The position numbers and the translations under genes are program-made. Of a DNA stretch of 64,000 bases, positions 1-64,000 are shown in pieces. How positions within the stretch are numbered: the first letter of the stretch is position 1; each line of letters opens with the position of its first letter. Origin of the DNA: Micromonospora tarapacensis (GTDB lineage Bacteria > Actinomycetota > Actinomycetes > Mycobacteriales > Micromonosporaceae); NCBI RefSeq assembly GCF_019697375.1, contig NZ_JAHCDI010000004.1, positions 5,443,324 to 5,507,323 on the forward strand, in the 5' to 3' direction. A model generated the notes under the pieces. That model was given only the letters and a program-made list of their open reading frames with translations. It did no database searches and was not told where the DNA came from.

Positions 1-32
1 AGCCGCTCGACCGCTTCCTGGAACTTGGTCAT
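1..32 (-). CDS. N-terminus of a gene running off the left edge
   Basis: An ATG on the minus strand at position 32 opens the frame MTKFQEAVERL, which continues past the left edge. An AGGAGG lies about 13 bases upstream, longer than the usual spacing. Only ten or so residues are visible, so no function can be given. It would be divergent from the gene at 246. Confidence 0.3.
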   Translation of the reverse strand, partial: MTKFQEAVER

Positions 33-245
33 CCGACGCACGCGTCCTCCTGTGGTGGCCTCCATCCGCACGATAGCCGGCCGGCGCATGGGCAACTCGA
101 AAAGCGGTCTACGGGACGGATTTGATAGCCGAGCCAGGTTGAGGCAGTCGTGTCCGCATGGGCCTGTGTCGCGGAGTCGGGGCGGGCTGTCGCATAGGGA
201 TAATGCCCGGGTCGCCTGTCGAAGGGGTGGCGGGAGGAGCGGGTC

Positions 246-1229
246 ATGCCGAAGAAGCGCACACCTCGTCAGCGTCGCGCCGCGCAGCAGCGCGCACGCC
301 TGCAGCAGCGGCAAGACGTGGCTCGGCAGGAGGAGTTCCACGAAGAGCACGCCCGTCTGGTCCTGGACCGGATGGGGGACCCCCGGTTCGTGCAGCGCAC
401 CGTCGGCGCGGACGGCGTTGCCACGTTGACGTGGGACGCGGGGTCCGAGGCGGGTACGGAGTTGCGTGAGGGGTTCCAGGCGCAGTTCGCGGCGTTCCGG
501 GAGAAGTTCGGCCGTGAGCCGGGGCCGAAGGATCCGGTGTTCTTCGACCCTGATGCTGACGAGCCGACCCCGTTGAGTCAGCGGAGCTTCGATGACGCCG
601 TGGACCACATGCTGAAGGCCGCTGAGGACGCGGGGGTGGACCAGGCGCCGATCCATGCCTGGCGGGAGGTCGGCTACCTCGTCACGGAGGAGAACCAGCA
701 CCTGTTCAGCGCCGCCGAGGTGCAGGCTTACGCCGACGCCGTGACCCGCCACCGGGGCGACGTCGAGGATATCGACCTTGCGTCGACGGTCGAGCTCTCC
801 GCAGATGGGCTGCGGGACCTGATCGACGAGACGATCACCAGCGGTATGGAGGAACCCGCCTGGCGGATTGGGGAAGCCCTCGACCATGCTGACGACCCTG
901 ATGCCGTCGGTCTAGCCGCGACGACCCTGACCGCTGTTCTGATGACCTGGTTGACCAGCGCGAAGGCAACCGCGACCACTGACCTCGCCGGCCCCGCGCT
1001 GGGATGGATCCGCCAGAACCTTGATGACGAACCCGCCGACCAGGCATTCCAACTCGCGGGCCTGCTCGGCAGCCCTCTGGCCCCAAACCTGACCGTTAAC
1101 GAGGCACTCGACCGGCTCGGCGACGCGTTCCTTCCCGCCCTGATCTGGCTCGTCGCCGGGCTGGTCGCCACCGAGGCGAACGGCGACGTGGAATGGCTCA
1201 CCCAGTTCGACCCCGACATTGGCGACTGA
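246..1229 (+). CDS. hypothetical protein, 327 aa
   Basis: A 327-residue soluble protein of unknown function. The ATG is preceded by GGGAGGAG at good spacing. The first 45 residues are very basic and Gln/Arg-rich (PKKRTPRQRR, then QQRARLQQRQ), which suggests a coiled or nucleic-acid-binding N-terminus. The rest is acidic and helix-rich, and a Trp/Leu-rich hydrophobic segment lies near the C-terminus. No catalytic motif, signal peptide or convincing membrane helix is visible. It stands alone, with 275 bases to the next gene; the stretch 1230-1504 holds no gene I can support. Its place beside a defence-type block hints at an accessory role, but nothing in the protein itself shows that. Confidence 0.75.
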   Translation: MPKKRTPRQRRAAQQRARLQQRQDVARQEEFHEEHARLVLDRMGDPRFVQRTVGADGVATLTWDAGSEAGTELREGFQAQFAAFREKFGREPGPKDPVFFDPDADEPTPLSQRSFDDAVDHMLKAAEDAGVDQAPIHAWREVGYLVTEENQHLFSAAEVQAYADAVTRHRGDVEDIDLASTVELSADGLRDLIDETITSGMEEPAWRIGEALDHADDPDAVGLAATTLTAVLMTWLTSAKATATTDLAGPALGWIRQNLDDEPADQAFQLAGLLGSPLAPNLTVNEALDRLGDAFLPALIWLVAGLVATEANGDVEWLTQFDPDIGD

Positions 1230-1504
1230 GCCTTCCGCCGCACGTAGGAACGCCGGCCCAACCCATGAGTCGGGCGGTGATCCCATCGGCACCTGAGCTG
1301 CGACGCTTCGGTCTCCGCTAACAGGGGTGGGGCGCTCTGGGCGGGCTCCGGGTACTTGCGGTGATGGACGCCGTGGCCTGGTGTCCGAGACGTTGACAAG
1401 GCGATCCCTGGTGCCAGAGCGGCTGAAGTCAATGAGGCGAACGGTGGCAGCTGGTGCCGGCCGTGCACGGCCGGCGACGAGGCGGATGGTGTTGAAGGGT
1501 GAAA

Positions 1505-3763
1505 ATGTCGTCGTTGAGTGTGGAGCGCCGCGGCGTGGCCGAGGTGCAACTCGCGTTCACCAATCTGAACTGGGCGTTTCGGGAGCAGCGCGAGGCGGAT
1601 CAGGGTATCGATGCTCTAGTCGAGCTCGATGGTCTGACGACAAACCCCACCGGACGGTACATCGCCGTTCAGATCAAATGCGGACCTACGTTCTTCAGAC
1701 GGAGGACGCGGATCGGGTGGCGCTTCACCGGAGAGCCTCGGCACCTCACGTACTGGCTGGCCCACCTGATGCCCGTGGTGCTGGTCATCGTCGACACGGA
1801 GGCCCGAGTCGGGTACTGGGTTCAGATCAGCGCCGACGCGGTGCGCGAGACCGACCGTGGCTGGTCGATCGAGGTGCCGTCCGCCAACGTACTCGACGCG
1901 TCGTCGCATGACGCCCTGCGTGACATCGCGATCGCCGCTCCTTCGGCCAATCCGGATCCTGTCGCGGAGGTTTTGCCGCTGCTACCACCATCCACGGTAG
2001 AGATGCTGTCGGCTCTCAGCCGGGTCGACTCCGAGGGCGCGCGGCGGCTCGCGCGGATGCTCAGCGAAGGCCGCGACGACCCGAGGGCGGTCGTGGAGCC
2101 GCTCCTTGCCGCGAGCCGGGGTTGGGTTCACGCGACGACGGCGCGGCTGGCGACCGTCGGGGCGTATGCCAACGACCACGGCCACCAGGACCTGGCGATG
2201 GAAGCGTTCGCGCTGGCGGCCGACCGAGACCCGAACAACCAACCGCGGCTGCGTGGCATCACGGCGATCATGGCCATCATTGTCGGGGACATGAGCCGAG
2301 CAGCCGGACTTCTCCGTTCGACCCAGGGCCCGCAGCGGGCAGAGACGCACCTGCTCATGGACGTCGCCGTCTGCGTCCTCAAAGCCAGTGAATCAGGCAG
2401 GGAAGACCTGCTGGAGAAACTACTAATCGATCGGACCGATGGTGAACTCGATGCGGAGCCGACCTGCCTGTCGTTCCTCGCAGAGCGCGCTGCCGGCCGG
2501 GGCGACTTCGACCAGGCGCTGGCCTTGTATGACCGCGTCTGCGAACAACAACCGACCAGCACCAGCGGCAAGCTCGGCCGGGCCAGGGCGCTCATGGAGC
2601 GCCTGCTGCGCGGCGCCACGCCGCTACCGTTCCGCGACCAGCAGGAGGTAGTAGCACTCGCCACATCCGTCCGTGACGACCTACGGCGATGGGCTGGACC
2701 CAGCGAGACCGTACATCGCCTCCTCGTACAGGAGCGCATGCTCGTCGGCGCGTTCATGGAGGTCATCGAGCTGGCCACGCCCACCGCATTCGGCGGCCAC
2801 GCAAACGACCGTGAAGCGAGCGACCCTGTCGTGGCGATCGTGGGCGCCCAGGCCAGCATCGCCCTGGACGACCGCATTCGCGCCGTCCGGTTCGGCGACG
2901 CCATGCGGGGCACACCCACCGAACCACTGATCCGTGCGCTCGCCGCGGATTCGTGCCAACCCGCCACCGCTACGGTCGCAGTGTGGCGGATCGCGCTCGA
3001 CAACGCGGACACCACGCTCGCCGCCAGGATATGCCTGAACCAACTCGCCTCCAGAGGCGCACTCGACCCGACAGACCTCGACCGGGTGGCGGCGTTGGCG
3101 AATCTCGATGACGGCGACCGCGTCGCTTACACCGCACGCAACGCCGCTGGTAGCGGTAACCTCGACGGCGCTGTCACTCTGCTGCGGTCTGCATGGTCAC
3201 CCGCTGCGGGAGAGTTGCTGATCGAGGTCCTTCGTGAGGCGGGACGCTACGACGAGGCCCTCGTCGTGTGCGACGAGACCTGGACGGGATACGGGGCGCT
3301 GAAGGCGCTGCAGGAGAAGGTCAACATCCTGGCTATTCGGGGCGACCTCGACGGCGCCGACGAGTGCGCCAAGGACCTACTCGCCACCGGCGAACTCGCA
3401 GCCGAGCATCGCAAAGCCCTGCATCGCCGCCTCATAGAGCGCAGAGCCACGCGAAACGACTGGGCTGGTGTGGAGGCCTGCTGCCGGGCAGCACTCAAAG
3501 ACGAACCCGCCGAACATGATCACGCATGGGCGCTGATCATCTCTCAACTTAACCAGAACCGTTGGGACGCGGCATGGACGTCATATCGCCATCTGCGACC
3601 GGACGTCACGGATGCAGGCGTCATCCACGCCTGGGTCGACCTTCACCTACGCTTCGACAACACGTCGCGAACCAGAGCCGCCGCTACGATGCTGGCCAGC
3701 CGCTTCGCGCATCAGCCGTTCGCCCTTACTTCACTTGGAAGGCTCACCGACCCGGCAGGGTGA
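1505..3763 (+). CDS. DUF4365-type nuclease-like domain with TPR-like repeats
   Basis: The first 150 residues look like a DUF4365 domain: ERRGVAEVQLAF opens it, and a PD-(D/E)XK-like core follows (D36, E40 and QIKCG from residue 56). DUF4365 proteins are found in defence islands and are predicted nucleases. The remaining 600 residues are a helical array rich in Ala/Leu/Asp that resembles tetratricopeptide repeats (for example around ALAADRDPN and ALYDRVCEQQP). I place the start at ATG 1505, with GAAGGG just upstream; GTG 1499 leaves no room for a ribosome site. The architecture of a nuclease-like head plus a repeat scaffold suggests a sensor-effector. It converges on the methylase operon at 4050; 3764-4049 has no supported gene. 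Confidence 0.75.
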   Translation: MSSLSVERRGVAEVQLAFTNLNWAFREQREADQGIDALVELDGLTTNPTGRYIAVQIKCGPTFFRRRTRIGWRFTGEPRHLTYWLAHLMPVVLVIVDTEARVGYWVQISADAVRETDRGWSIEVPSANVLDASSHDALRDIAIAAPSANPDPVAEVLPLLPPSTVEMLSALSRVDSEGARRLARMLSEGRDDPRAVVEPLLAASRGWVHATTARLATVGAYANDHGHQDLAMEAFALAADRDPNNQPRLRGITAIMAIIVGDMSRAAGLLRSTQGPQRAETHLLMDVAVCVLKASESGREDLLEKLLIDRTDGELDAEPTCLSFLAERAAGRGDFDQALALYDRVCEQQPTSTSGKLGRARALMERLLRGATPLPFRDQQEVVALATSVRDDLRRWAGPSETVHRLLVQERMLVGAFMEVIELATPTAFGGHANDREASDPVVAIVGAQASIALDDRIRAVRFGDAMRGTPTEPLIRALAADSCQPATATVAVWRIALDNADTTLAARICLNQLASRGALDPTDLDRVAALANLDDGDRVAYTARNAAGSGNLDGAVTLLRSAWSPAAGELLIEVLREAGRYDEALVVCDETWTGYGALKALQEKVNILAIRGDLDGADECAKDLLATGELAAEHRKALHRRLIERRATRNDWAGVEACCRAALKDEPAEHDHAWALIISQLNQNRWDAAWTSYRHLRPDVTDAGVIHAWVDLHLRFDNTSRTRAAATMLASRFAHQPFALTSLGRLTDPAG

Positions 3764-4049
3764 CGACGCCGCGAAGCTGCGGCACCCCGGCCCGACAAGG
3801 CTGCGACGGCACCGGCCGGGATGCCCGTTAAACCACTCCGCGCTGGGCCACATCAACCCGCCCGATTACGAACAGAGCGGCGCAACGACTACATACCACC
3901 GGATCGCGGCATAACCAGGTGTCCACATCCCGGCGAACCTCCGTTGATTGGGCGGTAGGTGCGCGACCGATTGCCGATCCGATCAGTGCGGCTTACACAT
4001 CGCCGCAGGCCGAGGTCAGGCCACCAGTCGGATCGGACGTCTGATCACT

Positions 4050-6050
4050 CTACGCCTCCCTCGCGACCCTTTCTGGGCGCACATCATTCGGCTTGCCGAT
4101 GAAGGGGTGTGCCGAGAGGATCTTGTAGGCATCTTCTCGCCAGCCGTCTTGGAGACTTCCTACCCGGAGAAAGATCTCCGAGACTTGGTCAAGGAACCGC
4201 CGTTCGTCGGTGAGGGGCAGATCTGGCACCGGCTCAGGCCTATGCTGTTCGATAAGGGCTTCACCTGAAGGCACGAGGTCAAGCATGAGATCGAGCGTGC
4301 AGGCGCGAACGCCGCGCTTCGCGTGGTCCGTTTCGTTCTCGCTGTGCACGATCTCGCAGCCAACCGCCCGCATTCCGGCAGACTGAAGTGCGCCGAAGAC
4401 TGCGGTCCACGCGTGGGGACTTCGGTTGGCGTAACTAAAGATGAGGTGGCCGTCTGGACGAAGGGTTCGTCTCACCTCTGCGAATATCTTGCTTAGTAGA
4501 TTCTCGTAGGCGCCATCATTGGTGAGTTGTCCGGTCGTGGCGTTGACCACCGCTTCGCCGGTTAGGGTCTCGTGTGCCTTGCGTTGCCAGGCGCGAAGCG
4601 GGGCGGACAGTTCGGCGTACTGAACGTCGTCGTGATAAGGCGGATCAGTTAGCGCCAAGTGCACCGATTGTGACGGGAGGACCATTCGTTCGCTGCTGCC
4701 CTCCACGACGCGTACATCCCACTCGCCCAAGGGGGTAACGGTGGAGGCGCACGGGACCGGGCCCTCGACGAGAAGTCCTCGGCCAGTTTTCTCATGAAGC
4801 CAGGTCGCCGATTTTACCAGCTGGTTCAGTCGCCGGAGCACGCTTCCTCTGCCGCGACCGACGCCTCCCCAGACATTCGGCTCGACGGCAAGGGTCGTTA
4901 GATTGAAGCGATGTCCAGCCATCGCCTCGTAGCTTTTGAGGTAGTAACGATCCCATCGGGACAGATGCCCAGCCATCTCAGCGCTTCCGATGACAGCAAG
5001 CTCGACAGCCCGCACCACGGATGGATCATCAGAGCAATGGCCTGCCAGTTCGAGCATCCGCTCCAGCATCTGTCGCTGTCGTTCTGGATAGAGATCTTCC
5101 CAGCGTTTGAATCCATGACGTATTAGAACGTTGGTTTCGCGTCCAGGTGGGATGGGCCCTAAATCTTGCTTAGTCTTCCGAAGTGCTCGGGTTGCCTGGT
5201 CATGTTCGACTTGAGTGGGAAGATCGATCTCACGCGCGACCCGACTTGATCTTTCTACGAGAACGATCTCCCACTGCCAGGACTCTGACCTGTCGGCGAG
5301 GCGGTCCGTCTTCCCGCATTCGCAGGTGATGGTTCTCTTTGGGGTGTAAATCGTGGATGGATCGACGATGCTCTGACACTCTGGGCAGCGCTGCCGCTTG
5401 TCAGAGCTGGCCTTGAAGAGGTGACCTTTATGGCAGGCGAGCCACGCGTCGGGTTTCCCGCTTTCCTTGCGCACCAATAAGGAAACGAGCGCGTGAGGGA
5501 ACATTTTTGCACGGGCGCCACAGCCTGTGCACTCGCCAGTGGCAACGCGGACGGTATGAGAGACGACACCTTCGGTGCCGTCTTTGAGAGTCGTCCCGTA
5601 CGCAGTGTCGACTGCGGTGCGAATGTACTGCTGAATTGTGGCTGCTGCTTTACGTAGCTTTTCGGGCTCGGGTAGGCTGAGCATCGCCGTTAGGCCCGCA
5701 GCAGGCCACGGATTGAGATCCTGTGCGTATACCTGGTGGCCTCTTACGACAGCCGCAAGCGGAATTACGCCACCACCAGCGAACATATCCGCGACCAGCA
5801 AACGGCCGGGAATCATCCGATTGAAAGCGTCGATGACGGCACCGTTTACGGCGCTAGTACGTCTCGCCCACCATCGGTAGGTACTTACCGGAGGTAAATG
5901 AACTTCGCGGTTGCGACTCTCTGCTTTGGCTGCGGCACTGACATTGACGTAATCAAGATACTTAAGAGGGCTGCAAAGTGGCTCGTGTGTTGAAGGCGAC
6001 TGTACCGAGACGGGCAGGTCGGAGGTCTGGGCCGTCGTCGCGGTCATCAT
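4050..6050 (-). CDS. Zn-ribbon DNA methylase (DUF1156/COG1743-like)
   Basis: Predicted S-adenosylmethionine-dependent DNA methyltransferase, probably N6-adenine. An N-terminal segment with YRWWARR is typical of DUF1156/COG1743 methylases. DMFAGGG at about residues 88-94 is the SAM-binding motif and TDPPYHDD at about 468-475 is the catalytic motif. Between them lies a zinc ribbon (CTGC about 174, CPEC about 222, CEC about 243). It is last in a minus-strand operon after a nuclease-like DUF3883 gene, so it likely supplies self-protecting modification. I choose ATG 6050 (AGGA five bases upstream). ATG 6179 also has AGGA at five bases and sits at the previous stop codon, but the extra 43 residues have non-coding-like codon use. 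Confidence 0.85.
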   Translation of the reverse strand: MMTATTAQTSDLPVSVQSPSTHEPLCSPLKYLDYVNVSAAAKAESRNREVHLPPVSTYRWWARRTSAVNGAVIDAFNRMIPGRLLVADMFAGGGVIPLAAVVRGHQVYAQDLNPWPAAGLTAMLSLPEPEKLRKAAATIQQYIRTAVDTAYGTTLKDGTEGVVSHTVRVATGECTGCGARAKMFPHALVSLLVRKESGKPDAWLACHKGHLFKASSDKRQRCPECQSIVDPSTIYTPKRTITCECGKTDRLADRSESWQWEIVLVERSSRVAREIDLPTQVEHDQATRALRKTKQDLGPIPPGRETNVLIRHGFKRWEDLYPERQRQMLERMLELAGHCSDDPSVVRAVELAVIGSAEMAGHLSRWDRYYLKSYEAMAGHRFNLTTLAVEPNVWGGVGRGRGSVLRRLNQLVKSATWLHEKTGRGLLVEGPVPCASTVTPLGEWDVRVVEGSSERMVLPSQSVHLALTDPPYHDDVQYAELSAPLRAWQRKAHETLTGEAVVNATTGQLTNDGAYENLLSKIFAEVRRTLRPDGHLIFSYANRSPHAWTAVFGALQSAGMRAVGCEIVHSENETDHAKRGVRACTLDLMLDLVPSGEALIEQHRPEPVPDLPLTDERRFLDQVSEIFLRVGSLQDGWREDAYKILSAHPFIGKPNDVRPERVAREA

Positions 6051-6181
6051 TGTCCTATGGTTGCGTGCTAGCTCGATGGGGTGGCCACGATCCGAGTCGC
6101 TCGTGTCGTGACACATGCTGGAAGAACGATCATGATACGACGATGTTCGCCGAGATGGGAATCCTGTTGGCCACGGCATGA

Positions 6182-7132
6182 CTATCCTGCCGCCTGTGGC
6201 CGCTGCAAGGGCAGTCCAGGGCGTAGACGTCGGGCACTGAGCGTGACGCGACAGGAAGCCCAGCGGCCCCGCAGTTCACCTTGGTCTGGCAGGGGATCCG
6301 CAGGTAGGGCACCAGAAAAGTCGCTGTAGGTTAGCCACCCTGCCACCTGCATGACGGGCTCGGGTGCATCAGGTCGGGGTTCACGTCGAGTAACGATGAG
6401 TGACCACCGTGGGTCTCGTTCGGCAACCGTCGCCTCGTTCCGGCTGATGAAGAACTCGACCCATCCTGGGGGTGCCGAGGTCGCCTTGACCTCAAGCCGG
6501 TGTCGCTGGCCGCTCGCGTCAGGGCTTGAGATGTCATATCCCACGGTGTCGTCAACGACGCTTACGTGCGCAACGTCGTTGAGCATGTGTCGCAGTCCGG
6601 CTGAGACGAGGTGCTCGCGGCAGGCAGTAAGGACTGCCAACTCGCCTTCGTCGCCGAACTCCTGCAAGACTTCGAGATCTACTTTTCGAGCGGCGGAGAG
6701 CAGTAGAGCATCACGTTCACGAAGGTCCTCAAGCGTCGATGTCAGCGCCGTGGCGACATCGTACGGGACTAACTCCCAGCGTACCTCGTCTGTGGTCGCC
6801 ATTTGGGCGAGCCAAACTTCCCGCTGGCTAGTTAGTATCCTGAACAGGAGTGTTTCGACGAACGGCTCCAACGGTAGCCGAGTCATGGCGACCAGTTCGG
6901 GGGTCGGGACCACGAGGTGTCGTCGGTTGGAGAGCAGCCCGACGCGGAGCAGCAGATGCTCGCCGTCGGCGAGGCTGAGATGGTCGTGGAGGGCGCCGGT
7001 CGCAAGACTGCGGTAGCTGCGTTCGAGCGAAGACCGCGACTCGCCATCAGGGCCTAGCATCCGAGCGACGTAGTATGCCGCCTGGAGCTGCGAGTGGCTA
7101 GGGTGGATGGGCGGCGTCGAGGTGGAGATCAT
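6182..7132 (-). CDS. DUF3883 domain protein, PD-(D/E)XK-like
   Basis: A 316-residue protein whose C-terminal third fits DUF3883. The segment VGYDISSPD at about residues 197-205 and LEVKATS at 213-219 give the D...ExK pattern of PD-(D/E)XK nucleases, followed by FFISRNEA as seen in this family. The N-terminal 150 residues are helical and unassigned. DUF3883 domains recur next to helicases and methylases in defence islands and are thought to cleave or bind DNA. It sits six bases after the helicase stop and just ahead of the methylase, so it is a good candidate for the restriction nuclease of the operon. Activity is inferred only from the motif. Confidence 0.8.
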   Translation of the reverse strand: MISTSTPPIHPSHSQLQAAYYVARMLGPDGESRSSLERSYRSLATGALHDHLSLADGEHLLLRVGLLSNRRHLVVPTPELVAMTRLPLEPFVETLLFRILTSQREVWLAQMATTDEVRWELVPYDVATALTSTLEDLRERDALLLSAARKVDLEVLQEFGDEGELAVLTACREHLVSAGLRHMLNDVAHVSVVDDTVGYDISSPDASGQRHRLEVKATSAPPGWVEFFISRNEATVAERDPRWSLIVTRREPRPDAPEPVMQVAGWLTYSDFSGALPADPLPDQGELRGRWASCRVTLSARRLRPGLPLQRPQAAG

Positions 7133-7138
7133 GGTTCG

Positions 7139-9028
7139 TTACTCGCCCTGGCCGCTGATATGTGCGAGGAGAGCCGCCATATCGGCCTCATTCTCGATTG
7201 GCGGCCCATAGTCCTCCTCGTCAGGTAGTGACATCCTCACGAGATCCTTGTCGTTAAGGGCGTCGGCGAGGTTCGAGGCTTTATCGCGGAGTCTAATATC
7301 GACAACTCGGTCGATGGTTCCATCAGTAACCATGAAAAGAAGCGTGGTCCGCTGGTCCTGCCGCATGCCGAGGCGATGGATCCGGTCGATGCTCTGCAGG
7401 TACTGTCCGGCATTGAACGTCCGGTCGAAGTACACGGCGTCGTGACACTCGTTGTGGAGGCTCACCCCTTCGCTCATCGCAGCGGGGTTTGCCAGCAGCA
7501 CTAAGCAGTCACTGTCCTCTCGGAATCGTCGTAGTTCTGACTCCCTTGTGACGGAGGCGTTTGGGGCGCTGGTGACTGATGGAACACTTCCGTGGATCAC
7601 GGCTGGGTTGTATTCACGTAGCCAGCGTCGCAATCCCTCCAGATTGGCGACGAAGTTGGACCAGACTAGAGTCTTGCGTGGTCCATTCGGATCTGAGGCG
7701 TGTTTAGCGATGATTTCGCGAAGCCGAGTGAACTTGGGCGGTGTCTCGTACCGCCCATAGCCCGCGATCAGTTCCCAAAGGCGGCTTCCGGGTTCGACTG
7801 GAAGTGGCGGATGAGCGAACTCACCGGGAAGGTCTCGGGAGCCGACGGCCAGAAGCTGAGGGTTGCTCGCCGCTTCAAGTAGGTACATGACGATCGTGCC
7901 CATTCGCGCCAGTTCAGAACGATCATTCATGGAAATGCGGAGCATGCCGGCATACCGATCACGCAGTGCCGAGTAAATTTCTCGCTGCAGTCCGTCTAGG
8001 GGTACGGGAACAGTTTGGCGAGTGGTGTCGGGAAGGTCCAGCTCTTTCTTGGTAGTGCGGACGAAGAGGGGCTCTATCGCGCGGTTGACAGCCTGCAGGG
8101 CCTCGCGGGGCGGGTTCGGGGTAAGTGCTTCGGCAGGCAGGATTCGGCGTGCTTGGCCTGGCCAGAGAAAGTCGTAAAGAGCTACGAAATCCTGAGCCGA
8201 TTGTGGGGCAGGGGTACCAGACAGGATGTCACGCCGCGTAGCCGAAAAGGCCAGGTCGAGACAAGCCGTACCATGCTGTCTAACCCGCCCCGCCTTCATT
8301 CGGTGAGCCTCGTCCAAGAGGACGAGCGTCGGCCTTCTGCTAACCCAACTTGTCAATTGACTGAGGTTCGCAGCAAGGCGGTGATAATTGACCAGAAGCA
8401 CCTCTGCGTCTCGGCTTCCCGGGGTGCCGAACACGCCTACTTGTGGCCTTTCGTTCGGATGAAAACACTCATTGACTTCGGTCTGCCAAGCATCGAAGGC
8501 TGAGAGCGGGGCGACGACAAGTAGTTGTTCAACGCGGCCGTTCTGATGCTCTGCCTCGTAGACGGCGTAGGCAACGGTCGTCTTGCCGGCGCCAGGAACC
8601 GAGAAGTTCGCGCCGTGGGTCATGCTCAGTATGCTGGCGGCATCACGGAGCTGGAAGGACTTCAGCTGCCTCGAGAACCGGCTCGAATCAAGTAGCCGAG
8701 TGACATCCTCCGGGCTGAACTTCGGAGACGTGGCACGTCGTGCTTCCTCCAGCAGTCGCCTCTCCTGCTTGATCGTCTGGATGATGGCGACGACCTCGGG
8801 CGACCACTTGATGCCCACTCCATACCGATTGCATGAAGGGCCAAGCCAGCCCAGGTTCTCGCGAAAACGCTCCAGCGGCACCCGTACGCTCCGAGCGGGA
8901 TCTCCGTCGTATCCCCACTCAATACGTAACTGTCCCCAAAAAACGTCAGGAACCGCGCCCATCTTTTTCGCGACCACAATGTTGGCAGCCGGATCGAGGT
9001 TGAGCGAGATCACAGGCGCTTCTGTCAC
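7139..9028 (-). CDS. SNF2/DEAD-type helicase-like ATPase
   Basis: A 629-residue superfamily 2 ATPase. Visible motifs are Walker A PGAGKTT near residue 145, DEAH at 239-242, LSGTP (motif III) near 275 and a C-terminal RecA lobe ending in SIDRIHRLGMRQDQR (motif VI). The layout is that of SNF2/Rad54-like translocases, which move along double-stranded DNA rather than unwinding it. Its start overlaps the end of the ParB-like gene by four bases (ATGA), implying translational coupling. In the operon it would be the motor that couples DNA scanning to the DUF3883 nuclease. It lacks the DUF1998 partner expected in DISARM or Druantia. Confidence 0.88.
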   Translation of the reverse strand: MTEAPVISLNLDPAANIVVAKKMGAVPDVFWGQLRIEWGYDGDPARSVRVPLERFRENLGWLGPSCNRYGVGIKWSPEVVAIIQTIKQERRLLEEARRATSPKFSPEDVTRLLDSSRFSRQLKSFQLRDAASILSMTHGANFSVPGAGKTTVAYAVYEAEHQNGRVEQLLVVAPLSAFDAWQTEVNECFHPNERPQVGVFGTPGSRDAEVLLVNYHRLAANLSQLTSWVSRRPTLVLLDEAHRMKAGRVRQHGTACLDLAFSATRRDILSGTPAPQSAQDFVALYDFLWPGQARRILPAEALTPNPPREALQAVNRAIEPLFVRTTKKELDLPDTTRQTVPVPLDGLQREIYSALRDRYAGMLRISMNDRSELARMGTIVMYLLEAASNPQLLAVGSRDLPGEFAHPPLPVEPGSRLWELIAGYGRYETPPKFTRLREIIAKHASDPNGPRKTLVWSNFVANLEGLRRWLREYNPAVIHGSVPSVTSAPNASVTRESELRRFREDSDCLVLLANPAAMSEGVSLHNECHDAVYFDRTFNAGQYLQSIDRIHRLGMRQDQRTTLLFMVTDGTIDRVVDIRLRDKASNLADALNDKDLVRMSLPDEEDYGPPIENEADMAALLAHISGQGE

Positions 9029-10494
9029 TGGCGGTTCTCCGCAGCGTGGAATCCGCGTTGCGCCAGGTACTCGATCAGCTCGTCGTGGGCGCGAAGGTAG
9101 GCGTCCAATGCGCTTTCAACAGCCTGCCGGTTCGGTTCTTCGCCGCCGTCCTCGAGTTCGTCGTAGCCCCGTCGTACCTTGTCGCAGGCCCCTGCTGCCG
9201 CGTTTAGTTGGCGGCGAGGCACGTCAAGTGCATCCAGTCCTTGGTTGTCGCGCGCCTTGTTGTCAGCTGCGGTCTGCATCGCATGCCTGACGGCGTCCAG
9301 GAACGTGCTCTTGGGCAGCTTCCTCGTCCCGGTGTCCGTTGGCACTTCAACGTGCGCGTCGATGTCCCTCGTCGGGTCGACCTTGCCCGTGCGAACGAGG
9401 ACGTCGAACAAGGGCTGCAAGGTGACGCTGCCGCTGCCCGTGACGGGTCCGTCTTCGTCTAGGTCGTCGAGAAGCGAAAGTCCCTGAACGTCGGCGCGCT
9501 GAGCCTGTCGTTGTCCGATGGCCAGAGCCTGCGCCGCAGTGCGTAGCGGATCCTCCTCCTCGAGCGCGGGGAGGACGTACCCGTCGAGATACGACTCGTC
9601 GATGTGGCGTACGCGACGGTAGTCCATCCCAGCGAGGAGTCCCACCAGCTTAGCCCGACGCACCCTCCGTGCCGCGTCCGGTGACTTACGAGTGCTCATG
9701 GTTTGGTACGTTGTGTCAATCTCAAGCAGGTTCTGTCTGTCATCGTCGAAGTCCTCCCAGCCGAGCGCACCCCCGCTCGCCTCGATCAGCTCTTCGATGA
9801 TTTGCCGCAGGCGGTCCTCTGTCTGGACCTCCTTTGCCGCTGCATCACGATCCCTGCGGGAACTCGGATTGTACGACCGGTTCTTCTGCAGGCCGATGTC
9901 CTCCGGGCTTCGCCCCGCGTCGAGGAGATCCTTGATGAACAACAGCTCATTCGTGAACGTATAATCCTGCTGGGTCCGTTGCCGCATCTGGAAATCGAAC
10001 TCCAGCTGCATGATCTCATCGCTGGTCGCCTCTTGCGGAAGAACCTGGACCTTAATGAAACGGAACCGTCTTGCCTCATCATACGGAAGCTCGGCGTGAA
10101 GATCCCGCAGCGCCACGGCCCGCGTGTTGGCGTTGATCAACACGCCTTCATACGTGATTAGTCCCGGCTCCTGCTGCTCCTCTCGATGAATCGTTCTCTT
10201 GACATCGTTATAGCCTTTTGTCTTACGGATGAGATCCGCGAGCAGTTGCTGGGACTCGTCCCCGTATGGTTCCGTCGCAACAATAGAGCCCCGAGCACCC
10301 AGGCCCTTGACCTGTGCCCGCACACGATGTGTTCTCGGATTGAGCAGAACGTCAGCGACAGGAATTGCGATCGCCGGGATCATGAGCCTGGCGCCGCGCC
10401 ACTCGAAAGGACGACGATCAGCTTGCTCCGGCACGACGGCCTTCTGAGCCTGTGCGATCATCTCACGCCGGGCGTTCTGCGTCAGCAAAGTCAC
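9025..10494 (-). CDS. ParB/sulfiredoxin-fold protein
   Basis: A 489-residue protein with a ParB-like N-terminal domain. The segment VLINANTRAVALRDL at about residues 118-132 occupies the place of the conserved GxRR/DGxxR loop of ParB-fold proteins, and is followed by an IMQLEFDFQMR helix and QQDYTF as in many ParB-like defence proteins. The middle part is a helical region with a charged stretch (SSRRDRDAAAKE) and the C-terminus is helical. ParB folds bind CTP or ATP, or act as nucleases or DNA-modification sensors (DndB, SspE-type). It overlaps both neighbours by four bases. Which of these activities it has cannot be told from sequence. Confidence 0.75.
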   Translation of the reverse strand: MTLLTQNARREMIAQAQKAVVPEQADRRPFEWRGARLMIPAIAIPVADVLLNPRTHRVRAQVKGLGARGSIVATEPYGDESQQLLADLIRKTKGYNDVKRTIHREEQQEPGLITYEGVLINANTRAVALRDLHAELPYDEARRFRFIKVQVLPQEATSDEIMQLEFDFQMRQRTQQDYTFTNELLFIKDLLDAGRSPEDIGLQKNRSYNPSSRRDRDAAAKEVQTEDRLRQIIEELIEASGGALGWEDFDDDRQNLLEIDTTYQTMSTRKSPDAARRVRRAKLVGLLAGMDYRRVRHIDESYLDGYVLPALEEEDPLRTAAQALAIGQRQAQRADVQGLSLLDDLDEDGPVTGSGSVTLQPLFDVLVRTGKVDPTRDIDAHVEVPTDTGTRKLPKSTFLDAVRHAMQTAADNKARDNQGLDALDVPRRQLNAAAGACDKVRRGYDELEDGGEEPNRQAVESALDAYLRAHDELIEYLAQRGFHAAENRQ

Positions 10495-11756
10495 GTGCGG
10501 GCCTCCTGCGATACCTCATGCGTTGCGACGTCAGGTGATGGGACGGTGCCAGTATCGGCTCCGGCTACGACACGCGCTCCTGTGATGATCATCTTCTGAA
10601 GCGCGTCGGCCAGTTCCGCCAGCGTGCGTTCGGTGTAGATCCGCCCCTGAAAGGGCCTGGCCAACTCGGACGTCTCGTTCCGCTGCGCCCACCCCGGTCC
10701 TACCAAGACGACCGTGCAGTCGATCCCCAGCCTCGTCGGCAGCGCGGCGAGCCGACCGCCGCTCTTGCGCGCCGTGCCGCCGTCCCGTGCCACAGAGATG
10801 GCGACAGCATGGGTGACCTCGGCGGTGTCGATCAGGATCGCGAGCTGTCCGCCCTCGCGCTTGCCGCCGTCAGCGTCCGCGGCTGGGTTTGCCCCGGCCT
10901 TCTCCAGCAGCGCACGTGATGCAGCGTTAAGCTTCAGACGGTGGTGGGTAACGCCTCGTTCGTCGAGCAAGCGGCATAGGGTTGTTGTGATGGCTGCCTG
11001 CAGGATGCTCCCAGTGCTGTTGCGGTGCGCGACCCAGGCCCCACCGACCGCCCGTTGGGCAAGCAGCACCTCGTATGGCACGCCCTGGGTTCGCATCTGC
11101 TCGACGAGGGCCCATCCCCGCGGCCGCGCGACAGTGGAAGCCGGCGGCTCGTCCAACTCAGGCAACAAGTGTTCCACCGGCCGTGCCGGCTGCGCGGCGG
11201 GACTGCTTGCGCTGACCCGCCCGCTGATCACGGCATCGATGACCTCAAAGACCGCCTTCAGCTGGTGGTTCTTCCACTTGCCCCGCAGTTCGCCGGGTAG
11301 CGAGGAGCCTCGCACCCGTGCCCTGAGATCGCGGTGAGCGAGACCGGCGGCGGCACAGAGGGCCGTGACCACGTTCGGGTCGTCCTCCTGTGCCGCGATG
11401 ACAGCCGACAAGGTCACGTCCGCCAACGAGCGCTGGGCAGTGCGCGCCGCGAGCGCGTCGAGCGCCGCTCGATACTGGGCGGGCCTGATTACATCGTCAA
11501 GGCCCAACAACTCCTGGCTCGGATCCAGATCGGAACGGATCTCGGTACGGCAGACCTGACGGCTCACTCGACCAGCGAGGCTTCGCAGTTCAGGATCGGG
11601 TGTCTGTTCCTCAAGCGCGAGGAGAGCCTGCAGCAGCTTCGGAAGATCAACAGGTCGTTCGATGCCCCGATCCTCGTTCAGCCAGGCAAGAGCGTCCTTG
11701 ATCGTCACTCTGCGGGTGAGGGCTTTGACGTGCCCCTCGGCCTCTTGCAGGTCCAC
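10491..11756 (-). CDS. unknown protein in methylase-helicase operon, 421 aa
   Basis: No family recognised. The first 200 residues are helical. The C-terminal 180 residues look like a compact alpha/beta domain: GGAWVAHRNS, a helix ITTTLCRLLDERG, HHRLKLN, then QLAILIDTAEVTHAVAISVARDGGTARKSGG and a final strand-helix VVLVGPGW. The order of a helix followed by strands with LAILID and a Lys-containing turn resembles divergent restriction-endonuclease folds, but I cannot assign catalytic residues. It overlaps the ParB-like gene by four bases (ATGA), so it is made with the other operon proteins and is probably part of the same system. Confidence 0.7.
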   Translation of the reverse strand: MDLQEAEGHVKALTRRVTIKDALAWLNEDRGIERPVDLPKLLQALLALEEQTPDPELRSLAGRVSRQVCRTEIRSDLDPSQELLGLDDVIRPAQYRAALDALAARTAQRSLADVTLSAVIAAQEDDPNVVTALCAAAGLAHRDLRARVRGSSLPGELRGKWKNHQLKAVFEVIDAVISGRVSASSPAAQPARPVEHLLPELDEPPASTVARPRGWALVEQMRTQGVPYEVLLAQRAVGGAWVAHRNSTGSILQAAITTTLCRLLDERGVTHHRLKLNAASRALLEKAGANPAADADGGKREGGQLAILIDTAEVTHAVAISVARDGGTARKSGGRLAALPTRLGIDCTVVLVGPGWAQRNETSELARPFQGRIYTERTLAELADALQKMIITGARVVAGADTGTVPSPDVATHEVSQEART

Positions 11757-12100
11757 CTAGTTCCTTCCAAAGGTCACTGTTCTTGCCTGCTTGCTGAGCT
11801 GCTGCCGAGTGTGGGCTCACAGCTCCGATCTTGCGACGCTGAGCGTCGACCCCACGATTCTGCCCCATCCTGCGGCGCGCGGCGCTCCTCGATGAAGGCA
11901 GTACCGCCTTGGCCAAAGCCATGAGGCTCTGCAGGGGACACGATGCCGTTCGATGTCCGCAGGTCCATAGCCCGCTATGCCTTGCGCAGGCGGCCGACCA
12001 GAGGATCGGCCTCCCGCCCGAGTGAGGTTCTCCCGGCAACGGGTGGGTGCTGCGGACGAGAGTGATAGCCATCGCTACGGCGCTACGTAGCAGGCTTGGA
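11757..12100. other. gene-free spacer inside the defence operon
   Basis: These 344 bases separate the 574-residue protein gene from the next operon gene. No reading frame has plausible protein content on either strand and I see no terminator hairpin. It may hold a second promoter for the five downstream genes, but no convincing -10/-35 pair stands out. Confidence 0.4.
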
Positions 12101-13825
12101 CTAGGAATGGCGCACAGCGCTTGCTGCCTGCACCATAGCCCTGGCCAGGTACTCACCCACGCATACGGTGTCGGTGGTTCGGGGCAGCAGGATGCGGGTT
12201 CGGAGGAGCGCGGTTGCTGCGACTGCCGCGGCGAGTGCGCCACGAAGATCGCCTGCTGCTGCTCTAAGGCGATCAACAAGTTCGATCAGCGACTCGGCTG
12301 CGACAGCGATCGCCGGGTGCTGATGATGCGCCTCCTGCTGGAGCGCCCGGTATACGGCATGCGGGTCGCTGCGGAGTTCGAGGTCGAGTACGGCCTGCAG
12401 CCACGTGTCGATTGGCGGAGGCTCGGCATCGGGGGCGTCGTGGCCCACGGTTAGGGTGGAGGCGGCGAGTGTTCGCGAGGCGGTGAAGGGGTCGATGCCG
12501 AGCACTCCACGGAACAGCACCCAGGTCAGAGCCGATAGATGGTTTCGGCCGGCTCGTTCGCCAGGTAGCCGATCAAGGTTTGGGACCAGGTACCAGTCTT
12601 GGGCGGAATCGGCGAGACGGTTCACGCCGTGCACGGTCATGTTGACGCGGCGGGCTTTTGGATTGGCTCGCGCTGCCTTGGCCGCGCCGTAAACAGCAGC
12701 GTCGGCATGGGCGAGGCATTCGTTTAGGTCGAGTAGACGCGCGAGATGTAATGCGGCGGCCTCCAACGTCGCCCGGTGCTGCTCGGGTACCTCTGGCAGA
12801 TCGGCGTCTCGTAGTCCGGACTCGAACACCCGGACGGTCTCAGCGGCGATGAGCTCAACTGCGAGGTCTAGTAGCCGGGCGCGGTCAGCGGAGACGAGTT
12901 GGTCACCTGCGAAGCGCTGGGTGAGATCGTCATGGAGCTGCCTGTTCGCCGTCTCATCATTGCCTGCTGTTCCCGGGGGGTGCCACACCGCCCAGCCCAG
13001 GAGGTAGCCGTCGCATTCGGGCTGCCCGACCCGGCTCGGATCGTTGTCTACGCTCGCGAGCGCGGTCGCAAACGTCTGCCGCCAGTGACAGACGCGGGTT
13101 GGCGATTCGGGGTGTATCCGCAGCAGACCGAGACTTAGGCACTCACCCAGGAGTTCCTCGGTCATTGCCTGGTTGGGTGTCAATGGCACATCCCAGGTGT
13201 TCACTGGAGCAACCACCGGGTCGTTCGGCCGATGCCGCAGCAGGGTCAATGTGACCAACTGGGCACGCAACGTCGAGGCCGATCTGCCGTCGTCGTCCCG
13301 AGGCGCACGTCCAGGGTGAACGGTAGCCACATGGGCGCGCTGCGCTTCCTCCCAGGCGGCCTGCGCCTCGTGGACCGCGAGGTCATGTTGGGCACGGCGG
13401 CGCTGCTCGATACGGCGCTGGCCCGCCGTGGGTGCGTGCTCGAGAGCTACCGCTCGCTGGAGGTTGTCGTCGCATTCGACACACTGGGTTAGCACTTCGT
13501 CGCGGACGTACCGTTCGAGGTCCTCCCGTGCGCGGAACCCCATCGGCTTGCCGCACTCTGGGCAGTCCAGGCCTTTGAGACAGGCGCGGGAGCCGGCTGC
13601 AGCGATGACATGGCTACGGCGAATCGAAACGCCCTGTTCTCGGTACAACGTGTTCAACGAGCGGTGCCACACCACCTTGTTGCCGTCCGTCACGCCCAAG
13701 AGGTCCCAGTACAGCTGCCCGAACTCGACGAGATCGGAAGCGGCGTCGGGGATCGGTGCGACGTCGAGCCCGAGAGGTCCGGTGGGCGGGCGCTCCGGTT
13801 CTTCATCCCTATCCGTCACGACCAC
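12101..13825 (-). CDS. zinc-ribbon protein of unknown function, 574 aa
   Basis: First gene on the defence-operon strand. Cysteine pairs CPEC (residues 88-91) and CVEC (115-118) probably hold one zinc ion, forming a ribbon like those found in DNA- or RNA-binding proteins. A basic coiled segment follows (RRIEQRRRAQHD). The C-terminal 350 residues are helical, rich in Ala/Leu/Asp, with no motif I recognise. It is separated from the next gene by 344 bases, so membership of the operon is likely but not certain. The IS701 element lies only 350 bases upstream and may have altered its promoter. Confidence 0.7.
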   Translation of the reverse strand: MVVTDRDEEPERPPTGPLGLDVAPIPDAASDLVEFGQLYWDLLGVTDGNKVVWHRSLNTLYREQGVSIRRSHVIAAAGSRACLKGLDCPECGKPMGFRAREDLERYVRDEVLTQCVECDDNLQRAVALEHAPTAGQRRIEQRRRAQHDLAVHEAQAAWEEAQRAHVATVHPGRAPRDDDGRSASTLRAQLVTLTLLRHRPNDPVVAPVNTWDVPLTPNQAMTEELLGECLSLGLLRIHPESPTRVCHWRQTFATALASVDNDPSRVGQPECDGYLLGWAVWHPPGTAGNDETANRQLHDDLTQRFAGDQLVSADRARLLDLAVELIAAETVRVFESGLRDADLPEVPEQHRATLEAAALHLARLLDLNECLAHADAAVYGAAKAARANPKARRVNMTVHGVNRLADSAQDWYLVPNLDRLPGERAGRNHLSALTWVLFRGVLGIDPFTASRTLAASTLTVGHDAPDAEPPPIDTWLQAVLDLELRSDPHAVYRALQQEAHHQHPAIAVAAESLIELVDRLRAAAGDLRGALAAAVAATALLRTRILLPRTTDTVCVGEYLARAMVQAASAVRHS

Positions 13826-13896
13826 TGATCGTCACACACGCGCCGCTCCACGCAACGATCGGCTCAGTGCCATGTCGAACACTCCTGCTGGAGTAG

Positions 13897-14043
13897 GAAC
13901 GTGCGGCACACCGAGGAGCCGGGGTTGCCGCCGGGGTGCTCACCCATCTGGCCCACCAGCCGCTACCCGTCGCCGTGCTCGCTGGCGACGCCGCCAGCGG
14001 CGGCGCGCTGGCCCTGCTCAACAACCTAATCGCTCTGCGGTAG
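13897..14043 (+). pseudogene. possible C-terminal gene remnant
   Basis: A short open frame without a start codon reads VAAGVLTHLAHQPLPVAVL, then AGDAASGGALALL and a few more residues to a TAG. The composition and codon use look protein-coding, unlike the flanks, so it may be the tail of a gene cut up before or during IS701 insertion. The family is not recognised. The rest of 13826-14172 shows nothing. Confidence 0.25.
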
Positions 14044-14176
14044 GCGGCGTCTCCGAGCACAAGGCTGGCCTTGGCTATTGATCAACCTCTTCTATAGGAA
14101 GGATGATCGGCCAAGGGCTGCCACCATGATCAGTTGGTGTCGACAACGGGCCGCCGCAGATTCACGATCAAGCTAG

Positions 14177-14189
14177 TACTCCAACGTCA
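14177..14189 (+). repeat. IS701 terminal inverted repeat, left
   Basis: TACTCCAACGTCA follows a CTAG target copy directly and is the exact reverse complement of 17807-17819. Confidence 0.85.
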
Positions 14190-14284
14190 GTTGGCTTGTC
14201 TGCGCTGGTAGTGGGATCGGCGGGCTCGGGCTTGGGATGTTCGTCGCCAGATTGACCAGTGCAAGGTGTGCGTTGGTGGGAGCG

Positions 14285-15156
14285 TCACGGCGAGGACGAA
14301 GGCGTGAGGAGTCGACGGATCTCGGCGACGGTCAACGCGATGATCGCCGGGTCGGTGTCGGGTTGCTGGGCGGTGAGGGTGGTCAGGACGGCCAGGGCGA
14401 GCATGGCCAGGGTGACGAACCGGTGCCAGCCGGTCCAGCTGCGGACCTGGTAGTGGTCGAGGCCGACCTGACCTTTGCCGGTTTGGAACAGCTCCTCGAT
14501 GCTCCAGCGGGAGCCGGCGACCCGGACGAGGGTGTGTAGTGGCACTGGTCGGGGTGACCAGCACAGGTAGAAGGCCAGCTCGCCGGTGGTGCGGTTGCGG
14601 CGGATGAGTAGCCATCGGTGTTCACCGGGCTGGGTGGCGGTGGTGATCCAGGCCCACAGGTAGTCGCGGGGGCCTTTCGCTCCGGGTCCGCAGCTGTGCT
14701 GTTGCCACCCGTGGGTGGGGATCCGCTCGGCGAGGTCGTCGAGGCGTACGAGGGTGCGACCGTCGTTGACGTGCACGCGTCGGTCGCAGCCGACCGCGAG
14801 GACGTAGCCGATTCCGCGGTGTTCCAGGTCGCCGCGTAGGGCGGGGTCGGCGCCGTAGACCTCGTCGCCGGTTACCCACCCGAACGGAACTTCGGCATCC
14901 CACGCGGCGGCGATCATCTGCCGAGCCAGAGCGGGCTTCGTGGCGAACCCGACATCGTCCGGGACCCCGGCGGCGGCGAGGCGGTCGGGCTGGTCGCACC
15001 AGGTCGTCTCGGGTAGGTAGAGCCTGCGGTCGATCATCGCCCGCCCGGCAGGTGACACGTAGGCCAGGAACACCCCGACCTGACTGTTCTCGACCCGGCC
15101 AGCGGTGCCGGTGTACTGCCGCTGCACCCCGACCGAGCACACGCCCTTCTTCAAGA
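14285..15156 (-). CDS. IS701 transposase, 3' exon
   Basis: C-terminal two thirds of an IS701-type DDE transposase, in frame FLKKGVCSVGVQRQYTGTAG onward. It includes FGWVTGDEVYGAD with a catalytic aspartate, and the RWSIEELFQTGKGQVGLDHY segment with the terminal glutamate, both as in intact family members. The exon begins right after the group II intron. Joined to 17399-17741 it gives a continuous frame of 404 residues, so the gene is interrupted rather than decayed and could be expressed if the intron splices. An independent start inside this piece is unlikely to give an active enzyme. Confidence 0.85.
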
Positions 15157-15219
15157 GTCGGGTCGGGGACGAGGCGCCGTGCAGCGTTTCGGCTGTCGGT
15201 TTCCTCGTCCCCGCCCGCC

Positions 15220-15253
15220 GAACCGGACGTGCGCGTTCCCGCGCATCCGGCTC
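15220..15253 (-). ncRNA. group II intron domain V
   Basis: The 34-base hairpin starts GAGCCGGATGCGCGGGAACG and ends CGCACGTCCGGTTC on the minus strand. It has the length, the GAGCC...GGTTC closing helix and the GC bulge region typical of domain V, the catalytic core of the ribozyme. It lies correctly between the RT gene and the 3' splice site. Confidence 0.85.
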
Positions 15254-15499
15254 TCTACGTGATCACGATGGTTCAGGTGACGAGTTCGCTGACCTGTGCG
15301 ACGAACGTAACGTCGTCGTGGCTGGTCTTGCGGAAACGAGCTCCCGCAGGGTCGACCACGTCGATGTTGAACGGTGTGCTGATCTGCGCTCCGCGGAAGC
15401 GGTAGCGCTCGACCCGCATCTTCGCCGGGTTGTAGAGGACGATGCCGTCCTCGGCGATCCGGTCGCTGCCGTAGTAGCTGCGGCGGATCTGGCCCCAGG

Positions 15500-16792
15500 T
15501 CAGGTGGGGTGCTTACGGCGTAACCAGTAGATCATCCGCCACCAGGCATACCAGCCTAGGTAGGAGAACGTCTTCTTGGAGGCGCCGTAGCGGAAGTACG
15601 CGGCCCAGCCCCGCAGGATCGGGTTGATCTTCCGCAGCACCTCGTGCAGGGCGAGGGATGTGGTTCCACGCCCCGTCCACTTCTTGATCTTGTTCATGAC
15701 CGCCGCCAGGGTGTCCTTGGACGGGTAGGTCAGCACCATCGGGCCTCGGTTCCACTGCTTGCGCTGGATGCGAAAGCCGAGGAAGTCGAAGCCGTTGTCG
15801 ATGTGGGTGATCAGGGTCTTCTCTTCCGAGAGGGTCATCTTCACGTCGCGGGCCACGATCTCAGCGATCTCCTGCTTGACCTGCTCGGCTTCCTCCCTGG
15901 TGCCGTGCACGAGCACCACGAAGTCGTCGGCATAACGGATCAAGCGGTAGTTCGGCCGGCCCGTGCGGCGGCGGTGCTGCCGCCGCCACGGCGGGCTCAT
16001 CTGCTCGTCCCAGACTTTGGCGAAATGCCGGTCCAGCACGGACAGGTAGATGTTGGCCAGCAGCGGGGAGATGACTCCGCCCTGCGGCGTGCCGGTCAGG
16101 CTCGCCGCGAAGCCACCATGCTGTTCGACGACCCCGGCCCGCAGGAACGCGCGGACCAGCCGCAGCACCTTCTTGTCGGCGATGCGTTCGCGCACCAGGC
16201 CCATGAGCACCTGGTGGTTGACGTTGTCGAAGCAAGCCTTGATGTCGCCCTCGACGATCCACTCGTAGGTCGACGGCTTGCGGGTGAAATGGTGGATCTC
16301 GGTGATAGCGTCCTGGGCCCGTCGTCCCGGCCGATACCCGTAACTGGACGGGTAGAAGTCGGCCTCGAAGATCGGTTCCAGGACCAACTTCAGCGCCATC
16401 TGCGCCACCCGGTCGCGCAGCGTTGGGATCCCCAGATAGCGGATCTTGCCGCCCTTCTTCGGGATCGCCGCCCGCCGCACCGGCAACGGGGAGAAGCTCC
16501 CGTCGCGCAGCGAGGACCGCAGGTCATCCAGGAACGGGATCAGCCCGTCGTCACGCGTGACGGCGAAGCGGGTCACCGAGTCGACCCCTGCGGTCATGGA
16601 GCCTTTGTTGCCTGCCACCCGCTCCCAGGCGTGCATCAGCGTCGCCCGGTCGCAGACCAAGTTGAAAACGTCGTCGAACCGGCGTGCCGGTTCGTTCCTT
16701 GCCCAACGGTGCAGCTTGCGTTGGTGTTCGAGTACCCGAGCCTCGGCCTGGCCGAACAACGGCCACTGCGAGGCTGGTGCGTCGCTGTTCAA
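15500..16792 (-). CDS. ltrA: group II intron reverse transcriptase/maturase, frameshifted near its end
   Basis: Intron-encoded protein that splices the intron and copies it into new sites. Reverse transcriptase blocks are intact: GTPQGGVISPLLANIYL, the catalytic YADD in RLIRYADDFVVLV, and FDFLGFRIQRK. The maturase thumb ends with WAAYFRYGASKKTFSYLGWY. The frame stops at RRKHPT, but a neighbouring frame continues with TWGQIRRSYYGSDRIAEDG and ends QVSELVT at 15273, as in full-length relatives. One missing C in a run near 15506 explains this. About 75 C-terminal residues are therefore out of frame, either a real mutation or a sequencing error. Confidence 0.9.
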   Translation of the reverse strand: MNSDAPASQWPLFGQAEARVLEHQRKLHRWARNEPARRFDDVFNLVCDRATLMHAWERVAGNKGSMTAGVDSVTRFAVTRDDGLIPFLDDLRSSLRDGSFSPLPVRRAAIPKKGGKIRYLGIPTLRDRVAQMALKLVLEPIFEADFYPSSYGYRPGRRAQDAITEIHHFTRKPSTYEWIVEGDIKACFDNVNHQVLMGLVRERIADKKVLRLVRAFLRAGVVEQHGGFAASLTGTPQGGVISPLLANIYLSVLDRHFAKVWDEQMSPPWRRQHRRRTGRPNYRLIRYADDFVVLVHGTREEAEQVKQEIAEIVARDVKMTLSEEKTLITHIDNGFDFLGFRIQRKQWNRGPMVLTYPSKDTLAAVMNKIKKWTGRGTTSLALHEVLRKINPILRGWAAYFRYGASKKTFSYLGWYAWWRMIYWLRRKHPT

Positions 16793-17398
16793 CGACGACC
16801 TCCTCCATGCCTGTCAAGATGCCGATCACGCTGCCGCCCTTCCCCATGTGCCGGGCTTTCCCCGGCTCGGAGTACTACGGCGACTCCGCCACGACCCGAT
16901 GCCATCAGCGGGCGTCACGCCTGCCCGCCGGACGACCGGCAGCCGCCCGGAGAGGGCGACATCGAGCCGCTTCCCACGTTCACTGAGGACCTCTGCGACG
17001 GGGATCGGTGCCCAGCTTCACCCCGGCGGCATCGCCACGGACCGCACATCGCAGTCTTGGTCCGGGCCTCCCGCCGTCCACCGGATAGAGACGGCGGAAG
17101 AGGAGGAACCACAGGCTCGGGCTTCCTCCAGCACCACAGAGCGGCCCATCCACCAGGTTCGACAGACCGCTGACGACTCACGGGGCTTCAACCACTGGTT
17201 CAGATCTCCTTACACCTTCCCGTCCTAGCTAGCGGACACGTGCCGTCTGGTGGTGCCGACACGCTCCTACGTTGTCGAGACTGCTCCCAGCCTCACCCCT
17301 GACCCGGGGCTCGACCTGTCTCCAGCTTCAGCCGGTCACTGCGATGACCAGCGGCGGACTCCTCCTTCCGCACGGTTCCTCAGCGCCTCGTGGCGCAC

Positions 17399-17741
17399 AC
17401 CCGGTCTCGTCGGTCACCAGCACCGCGTCGCGATGGCCGAGTTGCTCGATCAGCCACTCACGCATGTCATCGCGGACGGCGTCGGGGTCCCACACCGCCG
17501 TGCGCAGCAGCCGCTGCATCGCTTGTGGATCACCGTGGCCTGCCCGCTCCGCAAGCGACCAGCAGGTCTTCCGTTCGGCCTCCGACAGCAGCCCTTCTAC
17601 GAACTGCCCGGCCGTCGCCCGCGGCTCGGCCCGCACGAACCGGCCCGCGACACGCGTCATCGCCTCGTCCAGGATGACCCGCCACCCGGCGGGGTCTACG
17701 CTGTGGCACGCGGCCACCGCACGATCTTCGATTGTCCTCAC
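17399..17741 (-). CDS. IS701 transposase, 5' exon
   Basis: N-terminal 114 residues of the IS701 transposase, from ATG 17741, ending in DAVLVTDETG where the first catalytic aspartate sits. The reading frame continues a few codons into the intron as unrelated sequence and stops. Splicing from 17399 to 15156 restores DETGFLKKG, the usual family sequence, exactly at codon level. The typical N-terminal features RVAGRFVRAEPR and EAERKTCWSLAERAG are present. The exon lies close to the right terminal repeat, as expected for the transcription start end of the element. Confidence 0.85.
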
Positions 17742-17806
17742 AAACCATCGATGATCAACGCGGTGGCCGACTTCATGCCCACACCACGCCCAAGACCGAA
17801 GCCACG

Positions 17807-17819
17807 TGACGTTGGAGTA
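17807..17819 (-). repeat. IS701 terminal inverted repeat, right
   Basis: TGACGTTGGAGTA precedes the second CTAG target copy directly and matches the left repeat perfectly in inverse. Confidence 0.85.
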
Positions 17820-17959
17820 CTAGGCGAACATGTTTGGTGGGGTGGCAACGTGGGTGCGACCAGTACCAAATGCGCCAGGCGTCGGCGTTAGACCCAGAGG
17901 CACTCCAGCCGTGAATCAACCCCAGGCTCACTTCCCGTGTCGGGAACATAGCCAGAAGT

Positions 17960-18667
17960 ATGCATACTGTCCTGGTGACTCAGCCGTCCAGCGCCGCCGA
18001 CGAATCTGCCGCGCCAGCGTCGCTCACGTCGTTGGTGACGTTGCGCCTCGCGACGCCGACTGCCCTACGGAGCGGACTCGCGCTGCTCGGCCTCCGATGG
18101 TCGGCGCAGAGCTATCGCCAAGGGGCTGGGATCGAGGGGGGTCTGTATTGCTGGGTTGCCGCGGGATTCGGGCGAGAACTGGTTGATCCGATGCAGGGCG
18201 CTGCTCTCTATATAGGTGCGGGCGTTGGCCTGGGCGGTTGGCGTGGACGGCTCCAGGACGAGTGGAGCTGGATCGGTGAGGACTCCGACCATGGACATGG
18301 CATGGCGATGCATCGGACTGGTGCCGCGGTCGTCGGCGGCCCGGTGACCTACTCGCCTGTGCCCCTGGAATGTCTCCCCGGTACCGGGGTAGCGGCAGGG
18401 GACGAGGCTGTTGCGGGCCTCCTTGCCGACGTGGCCCTTGCCCAGCCGGTGGCGGTTGCCGAGGCGATCGCGATCAGGCTCGCCATCCATCTCGGAGACA
18501 CGGGTGCGCCAGTGAACTCGGCCGGCGCTGGAGCGTGGGCGACTGACCGACCTGCGGACTGGGCTGCCTTCGCCTGCGCTAGGGCTCTGCGTGGTGACGC
18601 GGTCGGACGAGGACCGTCGGTACCGGCCGCGCGGGGTCAGGAGGACAGAGTGGTTGGTGCGGAATGA
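17960..18667 (+). CDS. possible GIY-YIG-like protein coupled to a NYN RNase
   Basis: A 235-residue protein. The segment GLYCWVAAG followed after about 18 residues by AALYIGAGVGLGG, then GRLQDEWSWIG and an Arg-bearing helix, resembles the GIY-x(10-20)-YIG core of GIY-YIG nucleases. The match is suggestive, not secure. The C-terminus is Ala-rich with a helical AVAEAIAIRLAIHL stretch. Its stop overlaps the start of the NYN-domain gene by four bases (ATGA), so the two proteins are made together and probably work together. The stretch 17824-17959, between the IS and this gene, has no other gene. Confidence 0.6.
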   Translation: MHTVLVTQPSSAADESAAPASLTSLVTLRLATPTALRSGLALLGLRWSAQSYRQGAGIEGGLYCWVAAGFGRELVDPMQGAALYIGAGVGLGGWRGRLQDEWSWIGEDSDHGHGMAMHRTGAAVVGGPVTYSPVPLECLPGTGVAAGDEAVAGLLADVALAQPVAVAEAIAIRLAIHLGDTGAPVNSAGAGAWATDRPADWAAFACARALRGDAVGRGPSVPAARGQEDRVVGAE

Positions 18668-19497
18668 CCGAGGGCGCGGACGGCAAGTCCTCTTCGCTGG
18701 CGCGATGGCGTAGGCCGCAACCGTTTGTGACCTACCCGGAGCAGGAGCGCGTAGCCGTGTTCATCGACTTCGAGAACCTGGTGTGCGGCGCCGGCAAGGG
18801 TCTGCCCGGCCAGAGTGACCCGATTCCCGCCACCGCCCTGACGTACCTGTGCCGAGGCTTCCACGGCAACGCGTCCATTCGCCGCGCCTACGCTGATTGG
18901 GCCAATTCGGGCTTCGGGAAGTACCAACACGCCCTCGCCAACAACGGCGTCGATCTTGTCCAGATCGCCCGCAGCGGTGGCACCGGTAAGAACTCCGCAG
19001 ACATCCGGATGGCCGTCGATGCCATGGAGGTGCTCATCACCCACCCAGACGTGGCGGTGTTCCTCCTGGTGACGGGTGACAGCGACTACTCGCCACTCGT
19101 GCATCGGCTGCGCGAGTTCGGCAAGCACGTCGTCGGCGTCGGTACCCAGGCCAGCGCCAGCCAGCGTCTGGTATCGGTGTGCTCGGAGTACAAGTTCTGG
19201 GGCACCATCGTCGCAGCCGTCGAGCCCGCCACCCGTCCCGCCGTCACCGCCGCTTTCGATCTCACGCAGGCCGAACGACTCCTTGTAAGGGCGTTCGAGC
19301 AGCTCACCACCGACACGCCGACCGCAAGTACGGTCAAGAACAAGATGCTCTCCCTTGACCCCTCGTTCGACCAGGCCAACTACGGATGCCGCACGTTCCG
19401 GGACTTCCTTTCCCGGCTCGAACACCGGGTCACCACCGTCGGCAGATCGGGCCAGGACATCGTCATCACGCTGGTCCCAGACGGAAGAGACACATGA
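18664..19497 (+). CDS. NYN-domain ribonuclease with OST-HTH/LOTUS-like tail
   Basis: The N-terminal 170 residues form a NYN (PIN-like) nuclease domain: VAVFIDFENLV carries the first metal-binding aspartate, GKNSADIRMAVDAM the second, and LLVTGDSDYSPLV the third. The last 75 residues (TQAERLLVRAFEQL through VKNKMLSLDPSF and FRDFLSRLEHRV) resemble an OST-HTH/LOTUS domain, which binds RNA in related proteins. Likely role is RNA cleavage, either RNA turnover or defence. It overlaps the upstream gene by four bases. No terminator is evident in 19498-19728, a 231-base gap that shows nothing else. Confidence 0.85.
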   Translation: MTEGADGKSSSLARWRRPQPFVTYPEQERVAVFIDFENLVCGAGKGLPGQSDPIPATALTYLCRGFHGNASIRRAYADWANSGFGKYQHALANNGVDLVQIARSGGTGKNSADIRMAVDAMEVLITHPDVAVFLLVTGDSDYSPLVHRLREFGKHVVGVGTQASASQRLVSVCSEYKFWGTIVAAVEPATRPAVTAAFDLTQAERLLVRAFEQLTTDTPTASTVKNKMLSLDPSFDQANYGCRTFRDFLSRLEHRVTTVGRSGQDIVITLVPDGRDT

Positions 19498-19728
19498 TGT
19501 GGGGAAGGAGAAGCCTGCCGGTGGGCCGGAGGGCTCGATGGAAGAAGCCGAGCGGTAAGGGATTCAGCCGGCTTCGGCACCAGGTGATGACCGCCGGGGA
19601 TAGGTAATCGTCTGTCGGCCGGGCGGAAACCCTTGTCAGCTTCACCGGCTGGAGTTTGGTTCACTGCTTCTCTGATTCGTGTTGACAGAGAAGGACAGGC
19701 CGTCCCGGGAGGCATCCGTCCGAAGGGT

Positions 19729-20484
19729 TTACCTTTCGTCGCCGGGCCGTTCGTGGTGCGCGGCCAGCCAGCCGCCGACGACGTTGAGGTCGGCCGTGAG
19801 TTCTTGCACCAGAGTGCAGGGGCTCCCGCCGGGTCGGTGTGCTTCCCTGCACGGGCACTCCCAGATGCCAGTCGTGAGTCGTCCGATGGCGCGCGTGAGC
19901 ACCGAACGCGAGTACACGAGCGTTCGTCCGTTGATGGTCACCGGCTCGTCGCGTTTGCTGGTCCTGATCTCCGCGCCGATGCCGACGATCGCGTCGGCGG
20001 CGTCGGTGAGGAGACCGGCGGCATCGGCGGGATCCTTCTCGATCTGTCCGGTGGCCAGTTTGCACACCATGCCGAGTGCGGCGATCACCCGTCCCGCGTC
20101 TGGCACGGTGATGGTCACCGGCTCGGCTTCGGCCATCACGTCGCGGTAGGTGGCGGCGTGCTCGCCGAGAACCTTCGCCAGCAGCGAGATGTTGTGCGGA
20201 GTGATGTAACTCTGTAGCGCGGTGCGTTCAGTGACGCCGAGCTGGGCGGCGGTGAAGGCGACGCGCTCCGCCAAGAGGTCCGCTGCTTCGGTCGGCGCGA
20301 AGACCACCCCGAGCCGGTTCGTCTCCTCCTCAAGCTGGGCGAGTCGCTCCTTGAAAAGCTTGGTGTTGCGGAGGTTGGCGGCCATCAACCTCTCCTGTAT
20401 CGCCGTCTGGGTAGCGGCCCTGCGGTAGTCGGGATCACCCGGCACCTTAACGCGCCGATCCAACCTGATCGCGCCCACTCGCAT
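19729..20484 (-). CDS. hypothetical protein, 251 aa
   Basis: I choose ATG 20484 (MRVGAIRLDRRVKVPGD), because the reading frame upstream of it has non-coding composition. The protein is soluble and mostly helical, with a charged coiled segment LFKERLAQLEEETNRLG. The C-terminal third contains CPCREAH and later a single cysteine in GSPCTLV, a possible metal or structural site. No family is recognised. It is the last gene before the tRNA-derived repeat at 21059, and is transcribed away from it. Confidence 0.65.
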   Translation of the reverse strand: MRVGAIRLDRRVKVPGDPDYRRAATQTAIQERLMAANLRNTKLFKERLAQLEEETNRLGVVFAPTEAADLLAERVAFTAAQLGVTERTALQSYITPHNISLLAKVLGEHAATYRDVMAEAEPVTITVPDAGRVIAALGMVCKLATGQIEKDPADAAGLLTDAADAIVGIGAEIRTSKRDEPVTINGRTLVYSRSVLTRAIGRLTTGIWECPCREAHRPGGSPCTLVQELTADLNVVGGWLAAHHERPGDER

Positions 20485-20932
20485 GCGCGTCGCACGTACG
20501 GTGCGTGGGCACCTGACGGCGACTGTTCTATGCCCACCTGAGCGGAAGGCAGTTTGTGCTGGCCGGTCAGGGTGGCGTCCCGCGCTCGGGGGCGGGACCA
20601 ACCCGCTTTTGCTGATTCGGGGCTGTTCAGGGCTGTCATGGGAACCCGTGAACGGCGAGCCCGCGACGCTTCGAGCGATGTTTGCGGGCGGCAACCCGTC
20701 GAGCGGTTGGCCGGAAGGGCGGCCGGCCTTGGGCAGGCTTCCGCCGCCCGATGGCATGTGCGGTGGCAGCGCGCCGGACACAGTGCAGCGCAGTGCGGTT
20801 CAGGCCGACGACCGTCTTGTCGTATCGCTTGCGGGTGGCGGGCAGAGCGCCGCAGTCCGCCATCAGGGACCTCCCGCGTCGGAGAGAGCGTGGCCCTCGC
20901 GCCCGACCTGGATTGGCCCCGGTCGGATGGAT

Positions 20933-20968
20933 CGGGGTGCTCCGTGGGTGCTCGGACGTCGGGGAACT
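20933..20968 (+). repeat. 36-bp direct repeat, copy 1
   Basis: CGGGGTGCTCCGTGGGTGCT and the next 16 bases recur exactly at 55233-55268. Both copies lie upstream of a tRNA-Arg-derived attachment repeat (90 and 196 bases away), so they probably mark equivalent ends of two integrated elements. The rest of 20485-21058 shows no gene. Confidence 0.8.
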
Positions 20969-21058
20969 AGGGGTTAGCAGGCTGGACTGCGCCGGATTTT
21001 TGACTCTGACTAAGAGTGGTGATTGAATTGATGTTCATCGCGCTAATCCCGCACCAGC

Positions 21059-21108
21059 CTACGGATCAGAAGGTTAGGGGTTCGAGTCCCTTCGGGCGCA
21101 CAAGATCA
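21059..21108 (+). repeat. attachment site A (tRNA-Arg 3' half)
   Basis: CTACGGATCAGAAGGTTAGG and the next 30 bases match the anticodon-loop-to-3'-end part of actinobacterial tRNA-Arg(ACG), with the anticodon loop CTACGGA, the T-loop GTTCGAG and the acceptor strand GGGCGC. The 5' half of the tRNA is absent, so this is an att copy, not a tRNA gene. It is repeated at 55465-55514 with one mismatch, and an integrase gene follows. Confidence 0.88.
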
Positions 21109-21151
21109 AGAGGGGCCTGACCTGCGGAAACGCAGGCCAGGCCCCTCTTTT
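21108..21151. terminator. strong hairpin terminator after att A
   Basis: AAGAGGGGCCTG pairs with CAGGCCCCTCTT, with an inner CTGCG/CGCAG stem and GAAA loop, followed by TTTT. It can terminate transcription from either side and sits between the tRNA-derived site and the integrase gene. Confidence 0.8.
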
Positions 21152-21248
21152 GTCACTAGAGTGTGGACACTCGTTGTCACGTGGTTGTCACGCCCGCGCC
21201 ACTACTATCCGTAGTTGCCCAGTGATCGTCACGCCTCTGACCTGGGGT

Positions 21249-22610
21249 TTAGTCGCTCGCGCGCTGGTGGTGAGTGGCTTGACCGCCCGGTTTTTTCGCG
21301 GTCTTGGCGGCCTTGCGGGCGGTGCGTCCGATGGTCGCTCGTCGTTCGCGTGCCGCCTTCCGAATGAGTGCAGCTGTGGCTGCGGCGGTCTGGTGCTGGG
21401 TATCTGGTAGCACCCTGGTGTACACATCTGCGGTGGTGTCGATTCGTGAGTGGCCGAGCTGGTCTTGAATTGACTTCAGATCGGCGCCGGCGCTGTGGGC
21501 GAGGGATGCGGCCCCGTGTCGTAGGTCGTGAAGCCGAATAGGCGGCAATTCGGATCTTTTTGTCAGGATGGAAAAGCGTTGTGTGAAGGAGCTGGGGTGG
21601 TAGGGCTGCCCGTCCGGGCGGGTGAAGACGTAGCCGGTGTCGCGGTATTGCTTGCCGGCGTCGACGCGTCGGGCGGCCTGGTGTTGTTGTTGCCGGCGGT
21701 GGCGCGACAGTGCGGTGTTGGTCGCCTTGTCGAGGGCGACGACGCGTTGCCCTGACGCGCTCTTGGGTGGCCCCTGGTAGACCTGGTGTCCAGCTGAGAT
21801 CCGCTGCTGGACCACCTTCAGCTCCCGGGCCTTGAAGTTGATGTCCGACCAGCGCAGGCCGGCGATCTCGCCGCGGCGCAGGCCGCGCAGGCCGATCAGG
21901 CGCCAGAGTGCGTGCAGCGGGTCGGTGGCGGTGAATTGGAGGAACGCGGCGAATTGCGGCGCTGTCCAGACCGACACTCGCGGCCGGACGCCTGTTTCCT
22001 GCCAGGTTGCGATGTTCTCGTCGGTCCAGATCTTGGCTGATGTGTGGATCGCACGGGGTAGCTCGACGCGGCGCGCGGGGTTGTCGGTGAGGAGGCCGTC
22101 CCGGATCGCGGCGTTCAGGGCGGCCCGCAGGGTGGCGTGGGCGTGTCTGAGCGTCGATGCTGATTGCGGTTCGTCGTACTTGGTGCGTTGCCGCGCCATG
22201 GCCTGGAACGCCTCGTTGAGCTGCGCGGTGGCCAGCTCGGACAAGATCGTTCGTCCGATGTGCGGCACGAGGAATCGCTCGACGTCGCGGGTGTAGAGCA
22301 GTCTGGTGGTCGGGCGCAGCCGGGCTCGCGTCTGAAGCCAGTGCTCAAGCCAGCGGGCCACCGTCCAACTCTTGGCGGTACGGCGTTCCGACGACATGGC
22401 CAGCAGCTCGTCACGAGCCTGACGGGCTGTGGACTGCGACGAAAAACCGCCTCGCCGCACCCGTTGCGGGCGGCCGAGAACGTTGGTCGTAGAGCAGTGA
22501 AAATACCAACTTCCGTGGCCACGCTCGGCCAGCCGCGGGCAATTACTGCCCTGGCGCTTGCCGGTTACGCGGTCGGTGCACGCGCAGTGCTTGAAAACGC
22601 GACCCTTCAA
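21249..22610 (-). CDS. int: tyrosine recombinase (integrase) of block 2
   Basis: Phage/ICE-type tyrosine integrase that recombines the tRNA-Arg att sites. The N-terminal part carries a Cys/His-rich AP2-like segment (FKHCACTDR, SNCPRLAERGHGSWYFHC) shared with the second integrase. A SAM-like core-binding domain follows, then the catalytic domain with LRGLRRGEIAGLRW (Arg), HDLRHGAASL (His-x-x-Arg) and DTTADVYTRV (nucleophile Tyr). The tail is Lys/Arg/Ala-rich. I choose TTG 22610, with GGGGAGA upstream and good alignment to the other integrase start; the longer frame to 22808 looks non-coding. Its 3' end faces att A at 140 bases, the usual arrangement. Confidence 0.9.
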   Translation of the reverse strand: MKGRVFKHCACTDRVTGKRQGSNCPRLAERGHGSWYFHCSTTNVLGRPQRVRRGGFSSQSTARQARDELLAMSSERRTAKSWTVARWLEHWLQTRARLRPTTRLLYTRDVERFLVPHIGRTILSELATAQLNEAFQAMARQRTKYDEPQSASTLRHAHATLRAALNAAIRDGLLTDNPARRVELPRAIHTSAKIWTDENIATWQETGVRPRVSVWTAPQFAAFLQFTATDPLHALWRLIGLRGLRRGEIAGLRWSDINFKARELKVVQQRISAGHQVYQGPPKSASGQRVVALDKATNTALSRHRRQQQHQAARRVDAGKQYRDTGYVFTRPDGQPYHPSSFTQRFSILTKRSELPPIRLHDLRHGAASLAHSAGADLKSIQDQLGHSRIDTTADVYTRVLPDTQHQTAAATAALIRKAARERRATIGRTARKAAKTAKKPGGQATHHQRASD

Positions 22611-23273
22611 TTTGATGTCTCCCCGTTTGGTGAGTGCCGACGAACTCGGTGGGGTGCCCTTGCTGCGGAATTTCGGGCACGCCACGGGGCAACGCCGGGA
22701 CGTCAACGCCTGTTCCCGACAGGAGTAGCTGCAAGTGCTTGTTGGGCTCCCAGGGGCGGATGTGAACGCGGAGAGTGACGTGACGGAGGTTCGTGAATGG
22801 GAGCACATGTTCGAGTGACGTCAATAGTGTTAATGTGCTTACGGGGTGTCGGTGGTTGCGCCGGCCTGAGCTGACCGGGTGCCACCGCGTAGAGACCGGG
22901 CACCTCGGGTTTCGCCGCCTTGGTTTGTCGCCCCCGGTGCCTCGCCGACCTGCAGCCCGTCGGACGCTCCTATCGCACCGCGCCGCGAGTCCGAATCGAC
23001 GGGCGTATGGGGTCCCGCCCGGGCCGCGCATCGATGGGCTGGACAGTGGGCGGCGATGCCGGGGTTCGACTGGCTGGTCGACAGGTCGGTGGACCATGGA
23101 ATATCGGCTTCGCGACGTCAGGGAGGGCTCACGGCCCGGACGACGTCCAGTGGTCCGATCTCGCCGAAGCGTTCCTGTCTTCCGGGCAGCGGTTCTTTCC
23201 AGGACCGGCTCCGCTGCTGGCGGGTCGCCGGACCGGGAACTAAAACCGTCCCGGCCGCGACCAACCCGGAGTG
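22611..23273. other. gene-free region upstream of integrase
   Basis: About 660 bases between the divergent integrase and the GlxA-like regulator. Several overlapping frames are open but none has convincing protein content. I looked for a small excisionase or HTH gene and found none I could support. Promoters for both neighbours must lie here. Confidence 0.4.
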
Positions 23274-24323
23274 ATGACTGACGTTCGAGACGCCGGGATG
23301 GGTAGGGTACGCACCCGTGTGGTGCTGGTCATCCTGTTCGACGGGGTGCAGCCGATCGACGTGGCCGGGCCGGTAGATGTGTTCACGTCGGCTGCCCGCT
23401 TCGCGGGTGATCCGGACACCCCGCCGTACGTCATCCGCACCGCCTCTCTCGGTGGTGAGGCGGTCCGGGCCGCCGGCGGTCTACGCCTCGTCCCGGACGG
23501 CGACCTGGGCGGCGCCGAGGATCCGGACCTGCTGGTGGTGCCGGGCGGGCCGGGCGTGGGGGACGTCGATGACCGGCTTATCGCCTGGCTCGCCGAGCGT
23601 GTTCCCGGGGTGCCGCGGGTGGTTTCGGTGTGCACCGGGGCGTACCTGCTGGCCAAGGCCGGTCTCCTGGACGGTCGCCGGGCCGCCACCCACTGGGAGG
23701 CCTGTGGTTACCTGACGGAGATGTTTCCTCAGGTGACGTTCGATCCGGATGCCATCTTCGTCCGGGACGGGACGATCTCCACGTCGGCGGGGGCGACAGC
23801 CGGGCTTGACCTGGCCATGGCGCTGGTCGAGGAGGACTTCGGCCGCGCGGTGGCTCTGGACATCGCCCGGCTGCTGGTGTGCTACCTGCGCCGGCCGGGC
23901 AATCAGGCCCAGCTCAGCGTCCAGCTCTCGACCCAGATCGCCCGGACCGATCCGCTGCGCGAGGTGCAGTACTGGGCCGCCGCGAACCTGGCGGCTGACC
24001 TGTCCGTCCCGGCGATGGCGGAGCGTGCCGGGCTGTCTGCGCGGCAGTTCGCCCGGGCGTTCGGGGAACAGGTCGGGATGCCACCGGGCCGGTACGTGGA
24101 CCTGATCCGGCTGGAGGCCGCGCAGCGCATGCTGACAGACACCACGGATGGCGTACTCGGTATCGCTCACCGTTGTGGATATGGGTCGGCGGAGGCGATG
24201 CGCCGGGCATTCATGCGCGAACTCGACACCTCGCCGACCGAGTATCGCCGCGCGTTTGCGAAGGAGCCGATGATCCCCGGCGGATCTCGGTCGATGGCAG
24301 ATTTGTTGGCCGGTACGTCATAG
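23274..24323 (+). CDS. GlxA-family regulator (DJ-1/PfpI plus AraC HTH)
   Basis: Transcriptional regulator with two parts. Residues 15-190 form a DJ-1/PfpI (class I glutamine amidotransferase-like) domain with VVSVCTGAYLLAKAGLLDGR around the conserved cysteine. Residues 215-330 form an AraC-type double helix-turn-helix, with LSVPAMAERAGLSARQFARA and GIAHRCGYGSAEAMRRAF. In characterised members the first domain senses a small molecule and the HTH binds DNA. It precedes a FecBCD-type uptake operon by 98 bases on the same strand and likely controls it. Start is ATG 23274; GTG 23271 is equally possible. Confidence 0.88.
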   Translation: MTDVRDAGMGRVRTRVVLVILFDGVQPIDVAGPVDVFTSAARFAGDPDTPPYVIRTASLGGEAVRAAGGLRLVPDGDLGGAEDPDLLVVPGGPGVGDVDDRLIAWLAERVPGVPRVVSVCTGAYLLAKAGLLDGRRAATHWEACGYLTEMFPQVTFDPDAIFVRDGTISTSAGATAGLDLAMALVEEDFGRAVALDIARLLVCYLRRPGNQAQLSVQLSTQIARTDPLREVQYWAAANLAADLSVPAMAERAGLSARQFARAFGEQVGMPPGRYVDLIRLEAAQRMLTDTTDGVLGIAHRCGYGSAEAMRRAFMRELDTSPTEYRRAFAKEPMIPGGSRSMADLLAGTS

Positions 24324-24421
24324 GCGGGAGAGCGGGCCGCCTTCTAGGCTTCCCTGATGAATGGCGAAATGACCGTGTCCACGCCAGTTCGAGCTTTCCG
24401 CACACGCTTCATGACAGAGAT

Positions 24422-25516
24422 ATGAGCCCCGACGTGACTCTCGTTCCGGATCGTATTATCCGTACAACGCTGGCCATCGGCCTCGCCGTCGCGCTCGGTG
24501 CCTGCTCGGGGACGACGGTGCCGGACGCTCCAGTCACATCGGCGGATGAGTCGGCCGCCGCCGGTCCGCGGACGACATACCCGCTGACGATCGACAACTG
24601 CGGCCGCGAGGTCACGTTCTCCCAGGCGCCCCGCCGGGTCGTGTTGCTGAACGGCGCGTCCGTGGCCGAGGTCGAGTCGATGATCGCGCTCGGTGTCGAG
24701 GGATCCATCGTGGCCAACAGCCAGAGCTATGGCGTCTCCGACGACCCGGCGATGGTCGAGCGGATCAAGGCCATCCCGACCGGCGGGTTGAAGCTGAACA
24801 GGAACTTCGAGGTCCCCCGCGAGCAGGTGATCGGCCAGTCGCCGGATCTGGTGATCTCGACGTGGGCTGGCGGGTTCGACGACAAGATCGGCTCGATCAC
24901 CCGCGACGAGCTTGGTAAGGCCGGTATCAACAGTTTCGTGTCCCCGTCGAACTGCGCCAACGGCGCGGCCTCGCCCCGACCGCAGGACACGGCCGCGTAT
25001 GCGAAGCGGTCGGTCGAGTCGTCGTTCGAGCTGCTGAATCAGCTCGGGGTGATCTTCGACGTGCAGGGCAGGGCGGCGCAGGCCGTGCAGGAGTCGCGTA
25101 GGGCGCTGGCCGCCATCCCGGCGCCGATCGGGGCACCCAAGCGGGTGCTGGCCGCCTATCCGAGCATGGGGTCGGCGATGGGTCTCAAGGTGCCTGCCGT
25201 GTTCGGCGGCGGCATCTTCGACGACATCATCACCCGGGCCGGCGGTGTCAACGCGTTCGGCGGCCTGACTGACCAGCAGCTCACCGCACTCAACGTCGAG
25301 GCCCTCGCTGCGGCGAACGTAGACGTTCTGGTGATCGGCCTGTATCAGCCGGACGACGACGCCAAGAAGTTCGCGGAGCAGTTGTTCGCGCAGTATCCGC
25401 AGTGGCCGGCATCGAGGACCAAGACCTATACATCGGTTTCCGACAGCTTCTACCTCGGACCGCTGAACGCGGTCGCGGTCAAGAAGATCAGCGATGCCGT
25501 CCGCGCAGCGAGCTGA
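24422..25516 (+). CDS. FecB/FepB-type substrate-binding lipoprotein
   Basis: Extracytoplasmic binding protein of a metal-chelate ABC importer. A lipoprotein signal is clear: TTLAIGLAVALGACSG, with the lipobox cysteine at about residue 28. The mature part begins near TIDNCGREVTFSQAPRRVVLL, the standard opening of periplasmic binding proteins for siderophores and cobalamin, and contains VDVLVIGLYQPDDD. The start chosen is ATG 24422, because upstream residues belong to the previous gene's other frame. It overlaps the permease gene by 23 bases and shares the operon with permease, ATPase and two DJ-1/PfpI genes. The substrate is not known. Confidence 0.88.
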   Translation: MSPDVTLVPDRIIRTTLAIGLAVALGACSGTTVPDAPVTSADESAAAGPRTTYPLTIDNCGREVTFSQAPRRVVLLNGASVAEVESMIALGVEGSIVANSQSYGVSDDPAMVERIKAIPTGGLKLNRNFEVPREQVIGQSPDLVISTWAGGFDDKIGSITRDELGKAGINSFVSPSNCANGAASPRPQDTAAYAKRSVESSFELLNQLGVIFDVQGRAAQAVQESRRALAAIPAPIGAPKRVLAAYPSMGSAMGLKVPAVFGGGIFDDIITRAGGVNAFGGLTDQQLTALNVEALAAANVDVLVIGLYQPDDDAKKFAEQLFAQYPQWPASRTKTYTSVSDSFYLGPLNAVAVKKISDAVRAAS

Positions 25517-26582
25517 CCGCACCCGGCGCACCCGCCCGGAAGCGGCCCGTGCTCACCTCGTACCCGATGGTGCCGTTCCGCTGTTCATCGTGCTTTTGGC
25601 CGTCGCGGTCGTGCTGGCCGCGGCGGTCGCAATAGCCATCGGCACGGTGCCGGTTCCGCTGGCCGACGTGTTCGCGGTCACCTGGGCGCACCTCACACCG
25701 GGAGACACCGAGCGCAGCCTGCTCTACGACCAGATCGTGTGGGACTTCCGCGCTCCTCGAGTGCTACTGGCGGGGGTCGCGGGCGCGGGCCTCAGCGTCG
25801 CCGGAGTGTGTCTGCAGGCGTTGGTGCGCAACCCGCTGGCCGATCCCTACCTGCTGGGCATCTCGGGGGGTGCCTCCATCGGAGCCGCCCTAGCGCTGAG
25901 CTTCGGGCCTGCGGCGATCGCCGGATTGGGTGTCTCCGGCGCGGCCTTCGTCGGGGCGGTGATCAGCGTCGCCCTGGTCGTGGGGCTGGCGCAGCGGGCC
26001 GGCCGGGTCGCGCCGGGGCGGCTGATCTTGGCCGGGGTGGCCGTCGCTTATCTGGGCAGCGCCGTTACCAGCTACCTCCAATTGCAGGCCAACCCGGGCG
26101 AACTACGCGGCATCCTGTTCTGGGTGCTTGGCTCGGTCGCGGCGGCGTCCTGGCCGGACCTACCTGCACCGACCGTCGCCCTGGTGGTCTGCCTGCTCTG
26201 GCTGTTGGTCGACGGCCGCCGGTTGAACGCGCTGACGATGGGCGAGACGTCGGCCGCCGGACTGGGGATCGACGTCAACCGGCTGCGCCTCGGGCTGCTC
26301 GCGGTGGCGTCGCTGCTGACCGCGACGATCGTCAGCGTAGCCGGCGGAATCGGCTTTGTCGGCCTGCTGGTGCCGCACGCGGTCCGGCTGCTGGTTGGCC
26401 CCGACCATCGCCGGGTGATTCCGGTGTCGCTGCTGGTGGGGGCTGTCTTCCTGATCCTTGTCGACCTGGTGTCGCGCACTCTGGACCGGCCGAACGAGAT
26501 GCCGATCGGTATCTTCACCGCCGTGCTCGGCGCGCCCTTCTTTCTGTGGCTGCTGCGCAGCCAATCCGGGGCGGTGCGATGA
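25494..26582 (+). CDS. FecCD-type permease
   Basis: Inner-membrane permease of the same importer, 362 residues with about ten hydrophobic helices. Family signatures are LQALVRNPLADPYLLGISGGASIG, which is the loop after the second helix (shown here only as a family landmark), and GGIGFVGLLVPHAVRLLVG near the end, the ATPase-contact region. The N-terminal 25 residues are basic and cytoplasmic. The stop codon overlaps the ATPase start (ATGA). It is a paralogue of the permease at 47773. Confidence 0.9.
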   Translation: MPSAQRADRTRRTRPEAARAHLVPDGAVPLFIVLLAVAVVLAAAVAIAIGTVPVPLADVFAVTWAHLTPGDTERSLLYDQIVWDFRAPRVLLAGVAGAGLSVAGVCLQALVRNPLADPYLLGISGGASIGAALALSFGPAAIAGLGVSGAAFVGAVISVALVVGLAQRAGRVAPGRLILAGVAVAYLGSAVTSYLQLQANPGELRGILFWVLGSVAAASWPDLPAPTVALVVCLLWLLVDGRRLNALTMGETSAAGLGIDVNRLRLGLLAVASLLTATIVSVAGGIGFVGLLVPHAVRLLVGPDHRRVIPVSLLVGAVFLILVDLVSRTLDRPNEMPIGIFTAVLGAPFFLWLLRSQSGAVR

Positions 26583-27367
26583 GGGTCACGGCGACCGGTG
26601 TCTCGGTGGCCATCGACGGCACGACGATCCTCGATGACGTCTCGTTCACCGCCGCCGATGGCCGGGTGACCGGTTTGATCGGGCCGAACGGTTCCGGCAA
26701 GAGCACCCTGCTGCGCTGCCTCTACCGCATCATCCGGCCGCAGCAGGGCGCCGTACACATCGGCGAGCACGACGTCTGGCAGGTCCCCGCCCGCCGGGCC
26801 GGCCAGTTGCGGGCGGTGGTCGCCCAGGACCAGGAACTCGACAACGAGTACAGCGTCCGCGACATCGTCGCCATGGGCCGGATCCCGCACCAGGGACTGC
26901 TCGAACGGGAGAGCACGGCCGACCGCACGATCGTGGACGAGGCGCTGGCCCGCGCCCGCCTCGAGTGGGCCGAGGACAGGCGTTTCGTCGGGCTGTCCGG
27001 CGGCGAACGCCAGCGTGTCCTGCTCGCCCGCGCGCTCGCCCAGAACGCCCCGGTCCTACTGCTCGACGAGCCGACCAATCATCTCGACATCGGCGCGCAA
27101 CTGGAGCTGCTCGAGTTGATCCGCGAACTCGGGCTCACCACCGTTGCCGCCCTGCACGATCTCGACCACGCGATGTCCTACTGCGACGCCGTCGTGCTGC
27201 TGCACCATGGCCGGGTTGTCGCGGCCGACGATCCCGTCACCGTGCTCACTCCGGAACGCCTGGCCGACGTCTTCGGCGTACGGGGAGCGATGACCACCCA
27301 CCCACTCACCGGCCGGCCGCACCTGGTGTTCGCGGCACCACGTTCCGAACGGGAGCTTTCCGGATGA
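26579..27367 (+). CDS. FecE-type ABC ATPase
   Basis: ATP-binding subunit of the importer, 262 residues. Walker A GPNGSGKST lies at about 39-47, the signature LSGGERQRV at about 139, Walker B VLLLDEPTNHLD at about 159, and the switch His in ALHDLDHAM. It overlaps both neighbours by four bases. The C-terminal tail (MTTHPLTGRPHLVFA) is typical of haemin/siderophore importers. It is paralogous to 48888-49670. Confidence 0.9.
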   Translation: MRVTATGVSVAIDGTTILDDVSFTAADGRVTGLIGPNGSGKSTLLRCLYRIIRPQQGAVHIGEHDVWQVPARRAGQLRAVVAQDQELDNEYSVRDIVAMGRIPHQGLLERESTADRTIVDEALARARLEWAEDRRFVGLSGGERQRVLLARALAQNAPVLLLDEPTNHLDIGAQLELLELIRELGLTTVAALHDLDHAMSYCDAVVLLHHGRVVAADDPVTVLTPERLADVFGVRGAMTTHPLTGRPHLVFAAPRSERELSG

Positions 27368-28221
27368 CCACGCAGAGCCCGCTCAGCGAGCCCGTCCCCG
27401 ACGCCAGGCTCACCGCACCCCTCGAACCGCCCGCGACCGGCACCATCACTGTGGCTGTCGTCCTCTCGCCCCACGCGGAACTGGTCGACTTCGCTGGCCC
27501 GTGGGGAGTGTTCGAGTACGTCCGCCTCGACGACGGGCGCACCCCGTTCACTCTGACCACAGTGGCGGCCACGACCGACCCCGTCCGAATCTCTGGAGGC
27601 ATGGTCGTCGTGCCCGGCCACGACGTCGAGACACTACCCGCGCCGGACATCGTGGTCGTCCCGGCCCTGGACACCGGCAAGCTCGCGCCCGAGGTGCTCA
27701 ACTGGCTTCGGCGCGTCCATCAGAACACCGCAGTGACCATGTCGGTCTGCAACGGATCGTTCGTGCTCGGCCAGGCGGGCCTCCTCGACGGCCGGACCGC
27801 AACGGCCCACCACAGCGCCTACCAAGCCCTTCAGGCCATGTTTCCCGCTCTCACCGTTGTTCCCGGGGTCCGATACGTCGAGGACGACCGGATCGCCACC
27901 GCCGGCGGGCTCACCTCGGGCACCGACCTCGCCCTGCGGATCGTCGAACGCTACTTCGGGCGTACCGTCGCGCAGCAGACCGCCACCTACCTCGAGTATC
28001 AGGGCACGGGCTGGATGTACCCCAGCAGCAACGCCGAGTTCGCCAAGCCCGCTGCGGTCACCTCGGGACAGCCGATGTGTCCGGTCTGCCAGATGCCGGT
28101 ATCCCCCGACACCCCGATCACCCTCGAACTGCACGGACGTGCCTGGCACTTCTGCGGCGACTGGTGCCAGGAGCAGTTCCGGGCGGCACCGCAACGGTTC
28201 GCCATCCCGAAGGGATGCTGA
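27364..28221 (+). CDS. DJ-1/PfpI protein fused to a YHS-like metal-binding domain
   Basis: A 285-residue two-domain protein. Residues 30-220 are a DJ-1/PfpI domain with the conserved nucleophile in TMSVCNGSFVLGQAGLLDGR. Residues 238-285 look like a YHS/TRASH-type metal site: MCPVCQMPV, then WHFCGDWCQEQF and a PQRF motif, which in YHS proteins binds copper or another metal. The gene overlaps the ATPase gene by four bases, so it is made with the importer. A plausible role is processing an imported metal complex or sensing the metal released; this is inference. The related family member isonitrile hydratase acts on isonitriles. Confidence 0.8.
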   Translation: MTTQSPLSEPVPDARLTAPLEPPATGTITVAVVLSPHAELVDFAGPWGVFEYVRLDDGRTPFTLTTVAATTDPVRISGGMVVVPGHDVETLPAPDIVVVPALDTGKLAPEVLNWLRRVHQNTAVTMSVCNGSFVLGQAGLLDGRTATAHHSAYQALQAMFPALTVVPGVRYVEDDRIATAGGLTSGTDLALRIVERYFGRTVAQQTATYLEYQGTGWMYPSSNAEFAKPAAVTSGQPMCPVCQMPVSPDTPITLELHGRAWHFCGDWCQEQFRAAPQRFAIPKGC

Positions 28222-28222
28222 C

Positions 28223-28852
28223 ATGCAGGTCGCCATCGTTGTTTATCCCGGTTTCACGGCGCTCGACGTCCTGGGGCCGTACGGGGTTCTGGGTCGTCTG
28301 CCGGACACCGAGGTCGTGTTCGTCGCCGAGCACCCGGGCCTGGTCGTGAACGCCCTGAGCAGCCTGTCGGTCGATGCCGTCGCGACGTACGCCGACGTGT
28401 CCGAGCCGGACATCGTGCTGGTCGGCGGGGGAGCGGGCCAACAGGACCAGATGGCCGACGACGGCCCGCTGCTCGAGTGGCTGCGGACCGTCGACCGGAC
28501 GACCACGTGGACGACGTCCGTCTGTACCGGCGCGTTCGTCCTGGCCGCCGCCGGGCTGTTGACCGGCCGGCGGGCCACGACCCACTGGGCCGGGCTCGAC
28601 ATGCTCGCCGATTTCGGGGTGACGCCCGTAAAGGACCGGGTCGTGATCGACGGCCACTACGCGACCGCGGCCGGGGTGTCCGCGGGCATCGACATGGCAC
28701 TGACCCTGGCCGGTCTGATCGCGGGCGACGATGTCGCGCAGACGGTGCAGCTCATCGTCGAGTACGCTCCGGAGCCACCCTACGACGCGGGTTCCGTGGA
28801 CTCCGCGCCACCGGAAGTCGTCGACCGCGCGATGGCAATCCTGACGGCGTGA
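28223..28852 (+). CDS. DJ-1/PfpI family protein (isonitrile hydratase-like)
   Basis: A single-domain DJ-1/PfpI protein of 209 residues, with TTSVCTGAFVLAAAGLLTGR holding the nucleophilic cysteine and DIVLVGGGAGQQD holding the acidic pocket. This subgroup includes isonitrile hydratase (InhA) as well as many uncharacterised proteins. It starts one base after the previous stop and closes the importer operon. Three DJ-1/PfpI domains therefore flank one metal-chelate transporter. Hydration of an isonitrile ligand is an attractive but unproved function. Confidence 0.78.
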   Translation: MQVAIVVYPGFTALDVLGPYGVLGRLPDTEVVFVAEHPGLVVNALSSLSVDAVATYADVSEPDIVLVGGGAGQQDQMADDGPLLEWLRTVDRTTTWTTSVCTGAFVLAAAGLLTGRRATTHWAGLDMLADFGVTPVKDRVVIDGHYATAAGVSAGIDMALTLAGLIAGDDVAQTVQLIVEYAPEPPYDAGSVDSAPPEVVDRAMAILTA

Positions 28853-29153
28853 TGTCATCCCTGGGCCAGGTTGGTGGCCGCTTCCCGCTGTACGCCGATC
28901 CGGTCTCAGGTGGTTGAACAACGACGCGCCGAGGATCGTGGGCCGGCGGTTTCTGGGCGGGCCCTGTGGTGGCTTCGAGCGGCGGCGAGGCGATCGATAC
29001 AAGATCACGCGGTCGTGGGCGGGCTGGTTGGCGACCTCGGAAAGCATCGATATGTGGCGGCTTTGGCGCGCCTGTTCGTCCGGCTCCTGCGGATGGCGGT
29101 GGTCCGGGCCGGACGTCGAAGGCCCAGGCCCCGCCCGATGCTGGACGAAACTG
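28853..29153. other. spacer between convergent genes, no gene seen
   Basis: About 300 bases between the DJ-1 gene and the small gene at 29154. Frames on both strands are open by GC bias, but none has convincing content. Confidence 0.4.
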
Positions 29154-29402
29154 TCAGTCCGCGGCGGCGAGCGCGGCGATGCGCAGGGATATCTCCCGGA
29201 CCAGGTCCGTAGGTCGGTGCCGGTGTGGTCGCTGGTGATGGTGAGGGGCGAGTTCAGTGGGGAGCAGGAAAGCGTGGGCGCGTTCTGCGTCGTCGGTGAA
29301 CGCGTAGGTGAGTGCCCGCGCGCCGTCGAGGTCGCCGCGCTGGCGGGCCGCGACGATGCCGGCGGCGCGCTGCATCCCGGTCAGCAGTTGCGCCGCGTTC
29401 AG
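29154..29402 (-). CDS. small helical protein downstream of alaS
   Basis: A protein of about 82 residues reading NAAQLLTGMQRAAGIVAARQ from a likely CTG start at 29402, or 73 residues from ATG 29375. It is clearly related to the protein at 32215-32475: both share LQRAAG[I/V][I/V]AA[R/K]xRGDLxGA near the N-terminus and DLVRE[I/L]SL near the end. The family is not recognised. It follows the alaS stop by three bases, so it is probably translated with alaS. Confidence 0.6.
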   Translation of the reverse strand: MNAAQLLTGMQRAAGIVAARQRGDLDGARALTYAFTDDAERAHAFLLPTELAPHHHQRPHRHRPTDLVREISLRIAALAAAD

Positions 29403-29405
29403 GTG

Positions 29406-32051
<2,646 letters not shown>

Positions 32052-32077
32052 CGAGGCCCCCTTGTTGTCGACTCTGT

Positions 32078-32097
32078 GCAATTGCATGCTGTTTGCC
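32078..32097 (-). promoter_or_regulatory. candidate Fur-family operator upstream of alaS
   Basis: GCAATTGCATGCTGTTTGCC on the plus strand contains TTGCAT-GCTGT-TTGCCT, the spacing of the Nur box (tTGCaa-N5-ttGCAA). It shares ATGCTGTT and TTGCC with the sod/fur operator at 33116. It covers the alaS promoter/leader region. Confidence 0.45.
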
Positions 32098-32214
32098 TAC
32101 GGCGAGGGGGATTCGGGTACCCCTTGGCCCAGCAACCGCCCGGGCTGCTGCCCCCGGTAGGCGCCGCCGACTCGGCGTGCGTGCCGCCGACACCTACCGG
32201 AGGACGAACTCAGA

Positions 32215-32475
32215 TCAGGTCTCGGGTGGTGTGGCGGTCGCGGCGACGAGCAGAGACAGCTCGCGGACGAGGTCGTCCATGGACTGGCCGCTCTGTGCCC
32301 GGAGCAGCCCGAGGCTCAGGTCAGCCAGGAGGTAGAAACCGAGGGTCTTGGCCTGCTCGGAGCCGAACGCCGCGAGTAGTTCCTCGGCACCGCCGAGGTC
32401 ACCGCGATGCTTTGCCGCAATGACCCCGGCGGCCCGTTGGAGCAGCTCCGCCGCAGCCGGGGTGGTGCCGGTCAC
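32215..32475 (-). CDS. small helical protein downstream of superoxide dismutase
   Basis: An 86-residue protein from GTG 32475, five bases after the superoxide dismutase stop. The sequence AAELLQRAAGVIAAKHRGDL and DLVRELSLLV shows it is a paralogue of the protein after alaS at 29154. It is Ala/Leu-rich and helical, with no cysteines or motifs. Two copies of the same small family, each placed directly behind a metalloenzyme gene, point to a common regulatory or chaperone-like role, which is inference. Confidence 0.7.
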   Translation of the reverse strand: MTGTTPAAAELLQRAAGVIAAKHRGDLGGAEELLAAFGSEQAKTLGFYLLADLSLGLLRAQSGQSMDDLVRELSLLVAATATPPET

Positions 32476-32480
32476 GCCGC

Positions 32481-33095
32481 TCAGATCTTCGGCGTGGTGG
32501 CGCGGGCGGCGTCGAAGCGGGCGATCACGTCCGACCAGTTGACCAGGTTCCACAGCCGGTCCACGTAGTCCGGGCGGACGTTCTTGTATTGCAGGTAGTA
32601 GGCGTGTTCCCAGGCGTCGAAGACCAGCAGTGGCGTGGAGCCCTGCCCCACGTTGCCGTGGTGGTCGTACACCTGCTCCACGATCAGTCGCTGCCCGAGG
32701 GGCTCCCAGGCCAGGACACCCCACCCGGAACCCTGCACGCCCTTCGTGGCAGCAGAGAGCTGCCCGGCGAACGCGTCGAACGAACCGAAGTGCTCGTCGA
32801 TCGCCGCGGCCAGCTCCCCGTCCGGGCGGTCGCCGCCGTCCGGGGACAGGTTGCCCCAGAAGATCGAGTGCAGTACGTGACCCGACAGGTTGAACGCGAA
32901 CGACTTCTCCAGGCCGACCAGGGTCGAGAAGTCGCCCTTGTCGCGGGCCTCGGCGAGCTGCTCCAGGCCGTCGTTGGCCCCCTTGACGTACGCGGCGTGA
33001 TGCTTGTCGTGGTGCAACTCCAGGATCTGGCCAGACATCGCCGGCTCCAGCGCGCCGTAGTCGTAGGGCAGATCCGGCAGTTGGTAGACGGCCAT
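32481..33095 (-). CDS. Fe/Mn superoxide dismutase
   Basis: Converts superoxide to oxygen and hydrogen peroxide in the cytoplasm. Length is 204 residues, standard for the family. Metal ligands are all present: H28 in ELHHDKHH, H76 in LHSIFWG, D160 and H164 in FDAWEHAYY. Sequence cannot firmly separate iron from manganese use. It is divergent from a Fur-family gene, and their 84-bp shared promoter has a good Nur-like box. In Streptomyces coelicolor, Nur represses the Fe superoxide dismutase gene sodF when nickel is present, so this is probably a sodF-type gene. Confidence 0.93.
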
Positions 33096-33115
33096 CAGAA
33101 CTCCTCATCGTTGCT

Positions 33116-33149
33116 GCCAACAATATGCTGTTGCCAGTATCTTGCAACA
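33116..33149. promoter_or_regulatory. Nur-like operator cluster between sod and the Fur-family gene
   Basis: TTGCCA-GTATC-TTGCAA at 33131-33147 fits the Nur box (tTGCaa-N5-ttGCAA), inside a perfect 6-bp inverted repeat TGTTGC/GCAACA (33129-33149). Overlapping it, GCCAACAATATGCTGTTGCC (33116-33135) recurs with 17 of 20 identities upstream of def at 33721. It controls both divergent genes. Confidence 0.6.
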
Positions 33150-33179
33150 TGCTGGGGCGCGCGCGCTGAGGAGTGGCGG

Positions 33180-33638
33180 TTGAGCACAACGGAAACGGAT
33201 CGGGTGGACGCCGCGGTACAGCGTCTGCGCGACGCGGGCCTGCGTAGAACCCGGGCACGCCTGGGCGTCCTCCACGAGCTCGCCCAGGCGGTTGGTGGCC
33301 AAGGTCACCTCACCGTCACCCAACTGCACCATGCGCTACTCGCCCGTGGTCTGGCGGTGGAGCTGTCCACGGTGCACCGGTTGCTGCGACAACTGGTCGA
33401 GGTCGGCGTCGCGCACACCGTGCCGACCGGCAGGACTCTCACGTTCGGCCTCGCCGACATCGCACACCACCACGCCATCTGCGCCGGATGCGGCGACCTG
33501 CGACAACTGCCGGCCGAGGCCGTCGCGGCGAGCGTCGCCGCCGCACGGGCAGTCGGGATCGAGGCGGACCCCTCCGGTCACCCCACTGGGGTCGTCGTCT
33601 ACGGGCAGTGTGCGGGGTGCCGGACAATGGCCCGCTGA
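33180..33638 (+). CDS. Fur-family metal-responsive repressor (Nur/Fur-like)
   Basis: A 152-residue Fur-family DNA-binding protein. The winged helix lies in the first half (GLRRTRARLGVLHELAQAV, HLTVTQLHHALLARG, VELSTVHRLLRQLVEVG). The metal and dimerisation half has HHHAICAGCGDL and a C-terminal CAGC, so a structural zinc site of four cysteines is present. Start is TTG 33180, with GAGGAG six bases upstream. It is divergent from a superoxide dismutase, with TTGC-type boxes between, which suggests the nickel-responsive Nur branch. The sensed metal is uncertain. Likely targets are sod, alaS, def-tsaD and itself. Confidence 0.85.
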   Translation: MSTTETDRVDAAVQRLRDAGLRRTRARLGVLHELAQAVGGQGHLTVTQLHHALLARGLAVELSTVHRLLRQLVEVGVAHTVPTGRTLTFGLADIAHHHAICAGCGDLRQLPAEAVAASVAAARAVGIEADPSGHPTGVVVYGQCAGCRTMAR

Positions 33639-33720
33639 GACCGGACCCACGACCAAGGGAGCTTTACGGCACCCCTACTGTTCGGACCGACTTCGCTCTG
33701 GACGGTACGCCGCCCTTAAC

Positions 33721-33752
33721 GCCAACACTTTGCAGTTGCCTAAGATATGCGG
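33721..33752 (+). promoter_or_regulatory. candidate Fur-family operator upstream of def-tsaD
   Basis: GCCAACACTTTGCAGTTGCC (33721-33740) matches the sod/fur operator at 17 of 20 positions. A weaker TTGCCT-AAGAT-ATGCGG follows at 33736-33752. It lies immediately before the GTG start of def. Confidence 0.55.
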
Positions 33753-33754
33753 CT

Positions 33755-34303
33755 GTGCGGAACTCGCCCGGGACGGCGCGTCCCATCACCCGATACGGCA
33801 CCCCCGTCCTGCATCGCCGCTGTGCCGAGGTGACCGTCTTCGACGATGCCCTCGCCCAACTCGTCGAGGACATGTTCGCCAGCATGTATGCGGCCCACGG
33901 CGTAGGTCTGGCCGCCAACCAGATCGGCGTCGACGCACGGGTCTTCGTCGTCGACTGCGCCGACGCCAGTGGCGCCCACACCATCGCGCACGTGGTCAAC
34001 CCCGTGCTGCACCTACCCGAAGAACGCGATCTGGTGGTCGAGTCGGAGGGCTGCCTGTCCGTACCAGGTCAGCACGCCGAACTGGCCCGGTGCGCTACCG
34101 CCGTCGTGACCGGCGTCGATGTTCATGGCGCGCCGATCCGGTTGGATGGCACCGGGACTCTGGCCCGTTGTTTCCAACACGAGGTCGATCACCTCGACGG
34201 CCTCGCCTACGTCGAGCGGCTACCCGGCAAACTCCGCAAACAGCTCCTCGCCGCCAGCGCCGAACACCCCGGCGTCGGCGTTGGCACCGCAGAGAACGTC
34301 TGA
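33755..34303 (+). CDS. def: peptide deformylase, probably an accessory copy
   Basis: Removes the formyl group from nascent protein N-termini. All three family motifs are present: HGVGLAANQIG, EGCLSVPG with the metal-binding cysteine, and FQHEVDHLDG with the two metal-binding histidines and catalytic glutamate. Length of 182 residues is normal. The GTG 33755 start directly follows a candidate Fur-family operator. Deformylases use iron, zinc or nickel, which fits control by a metal sensor. It is followed three bases later by tsaD, forming a two-gene operon. Confidence 0.93.
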   Translation: MRNSPGTARPITRYGTPVLHRRCAEVTVFDDALAQLVEDMFASMYAAHGVGLAANQIGVDARVFVVDCADASGAHTIAHVVNPVLHLPEERDLVVESEGCLSVPGQHAELARCATAVVTGVDVHGAPIRLDGTGTLARCFQHEVDHLDGLAYVERLPGKLRKQLLAASAEHPGVGVGTAENV

Positions 34304-34306
34304 ACC

Positions 34307-35344
34307 GTGCCGACCGTTCTCGGCATCGAGACCTCGTGTGACGAGACCGGGGTGGGTATCGTCGCCGACGGAGTGCTGCTCGGCGAAGCCCTCGCCACCA
34401 GCATGGACGAGCACGCCCGCTTCGGCGGCGTCGTACCCGAGATCGCCGCCCGCGCCCACCTGCACGCCATCACCCCCATGGTTCAGCACGCCCTCGACCG
34501 CGCCGGCATCGGCCTCGCCGACATCGACGCCGTCGCCGCGACAGCCGGCCCCGGCCTCGCCACCGCCGTACAGGTAGGTCTCGCCGCCGGCAAGGCATAC
34601 GCCCTCACCCTCGGAAAGCCCCTCTACGGCGTGCACCACCTCGCCGGCCACGCCGCCGTCGACATCCTCGAACACGGACCGCTACCCGCCCGCTGCGTCG
34701 CGTTGATCATCTCCGGCGGCCACACTTCGCTGCTCCTGCTCGGCGACCTCGCCCGCGACCCCATCATCCACCTCGGCGACACCGCCGACGACGCCGCCGG
34801 AGAAGCCTTCGACAAGGTCGCCCGCCTACTCGGCCTGCCCTACCCCGGCGGCCCCGCCATCGACCGGATCGCCCGCGACGGCGACCCCGCCGCGATCACC
34901 TTCCCGCGCCCGATGACCGGCCCGAACGACCCGCCCTACCGATTCTCCTTCTCCGGCCTCAAGACCGCCGTGGCCCGCTGGATCGAAAAGTGCGGCGACC
35001 GGCCGGTACCGGTGGCCGATGTCGCCGCCTCATTCCAGGAAGCCGTGGCCGACACCGTCACCCGCAAGGCCCTGGCGGCCTGCCACGACCACCGAGTCGA
35101 CACCCTGCTCCTCGTCGGTGGCGTCGCCGCCAACAGCCGGGTACGACAACTCGCCGAACAACGCTGCGCCGCCGCCGGAGTGCGACTCCGCGTACCGTCG
35201 CCCCGGCTCTGCACAGACAACGGCGCCATGATCGCCGCCGTCGGCGACCTGCTCGTCCGCGCGAACGTCACGCCCGACCGCCTCGATCTTGGGCCGGACC
35301 CGTCCGCCGTCCTGCGCGGCGCACTCCTGCACGGCCCGCGCTGA
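34307..35344 (+). CDS. tsaD: tRNA threonylcarbamoyladenosine transferase TsaD, probably an accessory copy
   Basis: TsaD/Kae1 family, which adds threonylcarbamoyl to A37 of ANN-decoding tRNAs together with TsaB and TsaE. Visible motifs are [26 protein letters not shown] with metal-ligand histidines, [34 protein letters not shown] and SFSGLKTAV. Length is 345 residues, normal. The start is GTG 34307, just after the def stop. The partner genes tsaB/tsaE and rimI, which normally surround the core tsaD, are absent, supporting a second copy. TsaD is also a metalloprotein, so the def-tsaD pair fits the metal theme of the neighbouring genes. Confidence 0.93.
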
Positions 35345-35390
35345 CGCGGTCGTACAGCTGGGAACATGCCCTCGCCGTCACCAACCCGGT

Positions 35391-35561
35391 ATGTCCAGGC
35401 GTACCGGCGGGGCGACTGGGGACCGAGCGCTATCGCTGGCCCGGGCCGCGGAGCTGGCCGGGCTACCGGACCGCTCGGCGCGTCGACTGACCCGGCTGCT
35501 CGCCGCTGAGATCTGTGCCGAGCGCGACGGCCCTGCCGGTATTGCCTCGTCGACTGAGTAG
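35391..35561 (+). CDS. possible small helical protein, 56 aa
   Basis: A short frame from ATG 35391 with ALSLARAAELAGLPDRSARR followed by LTRLLAAEI, a composition typical of small helical proteins. There is no clear ribosome site. It follows tsaD by 46 bases. It may be real or GC-driven chance. Confidence 0.3.
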   Translation: MSRRTGGATGDRALSLARAAELAGLPDRSARRLTRLLAAEICAERDGPAGIASSTE

Positions 35562-35565
35562 CATG

Positions 35566-35757
35566 GTTGCGGTGCTGGTTCACCTGGTCGGCGACGGCTG
35601 GGTGTCGTAAGAGGGAACCCGGTGCGAAACCGGGACTGCCCCGCAGCGGTGAGTGGGAACGACCGCCGTCATCACGCACTGGACCGCGAGGTCTGGGAAG
35701 CGACGGCCAGTAGGCGACATGGTGTCACGCCCGCGAGTCCGAAGACCTGCCCGTGCC
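35566..35757 (+). promoter_or_regulatory. cobalamin riboswitch
   Basis: The conserved core AGAGGGAACCCGGTGCGAAA, then CCGGGACTGCCCCGCAGCGG, and the B12 box GAGTCCGAAGACCTGCC at 35735-35751 match the adenosylcobalamin aptamer closely. Adenosylcobalamin binding would be expected to lower expression downstream. The next gene on this strand is a thioesterase 140 bases away, an unusual target. Confidence 0.9.
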
Positions 35758-35898
35758 GCGCGCGCCACCGGTGCGCGCTGCCGTCGACCTCGCGGGTGGG
35801 TCGGGCGGGTGACACGCTGTACGCGAGCCGTCGGCGTGTCCTCGACGTGTGCTTCCCGGCTGGTCGGCGGTCCGCTTCTGTGAGGACGGGACCGCACA

Positions 35899-36411
35899 GT
35901 GCCTGACAGCACCACTCTCGCCGGCCGGCCGCCGTCGGCGTCGCACCTGACTCTGTCGCAGATCATGGATCAGCATCACACCAATCTGATGGGCACAGTT
36001 CACGGTGGCCGGATCCTCAACCTGATCGATTCGGTCGCCGGGGTGGTCGCGGCACGCCATTCCGACGGTCCTGCCGTCACGGCCGCCATCGACGAGACAG
36101 CGTTCCTGCGTGCGGTCCGCGTCGGTGACGTGGTCCACGTCGATGCTCGGATCACCTGGGCCGGCCGCAGTTCGATGGAGGTGGCGGTGAAGGTCAGTGC
36201 CGACCGCTGGGACCGCGCGGTGCCGCCGGTCGATGTGGCGACCGCGCACCTGGTGATGGTGGCTGTGGACGACGACGGTCAGCCTCGGTCGGTGCCTCCG
36301 CTGTTACCCGAGACCGACGGCGACCGGCGCCGCTACCGGGAGGCGCAGATCCGGCGTGAACACCGCCTGACGCTGCGCCGCGCACTCCTCGACGGCGCTA
36401 CGGACGGCTGA
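35899..36411 (+). CDS. hotdog-fold acyl-CoA thioesterase
   Basis: A 170-residue single hotdog-domain enzyme of the YciA/BACH type. The signature MDQHHTNLMGTVHGGRILNLIDSVAG holds the substrate pocket and the catalytic region (landmark residues HGG). It likely hydrolyses an acyl-CoA. The start is GTG 35899. The cobalamin riboswitch upstream suggests repression by B12, perhaps tying it to methylmalonyl-CoA or another B12-dependent acyl-CoA route, which is inference. No partner gene follows: 36412-36583 is empty and the next gene is convergent. Confidence 0.85.
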   Translation: MPDSTTLAGRPPSASHLTLSQIMDQHHTNLMGTVHGGRILNLIDSVAGVVAARHSDGPAVTAAIDETAFLRAVRVGDVVHVDARITWAGRSSMEVAVKVSADRWDRAVPPVDVATAHLVMVAVDDDGQPRSVPPLLPETDGDRRRYREAQIRREHRLTLRRALLDGATDG

Positions 36412-36583
36412 GCGGGGCTCGGACTGTTAGTCGCAGGAAAGGGCTGCTGGAGCGAGCGTGGCCGCATCGGGCCGGGAACGGGCTAGTGGCACGTGATGAT
36501 CTTGGTGTCAATGGTGGGGCGGGTGGGCTCGGGGTGAATATCGGTCCCGGATGGTGGCCGGCGGACGGTAACGCCGCCGACGG

Positions 36584-37198
36584 TCAGGACGGCTGCGTGG
36601 ACCGTCGGCGGAGCACGACGAAGCTGCCGACGGCGACAACCGCCACCAGGAGGATCCCTGCGCCGGCTAGGACGAGCGCGCCGGGACCGCCTCCGGAACC
36701 GCCGGATGCGGCGGCGGGGCTGGCCGAAACGGTGGGTTCCGCTGCCGCCGGGGTCGCCGTGGCGGGGGTCGGGCTGGCGGCCTCGGTGACCTCAGGGCTG
36801 GCGGTCGCGGTGGGGTCGGCGACGGTGAATCGGTACGAACCCTGCACCGGGTGCCCATCGGCGGACACCACCCGATAGGCCACGGTGTAGGTGCCGTTGG
36901 CCAGGGGCTCCTCGGGGGTCACGGTGCCTTTCGTGCCACTGACGGCAGGTTCGCTGGTCGCGACCTTTTGCTGCGTGGCGTCGGACAGGGCGATGGTGGT
37001 GAACGTCGGGTTCAGCTTCTGCATGAACTCCAACGTGATCTGCTTCGGTGGTGCGCTGAGCCGGGCGTCCTTGGCGGGGGTGGCGGCTTTCAGGGTGTTG
37101 TGCGCGGCGGCGGGCGAGGCCGGTACGAGCAGCAGCGCCATCGCGGTCAGCGCGGCGGCGAGCAGGCCGGCCACGGTCGGGCGGATAGGGGTGCGCAC
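36584..37198 (-). CDS. CopC-domain copper-binding protein, membrane anchored
   Basis: A 204-residue exported protein with a signal peptide (GLLAAALTAMALLLVPASPAAA). The mature N-terminus begins with AAHNTLKAATPA, where the CopC copper-ligand histidine follows the cleavage site. The CopC immunoglobulin-like domain continues to GHPVQGSYRFTV, whose His is another copper ligand. A Ser/Thr/Pro/Ala linker and a C-terminal helix (GALVLAGAGILLVAVVAV) with basic tail anchor it to the membrane. Start is GTG 37198. It probably works with the adjacent PCuAC protein in copper handling at the cell surface. Confidence 0.88.
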   Translation of the reverse strand: MRTPIRPTVAGLLAAALTAMALLLVPASPAAAHNTLKAATPAKDARLSAPPKQITLEFMQKLNPTFTTIALSDATQQKVATSEPAVSGTKGTVTPEEPLANGTYTVAYRVVSADGHPVQGSYRFTVADPTATASPEVTEAASPTPATATPAAAEPTVSASPAAASGGSGGGPGALVLAGAGILLVAVVAVGSFVVLRRRSTQPS

Positions 37199-37278
37199 GT
37201 CTCTCCAATCGGGGTTGCGTCCCTGATGTCCTGCGGGCCGGCCGCGCCGGCTCATCGACCGGGCATCTGAGGTCGTGA

Positions 37279-37877
37279 TCATGACGCGGGGCTCATGCTC
37301 ATGCCCGGTGTGGCGGACATGCCCGGCATCGGCTGGCCGTGACCGGGGGCGTAGGTCTCCTGGGCGCCGGTGAACGGCTTCGCCACCGCCGTGAAGGTCT
37401 GGGTGCGGCCGTCGGCGAAGGTGAGCGTGAAGGCGACCTCGTCGCCGGCCTGCACCGGTTGGGCGAGGTCCATCATCATCAGATGGTCGCCGCCGGGCTC
37501 CAGGGCGTGGGTGCTCTTCGCCTTGATCACGATGCCGCCCGGCTTGGCCTGCATAACCATCTTCCCGTCCTGCATGGCCATCTCGTGCAGCTCCATCGGC
37601 GAGACCTCGGTCGAGGCGGCGGTGAGCGTCACGTCGGCGTCGCCGTCGTTGACCAGCGTGCCGAACACCGCGGTCATGCCCTTGTCGGCGGCCTTCACCC
37701 AAGGTCACGGACGCCGAGCACCCCCGCGGCGGTGCTCGCCGACGCCGCTGCCGAAGGACCGGGCGCGGCGGCCGTCGAGTCGTCCGCCCCGCAGCCTGCC
37801 GTGACGGTGGCGGCCAGGACGGCGGCGGTGAGCAGGACGGCCGGGCGCAGGAGCCGGCCGGTGGTGGTGCTGGGCAT
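37279..37877 (-). pseudogene. PCuAC copper chaperone lipoprotein, frameshifted
   Basis: Two frames make one gene. The first (from ATG 37877) encodes a lipoprotein signal ending in AATVTAGCGADD and runs to AAGVLGVRD before a stop. The second continues with VKAADKGMTAVFGTLVNDG and the PCuAC copper site (MELHEMAMQDGKMVM, HALEPGGDHLMMMDL), ending in a Met/His-rich tail. Family members read RDPWVKAA at this point, so one C is missing in a CCC run near 37702. The conserved Met and His ligands are intact. It is either a recent frameshift or a sequencing error. PCuAC proteins deliver copper to cytochrome oxidase or bind it outside the cell. Confidence 0.85.
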
Positions 37878-38053
37878 GACGATCCCCTTGCAAGTAGTTG
37901 TCATACGGTTTGTCGGGACCGGGCGGCAGGTAGTTCCCTCCCCGGCGGGTAACCCTCGTCACGGATCAGGCCGCGGCCTCCAGCCGCCGTCGGCCAGCGC
38001 CAGCCGAGCTAGGCGGGTCGCCGTAGCGACTCGGTCGTACCAGGTCCGGCAGG

Positions 38054-38629
38054 TCACCCTGCGGCGTTGCCCCGCCTGCGGCGCCTTCCGCCGCCCTCGA
38101 TGTCCATGGCGGCGATCAGATCCTCTCGGGCCCTGGCCACCCGGGAACGGATCGTCCCGACCGGGCAGCCGCACACCTCAGCGGCCTCCGTGTAAGACAA
38201 GCCGAGCAGCTGGGTGGCGACGAAGGCTTCCCGCCGGTCGTCGGGCAGTGTCGCGATGAGGTGCTCCAGCGCGAGCTGCCGGTCGAAGCCGCTGCGCTCT
38301 GGGTCGACAGCGTCGTGGTAACCCGACATGGGAACTGTGCGGGGACGAGCCGCCGCGGTCCGTACCTGGTCCACCGCCACCCGGCGGGCGATGGCGAGCA
38401 GCCAGGTCCGCGCCGAGGAACGGCCGGCGAAGGAGGGCAGCGACCGCCAGGCCCGCAGGTAGGTCTCCTGCGCCAGGTCGTCCGCCTCTGCGGGGGAGGC
38501 CAGCGCGGCGAGGAATCGCCGGACATGGCGCTGGGTTGCCTGGACGAACGCACCGGCTGCGTCGCGATCACCTCGACCTGCTGCGAACGCCCACGCGGTG
38601 ATCTGCGCGTCATCCGTCACCCTTCGCAC
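38054..38629 (-). CDS. ECF-family RNA polymerase sigma factor
   Basis: A 191-residue extracytoplasmic-function sigma factor. Region 2 has ADDLAQETYLRAWRSLPSF and RTWLLAIARRVAVDQ. Region 4 has LPDDRREAFVATQLLGLSYTE and an HTH in EAAEVCGCPVGTIRSRVARARE. The C-terminus is short and basic. No anti-sigma gene follows; the next gene is the PCuAC lipoprotein 176 bases away in the same direction, so it may direct transcription of PCuAC and CopC. The region 37878-38053 presumably holds that promoter. Confidence 0.9.
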   Translation of the reverse strand: MRRVTDDAQITAWAFAAGRGDRDAAGAFVQATQRHVRRFLAALASPAEADDLAQETYLRAWRSLPSFAGRSSARTWLLAIARRVAVDQVRTAAARPRTVPMSGYHDAVDPERSGFDRQLALEHLIATLPDDRREAFVATQLLGLSYTEAAEVCGCPVGTIRSRVARAREDLIAAMDIEGGGRRRRRGNAAG

Positions 38630-38667
38630 CTTCCACTCACGTCAGAGCGTCTTCGGTTGCCGCCCAC

Positions 38668-39309
38668 CTAGGCGAGCAGGGTGCGCCAGTAGAACCAGAA
38701 CTGTTCGCCGATGAGGACGAGGATGACGATGTACCACCCGGTCACCCCGACGGTGTGCAGTCTGACCAGCACAGTGGCACCGGGCGGCGCTGGTAGGTGA
38801 CGGTGGTGGAGGTTGTACAGGCTCACATACCAGAAGATGGCGATGGTGACGACCCAGACGATCATGCAGTACGGGCACAGGGCCCCGATGCGGTAGAGGC
38901 TCTGATAGATGAGCCAGTGCACGAAGACGACGCCGAACGTGGCACCGGCCTGCAAACCGAGCCACCACCACCGAGGTAGCCGGACGCCGGCGAGCAGCAG
39001 CACACCGACGGTGGTGACCACGCTGAAACCGACGACGCCGATCAGCGGGTTGGGAAAGCCGAAGGCGGCGGCCTGAGGGGTGGTCATGACCGATCCGCAG
39101 GACAGGATCGGGTTGATGCTGCACGACGGTCGATAGCCGGGGTCGACCAGCAGGTTGATCTTCTCGATGGTCAGGGTGAGGGCAGCCAGCAGGCCGATGC
39201 CGCCCCCGGCGGCCAGGATCCAGCGGGTGACGCGCACCGCGAACGGCGGGGCGGACGGCACGTCGGTGTCGGGCGGACCGGCAGCCGCCGTGGTGGCGGG
39301 GCTGATCAT
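38668..39309 (-). CDS. vitamin K epoxide reductase family membrane protein
   Basis: A 213-residue VKOR homologue with about five membrane helices. Active-site cysteines are CPYC at 145-148, with loop cysteines C63 and C71 in PSCSINPILSCGSVM. In actinomycetes VKOR reoxidises DsbA-like proteins to drive disulfide formation outside the cytoplasm. It starts at ATG 39309, overlapping the DsbA-like gene stop by four bases (ATGA), so the pair forms one disulfide-forming module. Confidence 0.9.
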   Translation of the reverse strand: MISPATTAAAGPPDTDVPSAPPFAVRVTRWILAAGGGIGLLAALTLTIEKINLLVDPGYRPSCSINPILSCGSVMTTPQAAAFGFPNPLIGVVGFSVVTTVGVLLLAGVRLPRWWWLGLQAGATFGVVFVHWLIYQSLYRIGALCPYCMIVWVVTIAIFWYVSLYNLHHRHLPAPPGATVLVRLHTVGVTGWYIVILVLIGEQFWFYWRTLLA

Positions 39310-40067
39310 CCGGCCAGGGCCGCGTCGACAGCGGCCTTCAGCCTGTCGTACGTCGGCTGGCCGTCGAAGCGTTGACCGTTGACGAAGAACGTCGGGGTGC
39401 CCTGGACACCAGCGGCCGTGCCGTCCTCCTGGTCCTGCCGTAGCCGGGCGGCGATGGCCCCGTCGACGACGTCGGCGCGGTAACGGGCCACGTCGAGGCC
39501 GACCTGCTGGGCGTAGCCCTCGAAGATCGCCGACTGGTCCTGCTGCTGACCGCCCCAGGCGGACTGGTTCTCGAACAGTTTCACGTACATCTGCTCGAAC
39601 TTGCCCTGTCGGCCGGCGGCCTCCGCGGCCCGGGCGGCGAGGTCGGCGTTGGCGTGCACCGATAGTGGGAAGTTCCGGACGACGTAGGTGATCCGGCCGG
39701 CGTACTCCGTGCGCAGTCGTTCGACCTCGGGGAAGGCCTGCCCGCAGGCCGGGCACTCGAAGTCGAGGAACTCCACCAGGGTGACCCGGTCGTCGGTGGC
39801 GCTGGTGAGTCGGTGGCTGTCGGCGCGCAACAGTCGCTCGGCGGCCACCGTCCCGGCGCGGTCCGATCCTCGTTGCACGACGACGAACAGCGCGGTGAGC
39901 CCGATGAGCACCACCGCCAACAAGCCCAGGGTCACCGTGGTGTTGGTGCTCATGCCCCGCTGCTGCATCGCCCGGGTGGCCTTGCTCGCGACTCGTTGCT
40001 TCCGACCGGTCCGGGACGCGGCTGTGCCGGCTCCGGCTCGCTGCTGCTGCGGACGCTTCCTGCCCAT
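39306..40067 (-). CDS. DsbA-like thioredoxin-fold disulfide oxidase
   Basis: A 253-residue membrane-anchored thioredoxin-fold protein. After a basic N-terminus comes one transmembrane helix (TLGLLAVVLIGLTALFVVV). The active site is FECPACGQAF and the cis-proline loop is GVQGTPTFFVNG. The start may be ATG 40067, or MSTNTTVTLG at residue 39. It is translationally coupled to the VKOR-like gene. It would oxidise secreted cysteines, possibly including those of the copper proteins nearby. Confidence 0.9.
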   Translation of the reverse strand: MGRKRPQQQRAGAGTAASRTGRKQRVASKATRAMQQRGMSTNTTVTLGLLAVVLIGLTALFVVVQRGSDRAGTVAAERLLRADSHRLTSATDDRVTLVEFLDFECPACGQAFPEVERLRTEYAGRITYVVRNFPLSVHANADLAARAAEAAGRQGKFEQMYVKLFENQSAWGGQQQDQSAIFEGYAQQVGLDVARYRADVVDGAIAARLRQDQEDGTAAGVQGTPTFFVNGQRFDGQPTYDRLKAAVDAALAG

Positions 40068-40166
40068 CGCCCCACCCCTGTCGCATTTCCGGCGCGGCCT
40101 GCGGATCTGACCGACACCCTCCTCAGAGGTGGTCGGTCCGCGACGCTCTGGGGTTCCCGGGCCGGC

Positions 40167-40955
40167 TCATCTCGTGACTGCGGTCGACAGGACCGGATGG
40201 GCCCCGGCCACGGTGTGGACCTCGAACGACAGCGTCCAGACCCGGCCGGGGTCGAGATAGACGCTGCCGAGGGCGGTCCGGTCGGTCAGGGGGACCACGT
40301 CGACTCTCGTGCGGTCGTCCGTGGTCGCGACCTGTGCGGTGGCGGCCCAACGGTTGACGACGTTGCCGGTGTCGGCGGCGCCGCTCCAACAGAGGTGCAC
40401 GAGCGTCCCCCGGACACTGTGCACCAGCCAGGCCTGGAGCGTGTTACCCCCGTCGCTGATCGTCACCGACTGGCGTCGGGGGCAGAACTCCTGGTCGGGG
40501 GAGACCTGGCCGACCGCAACGGGGATGGTCGCTGCGCACAGCAGAGCTACGGTGAAGGTGGACACCCCGAGTGCCACCGGCGCGCGGCGTCGGGCTGCCA
40601 CTGGCTCCTGCGCGGGGGCGGGACGCGGCCGGGGCGTCAAGGTGTGCCCGACGCAGGCGCCGTCCCACGCTTCGGCCGATCGTCGCACGGTCGGTCCCGG
40701 CGCAGGTGCCCCCTGACGAGGGCGCCCCCGGTGCCGCGCGGTCGCCATGGTGGCCCGTGTCCGGCGCTGACCTCCGGTGCACGGGATGGTCAGGCAGCGG
40801 ATGGCGTAAACGTCACCCTCGACGGGCAGGTCCGCGTCGGCCCCGGTCGGCTCGGCGTCGGGCAGCGCCTGCCCCGGCCGTCTACCGTCGTGTGCCCGCA
40901 CCAGGACGACCGCCATGACGATCATGACAAGGAAGGCCACGAAGCCGAGTCTCAT
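40167..40955 (-). CDS. hypothetical membrane-associated protein
   Basis: A 262-residue protein from ATG 40955, with a hydrophobic N-terminus (RLGFVAFLVMIVMAVVLV) and a second helix ALGVSTFTVALLCAATIPVAV near residue 130. The outer C-terminal part has paired cysteines (FCPRRQSVTI and VHLCWSG) and a beta-rich look. No family is recognised. A second start at MATARHRGRP would give just the C-terminal protein with one helix. It lies upstream of the DsbA-VKOR pair on the same strand, 99 bases away, and may be a redox client or copper-related surface protein. Confidence 0.5.
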   Translation of the reverse strand: MRLGFVAFLVMIVMAVVLVRAHDGRRPGQALPDAEPTGADADLPVEGDVYAIRCLTIPCTGGQRRTRATMATARHRGRPRQGAPAPGPTVRRSAEAWDGACVGHTLTPRPRPAPAQEPVAARRRAPVALGVSTFTVALLCAATIPVAVGQVSPDQEFCPRRQSVTISDGGNTLQAWLVHSVRGTLVHLCWSGAADTGNVVNRWAATAQVATTDDRTRVDVVPLTDRTALGSVYLDPGRVWTLSFEVHTVAGAHPVLSTAVTR

Positions 40956-41092
40956 CGGTTCCGCCGTCCTGCCGGGTGAACCGGCCGGTACGTGCTGTTC
41001 ATGCTCTCCCACCGGACTCACCGGACCCGTCGCCATGGCGTGAGTGCTGCCAAGACGCCGGCCACGCTGCCGGAGCGATGACCTTCGCCCGG

Positions 41093-41447
41093 TCAGATAG
41101 TCGGACCGCCACCGGAGGAAGTTCCCTGCCCCGCCGAGTGCCATCTGGCTGCGGGGCCGGGCCGCCAACGGGACAGGCGCAGGCTGTTCAGCACCACCAG
41201 ACGTCGCTGCCGGTCGCGACGGCGATGCCGAGGTCGGCCTCGGCCAGAGCCGCGGCGTCGTTGATGCCGTCGCCGACCATCGCCACGGTGTGCCCCTCGT
41301 CCCGCAGCCGGCACACTGTCGCGGCCTTCGCCTCCGGGGTCGACCTGGGCGGTGAGGGCCTCCGACGGCAACGCGCAGACGCCGAGCAGCACAACCCGGA
41401 AGCCCGCGACGTGGACCCGCCGTACCGCACGCCGCGGCCATAGGCCC
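41093..41447 (-). pseudogene. P1B-type metal ATPase remnant
   Basis: Pieces of the ATP-binding half of a copper/heavy-metal ATPase in two frames: [16 protein letters not shown], then [20 protein letters not shown] with the conserved DGxND, up to IAVATGSDV. This is joined directly to [11 protein letters not shown], which is the extreme C-terminus of such ATPases, in another frame. About 80-90 residues with the last membrane helices are deleted, and the N-terminal two thirds are gone. It is clearly non-functional, a relic of a copper exporter. Confidence 0.8.
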
Positions 41448-41579
41448 GACAACCACGGGCCGCCGGAAACAGGGTGGGCGATCACCTGTTCTCGGCTGCC
41501 GCCATCGGTGGGCGACGCGCCGCGAGGATGGGTACGCACCCGGAACTCCCCGACGGGGGCGTGCCGGACAGGCCGCCGG

Positions 41580-41789
41580 TCAGGCGGCGATGCCGTCGAG
41601 AGCGCCCGCGCGAGCCATCGCAACGATGTCGCTGAGCTGGCCCCCGCTGAGCCGGATGGAGTTGCCGAAATCGTCGGTGATGACCACCCGCTGCTCCGCC
41701 GGGGCTTGCGGGTCGACGTACAGCTCTGGGCAGCCGCAGTTGCAGTTGCCGCACAGCGTGAGGACGTGTACCAGGCCGTCGGTTGCCAT
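41580..41789 (-). CDS. small Cys-rich protein with CxxCxCxC motif
   Basis: A 69-residue protein from ATG 41789, with GGAGG five bases upstream. The motif TLCGNCNCGCPELYVD near the N-terminus has four cysteines in eight residues, a likely metal or cluster ligand set. The C-terminal half (ITDDFGNSIRLSGGQL, then DIVAMARAGAL) is a neat strand-helix unit. It could be a metal-binding accessory protein or a RiPP precursor-like peptide; the family is not recognised. It stands alone between the ATPase remnant and the RiPP cluster, on the opposite strand. Confidence 0.7.
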   Translation of the reverse strand: MATDGLVHVLTLCGNCNCGCPELYVDPQAPAEQRVVITDDFGNSIRLSGGQLSDIVAMARAGALDGIAA

Positions 41790-41812
41790 CTCCGCCTCCA
41801 AAGCACTTCGAG

Positions 41813-42166
41813 TCAGTCCAGGCTAGGACCCGTACACACCGCCGGCTGTGTGATGTTCTGGTGTTTGTCGATCCGCGCCCAACGTCGCGCCGGCGGGAAC
41901 TTCCCCGCCTGCCGGTCCGACCAACGGCGACTGGCCCGAAGCCGTGCTCGCGGGCGTCGACCCGGCGTCGGTTGATGACGTGCGGCACCTCCGACTGCGA
42001 CGACGCGGCACCGTTGATCACCGCCGCCGCCCAGCGGCACTGGTTGGTTGAGAAGTCCCAGCAGCAGGGCCGCTGCGGCGACCACCAGGGCCGCGATGCC
42101 GACAGCCGACGCCACCGCAGCGGAACCACCGCCCTCGTCGGGCCTCTCAGGGCCGCCGATGGGCAT
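41813..42166 (-). CDS. doubtful small membrane protein
   Basis: From ATG 42166 the frame reads MPIGGPERPDEGGG, then a helix AVGIAALVVAAAALLLGLL. After about residue 55 the composition becomes random-looking and Arg-rich, so the real end may be lost to a frameshift. No ribosome site is clear. It may be a one-helix membrane peptide divergent from the RiPP precursor. Confidence 0.25.
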   Translation of the reverse strand: MPIGGPERPDEGGGSAAVASAVGIAALVVAAAALLLGLLNQPVPLGGGGDQRCRVVAVGGAARHQPTPGRRPRARLRASRRWSDRQAGKFPPARRWARIDKHQNITQPAVCTGPSLD

Positions 42167-42363
42167 GCCGTGCTTGTTTACCCAGGCAGCCGCAGGCCGG
42201 CCTGGTACCTCCAGGTGACTTCCCGGCGACATTCTTGGTCGCGGCGAGAGTCGCGGGAACCGACGCGGCTCATCGACCGACTTTCAGGACGAGCGGATCG
42301 AAGCCATCCGATGCGCGCTCGGGTGGTGTGCCGCTCCTCGGCCGGTGGAGGGAGGTGACAGAG

Positions 42364-42465
42364 ATGATGAGTCTGGAGCTTGTCGAGGACCTCTTCGAGG
42401 ACTCGATCCAGGGTGAAATCCTGGCGTTCGCCTGCACGAAGGCACTCTCCTTCGAGGACGAGTGA
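42364..42465 (+). CDS. RiPP precursor peptide, 33 aa
   Basis: A short gene starting ATGATG with GGAGGGAGGTGA upstream, an excellent ribosome site. The peptide begins MSLELVEDLFEDSIQGE after a doubled Met and ends ILAFACTKALSFEDE. It is acidic, with a single cysteine ten residues from the end (FACTK), and has no export signal. Position as first gene, just ahead of YcaO, TfuA and MNIO genes, with no other small gene in the cluster, makes it the likely substrate. The leader/core boundary is unknown; Cys and neighbouring residues are the expected modification sites. The promoter must lie in 42167-42363. Confidence 0.7.
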   Translation: MMSLELVEDLFEDSIQGEILAFACTKALSFEDE

Positions 42466-42496
42466 CGGGACTGTCCCGGTAACACCGAAGCGTGAC

Positions 42497-42532
42497 GTTC
42501 CGGGGAGTCCTGTCGACGGGACTCTCCGGAAC
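42497..42532 (+). promoter_or_regulatory. 14-bp stem hairpin between precursor and YcaO
   Basis: GTTCCGGGGAGTCC pairs with GGACTCTCCGGAAC around an 8-base loop, with one G-U pair. No T-run follows, so it is probably a partial terminator or RNA-stabilising/processing structure that lets the precursor be made in excess over the enzymes. Confidence 0.65.
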
Positions 42533-42556
42533 CTCGTCAACCTCAGGGAGTTCGAG

Positions 42557-43735
42557 TTGAGCATCGCACCGGCCGTCGTCGGCGGCCACAAGGGACACCG
42601 ACGGGGCACCCACCGGCTGGTGCCTCCCGAGCAGACCTGGGAGAGAGTACGTCCGCTGCTGCCCGACTTCGGGATCACCCGGGTCGCCGACGTCACCGGC
42701 CTGGACACCCTCGGAATCCCTGTCTACCAGGCGATCCGGCCGACGTCGGCCACCCTCGCCGTGTCGCAGGGCAAGGGTGTGACGCGGACTCTCGCGAAGG
42801 TCTCCGCGGTGATGGAGATGATCGAGTTCGCCCTCGCCGAGCAGGTCGACCTGCCGGTGGACCGCGGGCCGACGGCGGATCTCACGGACCTGCCCTACGG
42901 CCTGCGAGAGCTGCAACTGGTTCCCGGTTCGCTGGTCAGCGACAGTGTCGTGCTGGACTGGGTGGCCGGGCGGCAGGTGAGCAGCCGCCGGGCGGTTCCG
43001 GTGCCCCTGGCCTACGTGCGGATGACCAACGAGTTCGTCCGTGAGTGGTCACCACCGCTGTTCGAGACGTCCACGAACGGGCTGGCCAGTGGCAACTCCC
43101 TCGACGAGGCGGTGTTGCACGGGCTCTACGAGCTCGTCGAGCGGGACTGCCTGACCGACGTGGAGTCCCAGCCGCGCGCCGAGCACGTGCGGATCGATGC
43201 GGACAGCGTCGCCGACGACGACTGCCGGTGGCTCATGGACCTGATGCGGGCCGCTGACAACTGGTTCGAAATCGTCGACGCGACCAACGACCTCGACCTG
43301 CCCTGTTACCTGGTGAACCTCTGGTCGCCGTCTTTTCCGATCCTCGTGTCCGGGTCCGGCTGCCACCTCGATCCGGCCGTCGCACTCAACCGGGCCCTCA
43401 CCGAGGCGGCCCAGTCGCGCCTGGCCATCATCAGTGGCACCCGGGAGAGCATCCCCGAGCAGGTGTACCTGCTGCAGAACACGTCTCAGGAACGCCCCGA
43501 ACCGTTGGCCGACGACGCCAAGGTCCGGCGGTTCGACCGCGACGACCGGTCCCACGACACGATCGCCGACGACTTGGCGGCGGTGAGCGCAATCCTGACC
43601 CACCGACGCGGTCGGGAGCCGTTCTACGTCGACCTCAGCCGTGGTCACTCGGGCTTCGCGGTGGCCAAGGCGATAGCGCCAGGTCTGCGGTTCGAAGCAG
43701 CACACGGCCTGGTGGAAAGGATCGCACCGCGATGA
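42557..43735 (+). CDS. YcaO-domain cyclodehydratase/thioamidation enzyme
   Basis: YcaO enzymes use ATP to activate peptide backbone amides, giving azolines, macroamidines or, with TfuA, thioamides. The ATP site is visible in AVSQGKGVTRTLAKVSAVME and IEFALAEQ, with the second motif NGLASGNSLDEAVLHGLYEL followed by VERD. Length is 392 residues. I choose TTG 42557 because GGAG sits seven bases upstream; the frame before it is non-coding-like. No fused RiPP recognition element or C protein is visible. The stop overlaps the TfuA start (ATGA), so YcaO and TfuA are made together, which points to thioamide formation. Confidence 0.88.
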   Translation: MSIAPAVVGGHKGHRRGTHRLVPPEQTWERVRPLLPDFGITRVADVTGLDTLGIPVYQAIRPTSATLAVSQGKGVTRTLAKVSAVMEMIEFALAEQVDLPVDRGPTADLTDLPYGLRELQLVPGSLVSDSVVLDWVAGRQVSSRRAVPVPLAYVRMTNEFVREWSPPLFETSTNGLASGNSLDEAVLHGLYELVERDCLTDVESQPRAEHVRIDADSVADDDCRWLMDLMRAADNWFEIVDATNDLDLPCYLVNLWSPSFPILVSGSGCHLDPAVALNRALTEAAQSRLAIISGTRESIPEQVYLLQNTSQERPEPLADDAKVRRFDRDDRSHDTIADDLAAVSAILTHRRGREPFYVDLSRGHSGFAVAKAIAPGLRFEAAHGLVERIAPR

Positions 43736-45150
43736 GCGTCCATGTTTTCGCCGGCCCGACGATCGACGCCGCGACGATCGGCGAAAGACTACCCGAGGCG
43801 GTCGTGCACCCGCCGGTACGACACGGAGACCTGCTCGCGTTGGGGCTCGTCCCAGGTGACACGGTGGCCATCATCGACGGGGTGTTCTTCCGGACCGGCG
43901 CGATCCGGCACAAGGAGATCCTGCACCTGCTCCAGTCCGGTGTCACGGTGTGGGGCGCGAGCAGCATGGGAGCCCTGCGCGCCGCCGAACTCGACCGGTA
44001 CGGCATGCGGGGCGTCGGGGTCGTCCACCGCCTCTACCGCACCGGGGTGATCGACGGCGACGACGAGGTCGCCCTACTGCACGCCGAAGCCGACGACGGG
44101 TACCGCGTGATGAGCGAGGCCCTGGTGTCGGTGCGGGTCGCCACCCGCCGCGCCCGGGTCGCCGGAGTCGTCACGGCCGCCGACGAGAAGCACCTCTGCG
44201 CCGTCGCCAAAAGCCTGGCGTTCGGTGACCGCACCTACCGCCGGATCACCGCCGCGGCCGCCGCCGACGGTCTGCCCACCAGCACCGCCAAGGATTTCCG
44301 CGACTTCGTCGCCGGACGCGACACCGACGTCAAACGGCGGGACGCGCTCGCGCTGCTTGCCCGCCTCGCCGCATCGCCACGCGACTCCGGCCCGCCACTC
44401 CCGGACGGGCAGCCGATGCCCATGACCTCCTTTCTGCTTCGCTGGATGCGGTCGGCCCCGGTCGCGTCCGTCCTCGACACCGGCGTGTCCGACCTCGCGA
44501 CCTTGACCGCGGTCCAGCTTTTCGCGGAGGACTACCCGGCCCTGCACCGGCGGCTGATCCTCGGCGAGTTGCTTCGCTGCACGGCTCCGCCGAATGGACC
44601 GAAACCAATCACGCCCGGCGAGGACGACCAGTCACGACTGACCGAGCGGGCACTCGACGCGGCGCGGCGACGCGGCTTGATCCCGCACCTCGTGACCGAG
44701 GTGCCCACGGCGTTTCGTCACTGGCTCGCACCGGAGGAACTCTCCCTGCCACCGGACGAGGCCCTGACTCGTGCGATGGTGCGATCGTTTCGGTGGTCGC
44801 CGAACGTGCGGGTGGTGGAGCCGATCGTCGAGGCGTTGGCCGGCACCGAGGCGTGGCACAGGGCCCGGGAACTGGTGGCCCGCGCGCACCAGTGCAACGC
44901 GCGGCTGGCGGAACTGCGCCCGACGTTCAATGCGCACTACATCGCGGACGCGAAGATCCGGGGCTGGGTCGCGCACCGGTGGGGCGTCACAGATCCGACG
45001 ACGGCGATGCTCGACCGCGGCTTCGGGGGGCAGCCGGACCTGCGCGCCCGGGCCACGATGTTCCTGCCGCTGGACCGGATGGAACCGATCGCGCCCCTGG
45101 TCATCGGGGGTGTGAAAGCCCCGGCGGTGGCCGGGGGCCGGTCAGCGTGA
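43732..45150 (+). CDS. TfuA-domain protein
   Basis: The first 230 residues are a TfuA-like domain: VHVFAGPTIDAATI, IIDGVFFRTGAIRHKEILHL, GVTVWGASSMGALRAAELD and the YRTGVIDGDDEVALLH segment are all typical. TfuA partners YcaO in making peptide thioamides, probably by bringing in sulfur, as in methyl-coenzyme M reductase and thioviridamide-type clusters. The C-terminal 240 residues are a helical extension (APEELSLPPDEALTRAMVRS and following) I cannot assign, longer than in minimal TfuA proteins. It overlaps YcaO and the exporter at its two ends. Confidence 0.87.
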   Translation: MSVHVFAGPTIDAATIGERLPEAVVHPPVRHGDLLALGLVPGDTVAIIDGVFFRTGAIRHKEILHLLQSGVTVWGASSMGALRAAELDRYGMRGVGVVHRLYRTGVIDGDDEVALLHAEADDGYRVMSEALVSVRVATRRARVAGVVTAADEKHLCAVAKSLAFGDRTYRRITAAAAADGLPTSTAKDFRDFVAGRDTDVKRRDALALLARLAASPRDSGPPLPDGQPMPMTSFLLRWMRSAPVASVLDTGVSDLATLTAVQLFAEDYPALHRRLILGELLRCTAPPNGPKPITPGEDDQSRLTERALDAARRRGLIPHLVTEVPTAFRHWLAPEELSLPPDEALTRAMVRSFRWSPNVRVVEPIVEALAGTEAWHRARELVARAHQCNARLAELRPTFNAHYIADAKIRGWVAHRWGVTDPTTAMLDRGFGGQPDLRARATMFLPLDRMEPIAPLVIGGVKAPAVAGGRSA

Positions 45151-46703
45151 CCGGTAAGGCGGTGGCCCACCAACGGGTGACGGTGGTGATGGGCGGGCTG
45201 CTGGTGGCCATGTTCCTCGCCTCGGTGGATCAGACGATCGTCGCCGCAGCCCTGCCGACCGTCGTCGGAGACCTTGGCGCACCGGACCAGTACGCGTGGG
45301 TTCTCACGGCTTACCTGTTGGCCGAGACGGCGGCGACGCCGGTCTTCGGCAAAGCCGGGGACCTGTACGGTCGCAAGCGCGTCCTCCAGGTCTCCGTGCT
45401 GGTCTTCGCCGTCGGATCGGTGCTGTGCGCGTTGGCCGGGGCCATGTGGCAGCTCGCCGCGTTTCGGGCCGTGCAGGGCATCGGCGCGGGTGGAATCATC
45501 GCCGCGACCCTCGGCGTCGTCGCTGACCTGATCCCGCCCCGGGAGCGAGGTCGCTACCAGGGCGCCTACGTCAGCGTGTTCGCCCTGGCCGCGATACTCG
45601 GACCACCCCTGGGAGGGGTTCTGGTCGACGGCCCGGGGTGGCGGTGGGCCTTCTGGGGCAGCGCCGTCCTCGCCGTCGCGGTGCTCGTGGTGATCAGCAT
45701 GGTGCTCACCCTGCCGGCGGTGACCCGTACCGTGGCGGTGGACTGGTGGGGTGCGGCGCTGCTGGTCGCTGCGGTCAGCGCGGTGGTGCTGGCGGTGTCC
45801 CTCGGCGGCCGTCACCTGGCGTGGACCTCGCCGCCGATGCTGGCCCTGCTGGCCGCCGCGACATGCCTCGTCGTTCTCTTCGTCAGACGGGAACGGGCGT
45901 TCGTGGAGCCGATGCTTCCGCCGGGGATGTTCACCGAGCCGGTCTTCACCGTCAGCGTACTGCTGGCCTTCCTCACTGGCGGGATCATGCTCGGCGCGCT
46001 TGCGTTCCTGCCGCAGTTCCTGCAACTGGCGCAGGGATTCAGCGCCACCGTCGCCGGGCTCGCCCTGGTGCCGGTCCTCGCGGCGGCGCTGGTCGCGTCG
46101 ACCATCGTCGGCCGGTGGGTCAGCCGGATCGGCAGGTACCGACCGTTCCCCATCCTCGGCATGGGGGCGTTGTGCTTGGGCCTGGCCCTGCTCACCCAGC
46201 TCCAGGTGGACACCCCGTACCCGTTGCTGGTGGTGCCGTTGCTGCTTCTCGGGGTCGGGGTCGGCATGTCCACGCCGGTGCTGTTCGTCGCCGTGCAGAA
46301 CGCCGCCGACCCGAGACACGTCGGGGTGGCGTCCGCCGCGGTGACCTTCTTCCGGTCCCTCGGCGGCGCGATCGGCGCCGCGGTCTTCGGCGCCGTACTC
46401 ATCGCCCGGTTGGACGTAAACCTCGTGGCGGCGCTGCCGGACCTCACCGGCGGGGTCAACGCGATCATCGACGCGCCGCGACAGGTGGCGATGCTCGCGC
46501 CCGAAACCCGCGACGCCGTCCGAGAGGCGTACGCCGCGAGCTTTCGTCAGACGATCCTCGCCGCCGTCGGGCTGTCGGTGGGCGCGTGGCTGCTGAGCTG
46601 GCGATTACCCGACAGGGAACTGGGCGACGGCACCCCGACGTCGGCGGTCGATGAACAACGCGAAGAAGTCGGGAACCACAGCCCGAAGGAATCCGACTAT
46701 TGA
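45147..46703 (+). CDS. MFS exporter, DHA2 (14-helix) type
   Basis: A 518-residue drug:proton antiporter-like transporter. The early helices include FLASVDQTIVAAALPTVVGD and the loop GKAGDLYGRKRVLQ (motif A). About fourteen membrane helices can be counted to the SVGAWLLSWRLP end. It begins at GTG 45147, overlapping the TfuA stop (GTGA), so it belongs to the RiPP operon and is the likely exporter of the finished product and a self-protection factor. Confidence 0.9.
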   Translation: MTGKAVAHQRVTVVMGGLLVAMFLASVDQTIVAAALPTVVGDLGAPDQYAWVLTAYLLAETAATPVFGKAGDLYGRKRVLQVSVLVFAVGSVLCALAGAMWQLAAFRAVQGIGAGGIIAATLGVVADLIPPRERGRYQGAYVSVFALAAILGPPLGGVLVDGPGWRWAFWGSAVLAVAVLVVISMVLTLPAVTRTVAVDWWGAALLVAAVSAVVLAVSLGGRHLAWTSPPMLALLAAATCLVVLFVRRERAFVEPMLPPGMFTEPVFTVSVLLAFLTGGIMLGALAFLPQFLQLAQGFSATVAGLALVPVLAAALVASTIVGRWVSRIGRYRPFPILGMGALCLGLALLTQLQVDTPYPLLVVPLLLLGVGVGMSTPVLFVAVQNAADPRHVGVASAAVTFFRSLGGAIGAAVFGAVLIARLDVNLVAALPDLTGGVNAIIDAPRQVAMLAPETRDAVREAYAASFRQTILAAVGLSVGAWLLSWRLPDRELGDGTPTSAVDEQREEVGNHSPKESDY

Positions 46704-46759
46704 GCCGAGTCCGTCAACAGGTCCCATCAGCTCGGAATTTCTCTCAGGGAGTCAACAGC

Positions 46760-47767
46760 GTGACATTCTCTCGATGGTCGAGGTCTATCGCGGCCGCTGC
46801 GGCCGTCGTCCTGCTCGCCGCCTGCGGAACCGACAGTGGGTCCGAGACGGACGGCAACAGCGCTACCGCCTCTGGCGCTGCCTTTCCCATCACCATCAGC
46901 AACTGCGGCACCGACGTGACGTTCGAAGCGCCACCGAAACGGGTGGTGGCGATGGACCAGATATCCACGGAATCGCTGCTGCACCTCGGTCTGCGGGAGG
47001 CGTTGGCCGGCACCGCGTTTCGCAACGACGAGATCTTCCCGACGGTCGCCGGTGAGTACCAGCAGGTCAAGGTGCTGGCAGAAATGTACCCCTCCAAGGA
47101 GGTGCTGCTCAGCGCCGAGCCCGACATGATCGTCGGCAACATCGACTTCTTCACCTACAGTGGCTTCCCGCCCGGCACCAACTTCACCCGCCAGGAACTC
47201 ACCGACAGCGGAATCAAGTCGTACACGTTGCAGTGCCAGGGTGAGAAGCCCGACCCGGAGCGGATGTTCACCCGGTTCGTCGAGCTCGCCTCGATCTTCG
47301 GCGTCACCGCCGAGGCGGAGAAGATCGTCGCCGAGGTCAAGGGGTCGTTGGAGAAGACGCAGGCCGTCCTCGGCAGCAGCCAGGCGGTGCCCACTTTCGT
47401 GTACCGCTCGGGCACCGGTCCGTTGTCGACCTTCGGAGGTGGCGGCGGCTCCGACTACGGGCTGGGCCGCGCCGGCGGCAAGAACATCTTCGGCGACCGG
47501 GCCGCGCTGCCGCCGCCGGAGGTGAGTGTCGAGTCCGTCGTCGACCTGAATCCGCAGGCCATCCTGATCTCCGACGAGGACGAGCAGTCGCCACAGGACA
47601 AGGAGAAGTTCCTGCGTTCCGTGCTGGCCGAGACCGGCGCGGTGCGTAACGGCAGGTTCTGCACCATCGACTTCTACGCGTTCGGGACACCACTTCGGCT
47701 GGCACGTGACGCCAACGTCGTCGGCAAGTGCCTGCACCCCGACCTGACGTTTCCCACCCTTCCCTGA
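46760..47767 (+). CDS. FecB-type substrate-binding lipoprotein of the RiPP cluster
   Basis: Binding protein of a metal-chelate importer. The start GTG 46760 has GGAG eight bases upstream and gives a clean lipoprotein signal (RSIAAAAAVVLLAACG); TTG 46700 overlapping the exporter stop is the alternative. The mature part opens with ITISNCGTDVTFEAPPKRVV as in other FecB proteins. A Gly-rich loop STFGGGGGSDYG lies in the middle. Its sequence relates it to the protein at 24422. Encoded between the exporter and the permease, it likely recaptures the metal-loaded peptide product. Confidence 0.88.
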   Translation: MTFSRWSRSIAAAAAVVLLAACGTDSGSETDGNSATASGAAFPITISNCGTDVTFEAPPKRVVAMDQISTESLLHLGLREALAGTAFRNDEIFPTVAGEYQQVKVLAEMYPSKEVLLSAEPDMIVGNIDFFTYSGFPPGTNFTRQELTDSGIKSYTLQCQGEKPDPERMFTRFVELASIFGVTAEAEKIVAEVKGSLEKTQAVLGSSQAVPTFVYRSGTGPLSTFGGGGGSDYGLGRAGGKNIFGDRAALPPPEVSVESVVDLNPQAILISDEDEQSPQDKEKFLRSVLAETGAVRNGRFCTIDFYAFGTPLRLARDANVVGKCLHPDLTFPTLP

Positions 47768-47772
47768 CCCGA

Positions 47773-48891
47773 ATGGTCACCGACACGAGACCTGCCGCCC
47801 CGGTTGCGTTGCATCGGGGCGGCAGGTTCGCGGCCCGACCTCGACTGCCGTTTCCTCTGGTCATCACCGTGCTGACAGCGGCGCTGGTGATGACGTTGAC
47901 CACGGCCGTCACGATCGGGCCGGTCGCGATCCCGTTCCTGCAGGTGTGGCAGATCGTCGCCGAACAGATCCACCCCGGCTGGGGAGGGCCGGTCACCTGG
48001 ACTCCGGCTCGTGAGCAGATCGTGTTCGACCTCCGGCTGCCCCGGGTGATCCTCGGGGCGACGGTCGGCGCCGGGCTCGCCGTGGTCGGCGTGACACTGC
48101 AGGCATTGGTACGCAACCCGCTGGCCGACCCGTACGTCTTCGGTATCACCTCCGGGGCGTCTACCGGCGCCACCGCCATGCTCGCCCTGGGCATCGGAGC
48201 CTTCGGCAGCACCTCGCTGTCCGTGACCGCGTTTCTCGGCGCGGTCGTCGCCTTCGCCCTGGTCCTGATGCTCGCTGGCGGGACGGGCGGGATCTCGCCG
48301 AGTCGGCTCATCCTCGCCGGCCTGATCGTCGGCTACACCATGTCTGCGGTGACCAGCCTGATGGTGTTCCTGGCCAGCACCGCCGGCCAGTCGAGCATCG
48401 CCGAAACGATCCTGTTCTGGTTGCTCGGTGGGCTCGGCGGAGCCCGGTGGTCACACGTGCTGCTGCCGGCGGTGGCAGCAGCCGCCGGCACCATCGCGAT
48501 GGCCACCCAGGCCCGATCGCTCAACGCGCTGCTCGTCGGCGAGGAGACCGCCGCCACGCTCGGCGTCCAGGTAGCCCGGTTCCGGCTGGTCATGTTCAGC
48601 GTCGCCGCCCTGGTCACCGGGGTCATGGTCGCGGTCAGCGGCGGCATCGGCTTCGTCGGTCTGATGGTGCCGCACGCGGTCAGGATGCTGGTCGGCTCCG
48701 ACCACCGCCGGGTCCTACCCGTGTCGGTCCTGCTCGGCGCGATCTTCCTGGTCTGGGCCGACGTCCTCGCCCGAACCGTGGTGGCACCCCAGGAACTACC
48801 GATCGGCATCATCACCGCGCTGGTCGGGGCACCCTTCTTCATCACCCTGATGCGGTCACGCCGCCGGCTGTCGATGGTGGGTCAACGATGA
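47773..48891 (+). CDS. FecCD-type permease of the RiPP cluster
   Basis: A 372-residue permease with about ten helices. Landmarks are LQALVRNPLADPYVFGIT after the second helix and GGIGFVGLMVPHAVRMLVG near the end, which contacts the ATPase. The ATG 47773 start is five bases after the previous stop. It overlaps the ATPase gene. It is the second such permease in this island and is paralogous to 25494-26582. Confidence 0.9.
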   Translation: MVTDTRPAAPVALHRGGRFAARPRLPFPLVITVLTAALVMTLTTAVTIGPVAIPFLQVWQIVAEQIHPGWGGPVTWTPAREQIVFDLRLPRVILGATVGAGLAVVGVTLQALVRNPLADPYVFGITSGASTGATAMLALGIGAFGSTSLSVTAFLGAVVAFALVLMLAGGTGGISPSRLILAGLIVGYTMSAVTSLMVFLASTAGQSSIAETILFWLLGGLGGARWSHVLLPAVAAAAGTIAMATQARSLNALLVGEETAATLGVQVARFRLVMFSVAALVTGVMVAVSGGIGFVGLMVPHAVRMLVGSDHRRVLPVSVLLGAIFLVWADVLARTVVAPQELPIGIITALVGAPFFITLMRSRRRLSMVGQR

Positions 48892-49670
48892 TGCTCCGGA
48901 CCACGTCGCTGTCGATGACCATCGACCAGCAGCCGATCGTCCACGACGTCGACGTCTGGGTCGACAAGTCGGAGATCGTCGGTCTCGTCGGCCCCAACGG
49001 CAGCGGCAAATCCACGCTGCTACGGGGGATCTACCGCGTTCTGCGCCCCGAGGATGGGCAGGTCGCGCTCGACGGGGTGGACGTGTGGCGGATGTCCGCC
49101 CGGGCTGCGGCCCGCCGAATGGCTGTCCTGGTGCAGGAAAGCCCTACCGACTTCGACTTCGAGGTCGAGGAGATCGTGCGGATGGGCCGGGCGCCACACC
49201 TGGGCCTGCTCCGCTCTGCCGGGCGCGACGACAAACGAATCATTGACGAGGCCCTGCGACGGGTCGACGCGACAGACCTTCAGAACCGCAGGTTCCGGAC
49301 CCTCTCCGGTGGCGAGAAACAGCGAGTCCTTCTCGCCCGGGCGTTGACGCAGCAGCCGGACCTGCTGGTGCTCGACGAACCGACCAACCACCTCGACATT
49401 CGGCATCAACTCGAGACCCTGGAGCTGATGCGCCGGCTGGGCGTAGCGACGCTCACCGCGCTGCACGACCTCAACCTCGCCGCCGCCTACTGTGACCGGC
49501 TCTACGTCCTCGCCGACGGCCGAGTGGTCGCCACCGGCCCACCGGCAGAGGTGCTGACTCCCGAACTGGTGGGCACCGTGTTCGGTGTCGGTGCCGTCTC
49601 GACGGTCAACCCGGTGACCGGCCGGGTCCACCTGTCGTTCCACCCCCTACCCCCGGAGCCCGACCAATGA
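48888..49670 (+). CDS. FecE-type ABC ATPase of the RiPP cluster
   Basis: A 260-residue ATPase. Walker A GPNGSGKST, signature LSGGEKQRV, Walker B LVLDEPTNHLD and the switch His in ALHDLNLAA are all intact. It starts at ATG 48888 in an ATGATG overlapping the permease stop, and its own stop overlaps the methyltransferase start (ATGA). With the two previous genes it forms a complete uptake system inside the biosynthetic operon. Confidence 0.9.
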   Translation: MMLRTTSLSMTIDQQPIVHDVDVWVDKSEIVGLVGPNGSGKSTLLRGIYRVLRPEDGQVALDGVDVWRMSARAAARRMAVLVQESPTDFDFEVEEIVRMGRAPHLGLLRSAGRDDKRIIDEALRRVDATDLQNRRFRTLSGGEKQRVLLARALTQQPDLLVLDEPTNHLDIRHQLETLELMRRLGVATLTALHDLNLAAAYCDRLYVLADGRVVATGPPAEVLTPELVGTVFGVGAVSTVNPVTGRVHLSFHPLPPEPDQ

Positions 49671-50458
49671 CCGCCGACACCTCCACCAATGAGACCTCCA
49701 CCGAAGAGGACCACGGCCTGGCCAACCGTCGCGCCTGGAACCGGATGGCCGACCAGTACCAGCAGATGATGGCCCACCTGACTGCTCCCAGTGGGCTGAC
49801 CTGGGGTTGGTGGCAGCACCCGGAGAGCCAGCTTGGTGTCCTCGGCGATCCAGCAGGCCGCGACGTGCTCGACCTCGGCTGCGGCAGTGCCGGCTGGTCC
49901 CGCACGCTGAGCCGCGCCGGCGCCAGGGTCGTCGGCATCGACGCCGCCATTCGACAGCTCAACCACGCCGTCACCGCCGCAGCGACAACCGGAACCCCTC
50001 TCGGGCTGGTCAACGCCGACGCCGAACGACTGCCGTTCGGGGACGCCACCTTCGACATCGCCGTGTCCAACTGGGGCGCCCTGAGCTTCGCGGACCCGAC
50101 CCGGGCGGTACCCGAGGCAGCCCGCGTCCTGCGGCCCGGCGGCCTCCTGGTGGTCTGCACCTCAAGCCCGATCTTCTGGCTCGCCAGCGACGGGCACAAC
50201 GAGCAGCCCGACGAGCGGCTCCGTCGTAGCTACTTCGACCTGTCCCGCAGCCCGGGCAACACCGGCACGGTGCGCTTCCAACTCACCTACGGCGGATGGA
50301 TCGACGTGTTCCGGCGCTGCTGCCTGCAGGTGGAGGCGCTCATCGAGCCGCAGCCCGACCCACAGATCGAGCTACCGGATCATCTCGACGCCGACAGGTG
50401 GCGCCGCTGGCTGGCCCAGTGGCCGTTCGACACGATCTGGAAGGTCCGCAAGCAGTAG
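49667..50458 (+). CDS. class I SAM-dependent methyltransferase
   Basis: A 263-residue methyltransferase. The SAM motif VLDLGCGSAGWSRTLSRAGA and the acidic tip VVGIDAA are clear, followed by FDIAVSNWGALSF and a post-motif ARVLRPGGLLVV. It is of the small-molecule/ubiquinone-like type, without a peptide-binding extension. The four-base overlap with the ATPase gene and 17 bases to the MNIO gene make it part of the RiPP operon, where it may methylate the peptide, for example at an amide nitrogen, sulfur or terminus. Confidence 0.85.
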   Translation: MTADTSTNETSTEEDHGLANRRAWNRMADQYQQMMAHLTAPSGLTWGWWQHPESQLGVLGDPAGRDVLDLGCGSAGWSRTLSRAGARVVGIDAAIRQLNHAVTAAATTGTPLGLVNADAERLPFGDATFDIAVSNWGALSFADPTRAVPEAARVLRPGGLLVVCTSSPIFWLASDGHNEQPDERLRRSYFDLSRSPGNTGTVRFQLTYGGWIDVFRRCCLQVEALIEPQPDPQIELPDHLDADRWRRWLAQWPFDTIWKVRKQ

Positions 50459-50475
50459 ATCGAGGGAGGACCCGG

Positions 50476-51327
50476 ATGGACACCCCGTGGCCACGCGCTG
50501 CCGACCTGCCCGAACTGGGAGTAGGGGTCGGTCTACGAGCGGAGATGGAACAACAGATCGTCGAGCACCCGGACCAGATCGACTGGCTGGAACTCATCAC
50601 CGAGGACTTCCTGGTCAACCCGCAACGGCGGGAGTCCATCCCTTCGTTGCGGGAACGGTTTCCACTCGTCCCGCACGGGGTCGAGTTGTCCATCGGCGGC
50701 ATCGAACCGCTCGACGAGGCGTACCTCACCGCCCTTGCCTGCCTCGTCGCCGAGGTCGACGCGCCCTGGTGCAGCGACCACCTGTGCTACACCCGGGCGG
50801 GCGGCATCGCCCTCGGCGCGCTACTTCCCCTGCCCCGCACCGAGGAGGTAGTCGACCGCGTGGCCGCCCGAGTGCGCCGCATCCAGGAAACGGTCGGCGT
50901 GCCGTTCCTGCTGGAGAACATCAGCTCGTTCATCGACCTGCCGGGGGAGATGTCCGACGCCGAGTTCCTCACCGCGGTCGTCGAGCGGGCCGACTGCGGC
51001 ATCCTGCTGGACCTGACCAACGTCTACAACAACGCCGTCAACCACGACTTCAACCCCATCGCCTACCTGGACGCCATCCCGTTGGGGCGCGTCGTCCAAG
51101 TCCACCTCGCCGGCGGCACCTGGGCCGGTGAGCTGCTGCAGGACAACCACCGGGCACCCGTACACACGCAGGTATGGGACCTGCTCCGGCACGTCGTGCC
51201 CACATCACCGCTGCGCGGCTTTTTGATCGAACGCGACGGCAAACTCCCCGACGACTTCCCCGAGGTGTTGGCCGACATCGCGCAAACCCGGCAGGTGCTC
51301 GCCACCACCGGCCAGGTGAGCAGGTGA
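50476..51327 (+). CDS. DUF692/MNIO multinuclear iron-dependent oxidase
   Basis: A member of the DUF692 family, which includes MbnB (methanobactin) and TglH and uses a di- or tri-iron centre to rearrange Cys or other residues of RiPP precursors. Iron-ligand positions are present: H67 in PHGVELSIGG, D101-H102 in WCSDHLCY, E147-N148 in LLENISSF, D179 and N182 in LLDLTNVY, plus H190, H210 in QVHLAGG, and H225. Length of 283 residues is usual. The start ATG 50476 has GGGAGGA upstream. The partner gene overlaps its stop (GTGA). The single Cys of the precursor is the obvious target. Confidence 0.92.
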   Translation: MDTPWPRAADLPELGVGVGLRAEMEQQIVEHPDQIDWLELITEDFLVNPQRRESIPSLRERFPLVPHGVELSIGGIEPLDEAYLTALACLVAEVDAPWCSDHLCYTRAGGIALGALLPLPRTEEVVDRVAARVRRIQETVGVPFLLENISSFIDLPGEMSDAEFLTAVVERADCGILLDLTNVYNNAVNHDFNPIAYLDAIPLGRVVQVHLAGGTWAGELLQDNHRAPVHTQVWDLLRHVVPTSPLRGFLIERDGKLPDDFPEVLADIAQTRQVLATTGQVSR

Positions 51328-52109
51328 GTACAGAAGCCGTCCAGATCGCCCTCGCGCGTCTGCTGGTCGACCCGCGACTTCGTCAACGCTGGACGACGGA
51401 TCCCGGTGGCGCGTTGTCCGAGTTTCCCCTGACCGACCGCGAAGTCGCCATGCTGGCGGGAATCGACGCCCACCGGCTGGCATTCACCGCCGGTGGCATC
51501 ACCCGCGCTCGCAGCCGGACACTGAAACGCATGTTCGCGACCACCCTACGGCGGGTGGGCGACGCGTCGATCGTTGACCGGATCGTGACCGGCTTCGTCG
51601 ACGGCGACCTGCCGCTGGAGGGACGCAACGACGCCGACAAGTGGGTTGCCGAGGGCAAACGCTTCGTAGCCCATCTGGAACGACTGGCCGAAGATGGCAC
51701 GGTCCCCTCCACTCTCGCCGGTCTGGCCCAGCTCGAATGGCTCCGCGCCGACCTGCGCTACAGCAGCGCCGCAGCGATCGCAGCGGCGGCGGCTGGGACA
51801 GGCCCCGCCCCGGGGCCAGAAGCCCAACTGAGGCTCGCCGCACATGTCCGAGTCGTCGAACTGCGCTCCGACGTACTGGCTTCCGCCGCGGGCCCTCCAT
51901 CGGCTCAGGCCGGCACCGTGCATCTCGCATTGGTCCGCCGGCACCCGGACGGTCGCTCCGACGTCTTCCGGCTAAACTCCGCGGCCGCTGAGCTCTACCA
52001 CCAGTGCGACGGCACCCGCTCCGTCGCCGACCTGACCGACGGCGATCCTGACCGGCAACGACAATTGACCGAAGCGGTAAGGGCAGGACTGCTGGTATCC
52101 GTGCGATGA
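51324..52109 (+). CDS. MNIO partner protein with C-terminal PqqD-like domain
   Basis: A 261-residue protein that overlaps the MNIO gene by four bases. The N-terminal 170 residues (LARLLVDPRLRQRW, GGALSEFPLTDREVAMLAGI) look like the helical partner proteins that accompany MNIO enzymes. The last 85 residues contain FRLNSAAAELYHQCDGTRSV followed by ADL, which follows the PqqD pattern LNxTAxxILxLCDGxRTVxEI; PqqD-type domains bind RiPP leader peptides. It is therefore a likely leader-binding adaptor for MNIO and perhaps for YcaO, which lacks such a domain. It is the last gene of the operon. Confidence 0.8.
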   Translation: MSTEAVQIALARLLVDPRLRQRWTTDPGGALSEFPLTDREVAMLAGIDAHRLAFTAGGITRARSRTLKRMFATTLRRVGDASIVDRIVTGFVDGDLPLEGRNDADKWVAEGKRFVAHLERLAEDGTVPSTLAGLAQLEWLRADLRYSSAAAIAAAAAGTGPAPGPEAQLRLAAHVRVVELRSDVLASAAGPPSAQAGTVHLALVRRHPDGRSDVFRLNSAAAELYHQCDGTRSVADLTDGDPDRQRQLTEAVRAGLLVSVR

Positions 52110-52175
52110 GAGGTTCTCAGCACGGAGGCATTGATGGGTTATCCGTCCGACACAGCGGCCCCACATTTTGGCGCG

Positions 52176-52277
52176 TCACAGGTTGAGGCGGCCGACGTCG
52201 CCGTACCGGTCGCGATATGCGTCGCGGTCCAGTCCGGCGAGGTCGGTGAAGCCCTCGAACTGGCTGATCAGGCGTTG
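52176..52277 (-). pseudogene. C-terminal remnant of a GH65 glycosidase/phosphorylase
   Basis: A 33-codon fragment, QRLISQFEGFTDLAGLDRDA and then YRDRYGDVGRLNL, ends at a stop. It resembles the QFxGYxxLxxLDxxxYxxRYGDIxRLD stretch of glycoside hydrolase family 65 proteins. Nothing else of the gene is present. It is a leftover from an earlier gene order at the end of the RiPP operon. Confidence 0.5.
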
Positions 52278-52355
52278 GGCGGGAGCGGGAACGGAACGTA
52301 CAGGCGCCGGGCGGCGGCGTGTACCAACCAGTCTCCGTCCTGCCCTGCTTCGGGC

Positions 52356-52913
52356 TCACTGGTGCAGGTGGGCGCGCTGCCCTTCGCGGTCGAAGATCAT
52401 GATCAGCTCGGCCGGTTTGTCAAGTGCTGTCATCGAGTGTGGTGTCATCGTCGAGAATTCGGCTGCCTCGCCCTTTTCGACTTCGATCTGCCGCTCACCG
52501 AGCCACAGCAGTACCCTGCCTTCGAGCACCAGGAACCAGTCGTACCCCGGGTGGACCCGCTGGGCCGGCATCGTCGCTTCGGGTTCCAGGCGGAGCTTGA
52601 TCGCCATGGTGCGCCCGTCGACGCGGCTCAGTGGCCACGTGGTGCGCGAGCCCGAACGGTGCTGCACGGGGCGGATCACCACGTCCTCGTCGCTGGTTGC
52701 CTCGAAGAGGACGTCGAGGCTGACCTGTAGCGCGTTGGCCAGGGGCACGAGCACATCGAGGCTGAGCGTACGTTTGCCCGTCTCGATCCGGCTGATCGTC
52801 GACGGGCTGAGGTTGGTGCGCTCGGCGAGGTCGTCCAGGGAGTAGCCGAGCGTGGTGCGGAGGCTTCGCAGCCGGGTACGTGCCAAACGCTCCACGTCAC
52901 TGCGGTCGCTCAT
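52356..52913 (-). CDS. XRE-family regulator with cupin domain
   Basis: A 185-residue regulator. Residues 8-70 form a helix-turn-helix (LRTTLGYSLDDLAERTNLSP, then STISRIETGKRTLS). Residues 100-180 form a cupin with RVHPGYDWFLVLEGRVLLWL and EFSTMTPHSM. Such proteins usually control a neighbouring metabolic or efflux gene in answer to a small ligand. It is divergent from the oxidoreductase-methyltransferase at 52990, with a perfect palindrome in the shared promoter. Confidence 0.9.
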   Translation of the reverse strand: MSDRSDVERLARTRLRSLRTTLGYSLDDLAERTNLSPSTISRIETGKRTLSLDVLVPLANALQVSLDVLFEATSDEDVVIRPVQHRSGSRTTWPLSRVDGRTMAIKLRLEPEATMPAQRVHPGYDWFLVLEGRVLLWLGERQIEVEKGEAAEFSTMTPHSMTALDKPAELIMIFDREGQRAHLHQ

Positions 52914-52937
52914 CTTCTCAGCATGGGGGCTCCTTGC

Positions 52938-52953
52938 GAATCTTGCAAGATTC
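52938..52953. promoter_or_regulatory. 16-bp palindromic operator
   Basis: GAATCTTGCAAGATTC is a perfect palindrome in the 76-base space between the divergent regulator and oxidoreductase genes. It is the likely binding site of the XRE-cupin regulator. Confidence 0.65.
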
Positions 52954-52989
52954 CTTTCATATGCCGTCAGGTGTTCCTACGCTTGACCC

Positions 52990-54608
52990 ATGACCGAACA
53001 TGCCCACGAAACCCCCGAACACCAACCACACCAGAGCATCAGCCGCAGGTGCGACGTCGCTGTCATCGGCGGATCAGCGGCCGGTCTGGCGGCCGCGCTG
53101 CAACTCGTTCGTCAGCGACGCTCGGTCATCGTCGTTGACGACGGCACGCCGCGGAATGCGCCGGCGGCGCACATGCATGGCTACCTCGGACGCGAGGGCA
53201 TCCCGCCTGAGGCGATGCGGACCATCGGGCGGGAGGAGGTCCGTAGCTACGGCGGCAACGTCCTCACCGGCCGGGTCCTGGCGGTGCGGAAAGAGGACGA
53301 CGGGTTCCACCTCGCACTCTCGGGCGGCCACGGCCTCGTCGCACGCCGGGTGTTGGCCGCGACCGGCATCGTTGATGAGCTTCCCGACATTGAGGGCCTC
53401 GCCGGGCGTTGGGGCCGTCAGGTGTTCAACTGTCCGTTCTGCCACGGCTGGGAGGTCCGCGACCTGCGGGTCGTACAGATCGTCACGACGGCGATCGGAC
53501 TGCATCCGACCCACCTGATGCGGCACCTGACCGACCGGTTGACCGTGGTGCTGCATGACGCGACGGGGATCGACCCGGCCGCGGTGCAGACCCTCGTCGC
53601 CGCCGGGGTCCCGGTGGTCGAGAGTGCGGTGCGCCGGGTAGTCGACGCCGACCCGGACGGGTCGCTCGTCGTCGAGCTCGCCGACGGCCGCAGCCTGCCC
53701 GCCGACGCGATCCTCACCGGGGTCGGTTCGTTCCCCGGGTCGAGATGCTCGCCGGGCTCGGCGTCGACACCACGGCCCACCCCAGCGGACTCGGTAACCT
53801 CGTCGCGGTCGACCACACCGGACAAACCAGCGTGGCGGGCGTCTTCGCCGCCGGGAACCTGACGGACCCGAGCGCCCAGGTCCTGCAGTCCGCGGCGAAC
53901 GGTAGCTGGATCGGCGCCCAGATCGCCCTCAGCCTCGCCGCCGAGGACACCACGGCCGGCATCCGCCCCTGCGGCGTCGCGATCGAGTGGGACAGCCGAT
54001 ACGGGGACCAGGAACGCGTGTGGAGCGCCAACCCGAACGGCACCCTCACCGCGGAGGTGACGGACCTGCCCCCCGGGCGGGCGCTCGACGTCGGCGCGGG
54101 TGAAGGAGCCGACGCCCTGTGGCTGGCCGAACGAGGCTGGCAGGTGACCGCCTCCGACGTCTCCAGCAGGGCACTCGACCGCCTCCTGGCCGAAGCGGAA
54201 CGTCGCGGGCTCGACGTGCGTACGCTGCATCGCGACGCCAACGACCCCGCCGCCTTCGCAGCCGAGACCTACGACCTCGTCTCCCTGCAGTACGGTTCGT
54301 TCCAGCGCACCCCCGAGCAGCGCGGACTGCGCAACCTCCTCGACGCCGTGGCCGTCGGTGGGACGCTGCTCGTCGTCGGTCACGACCTGACCTGGCTCCA
54401 GCAGCCGTCGAACCCCGACGAGCAAACCCGCATGTACGACCCCGGGGCGTACGTCGGCATCGCCGAGATCACCGCCGAGATCACCGCTTCGGACGACTGG
54501 CGCATCGACGTGAACGAGACCCGCCCGCGCCCCCCGGGGGCGGTCAGCACGCACCACGTCAACGACGTCGTACTGCGCGCGGTCCGCCTTAAGTACCCCA
54601 AGGAGTAG
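52990..54608 (+). CDS. thioredoxin reductase-like oxidoreductase fused to a methyltransferase, frameshifted
   Basis: One gene in two frames. The N-terminal half is a FAD/NAD(P) oxidoreductase of the thioredoxin-reductase type: CDVAVIGGSAAGLAAALQL (FAD site), a redox CPFC in FNCPFCHGWEV, and then, after the shift, VAGVFAAGNLTDPSAQVLQS. The C-terminal half is a class I methyltransferase with RALDVGAGEGADALWLAERG. Such bifunctional fusions occur in actinomycetes. The first frame breaks at GVGSFPG and the second resumes with VEMLAGLGVDTTAHP; one missing C near 53737 explains it. The NAD(P) GxGxxG segment of the first half appears degenerate (IVTTAIGLHP). Confidence 0.8.
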
Positions 54609-54648
54609 GGCTGGCGATACGGAAGAAGGTAGGGGATCGGGTCCCTTC

Positions 54649-55152
54649 GTGCAGACTTCACGATCAATGCCTGCGGATGCGCGGGTTTGGGCCTTTCTGT
54701 TGTCCCGGCAGAACACGCCGGCGACCATGGAACGGACACGGCAGCGGTTCGGCCAGCACCTCGGCGTCTCGGATGTCACCGGTCAGTGGCGGGCCCGGGT
54801 TCGTGCGCAGCCCGAGCCGGGTCGCGGTGGGCGCTGGCTCTGGACCACCATCGAGGCGCAGCGCCTCGACAACTACCTACGGGATGCCAAGGCGGTCCGG
54901 AACCGGCTCGCGCACGGCGACGACCCGCAGACCGCGCCGAACGATTCCGGGACCCTGTATGACCGCAAGGACGGCAAGGCGTCCATCACGCTGATGTGGG
55001 TCGAGGGCTTCGTGCAGGCGGTACAGGACTTGGCCACGATCACCGCCCTCGAACTCACCGGAGAAACCACCTTGATCCCGGACTGGCCGGTGCCACCCCG
55101 TACCGAGGTCAGCGCAAACCCGCCCGCGCCGCCTTGGGCGGCGACCCCGTAG
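54649..55152 (+). CDS. HEPN-like hypothetical protein
   Basis: A 167-residue helical protein. AKAVRNRLAHGDDP carries an RNxxAH-type motif like the Rx4-6H catalytic motif of HEPN ribonucleases, and the preceding LDNYLRDAKAVRN helix fits that fold. The N-terminus starts at GTG 54649 (or ATG 54667) and may be truncated compared with RiboL-PSP-HEPN proteins. It lies between the oxidoreductase fusion and the att B region, in a typical defence-cargo spot. No partner antitoxin is visible. The stretch 55153-55464 holds the 36-bp repeat and no gene. Confidence 0.5.
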   Translation: MQTSRSMPADARVWAFLLSRQNTPATMERTRQRFGQHLGVSDVTGQWRARVRAQPEPGRGGRWLWTTIEAQRLDNYLRDAKAVRNRLAHGDDPQTAPNDSGTLYDRKDGKASITLMWVEGFVQAVQDLATITALELTGETTLIPDWPVPPRTEVSANPPAPPWAATP

Positions 55153-55232
55153 CGGCAACCCCTGCGCACGATCGCCGACCATCGCGATCGTCCGGCGATG
55201 ACACACTGGCGATCGGGGCGCTGGCGATGATG

Positions 55233-55268
55233 CGGGGTGCTCCGTGGGTGCTCGGACGTCGGGGAACT
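55233..55268 (+). repeat. 36-bp direct repeat, copy 2
   Basis: Exact copy of 20933-20968, placed upstream of the second attachment repeat. No coding role is apparent. It may be an integrase arm site or shared element-end sequence. Confidence 0.8.
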
Positions 55269-55464
55269 CGCACGGACGCACCGGGACGTAGCCGGATCCG
55301 GGGCTCCATCAGGCACTCCGGATAAGTCGATAAGTATGGATGATGACGGTACGCAGGGCTAGGACCTGGGCGGATACACCGGGACGGGGCCGGACTGAAC
55401 AGATTGCATTCGGACACAACCTAGGCTAGAGTCGATTTTGGATCACTCTAATTTCCACCTCGGA

Positions 55465-55514
55465 CTACGGATCAGAAGGTTAGGGGTTCGAATCCCTTCG
55501 GGCGCACAAGATCA
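55465..55514 (+). repeat. attachment site B (tRNA-Arg 3' half)
   Basis: Second copy of the tRNA-Arg-derived 50-bp sequence, differing from copy A at one T-loop base (GTTCGAA versus GTTCGAG). The match to tRNA-Arg extends slightly further left (GACTACGG). The downstream integrase gene reads into it. Together the two copies bound a 34.4-kb segment. Confidence 0.88.
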
Positions 55515-57052
55515 TGAAGGGCCTGACCTGCCGGTATGGCGGTCAGGCCCTTCTTGTTGTCTGGCCCATGTGGACGGTGGGTGTCACGTGGGTGCGACGT
55601 GGGTGCAGGCCCGGAGACGGCCTTCTCGCGGGTTTGTCGGGACGTGACCTGCGGCTTTGTAGCCTGCTCGCGCTTCGGCCGGCACGGAGCACCTGTTTTT
55701 GGTTTCGTCGGCGCCGGGGTGCCGGCTTTGGGGCCGCGGTGGGGCCGGTTCTTGCGGGCGCTGGCTTTGATCTTTGTGCGGGTGCGGCGGGCGGCGTTGA
55801 GGACTAGTTGGGCGGTGGCGTCGGCGCAGCGGCGCTGGATTTGCGGCAGGACGCTGGTGTAGGTGTCGGCGGTGACCACGATGCTGGAGTGTCCGAGCAG
55901 GTCCTGCAGCGTTTTGAGGTCGGCGCCGGCTTGGTGGGCGAGGGACGCGGCGCCGTGGCGCAGGTCGTGCAGCCGGACTGGGGGCAGCCCGGCACGGCGG
56001 GAGAGGAGCCGGAAGCGGGTGGTGGCATAGTTCGGGTTGATCGGCAGCCCGTCGGCGCGGGTGAACACGTAGCCGGTGTCGGCCCATGGCGTGCCGTTCT
56101 CCGCCGCCTCCGCCTTTCGATCGTGCTCGTAGCGGCGGTGCACCCGCAGGATCCGTACGCTGCGTTTGTCCAGGGCAACCGCCCTGCGCCCGGCCGGGGT
56201 CTTCGGATTGCCCTCGACCACATGGTAGCCGGCCGTGGTCCGGTTCCGCTCGATGGTCAGGACGCCGCGGTCGAGGTCGATGTCGCTCCACCGCAGCCCG
56301 CACAGTTCGCCGCGGCGAAGTCCGCGCAGGCCGGCGAGCCACCAGAGGGCGAACAGGGGGTCGTCGTTGACGCTGCTGAGGAACTCGGTGAGCTGGTCGG
56401 CGGTCCAGACGGCCACGGCCGGCCGGGCGCCGGTCTGTTCCCAGGACTCGACGCGGGCGTCGGTCCAGACCTTGGCGTGGGGTTGCTGGTAGCCGGTGAT
56501 CTCGATGTGCCGGGCCGGGTTGCAGTCCAGCACGCCTTCCTTGACCGCCAGGTTGAGGGCGGCCCGCAGGGTGGTGCGCAGGTGGTTCATCGCCGAGGCG
56601 GACTGCGGGCGGCCCTTGCTGTTCCTCGTCGCCGCTATTTGGGCGAACACGGTGCGCAGGAGCGGGGCGTCGAGGTCGGCGAGGCGGTAGCGGCCGAGCT
56701 GCGGGATGAGGACGGTGTCGACGTCGCGGTTGTAGTGGAAGCGGGTGGTGGGCCGGATCGTCTTGCGGTTGTCGAGCCAGTGCCGCAGCCACCGCTCGAC
56801 CGTCCAGCCCTGAGCGGTGCGGTCCGCCGCGGTGCTGCTCAGCCATTCATCGCGGCCGTGACGGGCGGCGGCCTGCGATGGGTAGCCGCCACGACGGGCC
56901 CGCTCCCGCCGGCCGAGCAGATTCGTGGCGGAGCAGTGGAAGTACCAGGTGCCGTGCCCACGCTCCGACAGCCGGGGGCAGGACTGTTCCAGTCGCCGCC
57001 GTTGGTCGTCTCGGCACCCGCACCGTTTGAAGATCACACCTGACGTCGCCAT
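55472..57052 (-). CDS. int: tyrosine recombinase (integrase) of block 3
   Basis: A 526-residue integrase homologous to the one at 21249. It has the same Cys/His-rich N-terminus (FKRCGCRDDQRR, SCPRLSERGHGTWYFHC), the core-binding region, and the catalytic residues in LRGLRRGELCGLRW, HDLRHGAASL and VTADTYTSV. The tail is long and basic. Its last codons (VRPKGFEPLTF, stop) are the antisense of the tRNA-Arg 3' half, so the att core supplies the stop codon. It starts at ATG 57052 and is transcribed toward att B. Confidence 0.9.
   Translation of the reverse strand: MATSGVIFKRCGCRDDQRRRLEQSCPRLSERGHGTWYFHCSATNLLGRRERARRGGYPSQAAARHGRDEWLSSTAADRTAQGWTVERWLRHWLDNRKTIRPTTRFHYNRDVDTVLIPQLGRYRLADLDAPLLRTVFAQIAATRNSKGRPQSASAMNHLRTTLRAALNLAVKEGVLDCNPARHIEITGYQQPHAKVWTDARVESWEQTGARPAVAVWTADQLTEFLSSVNDDPLFALWWLAGLRGLRRGELCGLRWSDIDLDRGVLTIERNRTTAGYHVVEGNPKTPAGRRAVALDKRSVRILRVHRRYEHDRKAEAAENGTPWADTGYVFTRADGLPINPNYATTRFRLLSRRAGLPPVRLHDLRHGAASLAHQAGADLKTLQDLLGHSSIVVTADTYTSVLPQIQRRCADATAQLVLNAARRTRTKIKASARKNRPHRGPKAGTPAPTKPKTGAPCRPKREQATKPQVTSRQTREKAVSGPAPTSHPRDTHRPHGPDNKKGLTAIPAGQALHDLVRPKGFEPLTF
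55516..55555. terminator. hairpin terminator after att B
   Basis: GAAGGGCCTGACC pairs with GGTCAGGCCCTTC around a short inner loop, followed by TTGTT. It is the counterpart of the hairpin at 21108 and overlaps the 3' part of the integrase reading frame on the other strand. Confidence 0.7.
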
Positions 57053-57437
57053 GACCGTGCCCTTCTTGTGGAGTCACGTGTTCCACCGATGCCGGCTCAC
57101 CTGCAGGTACGGGCTCGTCGATCGGCGCTCGCCACGTGCGCCTTCCGGCGATTCGCACACTGGCGGGGCGGCGGCCCGCCCGAGGGCCGGGTAGTGACTG
57201 TCGTCGAAGGCCGGAGCCCGCCTGCTGGGCATCTCCAGCGCGTCGAGGTCAGAGTCGATGGGCCACTGCTCCGGGCTTGCGGTCCACCATCTCGGAACTC
57301 TGGATTGCGATGCGAAGACGGGAAGCGATGCGCAAGCGAACGGGCTTGGCTGAGAGGCCGTTGGTGCTGGCGTCGCTGAACCCGCCGTTGGCCTCTTCGA
57401 CGTGGGCGCCCCCAACGCGGTCCAGGACCGCCTACCG
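57053..57437. other. gene-free region upstream of integrase
   Basis: About 385 bases. Open frames exist on both strands but show only biased, non-coding composition. No excisionase-like small gene is visible. Confidence 0.4.
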
Positions 57438-58016
57438 TTACTGGACGGCCGCCATGAACGTAAGGATCTCGTTCCCGTAGTCGTTGAGTACTGCTTCGGT
57501 TGCTGTCTTTTCGGGAACCGCTGGCGCGTGGACTGTAAGAGTCACCCATACCTTCGCGGTGCCGTGAACTGCTGCGAGGCGGTCGATGCGGGTGGTGATC
57601 TGGCCCCCCAAGTGTTCGCTCGGGCCTGTGACGGGCTCCCCGAACTGGATCCGTGCCTGGTCTCCTAGGCCGTCAAATGGCTGCGAGGATCCGGGCAGGG
57701 TGGCCTGGCCGTCCGAGGGCGTTGACGTATCGATTTGCACCTGGATCAGGGTGCGCCGATCTTTGTCAAATGCCGTCGCGAAACACCGCCGATGGTCCTT
57801 GCCAGCAGGTAGCGAGGGGATCGACCTGTACCTGGGGGGCGTTTCGGCGAGGTCAATCATCCAGCTGTGGTCGAGTCGCTCGCACAGGTCGTCGACCAGT
57901 TGGTAGGTCGGGGGTGTCGGCTCGGCTTGCACTGGGGCGGCCTGGTTGGCGCAGCCAGTCAGCAGGAGCGTAAGGGCGAGCGCGGAGACGTTCCGTCGGG
58001 CAGATGGTGTGAACAC
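57438..58016 (-). CDS. lipoprotein of unknown function (DUF3558-like)
   Basis: A 192-residue lipoprotein: SALALTLLLTGCANQA is a clear lipobox with the cysteine at about residue 22. The mature part has two further cysteines (DDLCERLD and RRCFATAF) placed as in actinobacterial DUF3558-type lipoproteins, and strands such as TLIQVQIDTST and KVWVTLTVHA. Role unknown; related proteins sit on the outer face of the membrane. It is the first cargo gene after the integrase of block 3. Confidence 0.75.
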   Translation of the reverse strand: MFTPSARRNVSALALTLLLTGCANQAAPVQAEPTPPTYQLVDDLCERLDHSWMIDLAETPPRYRSIPSLPAGKDHRRCFATAFDKDRRTLIQVQIDTSTPSDGQATLPGSSQPFDGLGDQARIQFGEPVTGPSEHLGGQITTRIDRLAAVHGTAKVWVTLTVHAPAVPEKTATEAVLNDYGNEILTFMAAVQ

Positions 58017-58444
58017 GCGCGAATCATGGCATGACGTAGTCCGATGGGTGGTCCCTTCTCAGGGGTGTGACCGATCCGCGTTGGTCGCGCCGGTGGCGTG
58101 TGTACTCGGTCTCGCCAACACCGTACGAGGAGACTCCTTGCGGTGCCCTCCACGCCAGCAGGCACGTTGGTGGCCAGGCGCGGCGGTGTCCGGTCTGCCT
58201 GATTGGCCTGCTTGGTGGCTCACGCCCTGCCCCGCTGATGAGGGATGCCGAGGGCTGGCGACCTCGACGCCACGGGCTAGGTTCGAACTCGGCCACACTG
58301 CGTTATGAGGGTGTGCGTAACGAGCGACGAAGTCCGGTTTGTGGTTGCAGCTTGTGACCGCTCTTTACATCGATCGTTCGACATCTTTACAGTTCGCGCA
58401 TCGATCGGGCTTGATCACGGGGGTGCCGGGTGGCTGGCGTCTGC
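58017..58444. other. promoter region between divergent genes
   Basis: About 430 bases upstream of the large secreted protein and the lipoprotein. The section 58340-58410 is comparatively AT-rich (CTCTTTACATCGATCG and ATCTTTACAGTTCG are near-repeats) and is the likely promoter area. No gene is supported. Confidence 0.45.
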
Positions 58445-61400
58445 ATGGCTGCGTCGCAGCGTTGGTGGATAGCGGCGTTGGTGCCGACATTGGTGGCGTC
58501 GATGCTGGCAGCGCCTACCCGGGCCCGGGCGGCGGCTCCGGAGCTGGCGACGGTGTGCCAGGACGAGCAGCCGGATGCCGCTGCTGCGGGGGCGATGGTC
58601 GGTGTATGTGGTCGGCGGGTGGAGATCCTCGCCGAGCGCACCGAGTGGTCGCAGATGTTCCTGAACGTCGACGGTTCGCGGACGTTGGAGCAGACCATCG
58701 AGCCGACGCGGGTGCGCAAGGGGAAGTCCTGGGCGCCGGTGGACACCACGCTGAAGGTGTCCGGTGAGGGGATCACGCCGCGCGCGACGGTGCTACCGAT
58801 GGTCTTCTCGACCGGTGGCGACGCGCCGTTGGCCCGGATCCGGGACGGTGATCGGGAAGTGGCGATGACCTGGCCAGGTCGGTTGCCGGCGCCGGTGCTG
58901 GAGGGCGCGACGGCGGTCTACCGTGACGTCCTGCCGGATGTGGATCTGCGGGTCACCGCCCAGCCGATGGGCTTTTCCGAGGTGCTGGTGGTGAAGTCCC
59001 GCGAGGCGGCGACGAGCTCCGAACTGGCGTCGTTGAGGTTCGGGTTGGCGACCAAGGGTGTCACGGTGAGCGCGACGACGTCAGGTGGGTTGGCGGCCCG
59101 TGACGGCAAGGGTGCCACCGTGTTCGCCGCGCCGGCCCCGATGATGTGGGACTCCTCGGAGGCGTCGGAGACCGATTCGCTGGCCGGGCCGGCGGAGAAG
59201 CGTTCGCGTGCCACGAGTCCGCAGCGCAAGCCGAGTACCGCGCAGCAGCAGAGGCAGCTGGATGAGCAAGCGTCGGTGCAGGACAAGCCGAGCCGCGCCG
59301 AGATAGGAGAGACGGCACGGCGGGCGGTGATGCCGGTGCGGGTCGATGGTCAGGCGATGACGATCGTTCCCGACAAGAAGATGCTGGCCGACCCCCGGAC
59401 GAAGCTGCCCATCTACATCGATCCGTCCTGGACCGGTGGGATCGCCAGCAACGCGTGGACGTCGGTGTGGAGCAAATACAAGTCGAGCTCGTTCTGGAAG
59501 AACTCGTCGGCGTTGAACAACGGGTCGACCTATGGTTCGGCGGGTGCCGGACGCACTGAGGACTGCTCCGGCTGCGCTGACCACATCATTCGGTCGTTGT
59601 TCCGGATGAACATCGCACGGGTGGCGGGCACGGAGGTCAGTAAGGCGGAGTTCCGCATCCAACAGCGACACGCGTGGACGTGTAGTCCGGTGAGCAACGC
59701 CAAGTTGTGGAAGACCGGGACGATCTCGTCGAGTACGACCTGGAACAACCAACCGACCTGGGACAGCAGCCGTACGGCGCAGGTGAAGGGCAACCGTAAG
59801 CACGGGGCCGCGCACGGCTGTCTTGGTACCGGCACCATCGAGTTCAACGTCACCACGATGGTGAAGGAGGCGGCCAAGAACCGGAAGTCGGATCTGACGG
59901 TGGGGCTGCGGGCGATCGACGAGGGCACCAAGAAGCAGTGGAAGAGGTTCAACCATTCTTCTCCGAAGCTCGCCATCACCTTCAACACGCGGGCGAACGC
60001 TCCGTCGGACCGGAAATCGGACGGTAAGGGCTGCGCGACGGGTGCGTCGCGGCCGTACGTGCTCACGGTCACGCCGCAGCTGTCCGTCAAGCACTCGGAC
60101 CCGGACAAGGATCAGCAGTCGCTGAGGACTGACTTCCACTGGTGGCCGGTCGGTGGCGCACGTAACGACACCGACAAGGTGTCCTTCTCGGCGGGTAACC
60201 CGTCGCTGGCGTCGAAGGCGATCCCTGCCGGCAAATTGACCGACGGGCGCAGCTATGTGTGGCAGGCCCGCACGTGGGACGGCTCGCATCACGGTGACTG
60301 GTCCGGCACCTGTGAGTTCACCGTCGACGCGACACCGCCGCCACCGCCGACCGCCGTGGATTCCACCAACTACACCAATGACGGCGTTCCCCGCGGCGGT
60401 GTCGGCCTGTCCGGCACGTTCAACCTGACCGCGCCGACGACTCGTCCGTTCGAGGTGAAGGAGTACGCCTACAGCCTCGACTCCGGTGTGCTAACTGCGG
60501 CGAAGACCGTTCCGGCGCGGACGAGCGACTACGGCGCGTCGATCAGTGTGGCGCCGCGGCACGACGGCGTAAACATCCTCCACGTGTGGTCGAAGGACCA
60601 TGCGGGACGTTTCTCCACCCCGGTGACGTACACCTTCACCGTCCGGGCCGGTTCCGGTCCTGCCGGCGAGTGGACGTTCGACGAGACGGGTACCACAGCC
60701 ACGGACGACTCCGGCCACGGTAACGCCCTGACCATCGGTGCTTCGGCCTCGCGTGTCGCCGGCCGGTCCGGGCTCGGCACGGCGCTGTCCCTGCCGGGGA
60801 ACACGGCGGCGAGCAAGACGGGCACGATCAACACCCCCCATCCGGACACCGGCGCGTCCACCCCGGTGCGGACCGACGCGAGCTTCACCGCCGCCGCCTG
60901 GGTCAAGATCAGTTCGTTGTCTGGTTCCGGCGCGCAGGCCGTGGTGAGTGCGAACGGTTCCCGCATGCCGGCCTACCACCTGGGTTATGTCGTCAGTAGC
61001 CAACGGTGGCGGTTCACCATGGCCACGGCCGACACCGACAACGCCCCGATGATCAGCGTGCACTCCAACGCCGCGCCCACGGCGGGCAAATGGACGCATC
61101 TGGCCGCCACCTTCGACGGGGCGTCCAAGAAGCTGACCCTGTATGTCAATGGAGTGGCGCAGACCGAGACCGTGACGTTGTCCGGCGGGTTCAACGCCAC
61201 CAGCGACTTCTCCGTCGGCCGACGTAAGTGGAACGGCGGCTACGACAGCTTCTTCACCGGCGTCGTGGACGACGTGCGGTTCTACAACTTCGTCGAGACC
61301 GCGACCAACATCGCCAAACTCGCGGTGCCGCTACCACCAGCGGTCACCTTCCCCAACGGCAGCGAAGCCACCGCGGGCGGGCAACTGACGGTCAAATTCG

Positions 61401-64000
61401 ACGCCGGCGGAGACACCAACGTCACCAAATTCCGGTACAGCATCGACGGCACCGGTCTGGGCAGCACCGTCAACGCCACCATCGCCGGCGGTACGGCGAC
61501 CGTGACCGTCAACATCGGCAGCGGCCTCGGACCCCGCCCGGTATATGCGGTTGCCGTGGACGACGGGAACCGGGTCAGCGACATGACCACCGACGAGTTC
61601 ACCGCACGGCCGGCGGCGAGCCTGTCCGGCACCGTGTGGAACGAGTACTTCATGCCGCAGGCCGATGTGGTGGTGCAGCTGCAACCGGGCGGCCACCAGG
61701 CCACCTCCGCCGCTGACGGCAGCTATGCCATGACCGGCTTCGCACCCGGCACGTACACGATCACCGCCACGCTCGGCGGCCGATGCGGCCTGTCGTTCAG
61801 CGCACCGCTGGAGATCGACGGGCAGGGCACGACGTACGACATCCTCCTGGCGGAGTTCCGCGACGATCTTGGACATACCTGCTCGGAGCAGACGACCACG
61901 TTCACGACGGCGTCCACCGCGCTGGCGTTGACCGGTGACGACGCGGTCGCTGCCGTGCCGTTGCCGTTCGCGTTCCCGTTCTACGGCGGGGCGTATCGCA
62001 GCGCCTGGGTGGATACCAACGGCCTGCTGACGTTCACCGATCCGGGCGGTTCACACCCGTACAGCGGTCAGCAGCCCACACCGGTGGCCCCGGCAGCTGC
62101 GGTGGCTCCGTTCTGGGACGATCTTGTCGTCGACGCCTCAGCGAGCGTGCGCACCGCGACCACCGGGTCCGGCGCCTCTCAACGGTTCGTGGTGGAGTGG
62201 CGCAACGTGCACCGCAAGGGCAACACCGGGCAGCGGGTGTCCTTCGCGACGGTCCTGGCCCCTGACGGCACCGTGACGACCAACTACGACCAGCTCGACA
62301 ACGCCGCCGAACGCGGTGCCCACGCCATTGTCGGCATCGAGGCGGAGGACGGCCAGGACCGGTTGCGGTACTCGACCGCCGAGCCGGTACTGGCCAGCAG
62401 TCAGGCGATCACCTTCACCCGTCCCGAGTCGGAGGGGGAGTTGGAGCTGCACAGCCTGTCCGGCGCGCTGACCGACGCCGCCGGTGCCGCGGTGGTCGGT
62501 GCGACGGTCACTCTCGACCCGAGTGGGGTGAGCACCACGACCGGTGCGGGTGGCGCGTACAGCTTCACCGGCCTGGTCGCCGACAGCTACACGGTCAGTG
62601 TGCAGATGGCGGGCCGGTGTGGGGCGGTGGCGCGCAGCCAGGTCGAACTGTTCGCCGATGTGGTCCGTGACCTGAGGCTGGGTCCTGATTACGGCGGCTT
62701 CGGTTACGGCTGTAGCACGGGGCCGTCCGGGTTCGTGTCGGCGTCGACCGTGCTGGCGTTGACCGGTGACGACGCGGCCACCATGGTGACCCTGCCGTTC
62801 CCGGTGCGTTTCCATGGGGAGTCGCACACCAGCGGGCGGGTGCACACGAACGGTCTGGTGAGTTTCGGGCCGGTGTCGGGTGAGCCGGACACCTGGGTGA
62901 ACCCGACGATGCCGACGGTGGCGGCACCCAACGCGGTCGTGGCGCCGTTCTGGGACGACTTCGAGGTCGACGCGTCGGCGAGCGTGCGGACCCAGACGCT
63001 GGGGACCGCCCCGAACCGGTCGTACGTGGTGGAGTGGCGCAACGTCGGGTTCCGGCCGACGAACGCGGAGCGGGTCACCTTCGAGGTGATCTTCCATGAG
63101 GATGGGCGGATCGCGTTCCACTACGGTGCCATGTCCACTCCCGTCCAGCAGGGCGCGGGTGCGACGGTGGGTCTGGAGAACGCCTCCGGGACAGTGGCAG
63201 CGCTGTACTCCTTCCAGGAGGCGGTGCTGACGGCGAACAGCTCGATCACCTACACCCCGGCACCTGCGGGGCCGGTGGAAGGGGTGCTCACCACGGCGGT
63301 GACCGGTAACCCGGTGGCCGGGGCGACGGTGACGCTGAACCCGGGCAACCGCAGCACCACCACCGCAGCCGACGGCAGTTACCAGTTCACCGCGGTGCCG
63401 GTGGGGGAGTACAAGGTCGCGGCAGCGACCGGTGACAACCGGTGTGCCGGCCAGTACGCCCGCGAGATCATCAACCACCCGGGCGGTGTTTCGGAGGTGG
63501 ATCTGTCGGTGATGGTCGACGGCGACGAGTTCGGTTACAAGTGCACCACCGCGGCGCAGACGTTCGTTCCCGGCGACACCGTCGAGGGATGGCAGGGTGA
63601 TGAGACGGTGTGGCAGAAGAACCCGCCGTTCCCGATCAAGCTCTACGGCGAGACGTACACCTCGGCGTGGATCAGCGCCAACGGCCTGATCAGCTTCAAG
63701 GACCCGGCGTACTTCGGGTGGATCGGTTCCTGGCCGGGCCCGATCCCGTCCCCGTTCCTGCCCGAGTCGCCCAACGGCGCGCCGAACGCCGCGGTCTACG
63801 TGCTCTGGGACGACTGGGTGGTCGACTCCCAGGCCCGGATCGCCACCAGGATCAGCGGCACTGCCCCGAACCGGCAGTGGGTCGTGGAGTGGCGCAACGT
63901 GCACATCTACGGCGACACCAGCACTCGCGCCACCTTCGAGGTCATCTTCAAGGAGAACGGCGAGATCACCCTCGCCTACGCCGACATCGATCCAGCTAAG
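58445..64000 (+). CDS. very large secreted multidomain protein (DNRLRE, LamG, nidogen-like repeats), 3' end missing
   Basis: The frame is open for 1852 codons to the window end. A signal peptide (WWIAALVPTLVASMLAAPTRARA) is followed by a region with PIYIDPSW. Residues 330-500 resemble a DNRLRE domain (AEFRIQQRHAWTC, TTWNNQPTW), and 736-943 a LamG/concanavalin-like domain (GEWTFDETGTTATDDSGHGN, WTHLAATFDG, VDDVRFYN). Then a module repeats: a carboxypeptidase-regulatory-like beta domain (GSYxxxGxxxGTYT) followed by a nidogen-like domain (VPLPFxFxFYG, TNGLLTF, APFWDD, VEWRNV), three times, the last one cut off. It probably acts outside the cell in binding or as a toxin/RHS-type carrier. Start is ATG 58445; GTG 58430 is possible. 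Confidence 0.88.
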   Translation, partial: MAASQRWWIAALVPTLVASMLAAPTRARAAAPELATVCQDEQPDAAAAGAMVGVCGRRVEILAERTEWSQMFLNVDGSRTLEQTIEPTRVRKGKSWAPVDTTLKVSGEGITPRATVLPMVFSTGGDAPLARIRDGDREVAMTWPGRLPAPVLEGATAVYRDVLPDVDLRVTAQPMGFSEVLVVKSREAATSSELASLRFGLATKGVTVSATTSGGLAARDGKGATVFAAPAPMMWDSSEASETDSLAGPAEKRSRATSPQRKPSTAQQQRQLDEQASVQDKPSRAEIGETARRAVMPVRVDGQAMTIVPDKKMLADPRTKLPIYIDPSWTGGIASNAWTSVWSKYKSSSFWKNSSALNNGSTYGSAGAGRTEDCSGCADHIIRSLFRMNIARVAGTEVSKAEFRIQQRHAWTCSPVSNAKLWKTGTISSSTTWNNQPTWDSSRTAQVKGNRKHGAAHGCLGTGTIEFNVTTMVKEAAKNRKSDLTVGLRAIDEGTKKQWKRFNHSSPKLAITFNTRANAPSDRKSDGKGCATGASRPYVLTVTPQLSVKHSDPDKDQQSLRTDFHWWPVGGARNDTDKVSFSAGNPSLASKAIPAGKLTDGRSYVWQARTWDGSHHGDWSGTCEFTVDATPPPPPTAVDSTNYTNDGVPRGGVGLSGTFNLTAPTTRPFEVKEYAYSLDSGVLTAAKTVPARTSDYGASISVAPRHDGVNILHVWSKDHAGRFSTPVTYTFTVRAGSGPAGEWTFDETGTTATDDSGHGNALTIGASASRVAGRSGLGTALSLPGNTAASKTGTINTPHPDTGASTPVRTDASFTAAAWVKISSLSGSGAQAVVSANGSRMPAYHLGYVVSSQRWRFTMATADTDNAPMISVHSNAAPTAGKWTHLAATFDGASKKLTLYVNGVAQTETVTLSGGFNATSDFSVGRRKWNGGYDSFFTGVVDDVRFYNFVETATNIAKLAVPLPPAVTFPNGSEATAGGQLTVKFDAGGDTNVTKFRYSIDGTGLGSTVNATIAGGTATVTVNIGSGLGPRPVYAVAVDDGNRVSDMTTDEFTARPAASLSGTVWNEYFMPQADVVVQLQPGGHQATSAADGSYAMTGFAPGTYTITATLGGRCGLSFSAPLEIDGQGTTYDILLAEFRDDLGHTCSEQTTTFTTASTALALTGDDAVAAVPLPFAFPFYGGAYRSAWVDTNGLLTFTDPGGSHPYSGQQPTPVAPAAAVAPFWDDLVVDASASVRTATTGSGASQRFVVEWRNVHRKGNTGQRVSFATVLAPDGTVTTNYDQLDNAAERGAHAIVGIEAEDGQDRLRYSTAEPVLASSQAITFTRPESEGELELHSLSGALTDAAGAAVVGATVTLDPSGVSTTTGAGGAYSFTGLVADSYTVSVQMAGRCGAVARSQVELFADVVRDLRLGPDYGGFGYGCSTGPSGFVSASTVLALTGDDAATMVTLPFPVRFHGESHTSGRVHTNGLVSFGPVSGEPDTWVNPTMPTVAAPNAVVAPFWDDFEVDASASVRTQTLGTAPNRSYVVEWRNVGFRPTNAERVTFEVIFHEDGRIAFHYGAMSTPVQQGAGATVGLENASGTVAALYSFQEAVLTANSSITYTPAPAGPVEGVLTTAVTGNPVAGATVTLNPGNRSTTTAADGSYQFTAVPVGEYKVAAATGDNRCAGQYAREIINHPGGVSEVDLSVMVDGDEFGYKCTTAAQTFVPGDTVEGWQGDETVWQKNPPFPIKLYGETYTSAWISANGLISFKDPAYFGWIGSWPGPIPSPFLPESPNGAPNAAVYVLWDDWVVDSQARIATRISGTAPNRQWVVEWRNVHIYGDTSTRATFEVIFKENGEITLAYADIDPAK

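Follow-up and report, generated by a model that had tools for sequence, protein, structure and literature searches.

A Micromonospora tarapacensis gene cluster joining YcaO-TfuA and MNIO enzymes with an exporter and a FecBCD-type importer, a candidate source of a ribosomal peptide metallophore

What might a bacterium make from a short peptide when YcaO, TfuA, and MNIO (DUF692) enzymes are encoded together with both an exporter and an importer? This question is raised by ten genes, all on the (+) strand, spanning positions 42364 to 52109 of a 64,000-nt stretch of the Micromonospora tarapacensis genome (hereafter the window; Table 1). A first-pass annotation had described ten same-strand genes, mostly overlapping by four bases, as a RiPP cluster uniting YcaO-TfuA, MNIO, exporter, and importer genes, and had proposed that the product is a peptide metallophore that is exported and re-imported. 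The coordinates and Pfam matches bear out the same-strand genes and the families named, and gene content supports the RiPP assignment. With the TTG at 46700 taken as the start of the binding protein, six of the nine junctions show four-base overlaps; on the chosen starts, gaps of 91, 5, and 17 bases lie after the precursor, before FecCD, and before MNIO, respectively. That the product is a ribosomally made peptide metallophore has, in our estimate, a probability of roughly one half (~0.5), with copper as a first guess for the metal.

Table 1. Positions and supporting matches of the cluster genes and two flanking features in the window.
Feature	Position	Strand	Basis or remark
CopA-like fragment (copper ATPase), 93 residues, 50%	41200..41475	−	Remnant, outside cluster
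Divergent Cys-motif gene (CGNCNCGCPE)	41595..41798	−	85% identical beside V. sioxanthis cluster
Precursor, 33 residues, MMSLELVEDLFEDSIQGEILAFACTKALSFEDE	42364..42465	+	Translation; homologue in Verrucosispora sioxanthis
YcaO	42557..43735	+	Pfam YcaO 3.8e-64; start TTG inferred
TfuA partner protein, TfuA domain followed by a C-terminal extension	43732..45150	+	Pfam TfuA 1.4e-40
Predicted MFS exporter, DHA2/EmrB-like	45147..46703	+	Pfam MFS_1 1.1e-56
Predicted substrate-binding protein	46700..47767	+	Pfam Peripla_BP_2 2e-17; start may be 46757
FecCD-type permease	47773..48891	+	Pfam FecCD 4e-91
Importer ATPase, siderophore/B12/haem class	48888..49670	+	Pfam ABC_tran 1.6e-32
SAM methyltransferase	49667..50458	+	Pfam Methyltransf_11 6.9e-21
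MNIO (DUF692) enzyme	50476..51327	+	Pfam MbnB_TglH_ChrH 2e-83
Likely MNIO partner, Os1348/NHLP-like N-terminal and PqqD-like C-terminal parts	51324..52109	+	Matches below cut-off

From its sequence, we propose that the precursor is laid out as a leader (approximately residues 1–19), a core around FACTK, and an acidic tail. It contains a single Cys, at position 24. Its homologue in V. sioxanthis (locus L014, from position 1992) is identical at 28 of 33 residues and at 18 of the last 19, keeping Cys24 with its flanking residues as well as the acidic tail after CTK. The codons differ at 12 synonymous and 5 nonsynonymous positions (pS 0.585, pN 0.115), a pattern indicating that the precursor is under purifying selection between these two organisms. 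A DNA pattern search combined with direct comparison found the precursor in 5 of 177 loci, all from its own genome or V. sioxanthis. No signal-like N-terminal hydrophobic stretch of the Sec type could be read from the acidic 33-residue sequence.

The nine larger genes occur in identical order in V. sioxanthis, with the full set at 52–77% identity, and because both gene order and precursor are kept there, the cluster is more than a chance grouping. Only a remnant is present in Micromonospora andamanensis. Co-occurrence of YcaO, TfuA, DUF692, and FecBCD genes, the check initially suggested, is seen in V. sioxanthis; the 87 other YcaO loci examined had an MNIO gene in 0 cases and FecBCD genes in 2. 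Among metagenome proteins, linkage of YcaO to MNIO was judged mostly by contigs of equal size in both match lists, a procedure that can miss linkage, as the V. sioxanthis binding protein is absent among the matches listed though its gene is present. Two environmental contigs (4969 and 4511 bases) are too small to fit an importer between the YcaO and MNIO genes that they carry, and two larger ones (65991 and 20231 bases) carry both with no binding protein among the matches listed. Conversely, a Micromonospora craniellae contig (142412 bases) and a metagenome contig (14552 bases) pair, by equal size, a close YcaO with a homologous binding protein, with no MNIO among the matches listed. Homologous clusters that lack the importer and show no metal binding had been named as a finding that would refute the metallophore; the importer is kept in V. 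sioxanthis but is not accommodated between YcaO and MNIO on the two compact contigs.

The closest relatives of the MNIO enzyme (n = 13) are 56–77% identical to it, and for nine of them the contig size recurs in the YcaO list, including Micromonospora sp. WMMA1923, in which the shared contig is the whole chromosome; three of the four without a YcaO pairing sit on contigs shorter than 1.6 kb. The M. tarapacensis enzyme and these YcaO-linked relatives fall in one clade of 14 entries (support 100/100), 10 of which have a close YcaO on the same contig, mostly as judged by equal contig size. The His, Asp, Glu, and Asn residues of the motifs, presumably metal ligands, are invariant in 16 aligned MNIO sequences, all of which match the BufB, HvfB, and ApyH models (E ≤ 1e-20). 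The best curated model for the M. tarapacensis enzyme is the bufferin maturase BufB (247.6–247.8 bits; NCBIfam cut-off, 310), followed by HvfB, both below cut-off, while the MbnB model TIGR04159 scored 40.2 bits against a cut-off of 325. A plasmid collection yielded three MNIO matches, at 41–43% identity, none of them close. Outside the clade, wherever a candidate precursor was seen next to an MNIO gene, it was rich in Cys: of the CCMCGGCCRC type in Nocardia, with CSGCGSCSGC in Nonomuraea and Spongiactinospora, and with SCKGKE repeats in Melainabacteria and others. These neighbors point to the single conserved Cys24 as the target.

The predicted PqqD-bearing partner exists as a gene, but its PqqD match is weak (18.3–18.8 bits; cut-off, 23.4), as are those to Os1348 and ApyI/HvfC, all below cut-off. 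Among equivalog models, YcaO scores best, though below cut-off, with that of the McrA-glycine thioamidation YcaO. The binding protein (with a lipobox-like LLAAC, read by eye), permease, and ATPase all exceed Pfam cut-offs within one operon and constitute a FecBCD-type importer, for which the best models are those of F420-0 transport, followed for the ATPase by corrinoid and haem, all under cut-off. The ATPase was detected (E ≤ 1e-75) in 12 of 160 genus genomes; three of these represent the cluster itself, the V. sioxanthis locus, and the M. andamanensis remnant, and eight of the other nine loci were read. Four of the eight adjoin metallophore-type or metal-handling genes: CopA (L184), an NRPS with an MFS gene (L188), an ATP-grasp gene with an MFS gene (L186), and CobW with three YcaO genes and TfuA (L165, a second YcaO-TfuA cluster type carrying the importer). 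No clear metallophore or metal gene was seen in the portions examined of L185, L187, L189, and L190.

Around the cluster, a full-length CopA homologue lies near the V. sioxanthis locus, as do CopZ-like (named by eye), ZnuA-like, and NikA-like proteins. The divergent Cys-motif gene was weighed as a possible second precursor and rejected: it occurs in nine of 160 genus genomes, but an MNIO match (E ≤ 1e-60) is found in only two of the nine, M. tarapacensis and V. sioxanthis, and is absent from the other seven, so it probably lies outside the cluster. A search of the 64,000-nt window with IdeR-type and Zur-type consensus sequences found no box with three or fewer mismatches, and of the inverted repeats present upstream of the precursor, none was interpretable.

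As in methanobactin biosynthesis, an MNIO and its partner would act on a leader-bearing precursor, and methanobactin is likewise exported and imported. However, the MNIO here is only distantly alike, YcaO-TfuA, a methyltransferase, and a FecBCD importer are added, and one Cys would provide fewer ligands than the two of methanobactin, which counts against a metallophore. With the YcaO-TfuA thioamidated RiPPs (thioviridamide-like compounds, thiovarsolins, thioamidated thiopeptides, and chimeric lanthipeptides) the cluster shares a YcaO gene next to a TfuA gene, with a short precursor gene alongside; the main text of two published surveys mentions neither DUF692 nor FecCD. Bufferins and oxazolins, the families of the BufB and HvfB maturases, contain Cys-derived copper ligands; their precursors are described as carrying Sec signals, and Cys-derived MNIO products as binding copper, in the available part of PMC12452194, whereas no such signal is visible in our one-Cys precursor. 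The pairing of YcaO-TfuA with MNIO is itself not unprecedented, since the std cluster of Streptomyces thermodiastaticus was published in a preprint of May 2026 (PMC13174530). According to the available part of that preprint, std shares YcaO, TfuA, MNIO, an RRE-bearing partner, an MFS protein, and a precursor whose short core is conserved, but has a distinct S8/S53-NodU peptidase-carbamoyltransferase fusion and an SNKEWQE core; the description there lists StdA and StdD to StdI, with no mention of an importer or methyltransferase. The M. tarapacensis cluster has a FACTK core with a conserved Cys instead, the SNKEWQE motif is absent from its precursor and from the 177 loci searched, and no such fusion is found among the ten genes. 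The std MNIO is reported to act on a modified Lys rather than Cys (PMC13174530, available part), which counts against a metallophore here. For the exact ten-gene combination, the literature listings contained no described compound, in agreement with the first-pass annotation.

From this gene content, we infer chemical steps, a direction of transport, and a metal. The RRE-like MNIO partner would bind the precursor through its leader, YcaO and TfuA would replace one backbone amide of the FACTK region by a thioamide, and the MNIO with its partner would oxidize Cys24, in all likelihood giving a ring of the oxazolone or thiooxazole type. The methyltransferase may then methylate the product, and a protease encoded outside the ten genes would cut off the leader, possibly along with the acidic tail. 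Finally, the MFS protein would export the peptide, the binding protein would capture its metal complex, and the FecCD/ATPase pair would import it.

The proposal of an exported and re-imported metallophore is thus upheld in part, drawing on the Cys-rich precursors of MNIO relatives, the metal-linked half of the importer loci, and the position of the importer within a conserved operon. The lack of IdeR- or Zur-type boxes, the two importer-less contigs, the four importer loci without a metal link, the importer's best-scoring models, and the rarity of MNIO and FecBCD at other YcaO loci tend to count against it. Several of these observations would fit a secreted antibiotic or signal, exported by the MFS protein while FecBCD imports something else, such as iron for the MNIO or a vitamin-like cofactor: the compact contigs and the F420-0 and corrinoid models agree with this, and none of the thioamidated RiPP classes listed in PMC13174530 is known to us to be a metallophore. 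We regard it as rather unlikely, as the importer stays inside the operon in V. sioxanthis, recurs in a second YcaO-TfuA cluster type, and has relatives beside metallophore-type or metal genes at half of the loci read.

Chemistry resembling that of std, in which YcaO-TfuA would thioamidate the residue before Lys and the MNIO would hydroxylate a non-Cys residue of CTK, leaving metal binding absent or incidental, appears improbable. It would account for the similar enzyme set, including the MFS protein, and for CTK preceding a conserved acidic tail much as SNK precedes its follower, but not for the missing SNKEWQE motif, the fact that none of the ten genes encodes a carbamoyltransferase or peptidase domain, or the Cys-rich peptides seen beside MNIOs outside the clade. 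A bufferin-like peptide that binds excess copper extracellularly, with the importer recycling or sensing it, is likewise improbable: bufferin maturases are the best-scoring models for the MNIO and CopA lies near the V. sioxanthis cluster, but the precursor has no visible Sec signal peptide, an MFS exporter and an importer are present instead, and only a CopA fragment adjoins the cluster in M. tarapacensis.

A broader version of the metallophore reading is more tentative, and we lean against it: that peptide chalkophores of this kind form a RiPP class of their own, their thioamide and Cys-derived ligands being placed side by side on a single short core by YcaO-TfuA and MNIO acting together, with an export system and a FecBCD re-import system devoted to the product, and that, beyond this clade, YcaO-TfuA clusters more widely (L165 and L235) make peptide metallophores with FecBCD import. 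If the metallophore reading is true, the product would add a new type to the ribosomally made metal scavengers and show a methanobactin-like strategy in actinomycetes, with thioamide and ring made by separate enzymes, and it would give thioamidated RiPPs a role in metal uptake. The precursor would also be a short, conserved peptide with which both of these unusual enzyme families can be tested together in one pot.

The ten same-strand genes described in the first-pass annotation were found in this 6.9-Mb genome, and their mostly four-base overlaps were recovered at 6 of the 9 junctions on the start sites chosen, including a TTG for the binding protein (see table). The likely MNIO (DUF692) partner matched PqqD and Os1348, each below cut-off, and 2 of 11 aligned partner proteins weakly matched NGO1945_C, which we take to be the gonococcal protein deposited in the PDB as 3DEE. 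The 3DEE protein is a type 1 MNIO partner in the available text of PMC13097082. A Pfam domain scan detected no protease domain in any of the ten gene products, a point against the metallophore reading considered below.

Coordinates of the cluster and of other features
Feature	Location	Strand	Content or remark
Ten-gene cluster	window 42364-52109	+	33-residue precursor, YcaO, TfuA, MFS exporter, binding protein, FecCD permease, ATPase, methyltransferase, MNIO, likely MNIO partner
Small CGNCNCGCPE-motif protein	window 41595-41798	−	84-88% conserved in 9/160 genus genomes; matches neither Pfam nor NCBIfam models
DJ-1/AraC-type regulator gene	window 23271		precedes second importer; a DJ-1/PfpI gene also adjoins the importer of relative L190
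Second importer	window 24173-27279		binding protein and FecCD; ATPase inferred from DNA similarity only
Second MNIO gene (L238)	own genome C4:567582-568358	−	over Pfam cut-off, outside cluster
Genes directly after the V. sioxanthis cluster (L014)	11850-18579		MFS gene, NikA/CntA-like binding protein, Opp/Nik-type ABC genes (part kept in M. andamanensis)
Second cluster type (L165, L235; two actinomycete families)	L165 1-13639; L235 5194-13945		two further YcaO genes, YcaO-TfuA, FecBCD importer

A scan of 84,980 species genomes, based on two short peptide patterns from an MNIO alignment, yielded 140 relatives, and the best 80 of these 140 loci were used. The complete order from YcaO to partner occurred elsewhere only in Verrucosispora sioxanthis among these 80, some of which were too short to tell, with protein identities of 52-77%. 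The V. sioxanthis precursor, MAMLELVEDLFESEIQGEILAFSCTKALSFEDE, is identical to that of the window at 28 of 33 residues (18 of the last 19). Specifically, the two precursor genes differ at 21 nucleotides, 13 of them at third codon positions (pS 0.585, pN 0.115), and the last 18 codons (stop included) carry one first-position and six third-position differences. The Micromonospora andamanensis locus, 94% identical in nucleotides to that of V. sioxanthis, is a decayed remnant in which only the ATPase 3′ part (query residues 86-255), the methyltransferase, the MNIO and a partner with an altered C-terminus are kept. Across the genus, an MNIO at E ≤ 1e-60 was present in 8 of 160 genomes, three of them (own included) at 77-100% identity. 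This RiPP cluster is genuine, conserved and rare.

In the co-occurrence check proposed at first pass, of YcaO, TfuA, MNIO and FecBCD, the full set was seen among the 80 loci only in V. sioxanthis, and YcaO with MNIO more widely. A protein search listed 13 MNIO relatives at 56-77% identity (P0003-P0015), and 9 of these, among the matches listed, shared a contig size with YcaO relatives (61-74%), linkage here meaning a same-sized contig in both listings. The shared contigs comprised 666828 (V. sioxanthis), 6445498 (Micromonospora sp. WMMA1923), 65991, 20231, 11231, 8317, 7529, 4969 and 4511 bases; the WMMA1923 contig is weak evidence of closeness because it is a whole chromosome. The four relatives lacking a YcaO counterpart lie on contigs of 1.2-1.6 kb (three) and 11202 bases. 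In a maximum-likelihood tree of 50 chosen MNIOs, ten YcaO-linked rows fell in one clade of 14 (support 100/100). YcaO and MNIO are thus recurrent partners. For comparison, we took every YcaO locus listed for the family and class at E ≤ 1e-50, leaving out the present cluster and its V. sioxanthis counterpart (n = 87; ~9 kb either side, less at contig ends). TfuA was present in 85, and in the other two the contig stops shortly past YcaO; a FecCD permease with binding protein was present in 2, and MNIO in none.

Outside this clade, candidate precursors seen within ~0.5 kb upstream of MNIO carry Cys repeats, as in Nocardia (MGVLPCCMCGGCCRCYA), Actinosynnema (PMPCGGCG), Nonomuraea and Spongiactinospora (CSGCGSCSGCAHSGC), a genus mate (APGCASCSSCGGCTGC), and Melainabacteria and others (SCKGKE repeats). 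Many loci had no convincing upstream precursor (e.g., L019, L021-L023, L029, L040 and genus mates L174 and L175). In Nocardia loci L016-L018, where no YcaO was found, a Cys-rich precursor ending CCMCGGCCRCYA or similar lies directly upstream of MNIO. The window MNIO gave its highest score with the BufB model, followed by HvfB and ApyH, none of them reaching cut-off, and all 16 aligned MNIO members matched these three models at E ≤ 1e-20. Because of these repeats and model matches, Cys24, the lone Cys of the precursor, is the putative MNIO target; as a caution, the MNIO of the std cluster of Streptomyces thermodiastaticus acts on a modified Lys in the available text of PMC13174530. We consider it very probable (~0.9) that the cluster makes a thioamidated, MNIO-modified peptide.

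Whether this peptide is exported and re-imported as a metallophore, as first proposed, is evenly balanced. The importer met Pfam cut-offs for Peripla_BP_2, FecCD and ABC_tran; its best named models, all under cut-off, were F420-0 transport, followed by siderophore (EitA) for the binding protein and by corrinoid and haem for the ATPase. The ATPase recurred at E ≤ 1e-75 in 12 of 160 genus genomes, three of which account for the present cluster, its V. sioxanthis counterpart and the M. andamanensis remnant; we read 8 of the 9 remaining loci. Four of the eight adjoin metallophore-type or metal genes, which favors the proposal: a P-type ATPase gene, with an HMA domain and a CPC motif, immediately downstream (L184), NRPS and MFS (L188), an ATP-grasp gene and MFS (L186), and CobW with a YcaO-TfuA cluster (L165). 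The other half argues against it, with no gene clearly tied to metallophores or metals in the read parts of L185, L187, L189 and L190, where only some genes were scanned, as do the lack of iron-type and zinc-type operators in the window and the 4969- and 4511-base contigs, in which exporter and importer cannot fit between YcaO and MNIO and may therefore be optional or placed elsewhere. M. craniellae, on a 142412-base contig, pairs YcaO (76%) with a homologous binding protein (69%), as does a 14552-base contig (68% and 46%); among the matches listed, no MNIO lay on contigs of these sizes and no binding protein on the 65991- and 20231-base contigs.

That the metal is copper is less probable still. 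In V. sioxanthis, the cluster is flanked on one side by genes for a P-type ATPase of copper type, a sigma factor, a ZnuA-like protein and a small protein judged by eye to be CopZ-like, and on the other by MFS and NikA-like importer genes; the window flank matching the ATPase side holds only a CopA-like fragment. The V. sioxanthis CGNCNCGCPE protein adjoins a protein of 267 residues, the first part of which bears a weak resemblance to a macrolactam cyclase. As for the second cluster type, L165 adds a candidate His-rich precursor, MDKKLLRRVSTRTRSGAPVLHSHNHAVAGSPFAWE, together with CobW and a prolyl oligopeptidase, and the type could encode a zinc- or cobalt-linked peptide metallophore.

The first-pass annotation knew of no described compound from this exact combination. 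The YcaO-TfuA and MNIO pairing has one precedent, since in the available text of PMC13174530 the S. thermodiastaticus std cluster, which contains an MFS gene, thioamidates Asn by YcaO-TfuA, makes homocitrulline and trims by a peptidase-carbamoyltransferase, and bis-hydroxylates homocitrulline by MNIO. In the available text of two surveys of MNIO families (PMC12452194 and PMC13097082), TfuA is absent and the former mentions YcaO once, in its references; the terms DUF692, siderophore, FecCD and Micromonospora do not occur in the main text of two thioamidated RiPP surveys (PMC8120280 and PMC6511847). The novelty claim stands for the combination with FecBCD, for which our literature search, covering few subscription papers, returned no cluster. 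The cluster is a variant not previously described within MNIO- and YcaO-TfuA-modified RiPPs.
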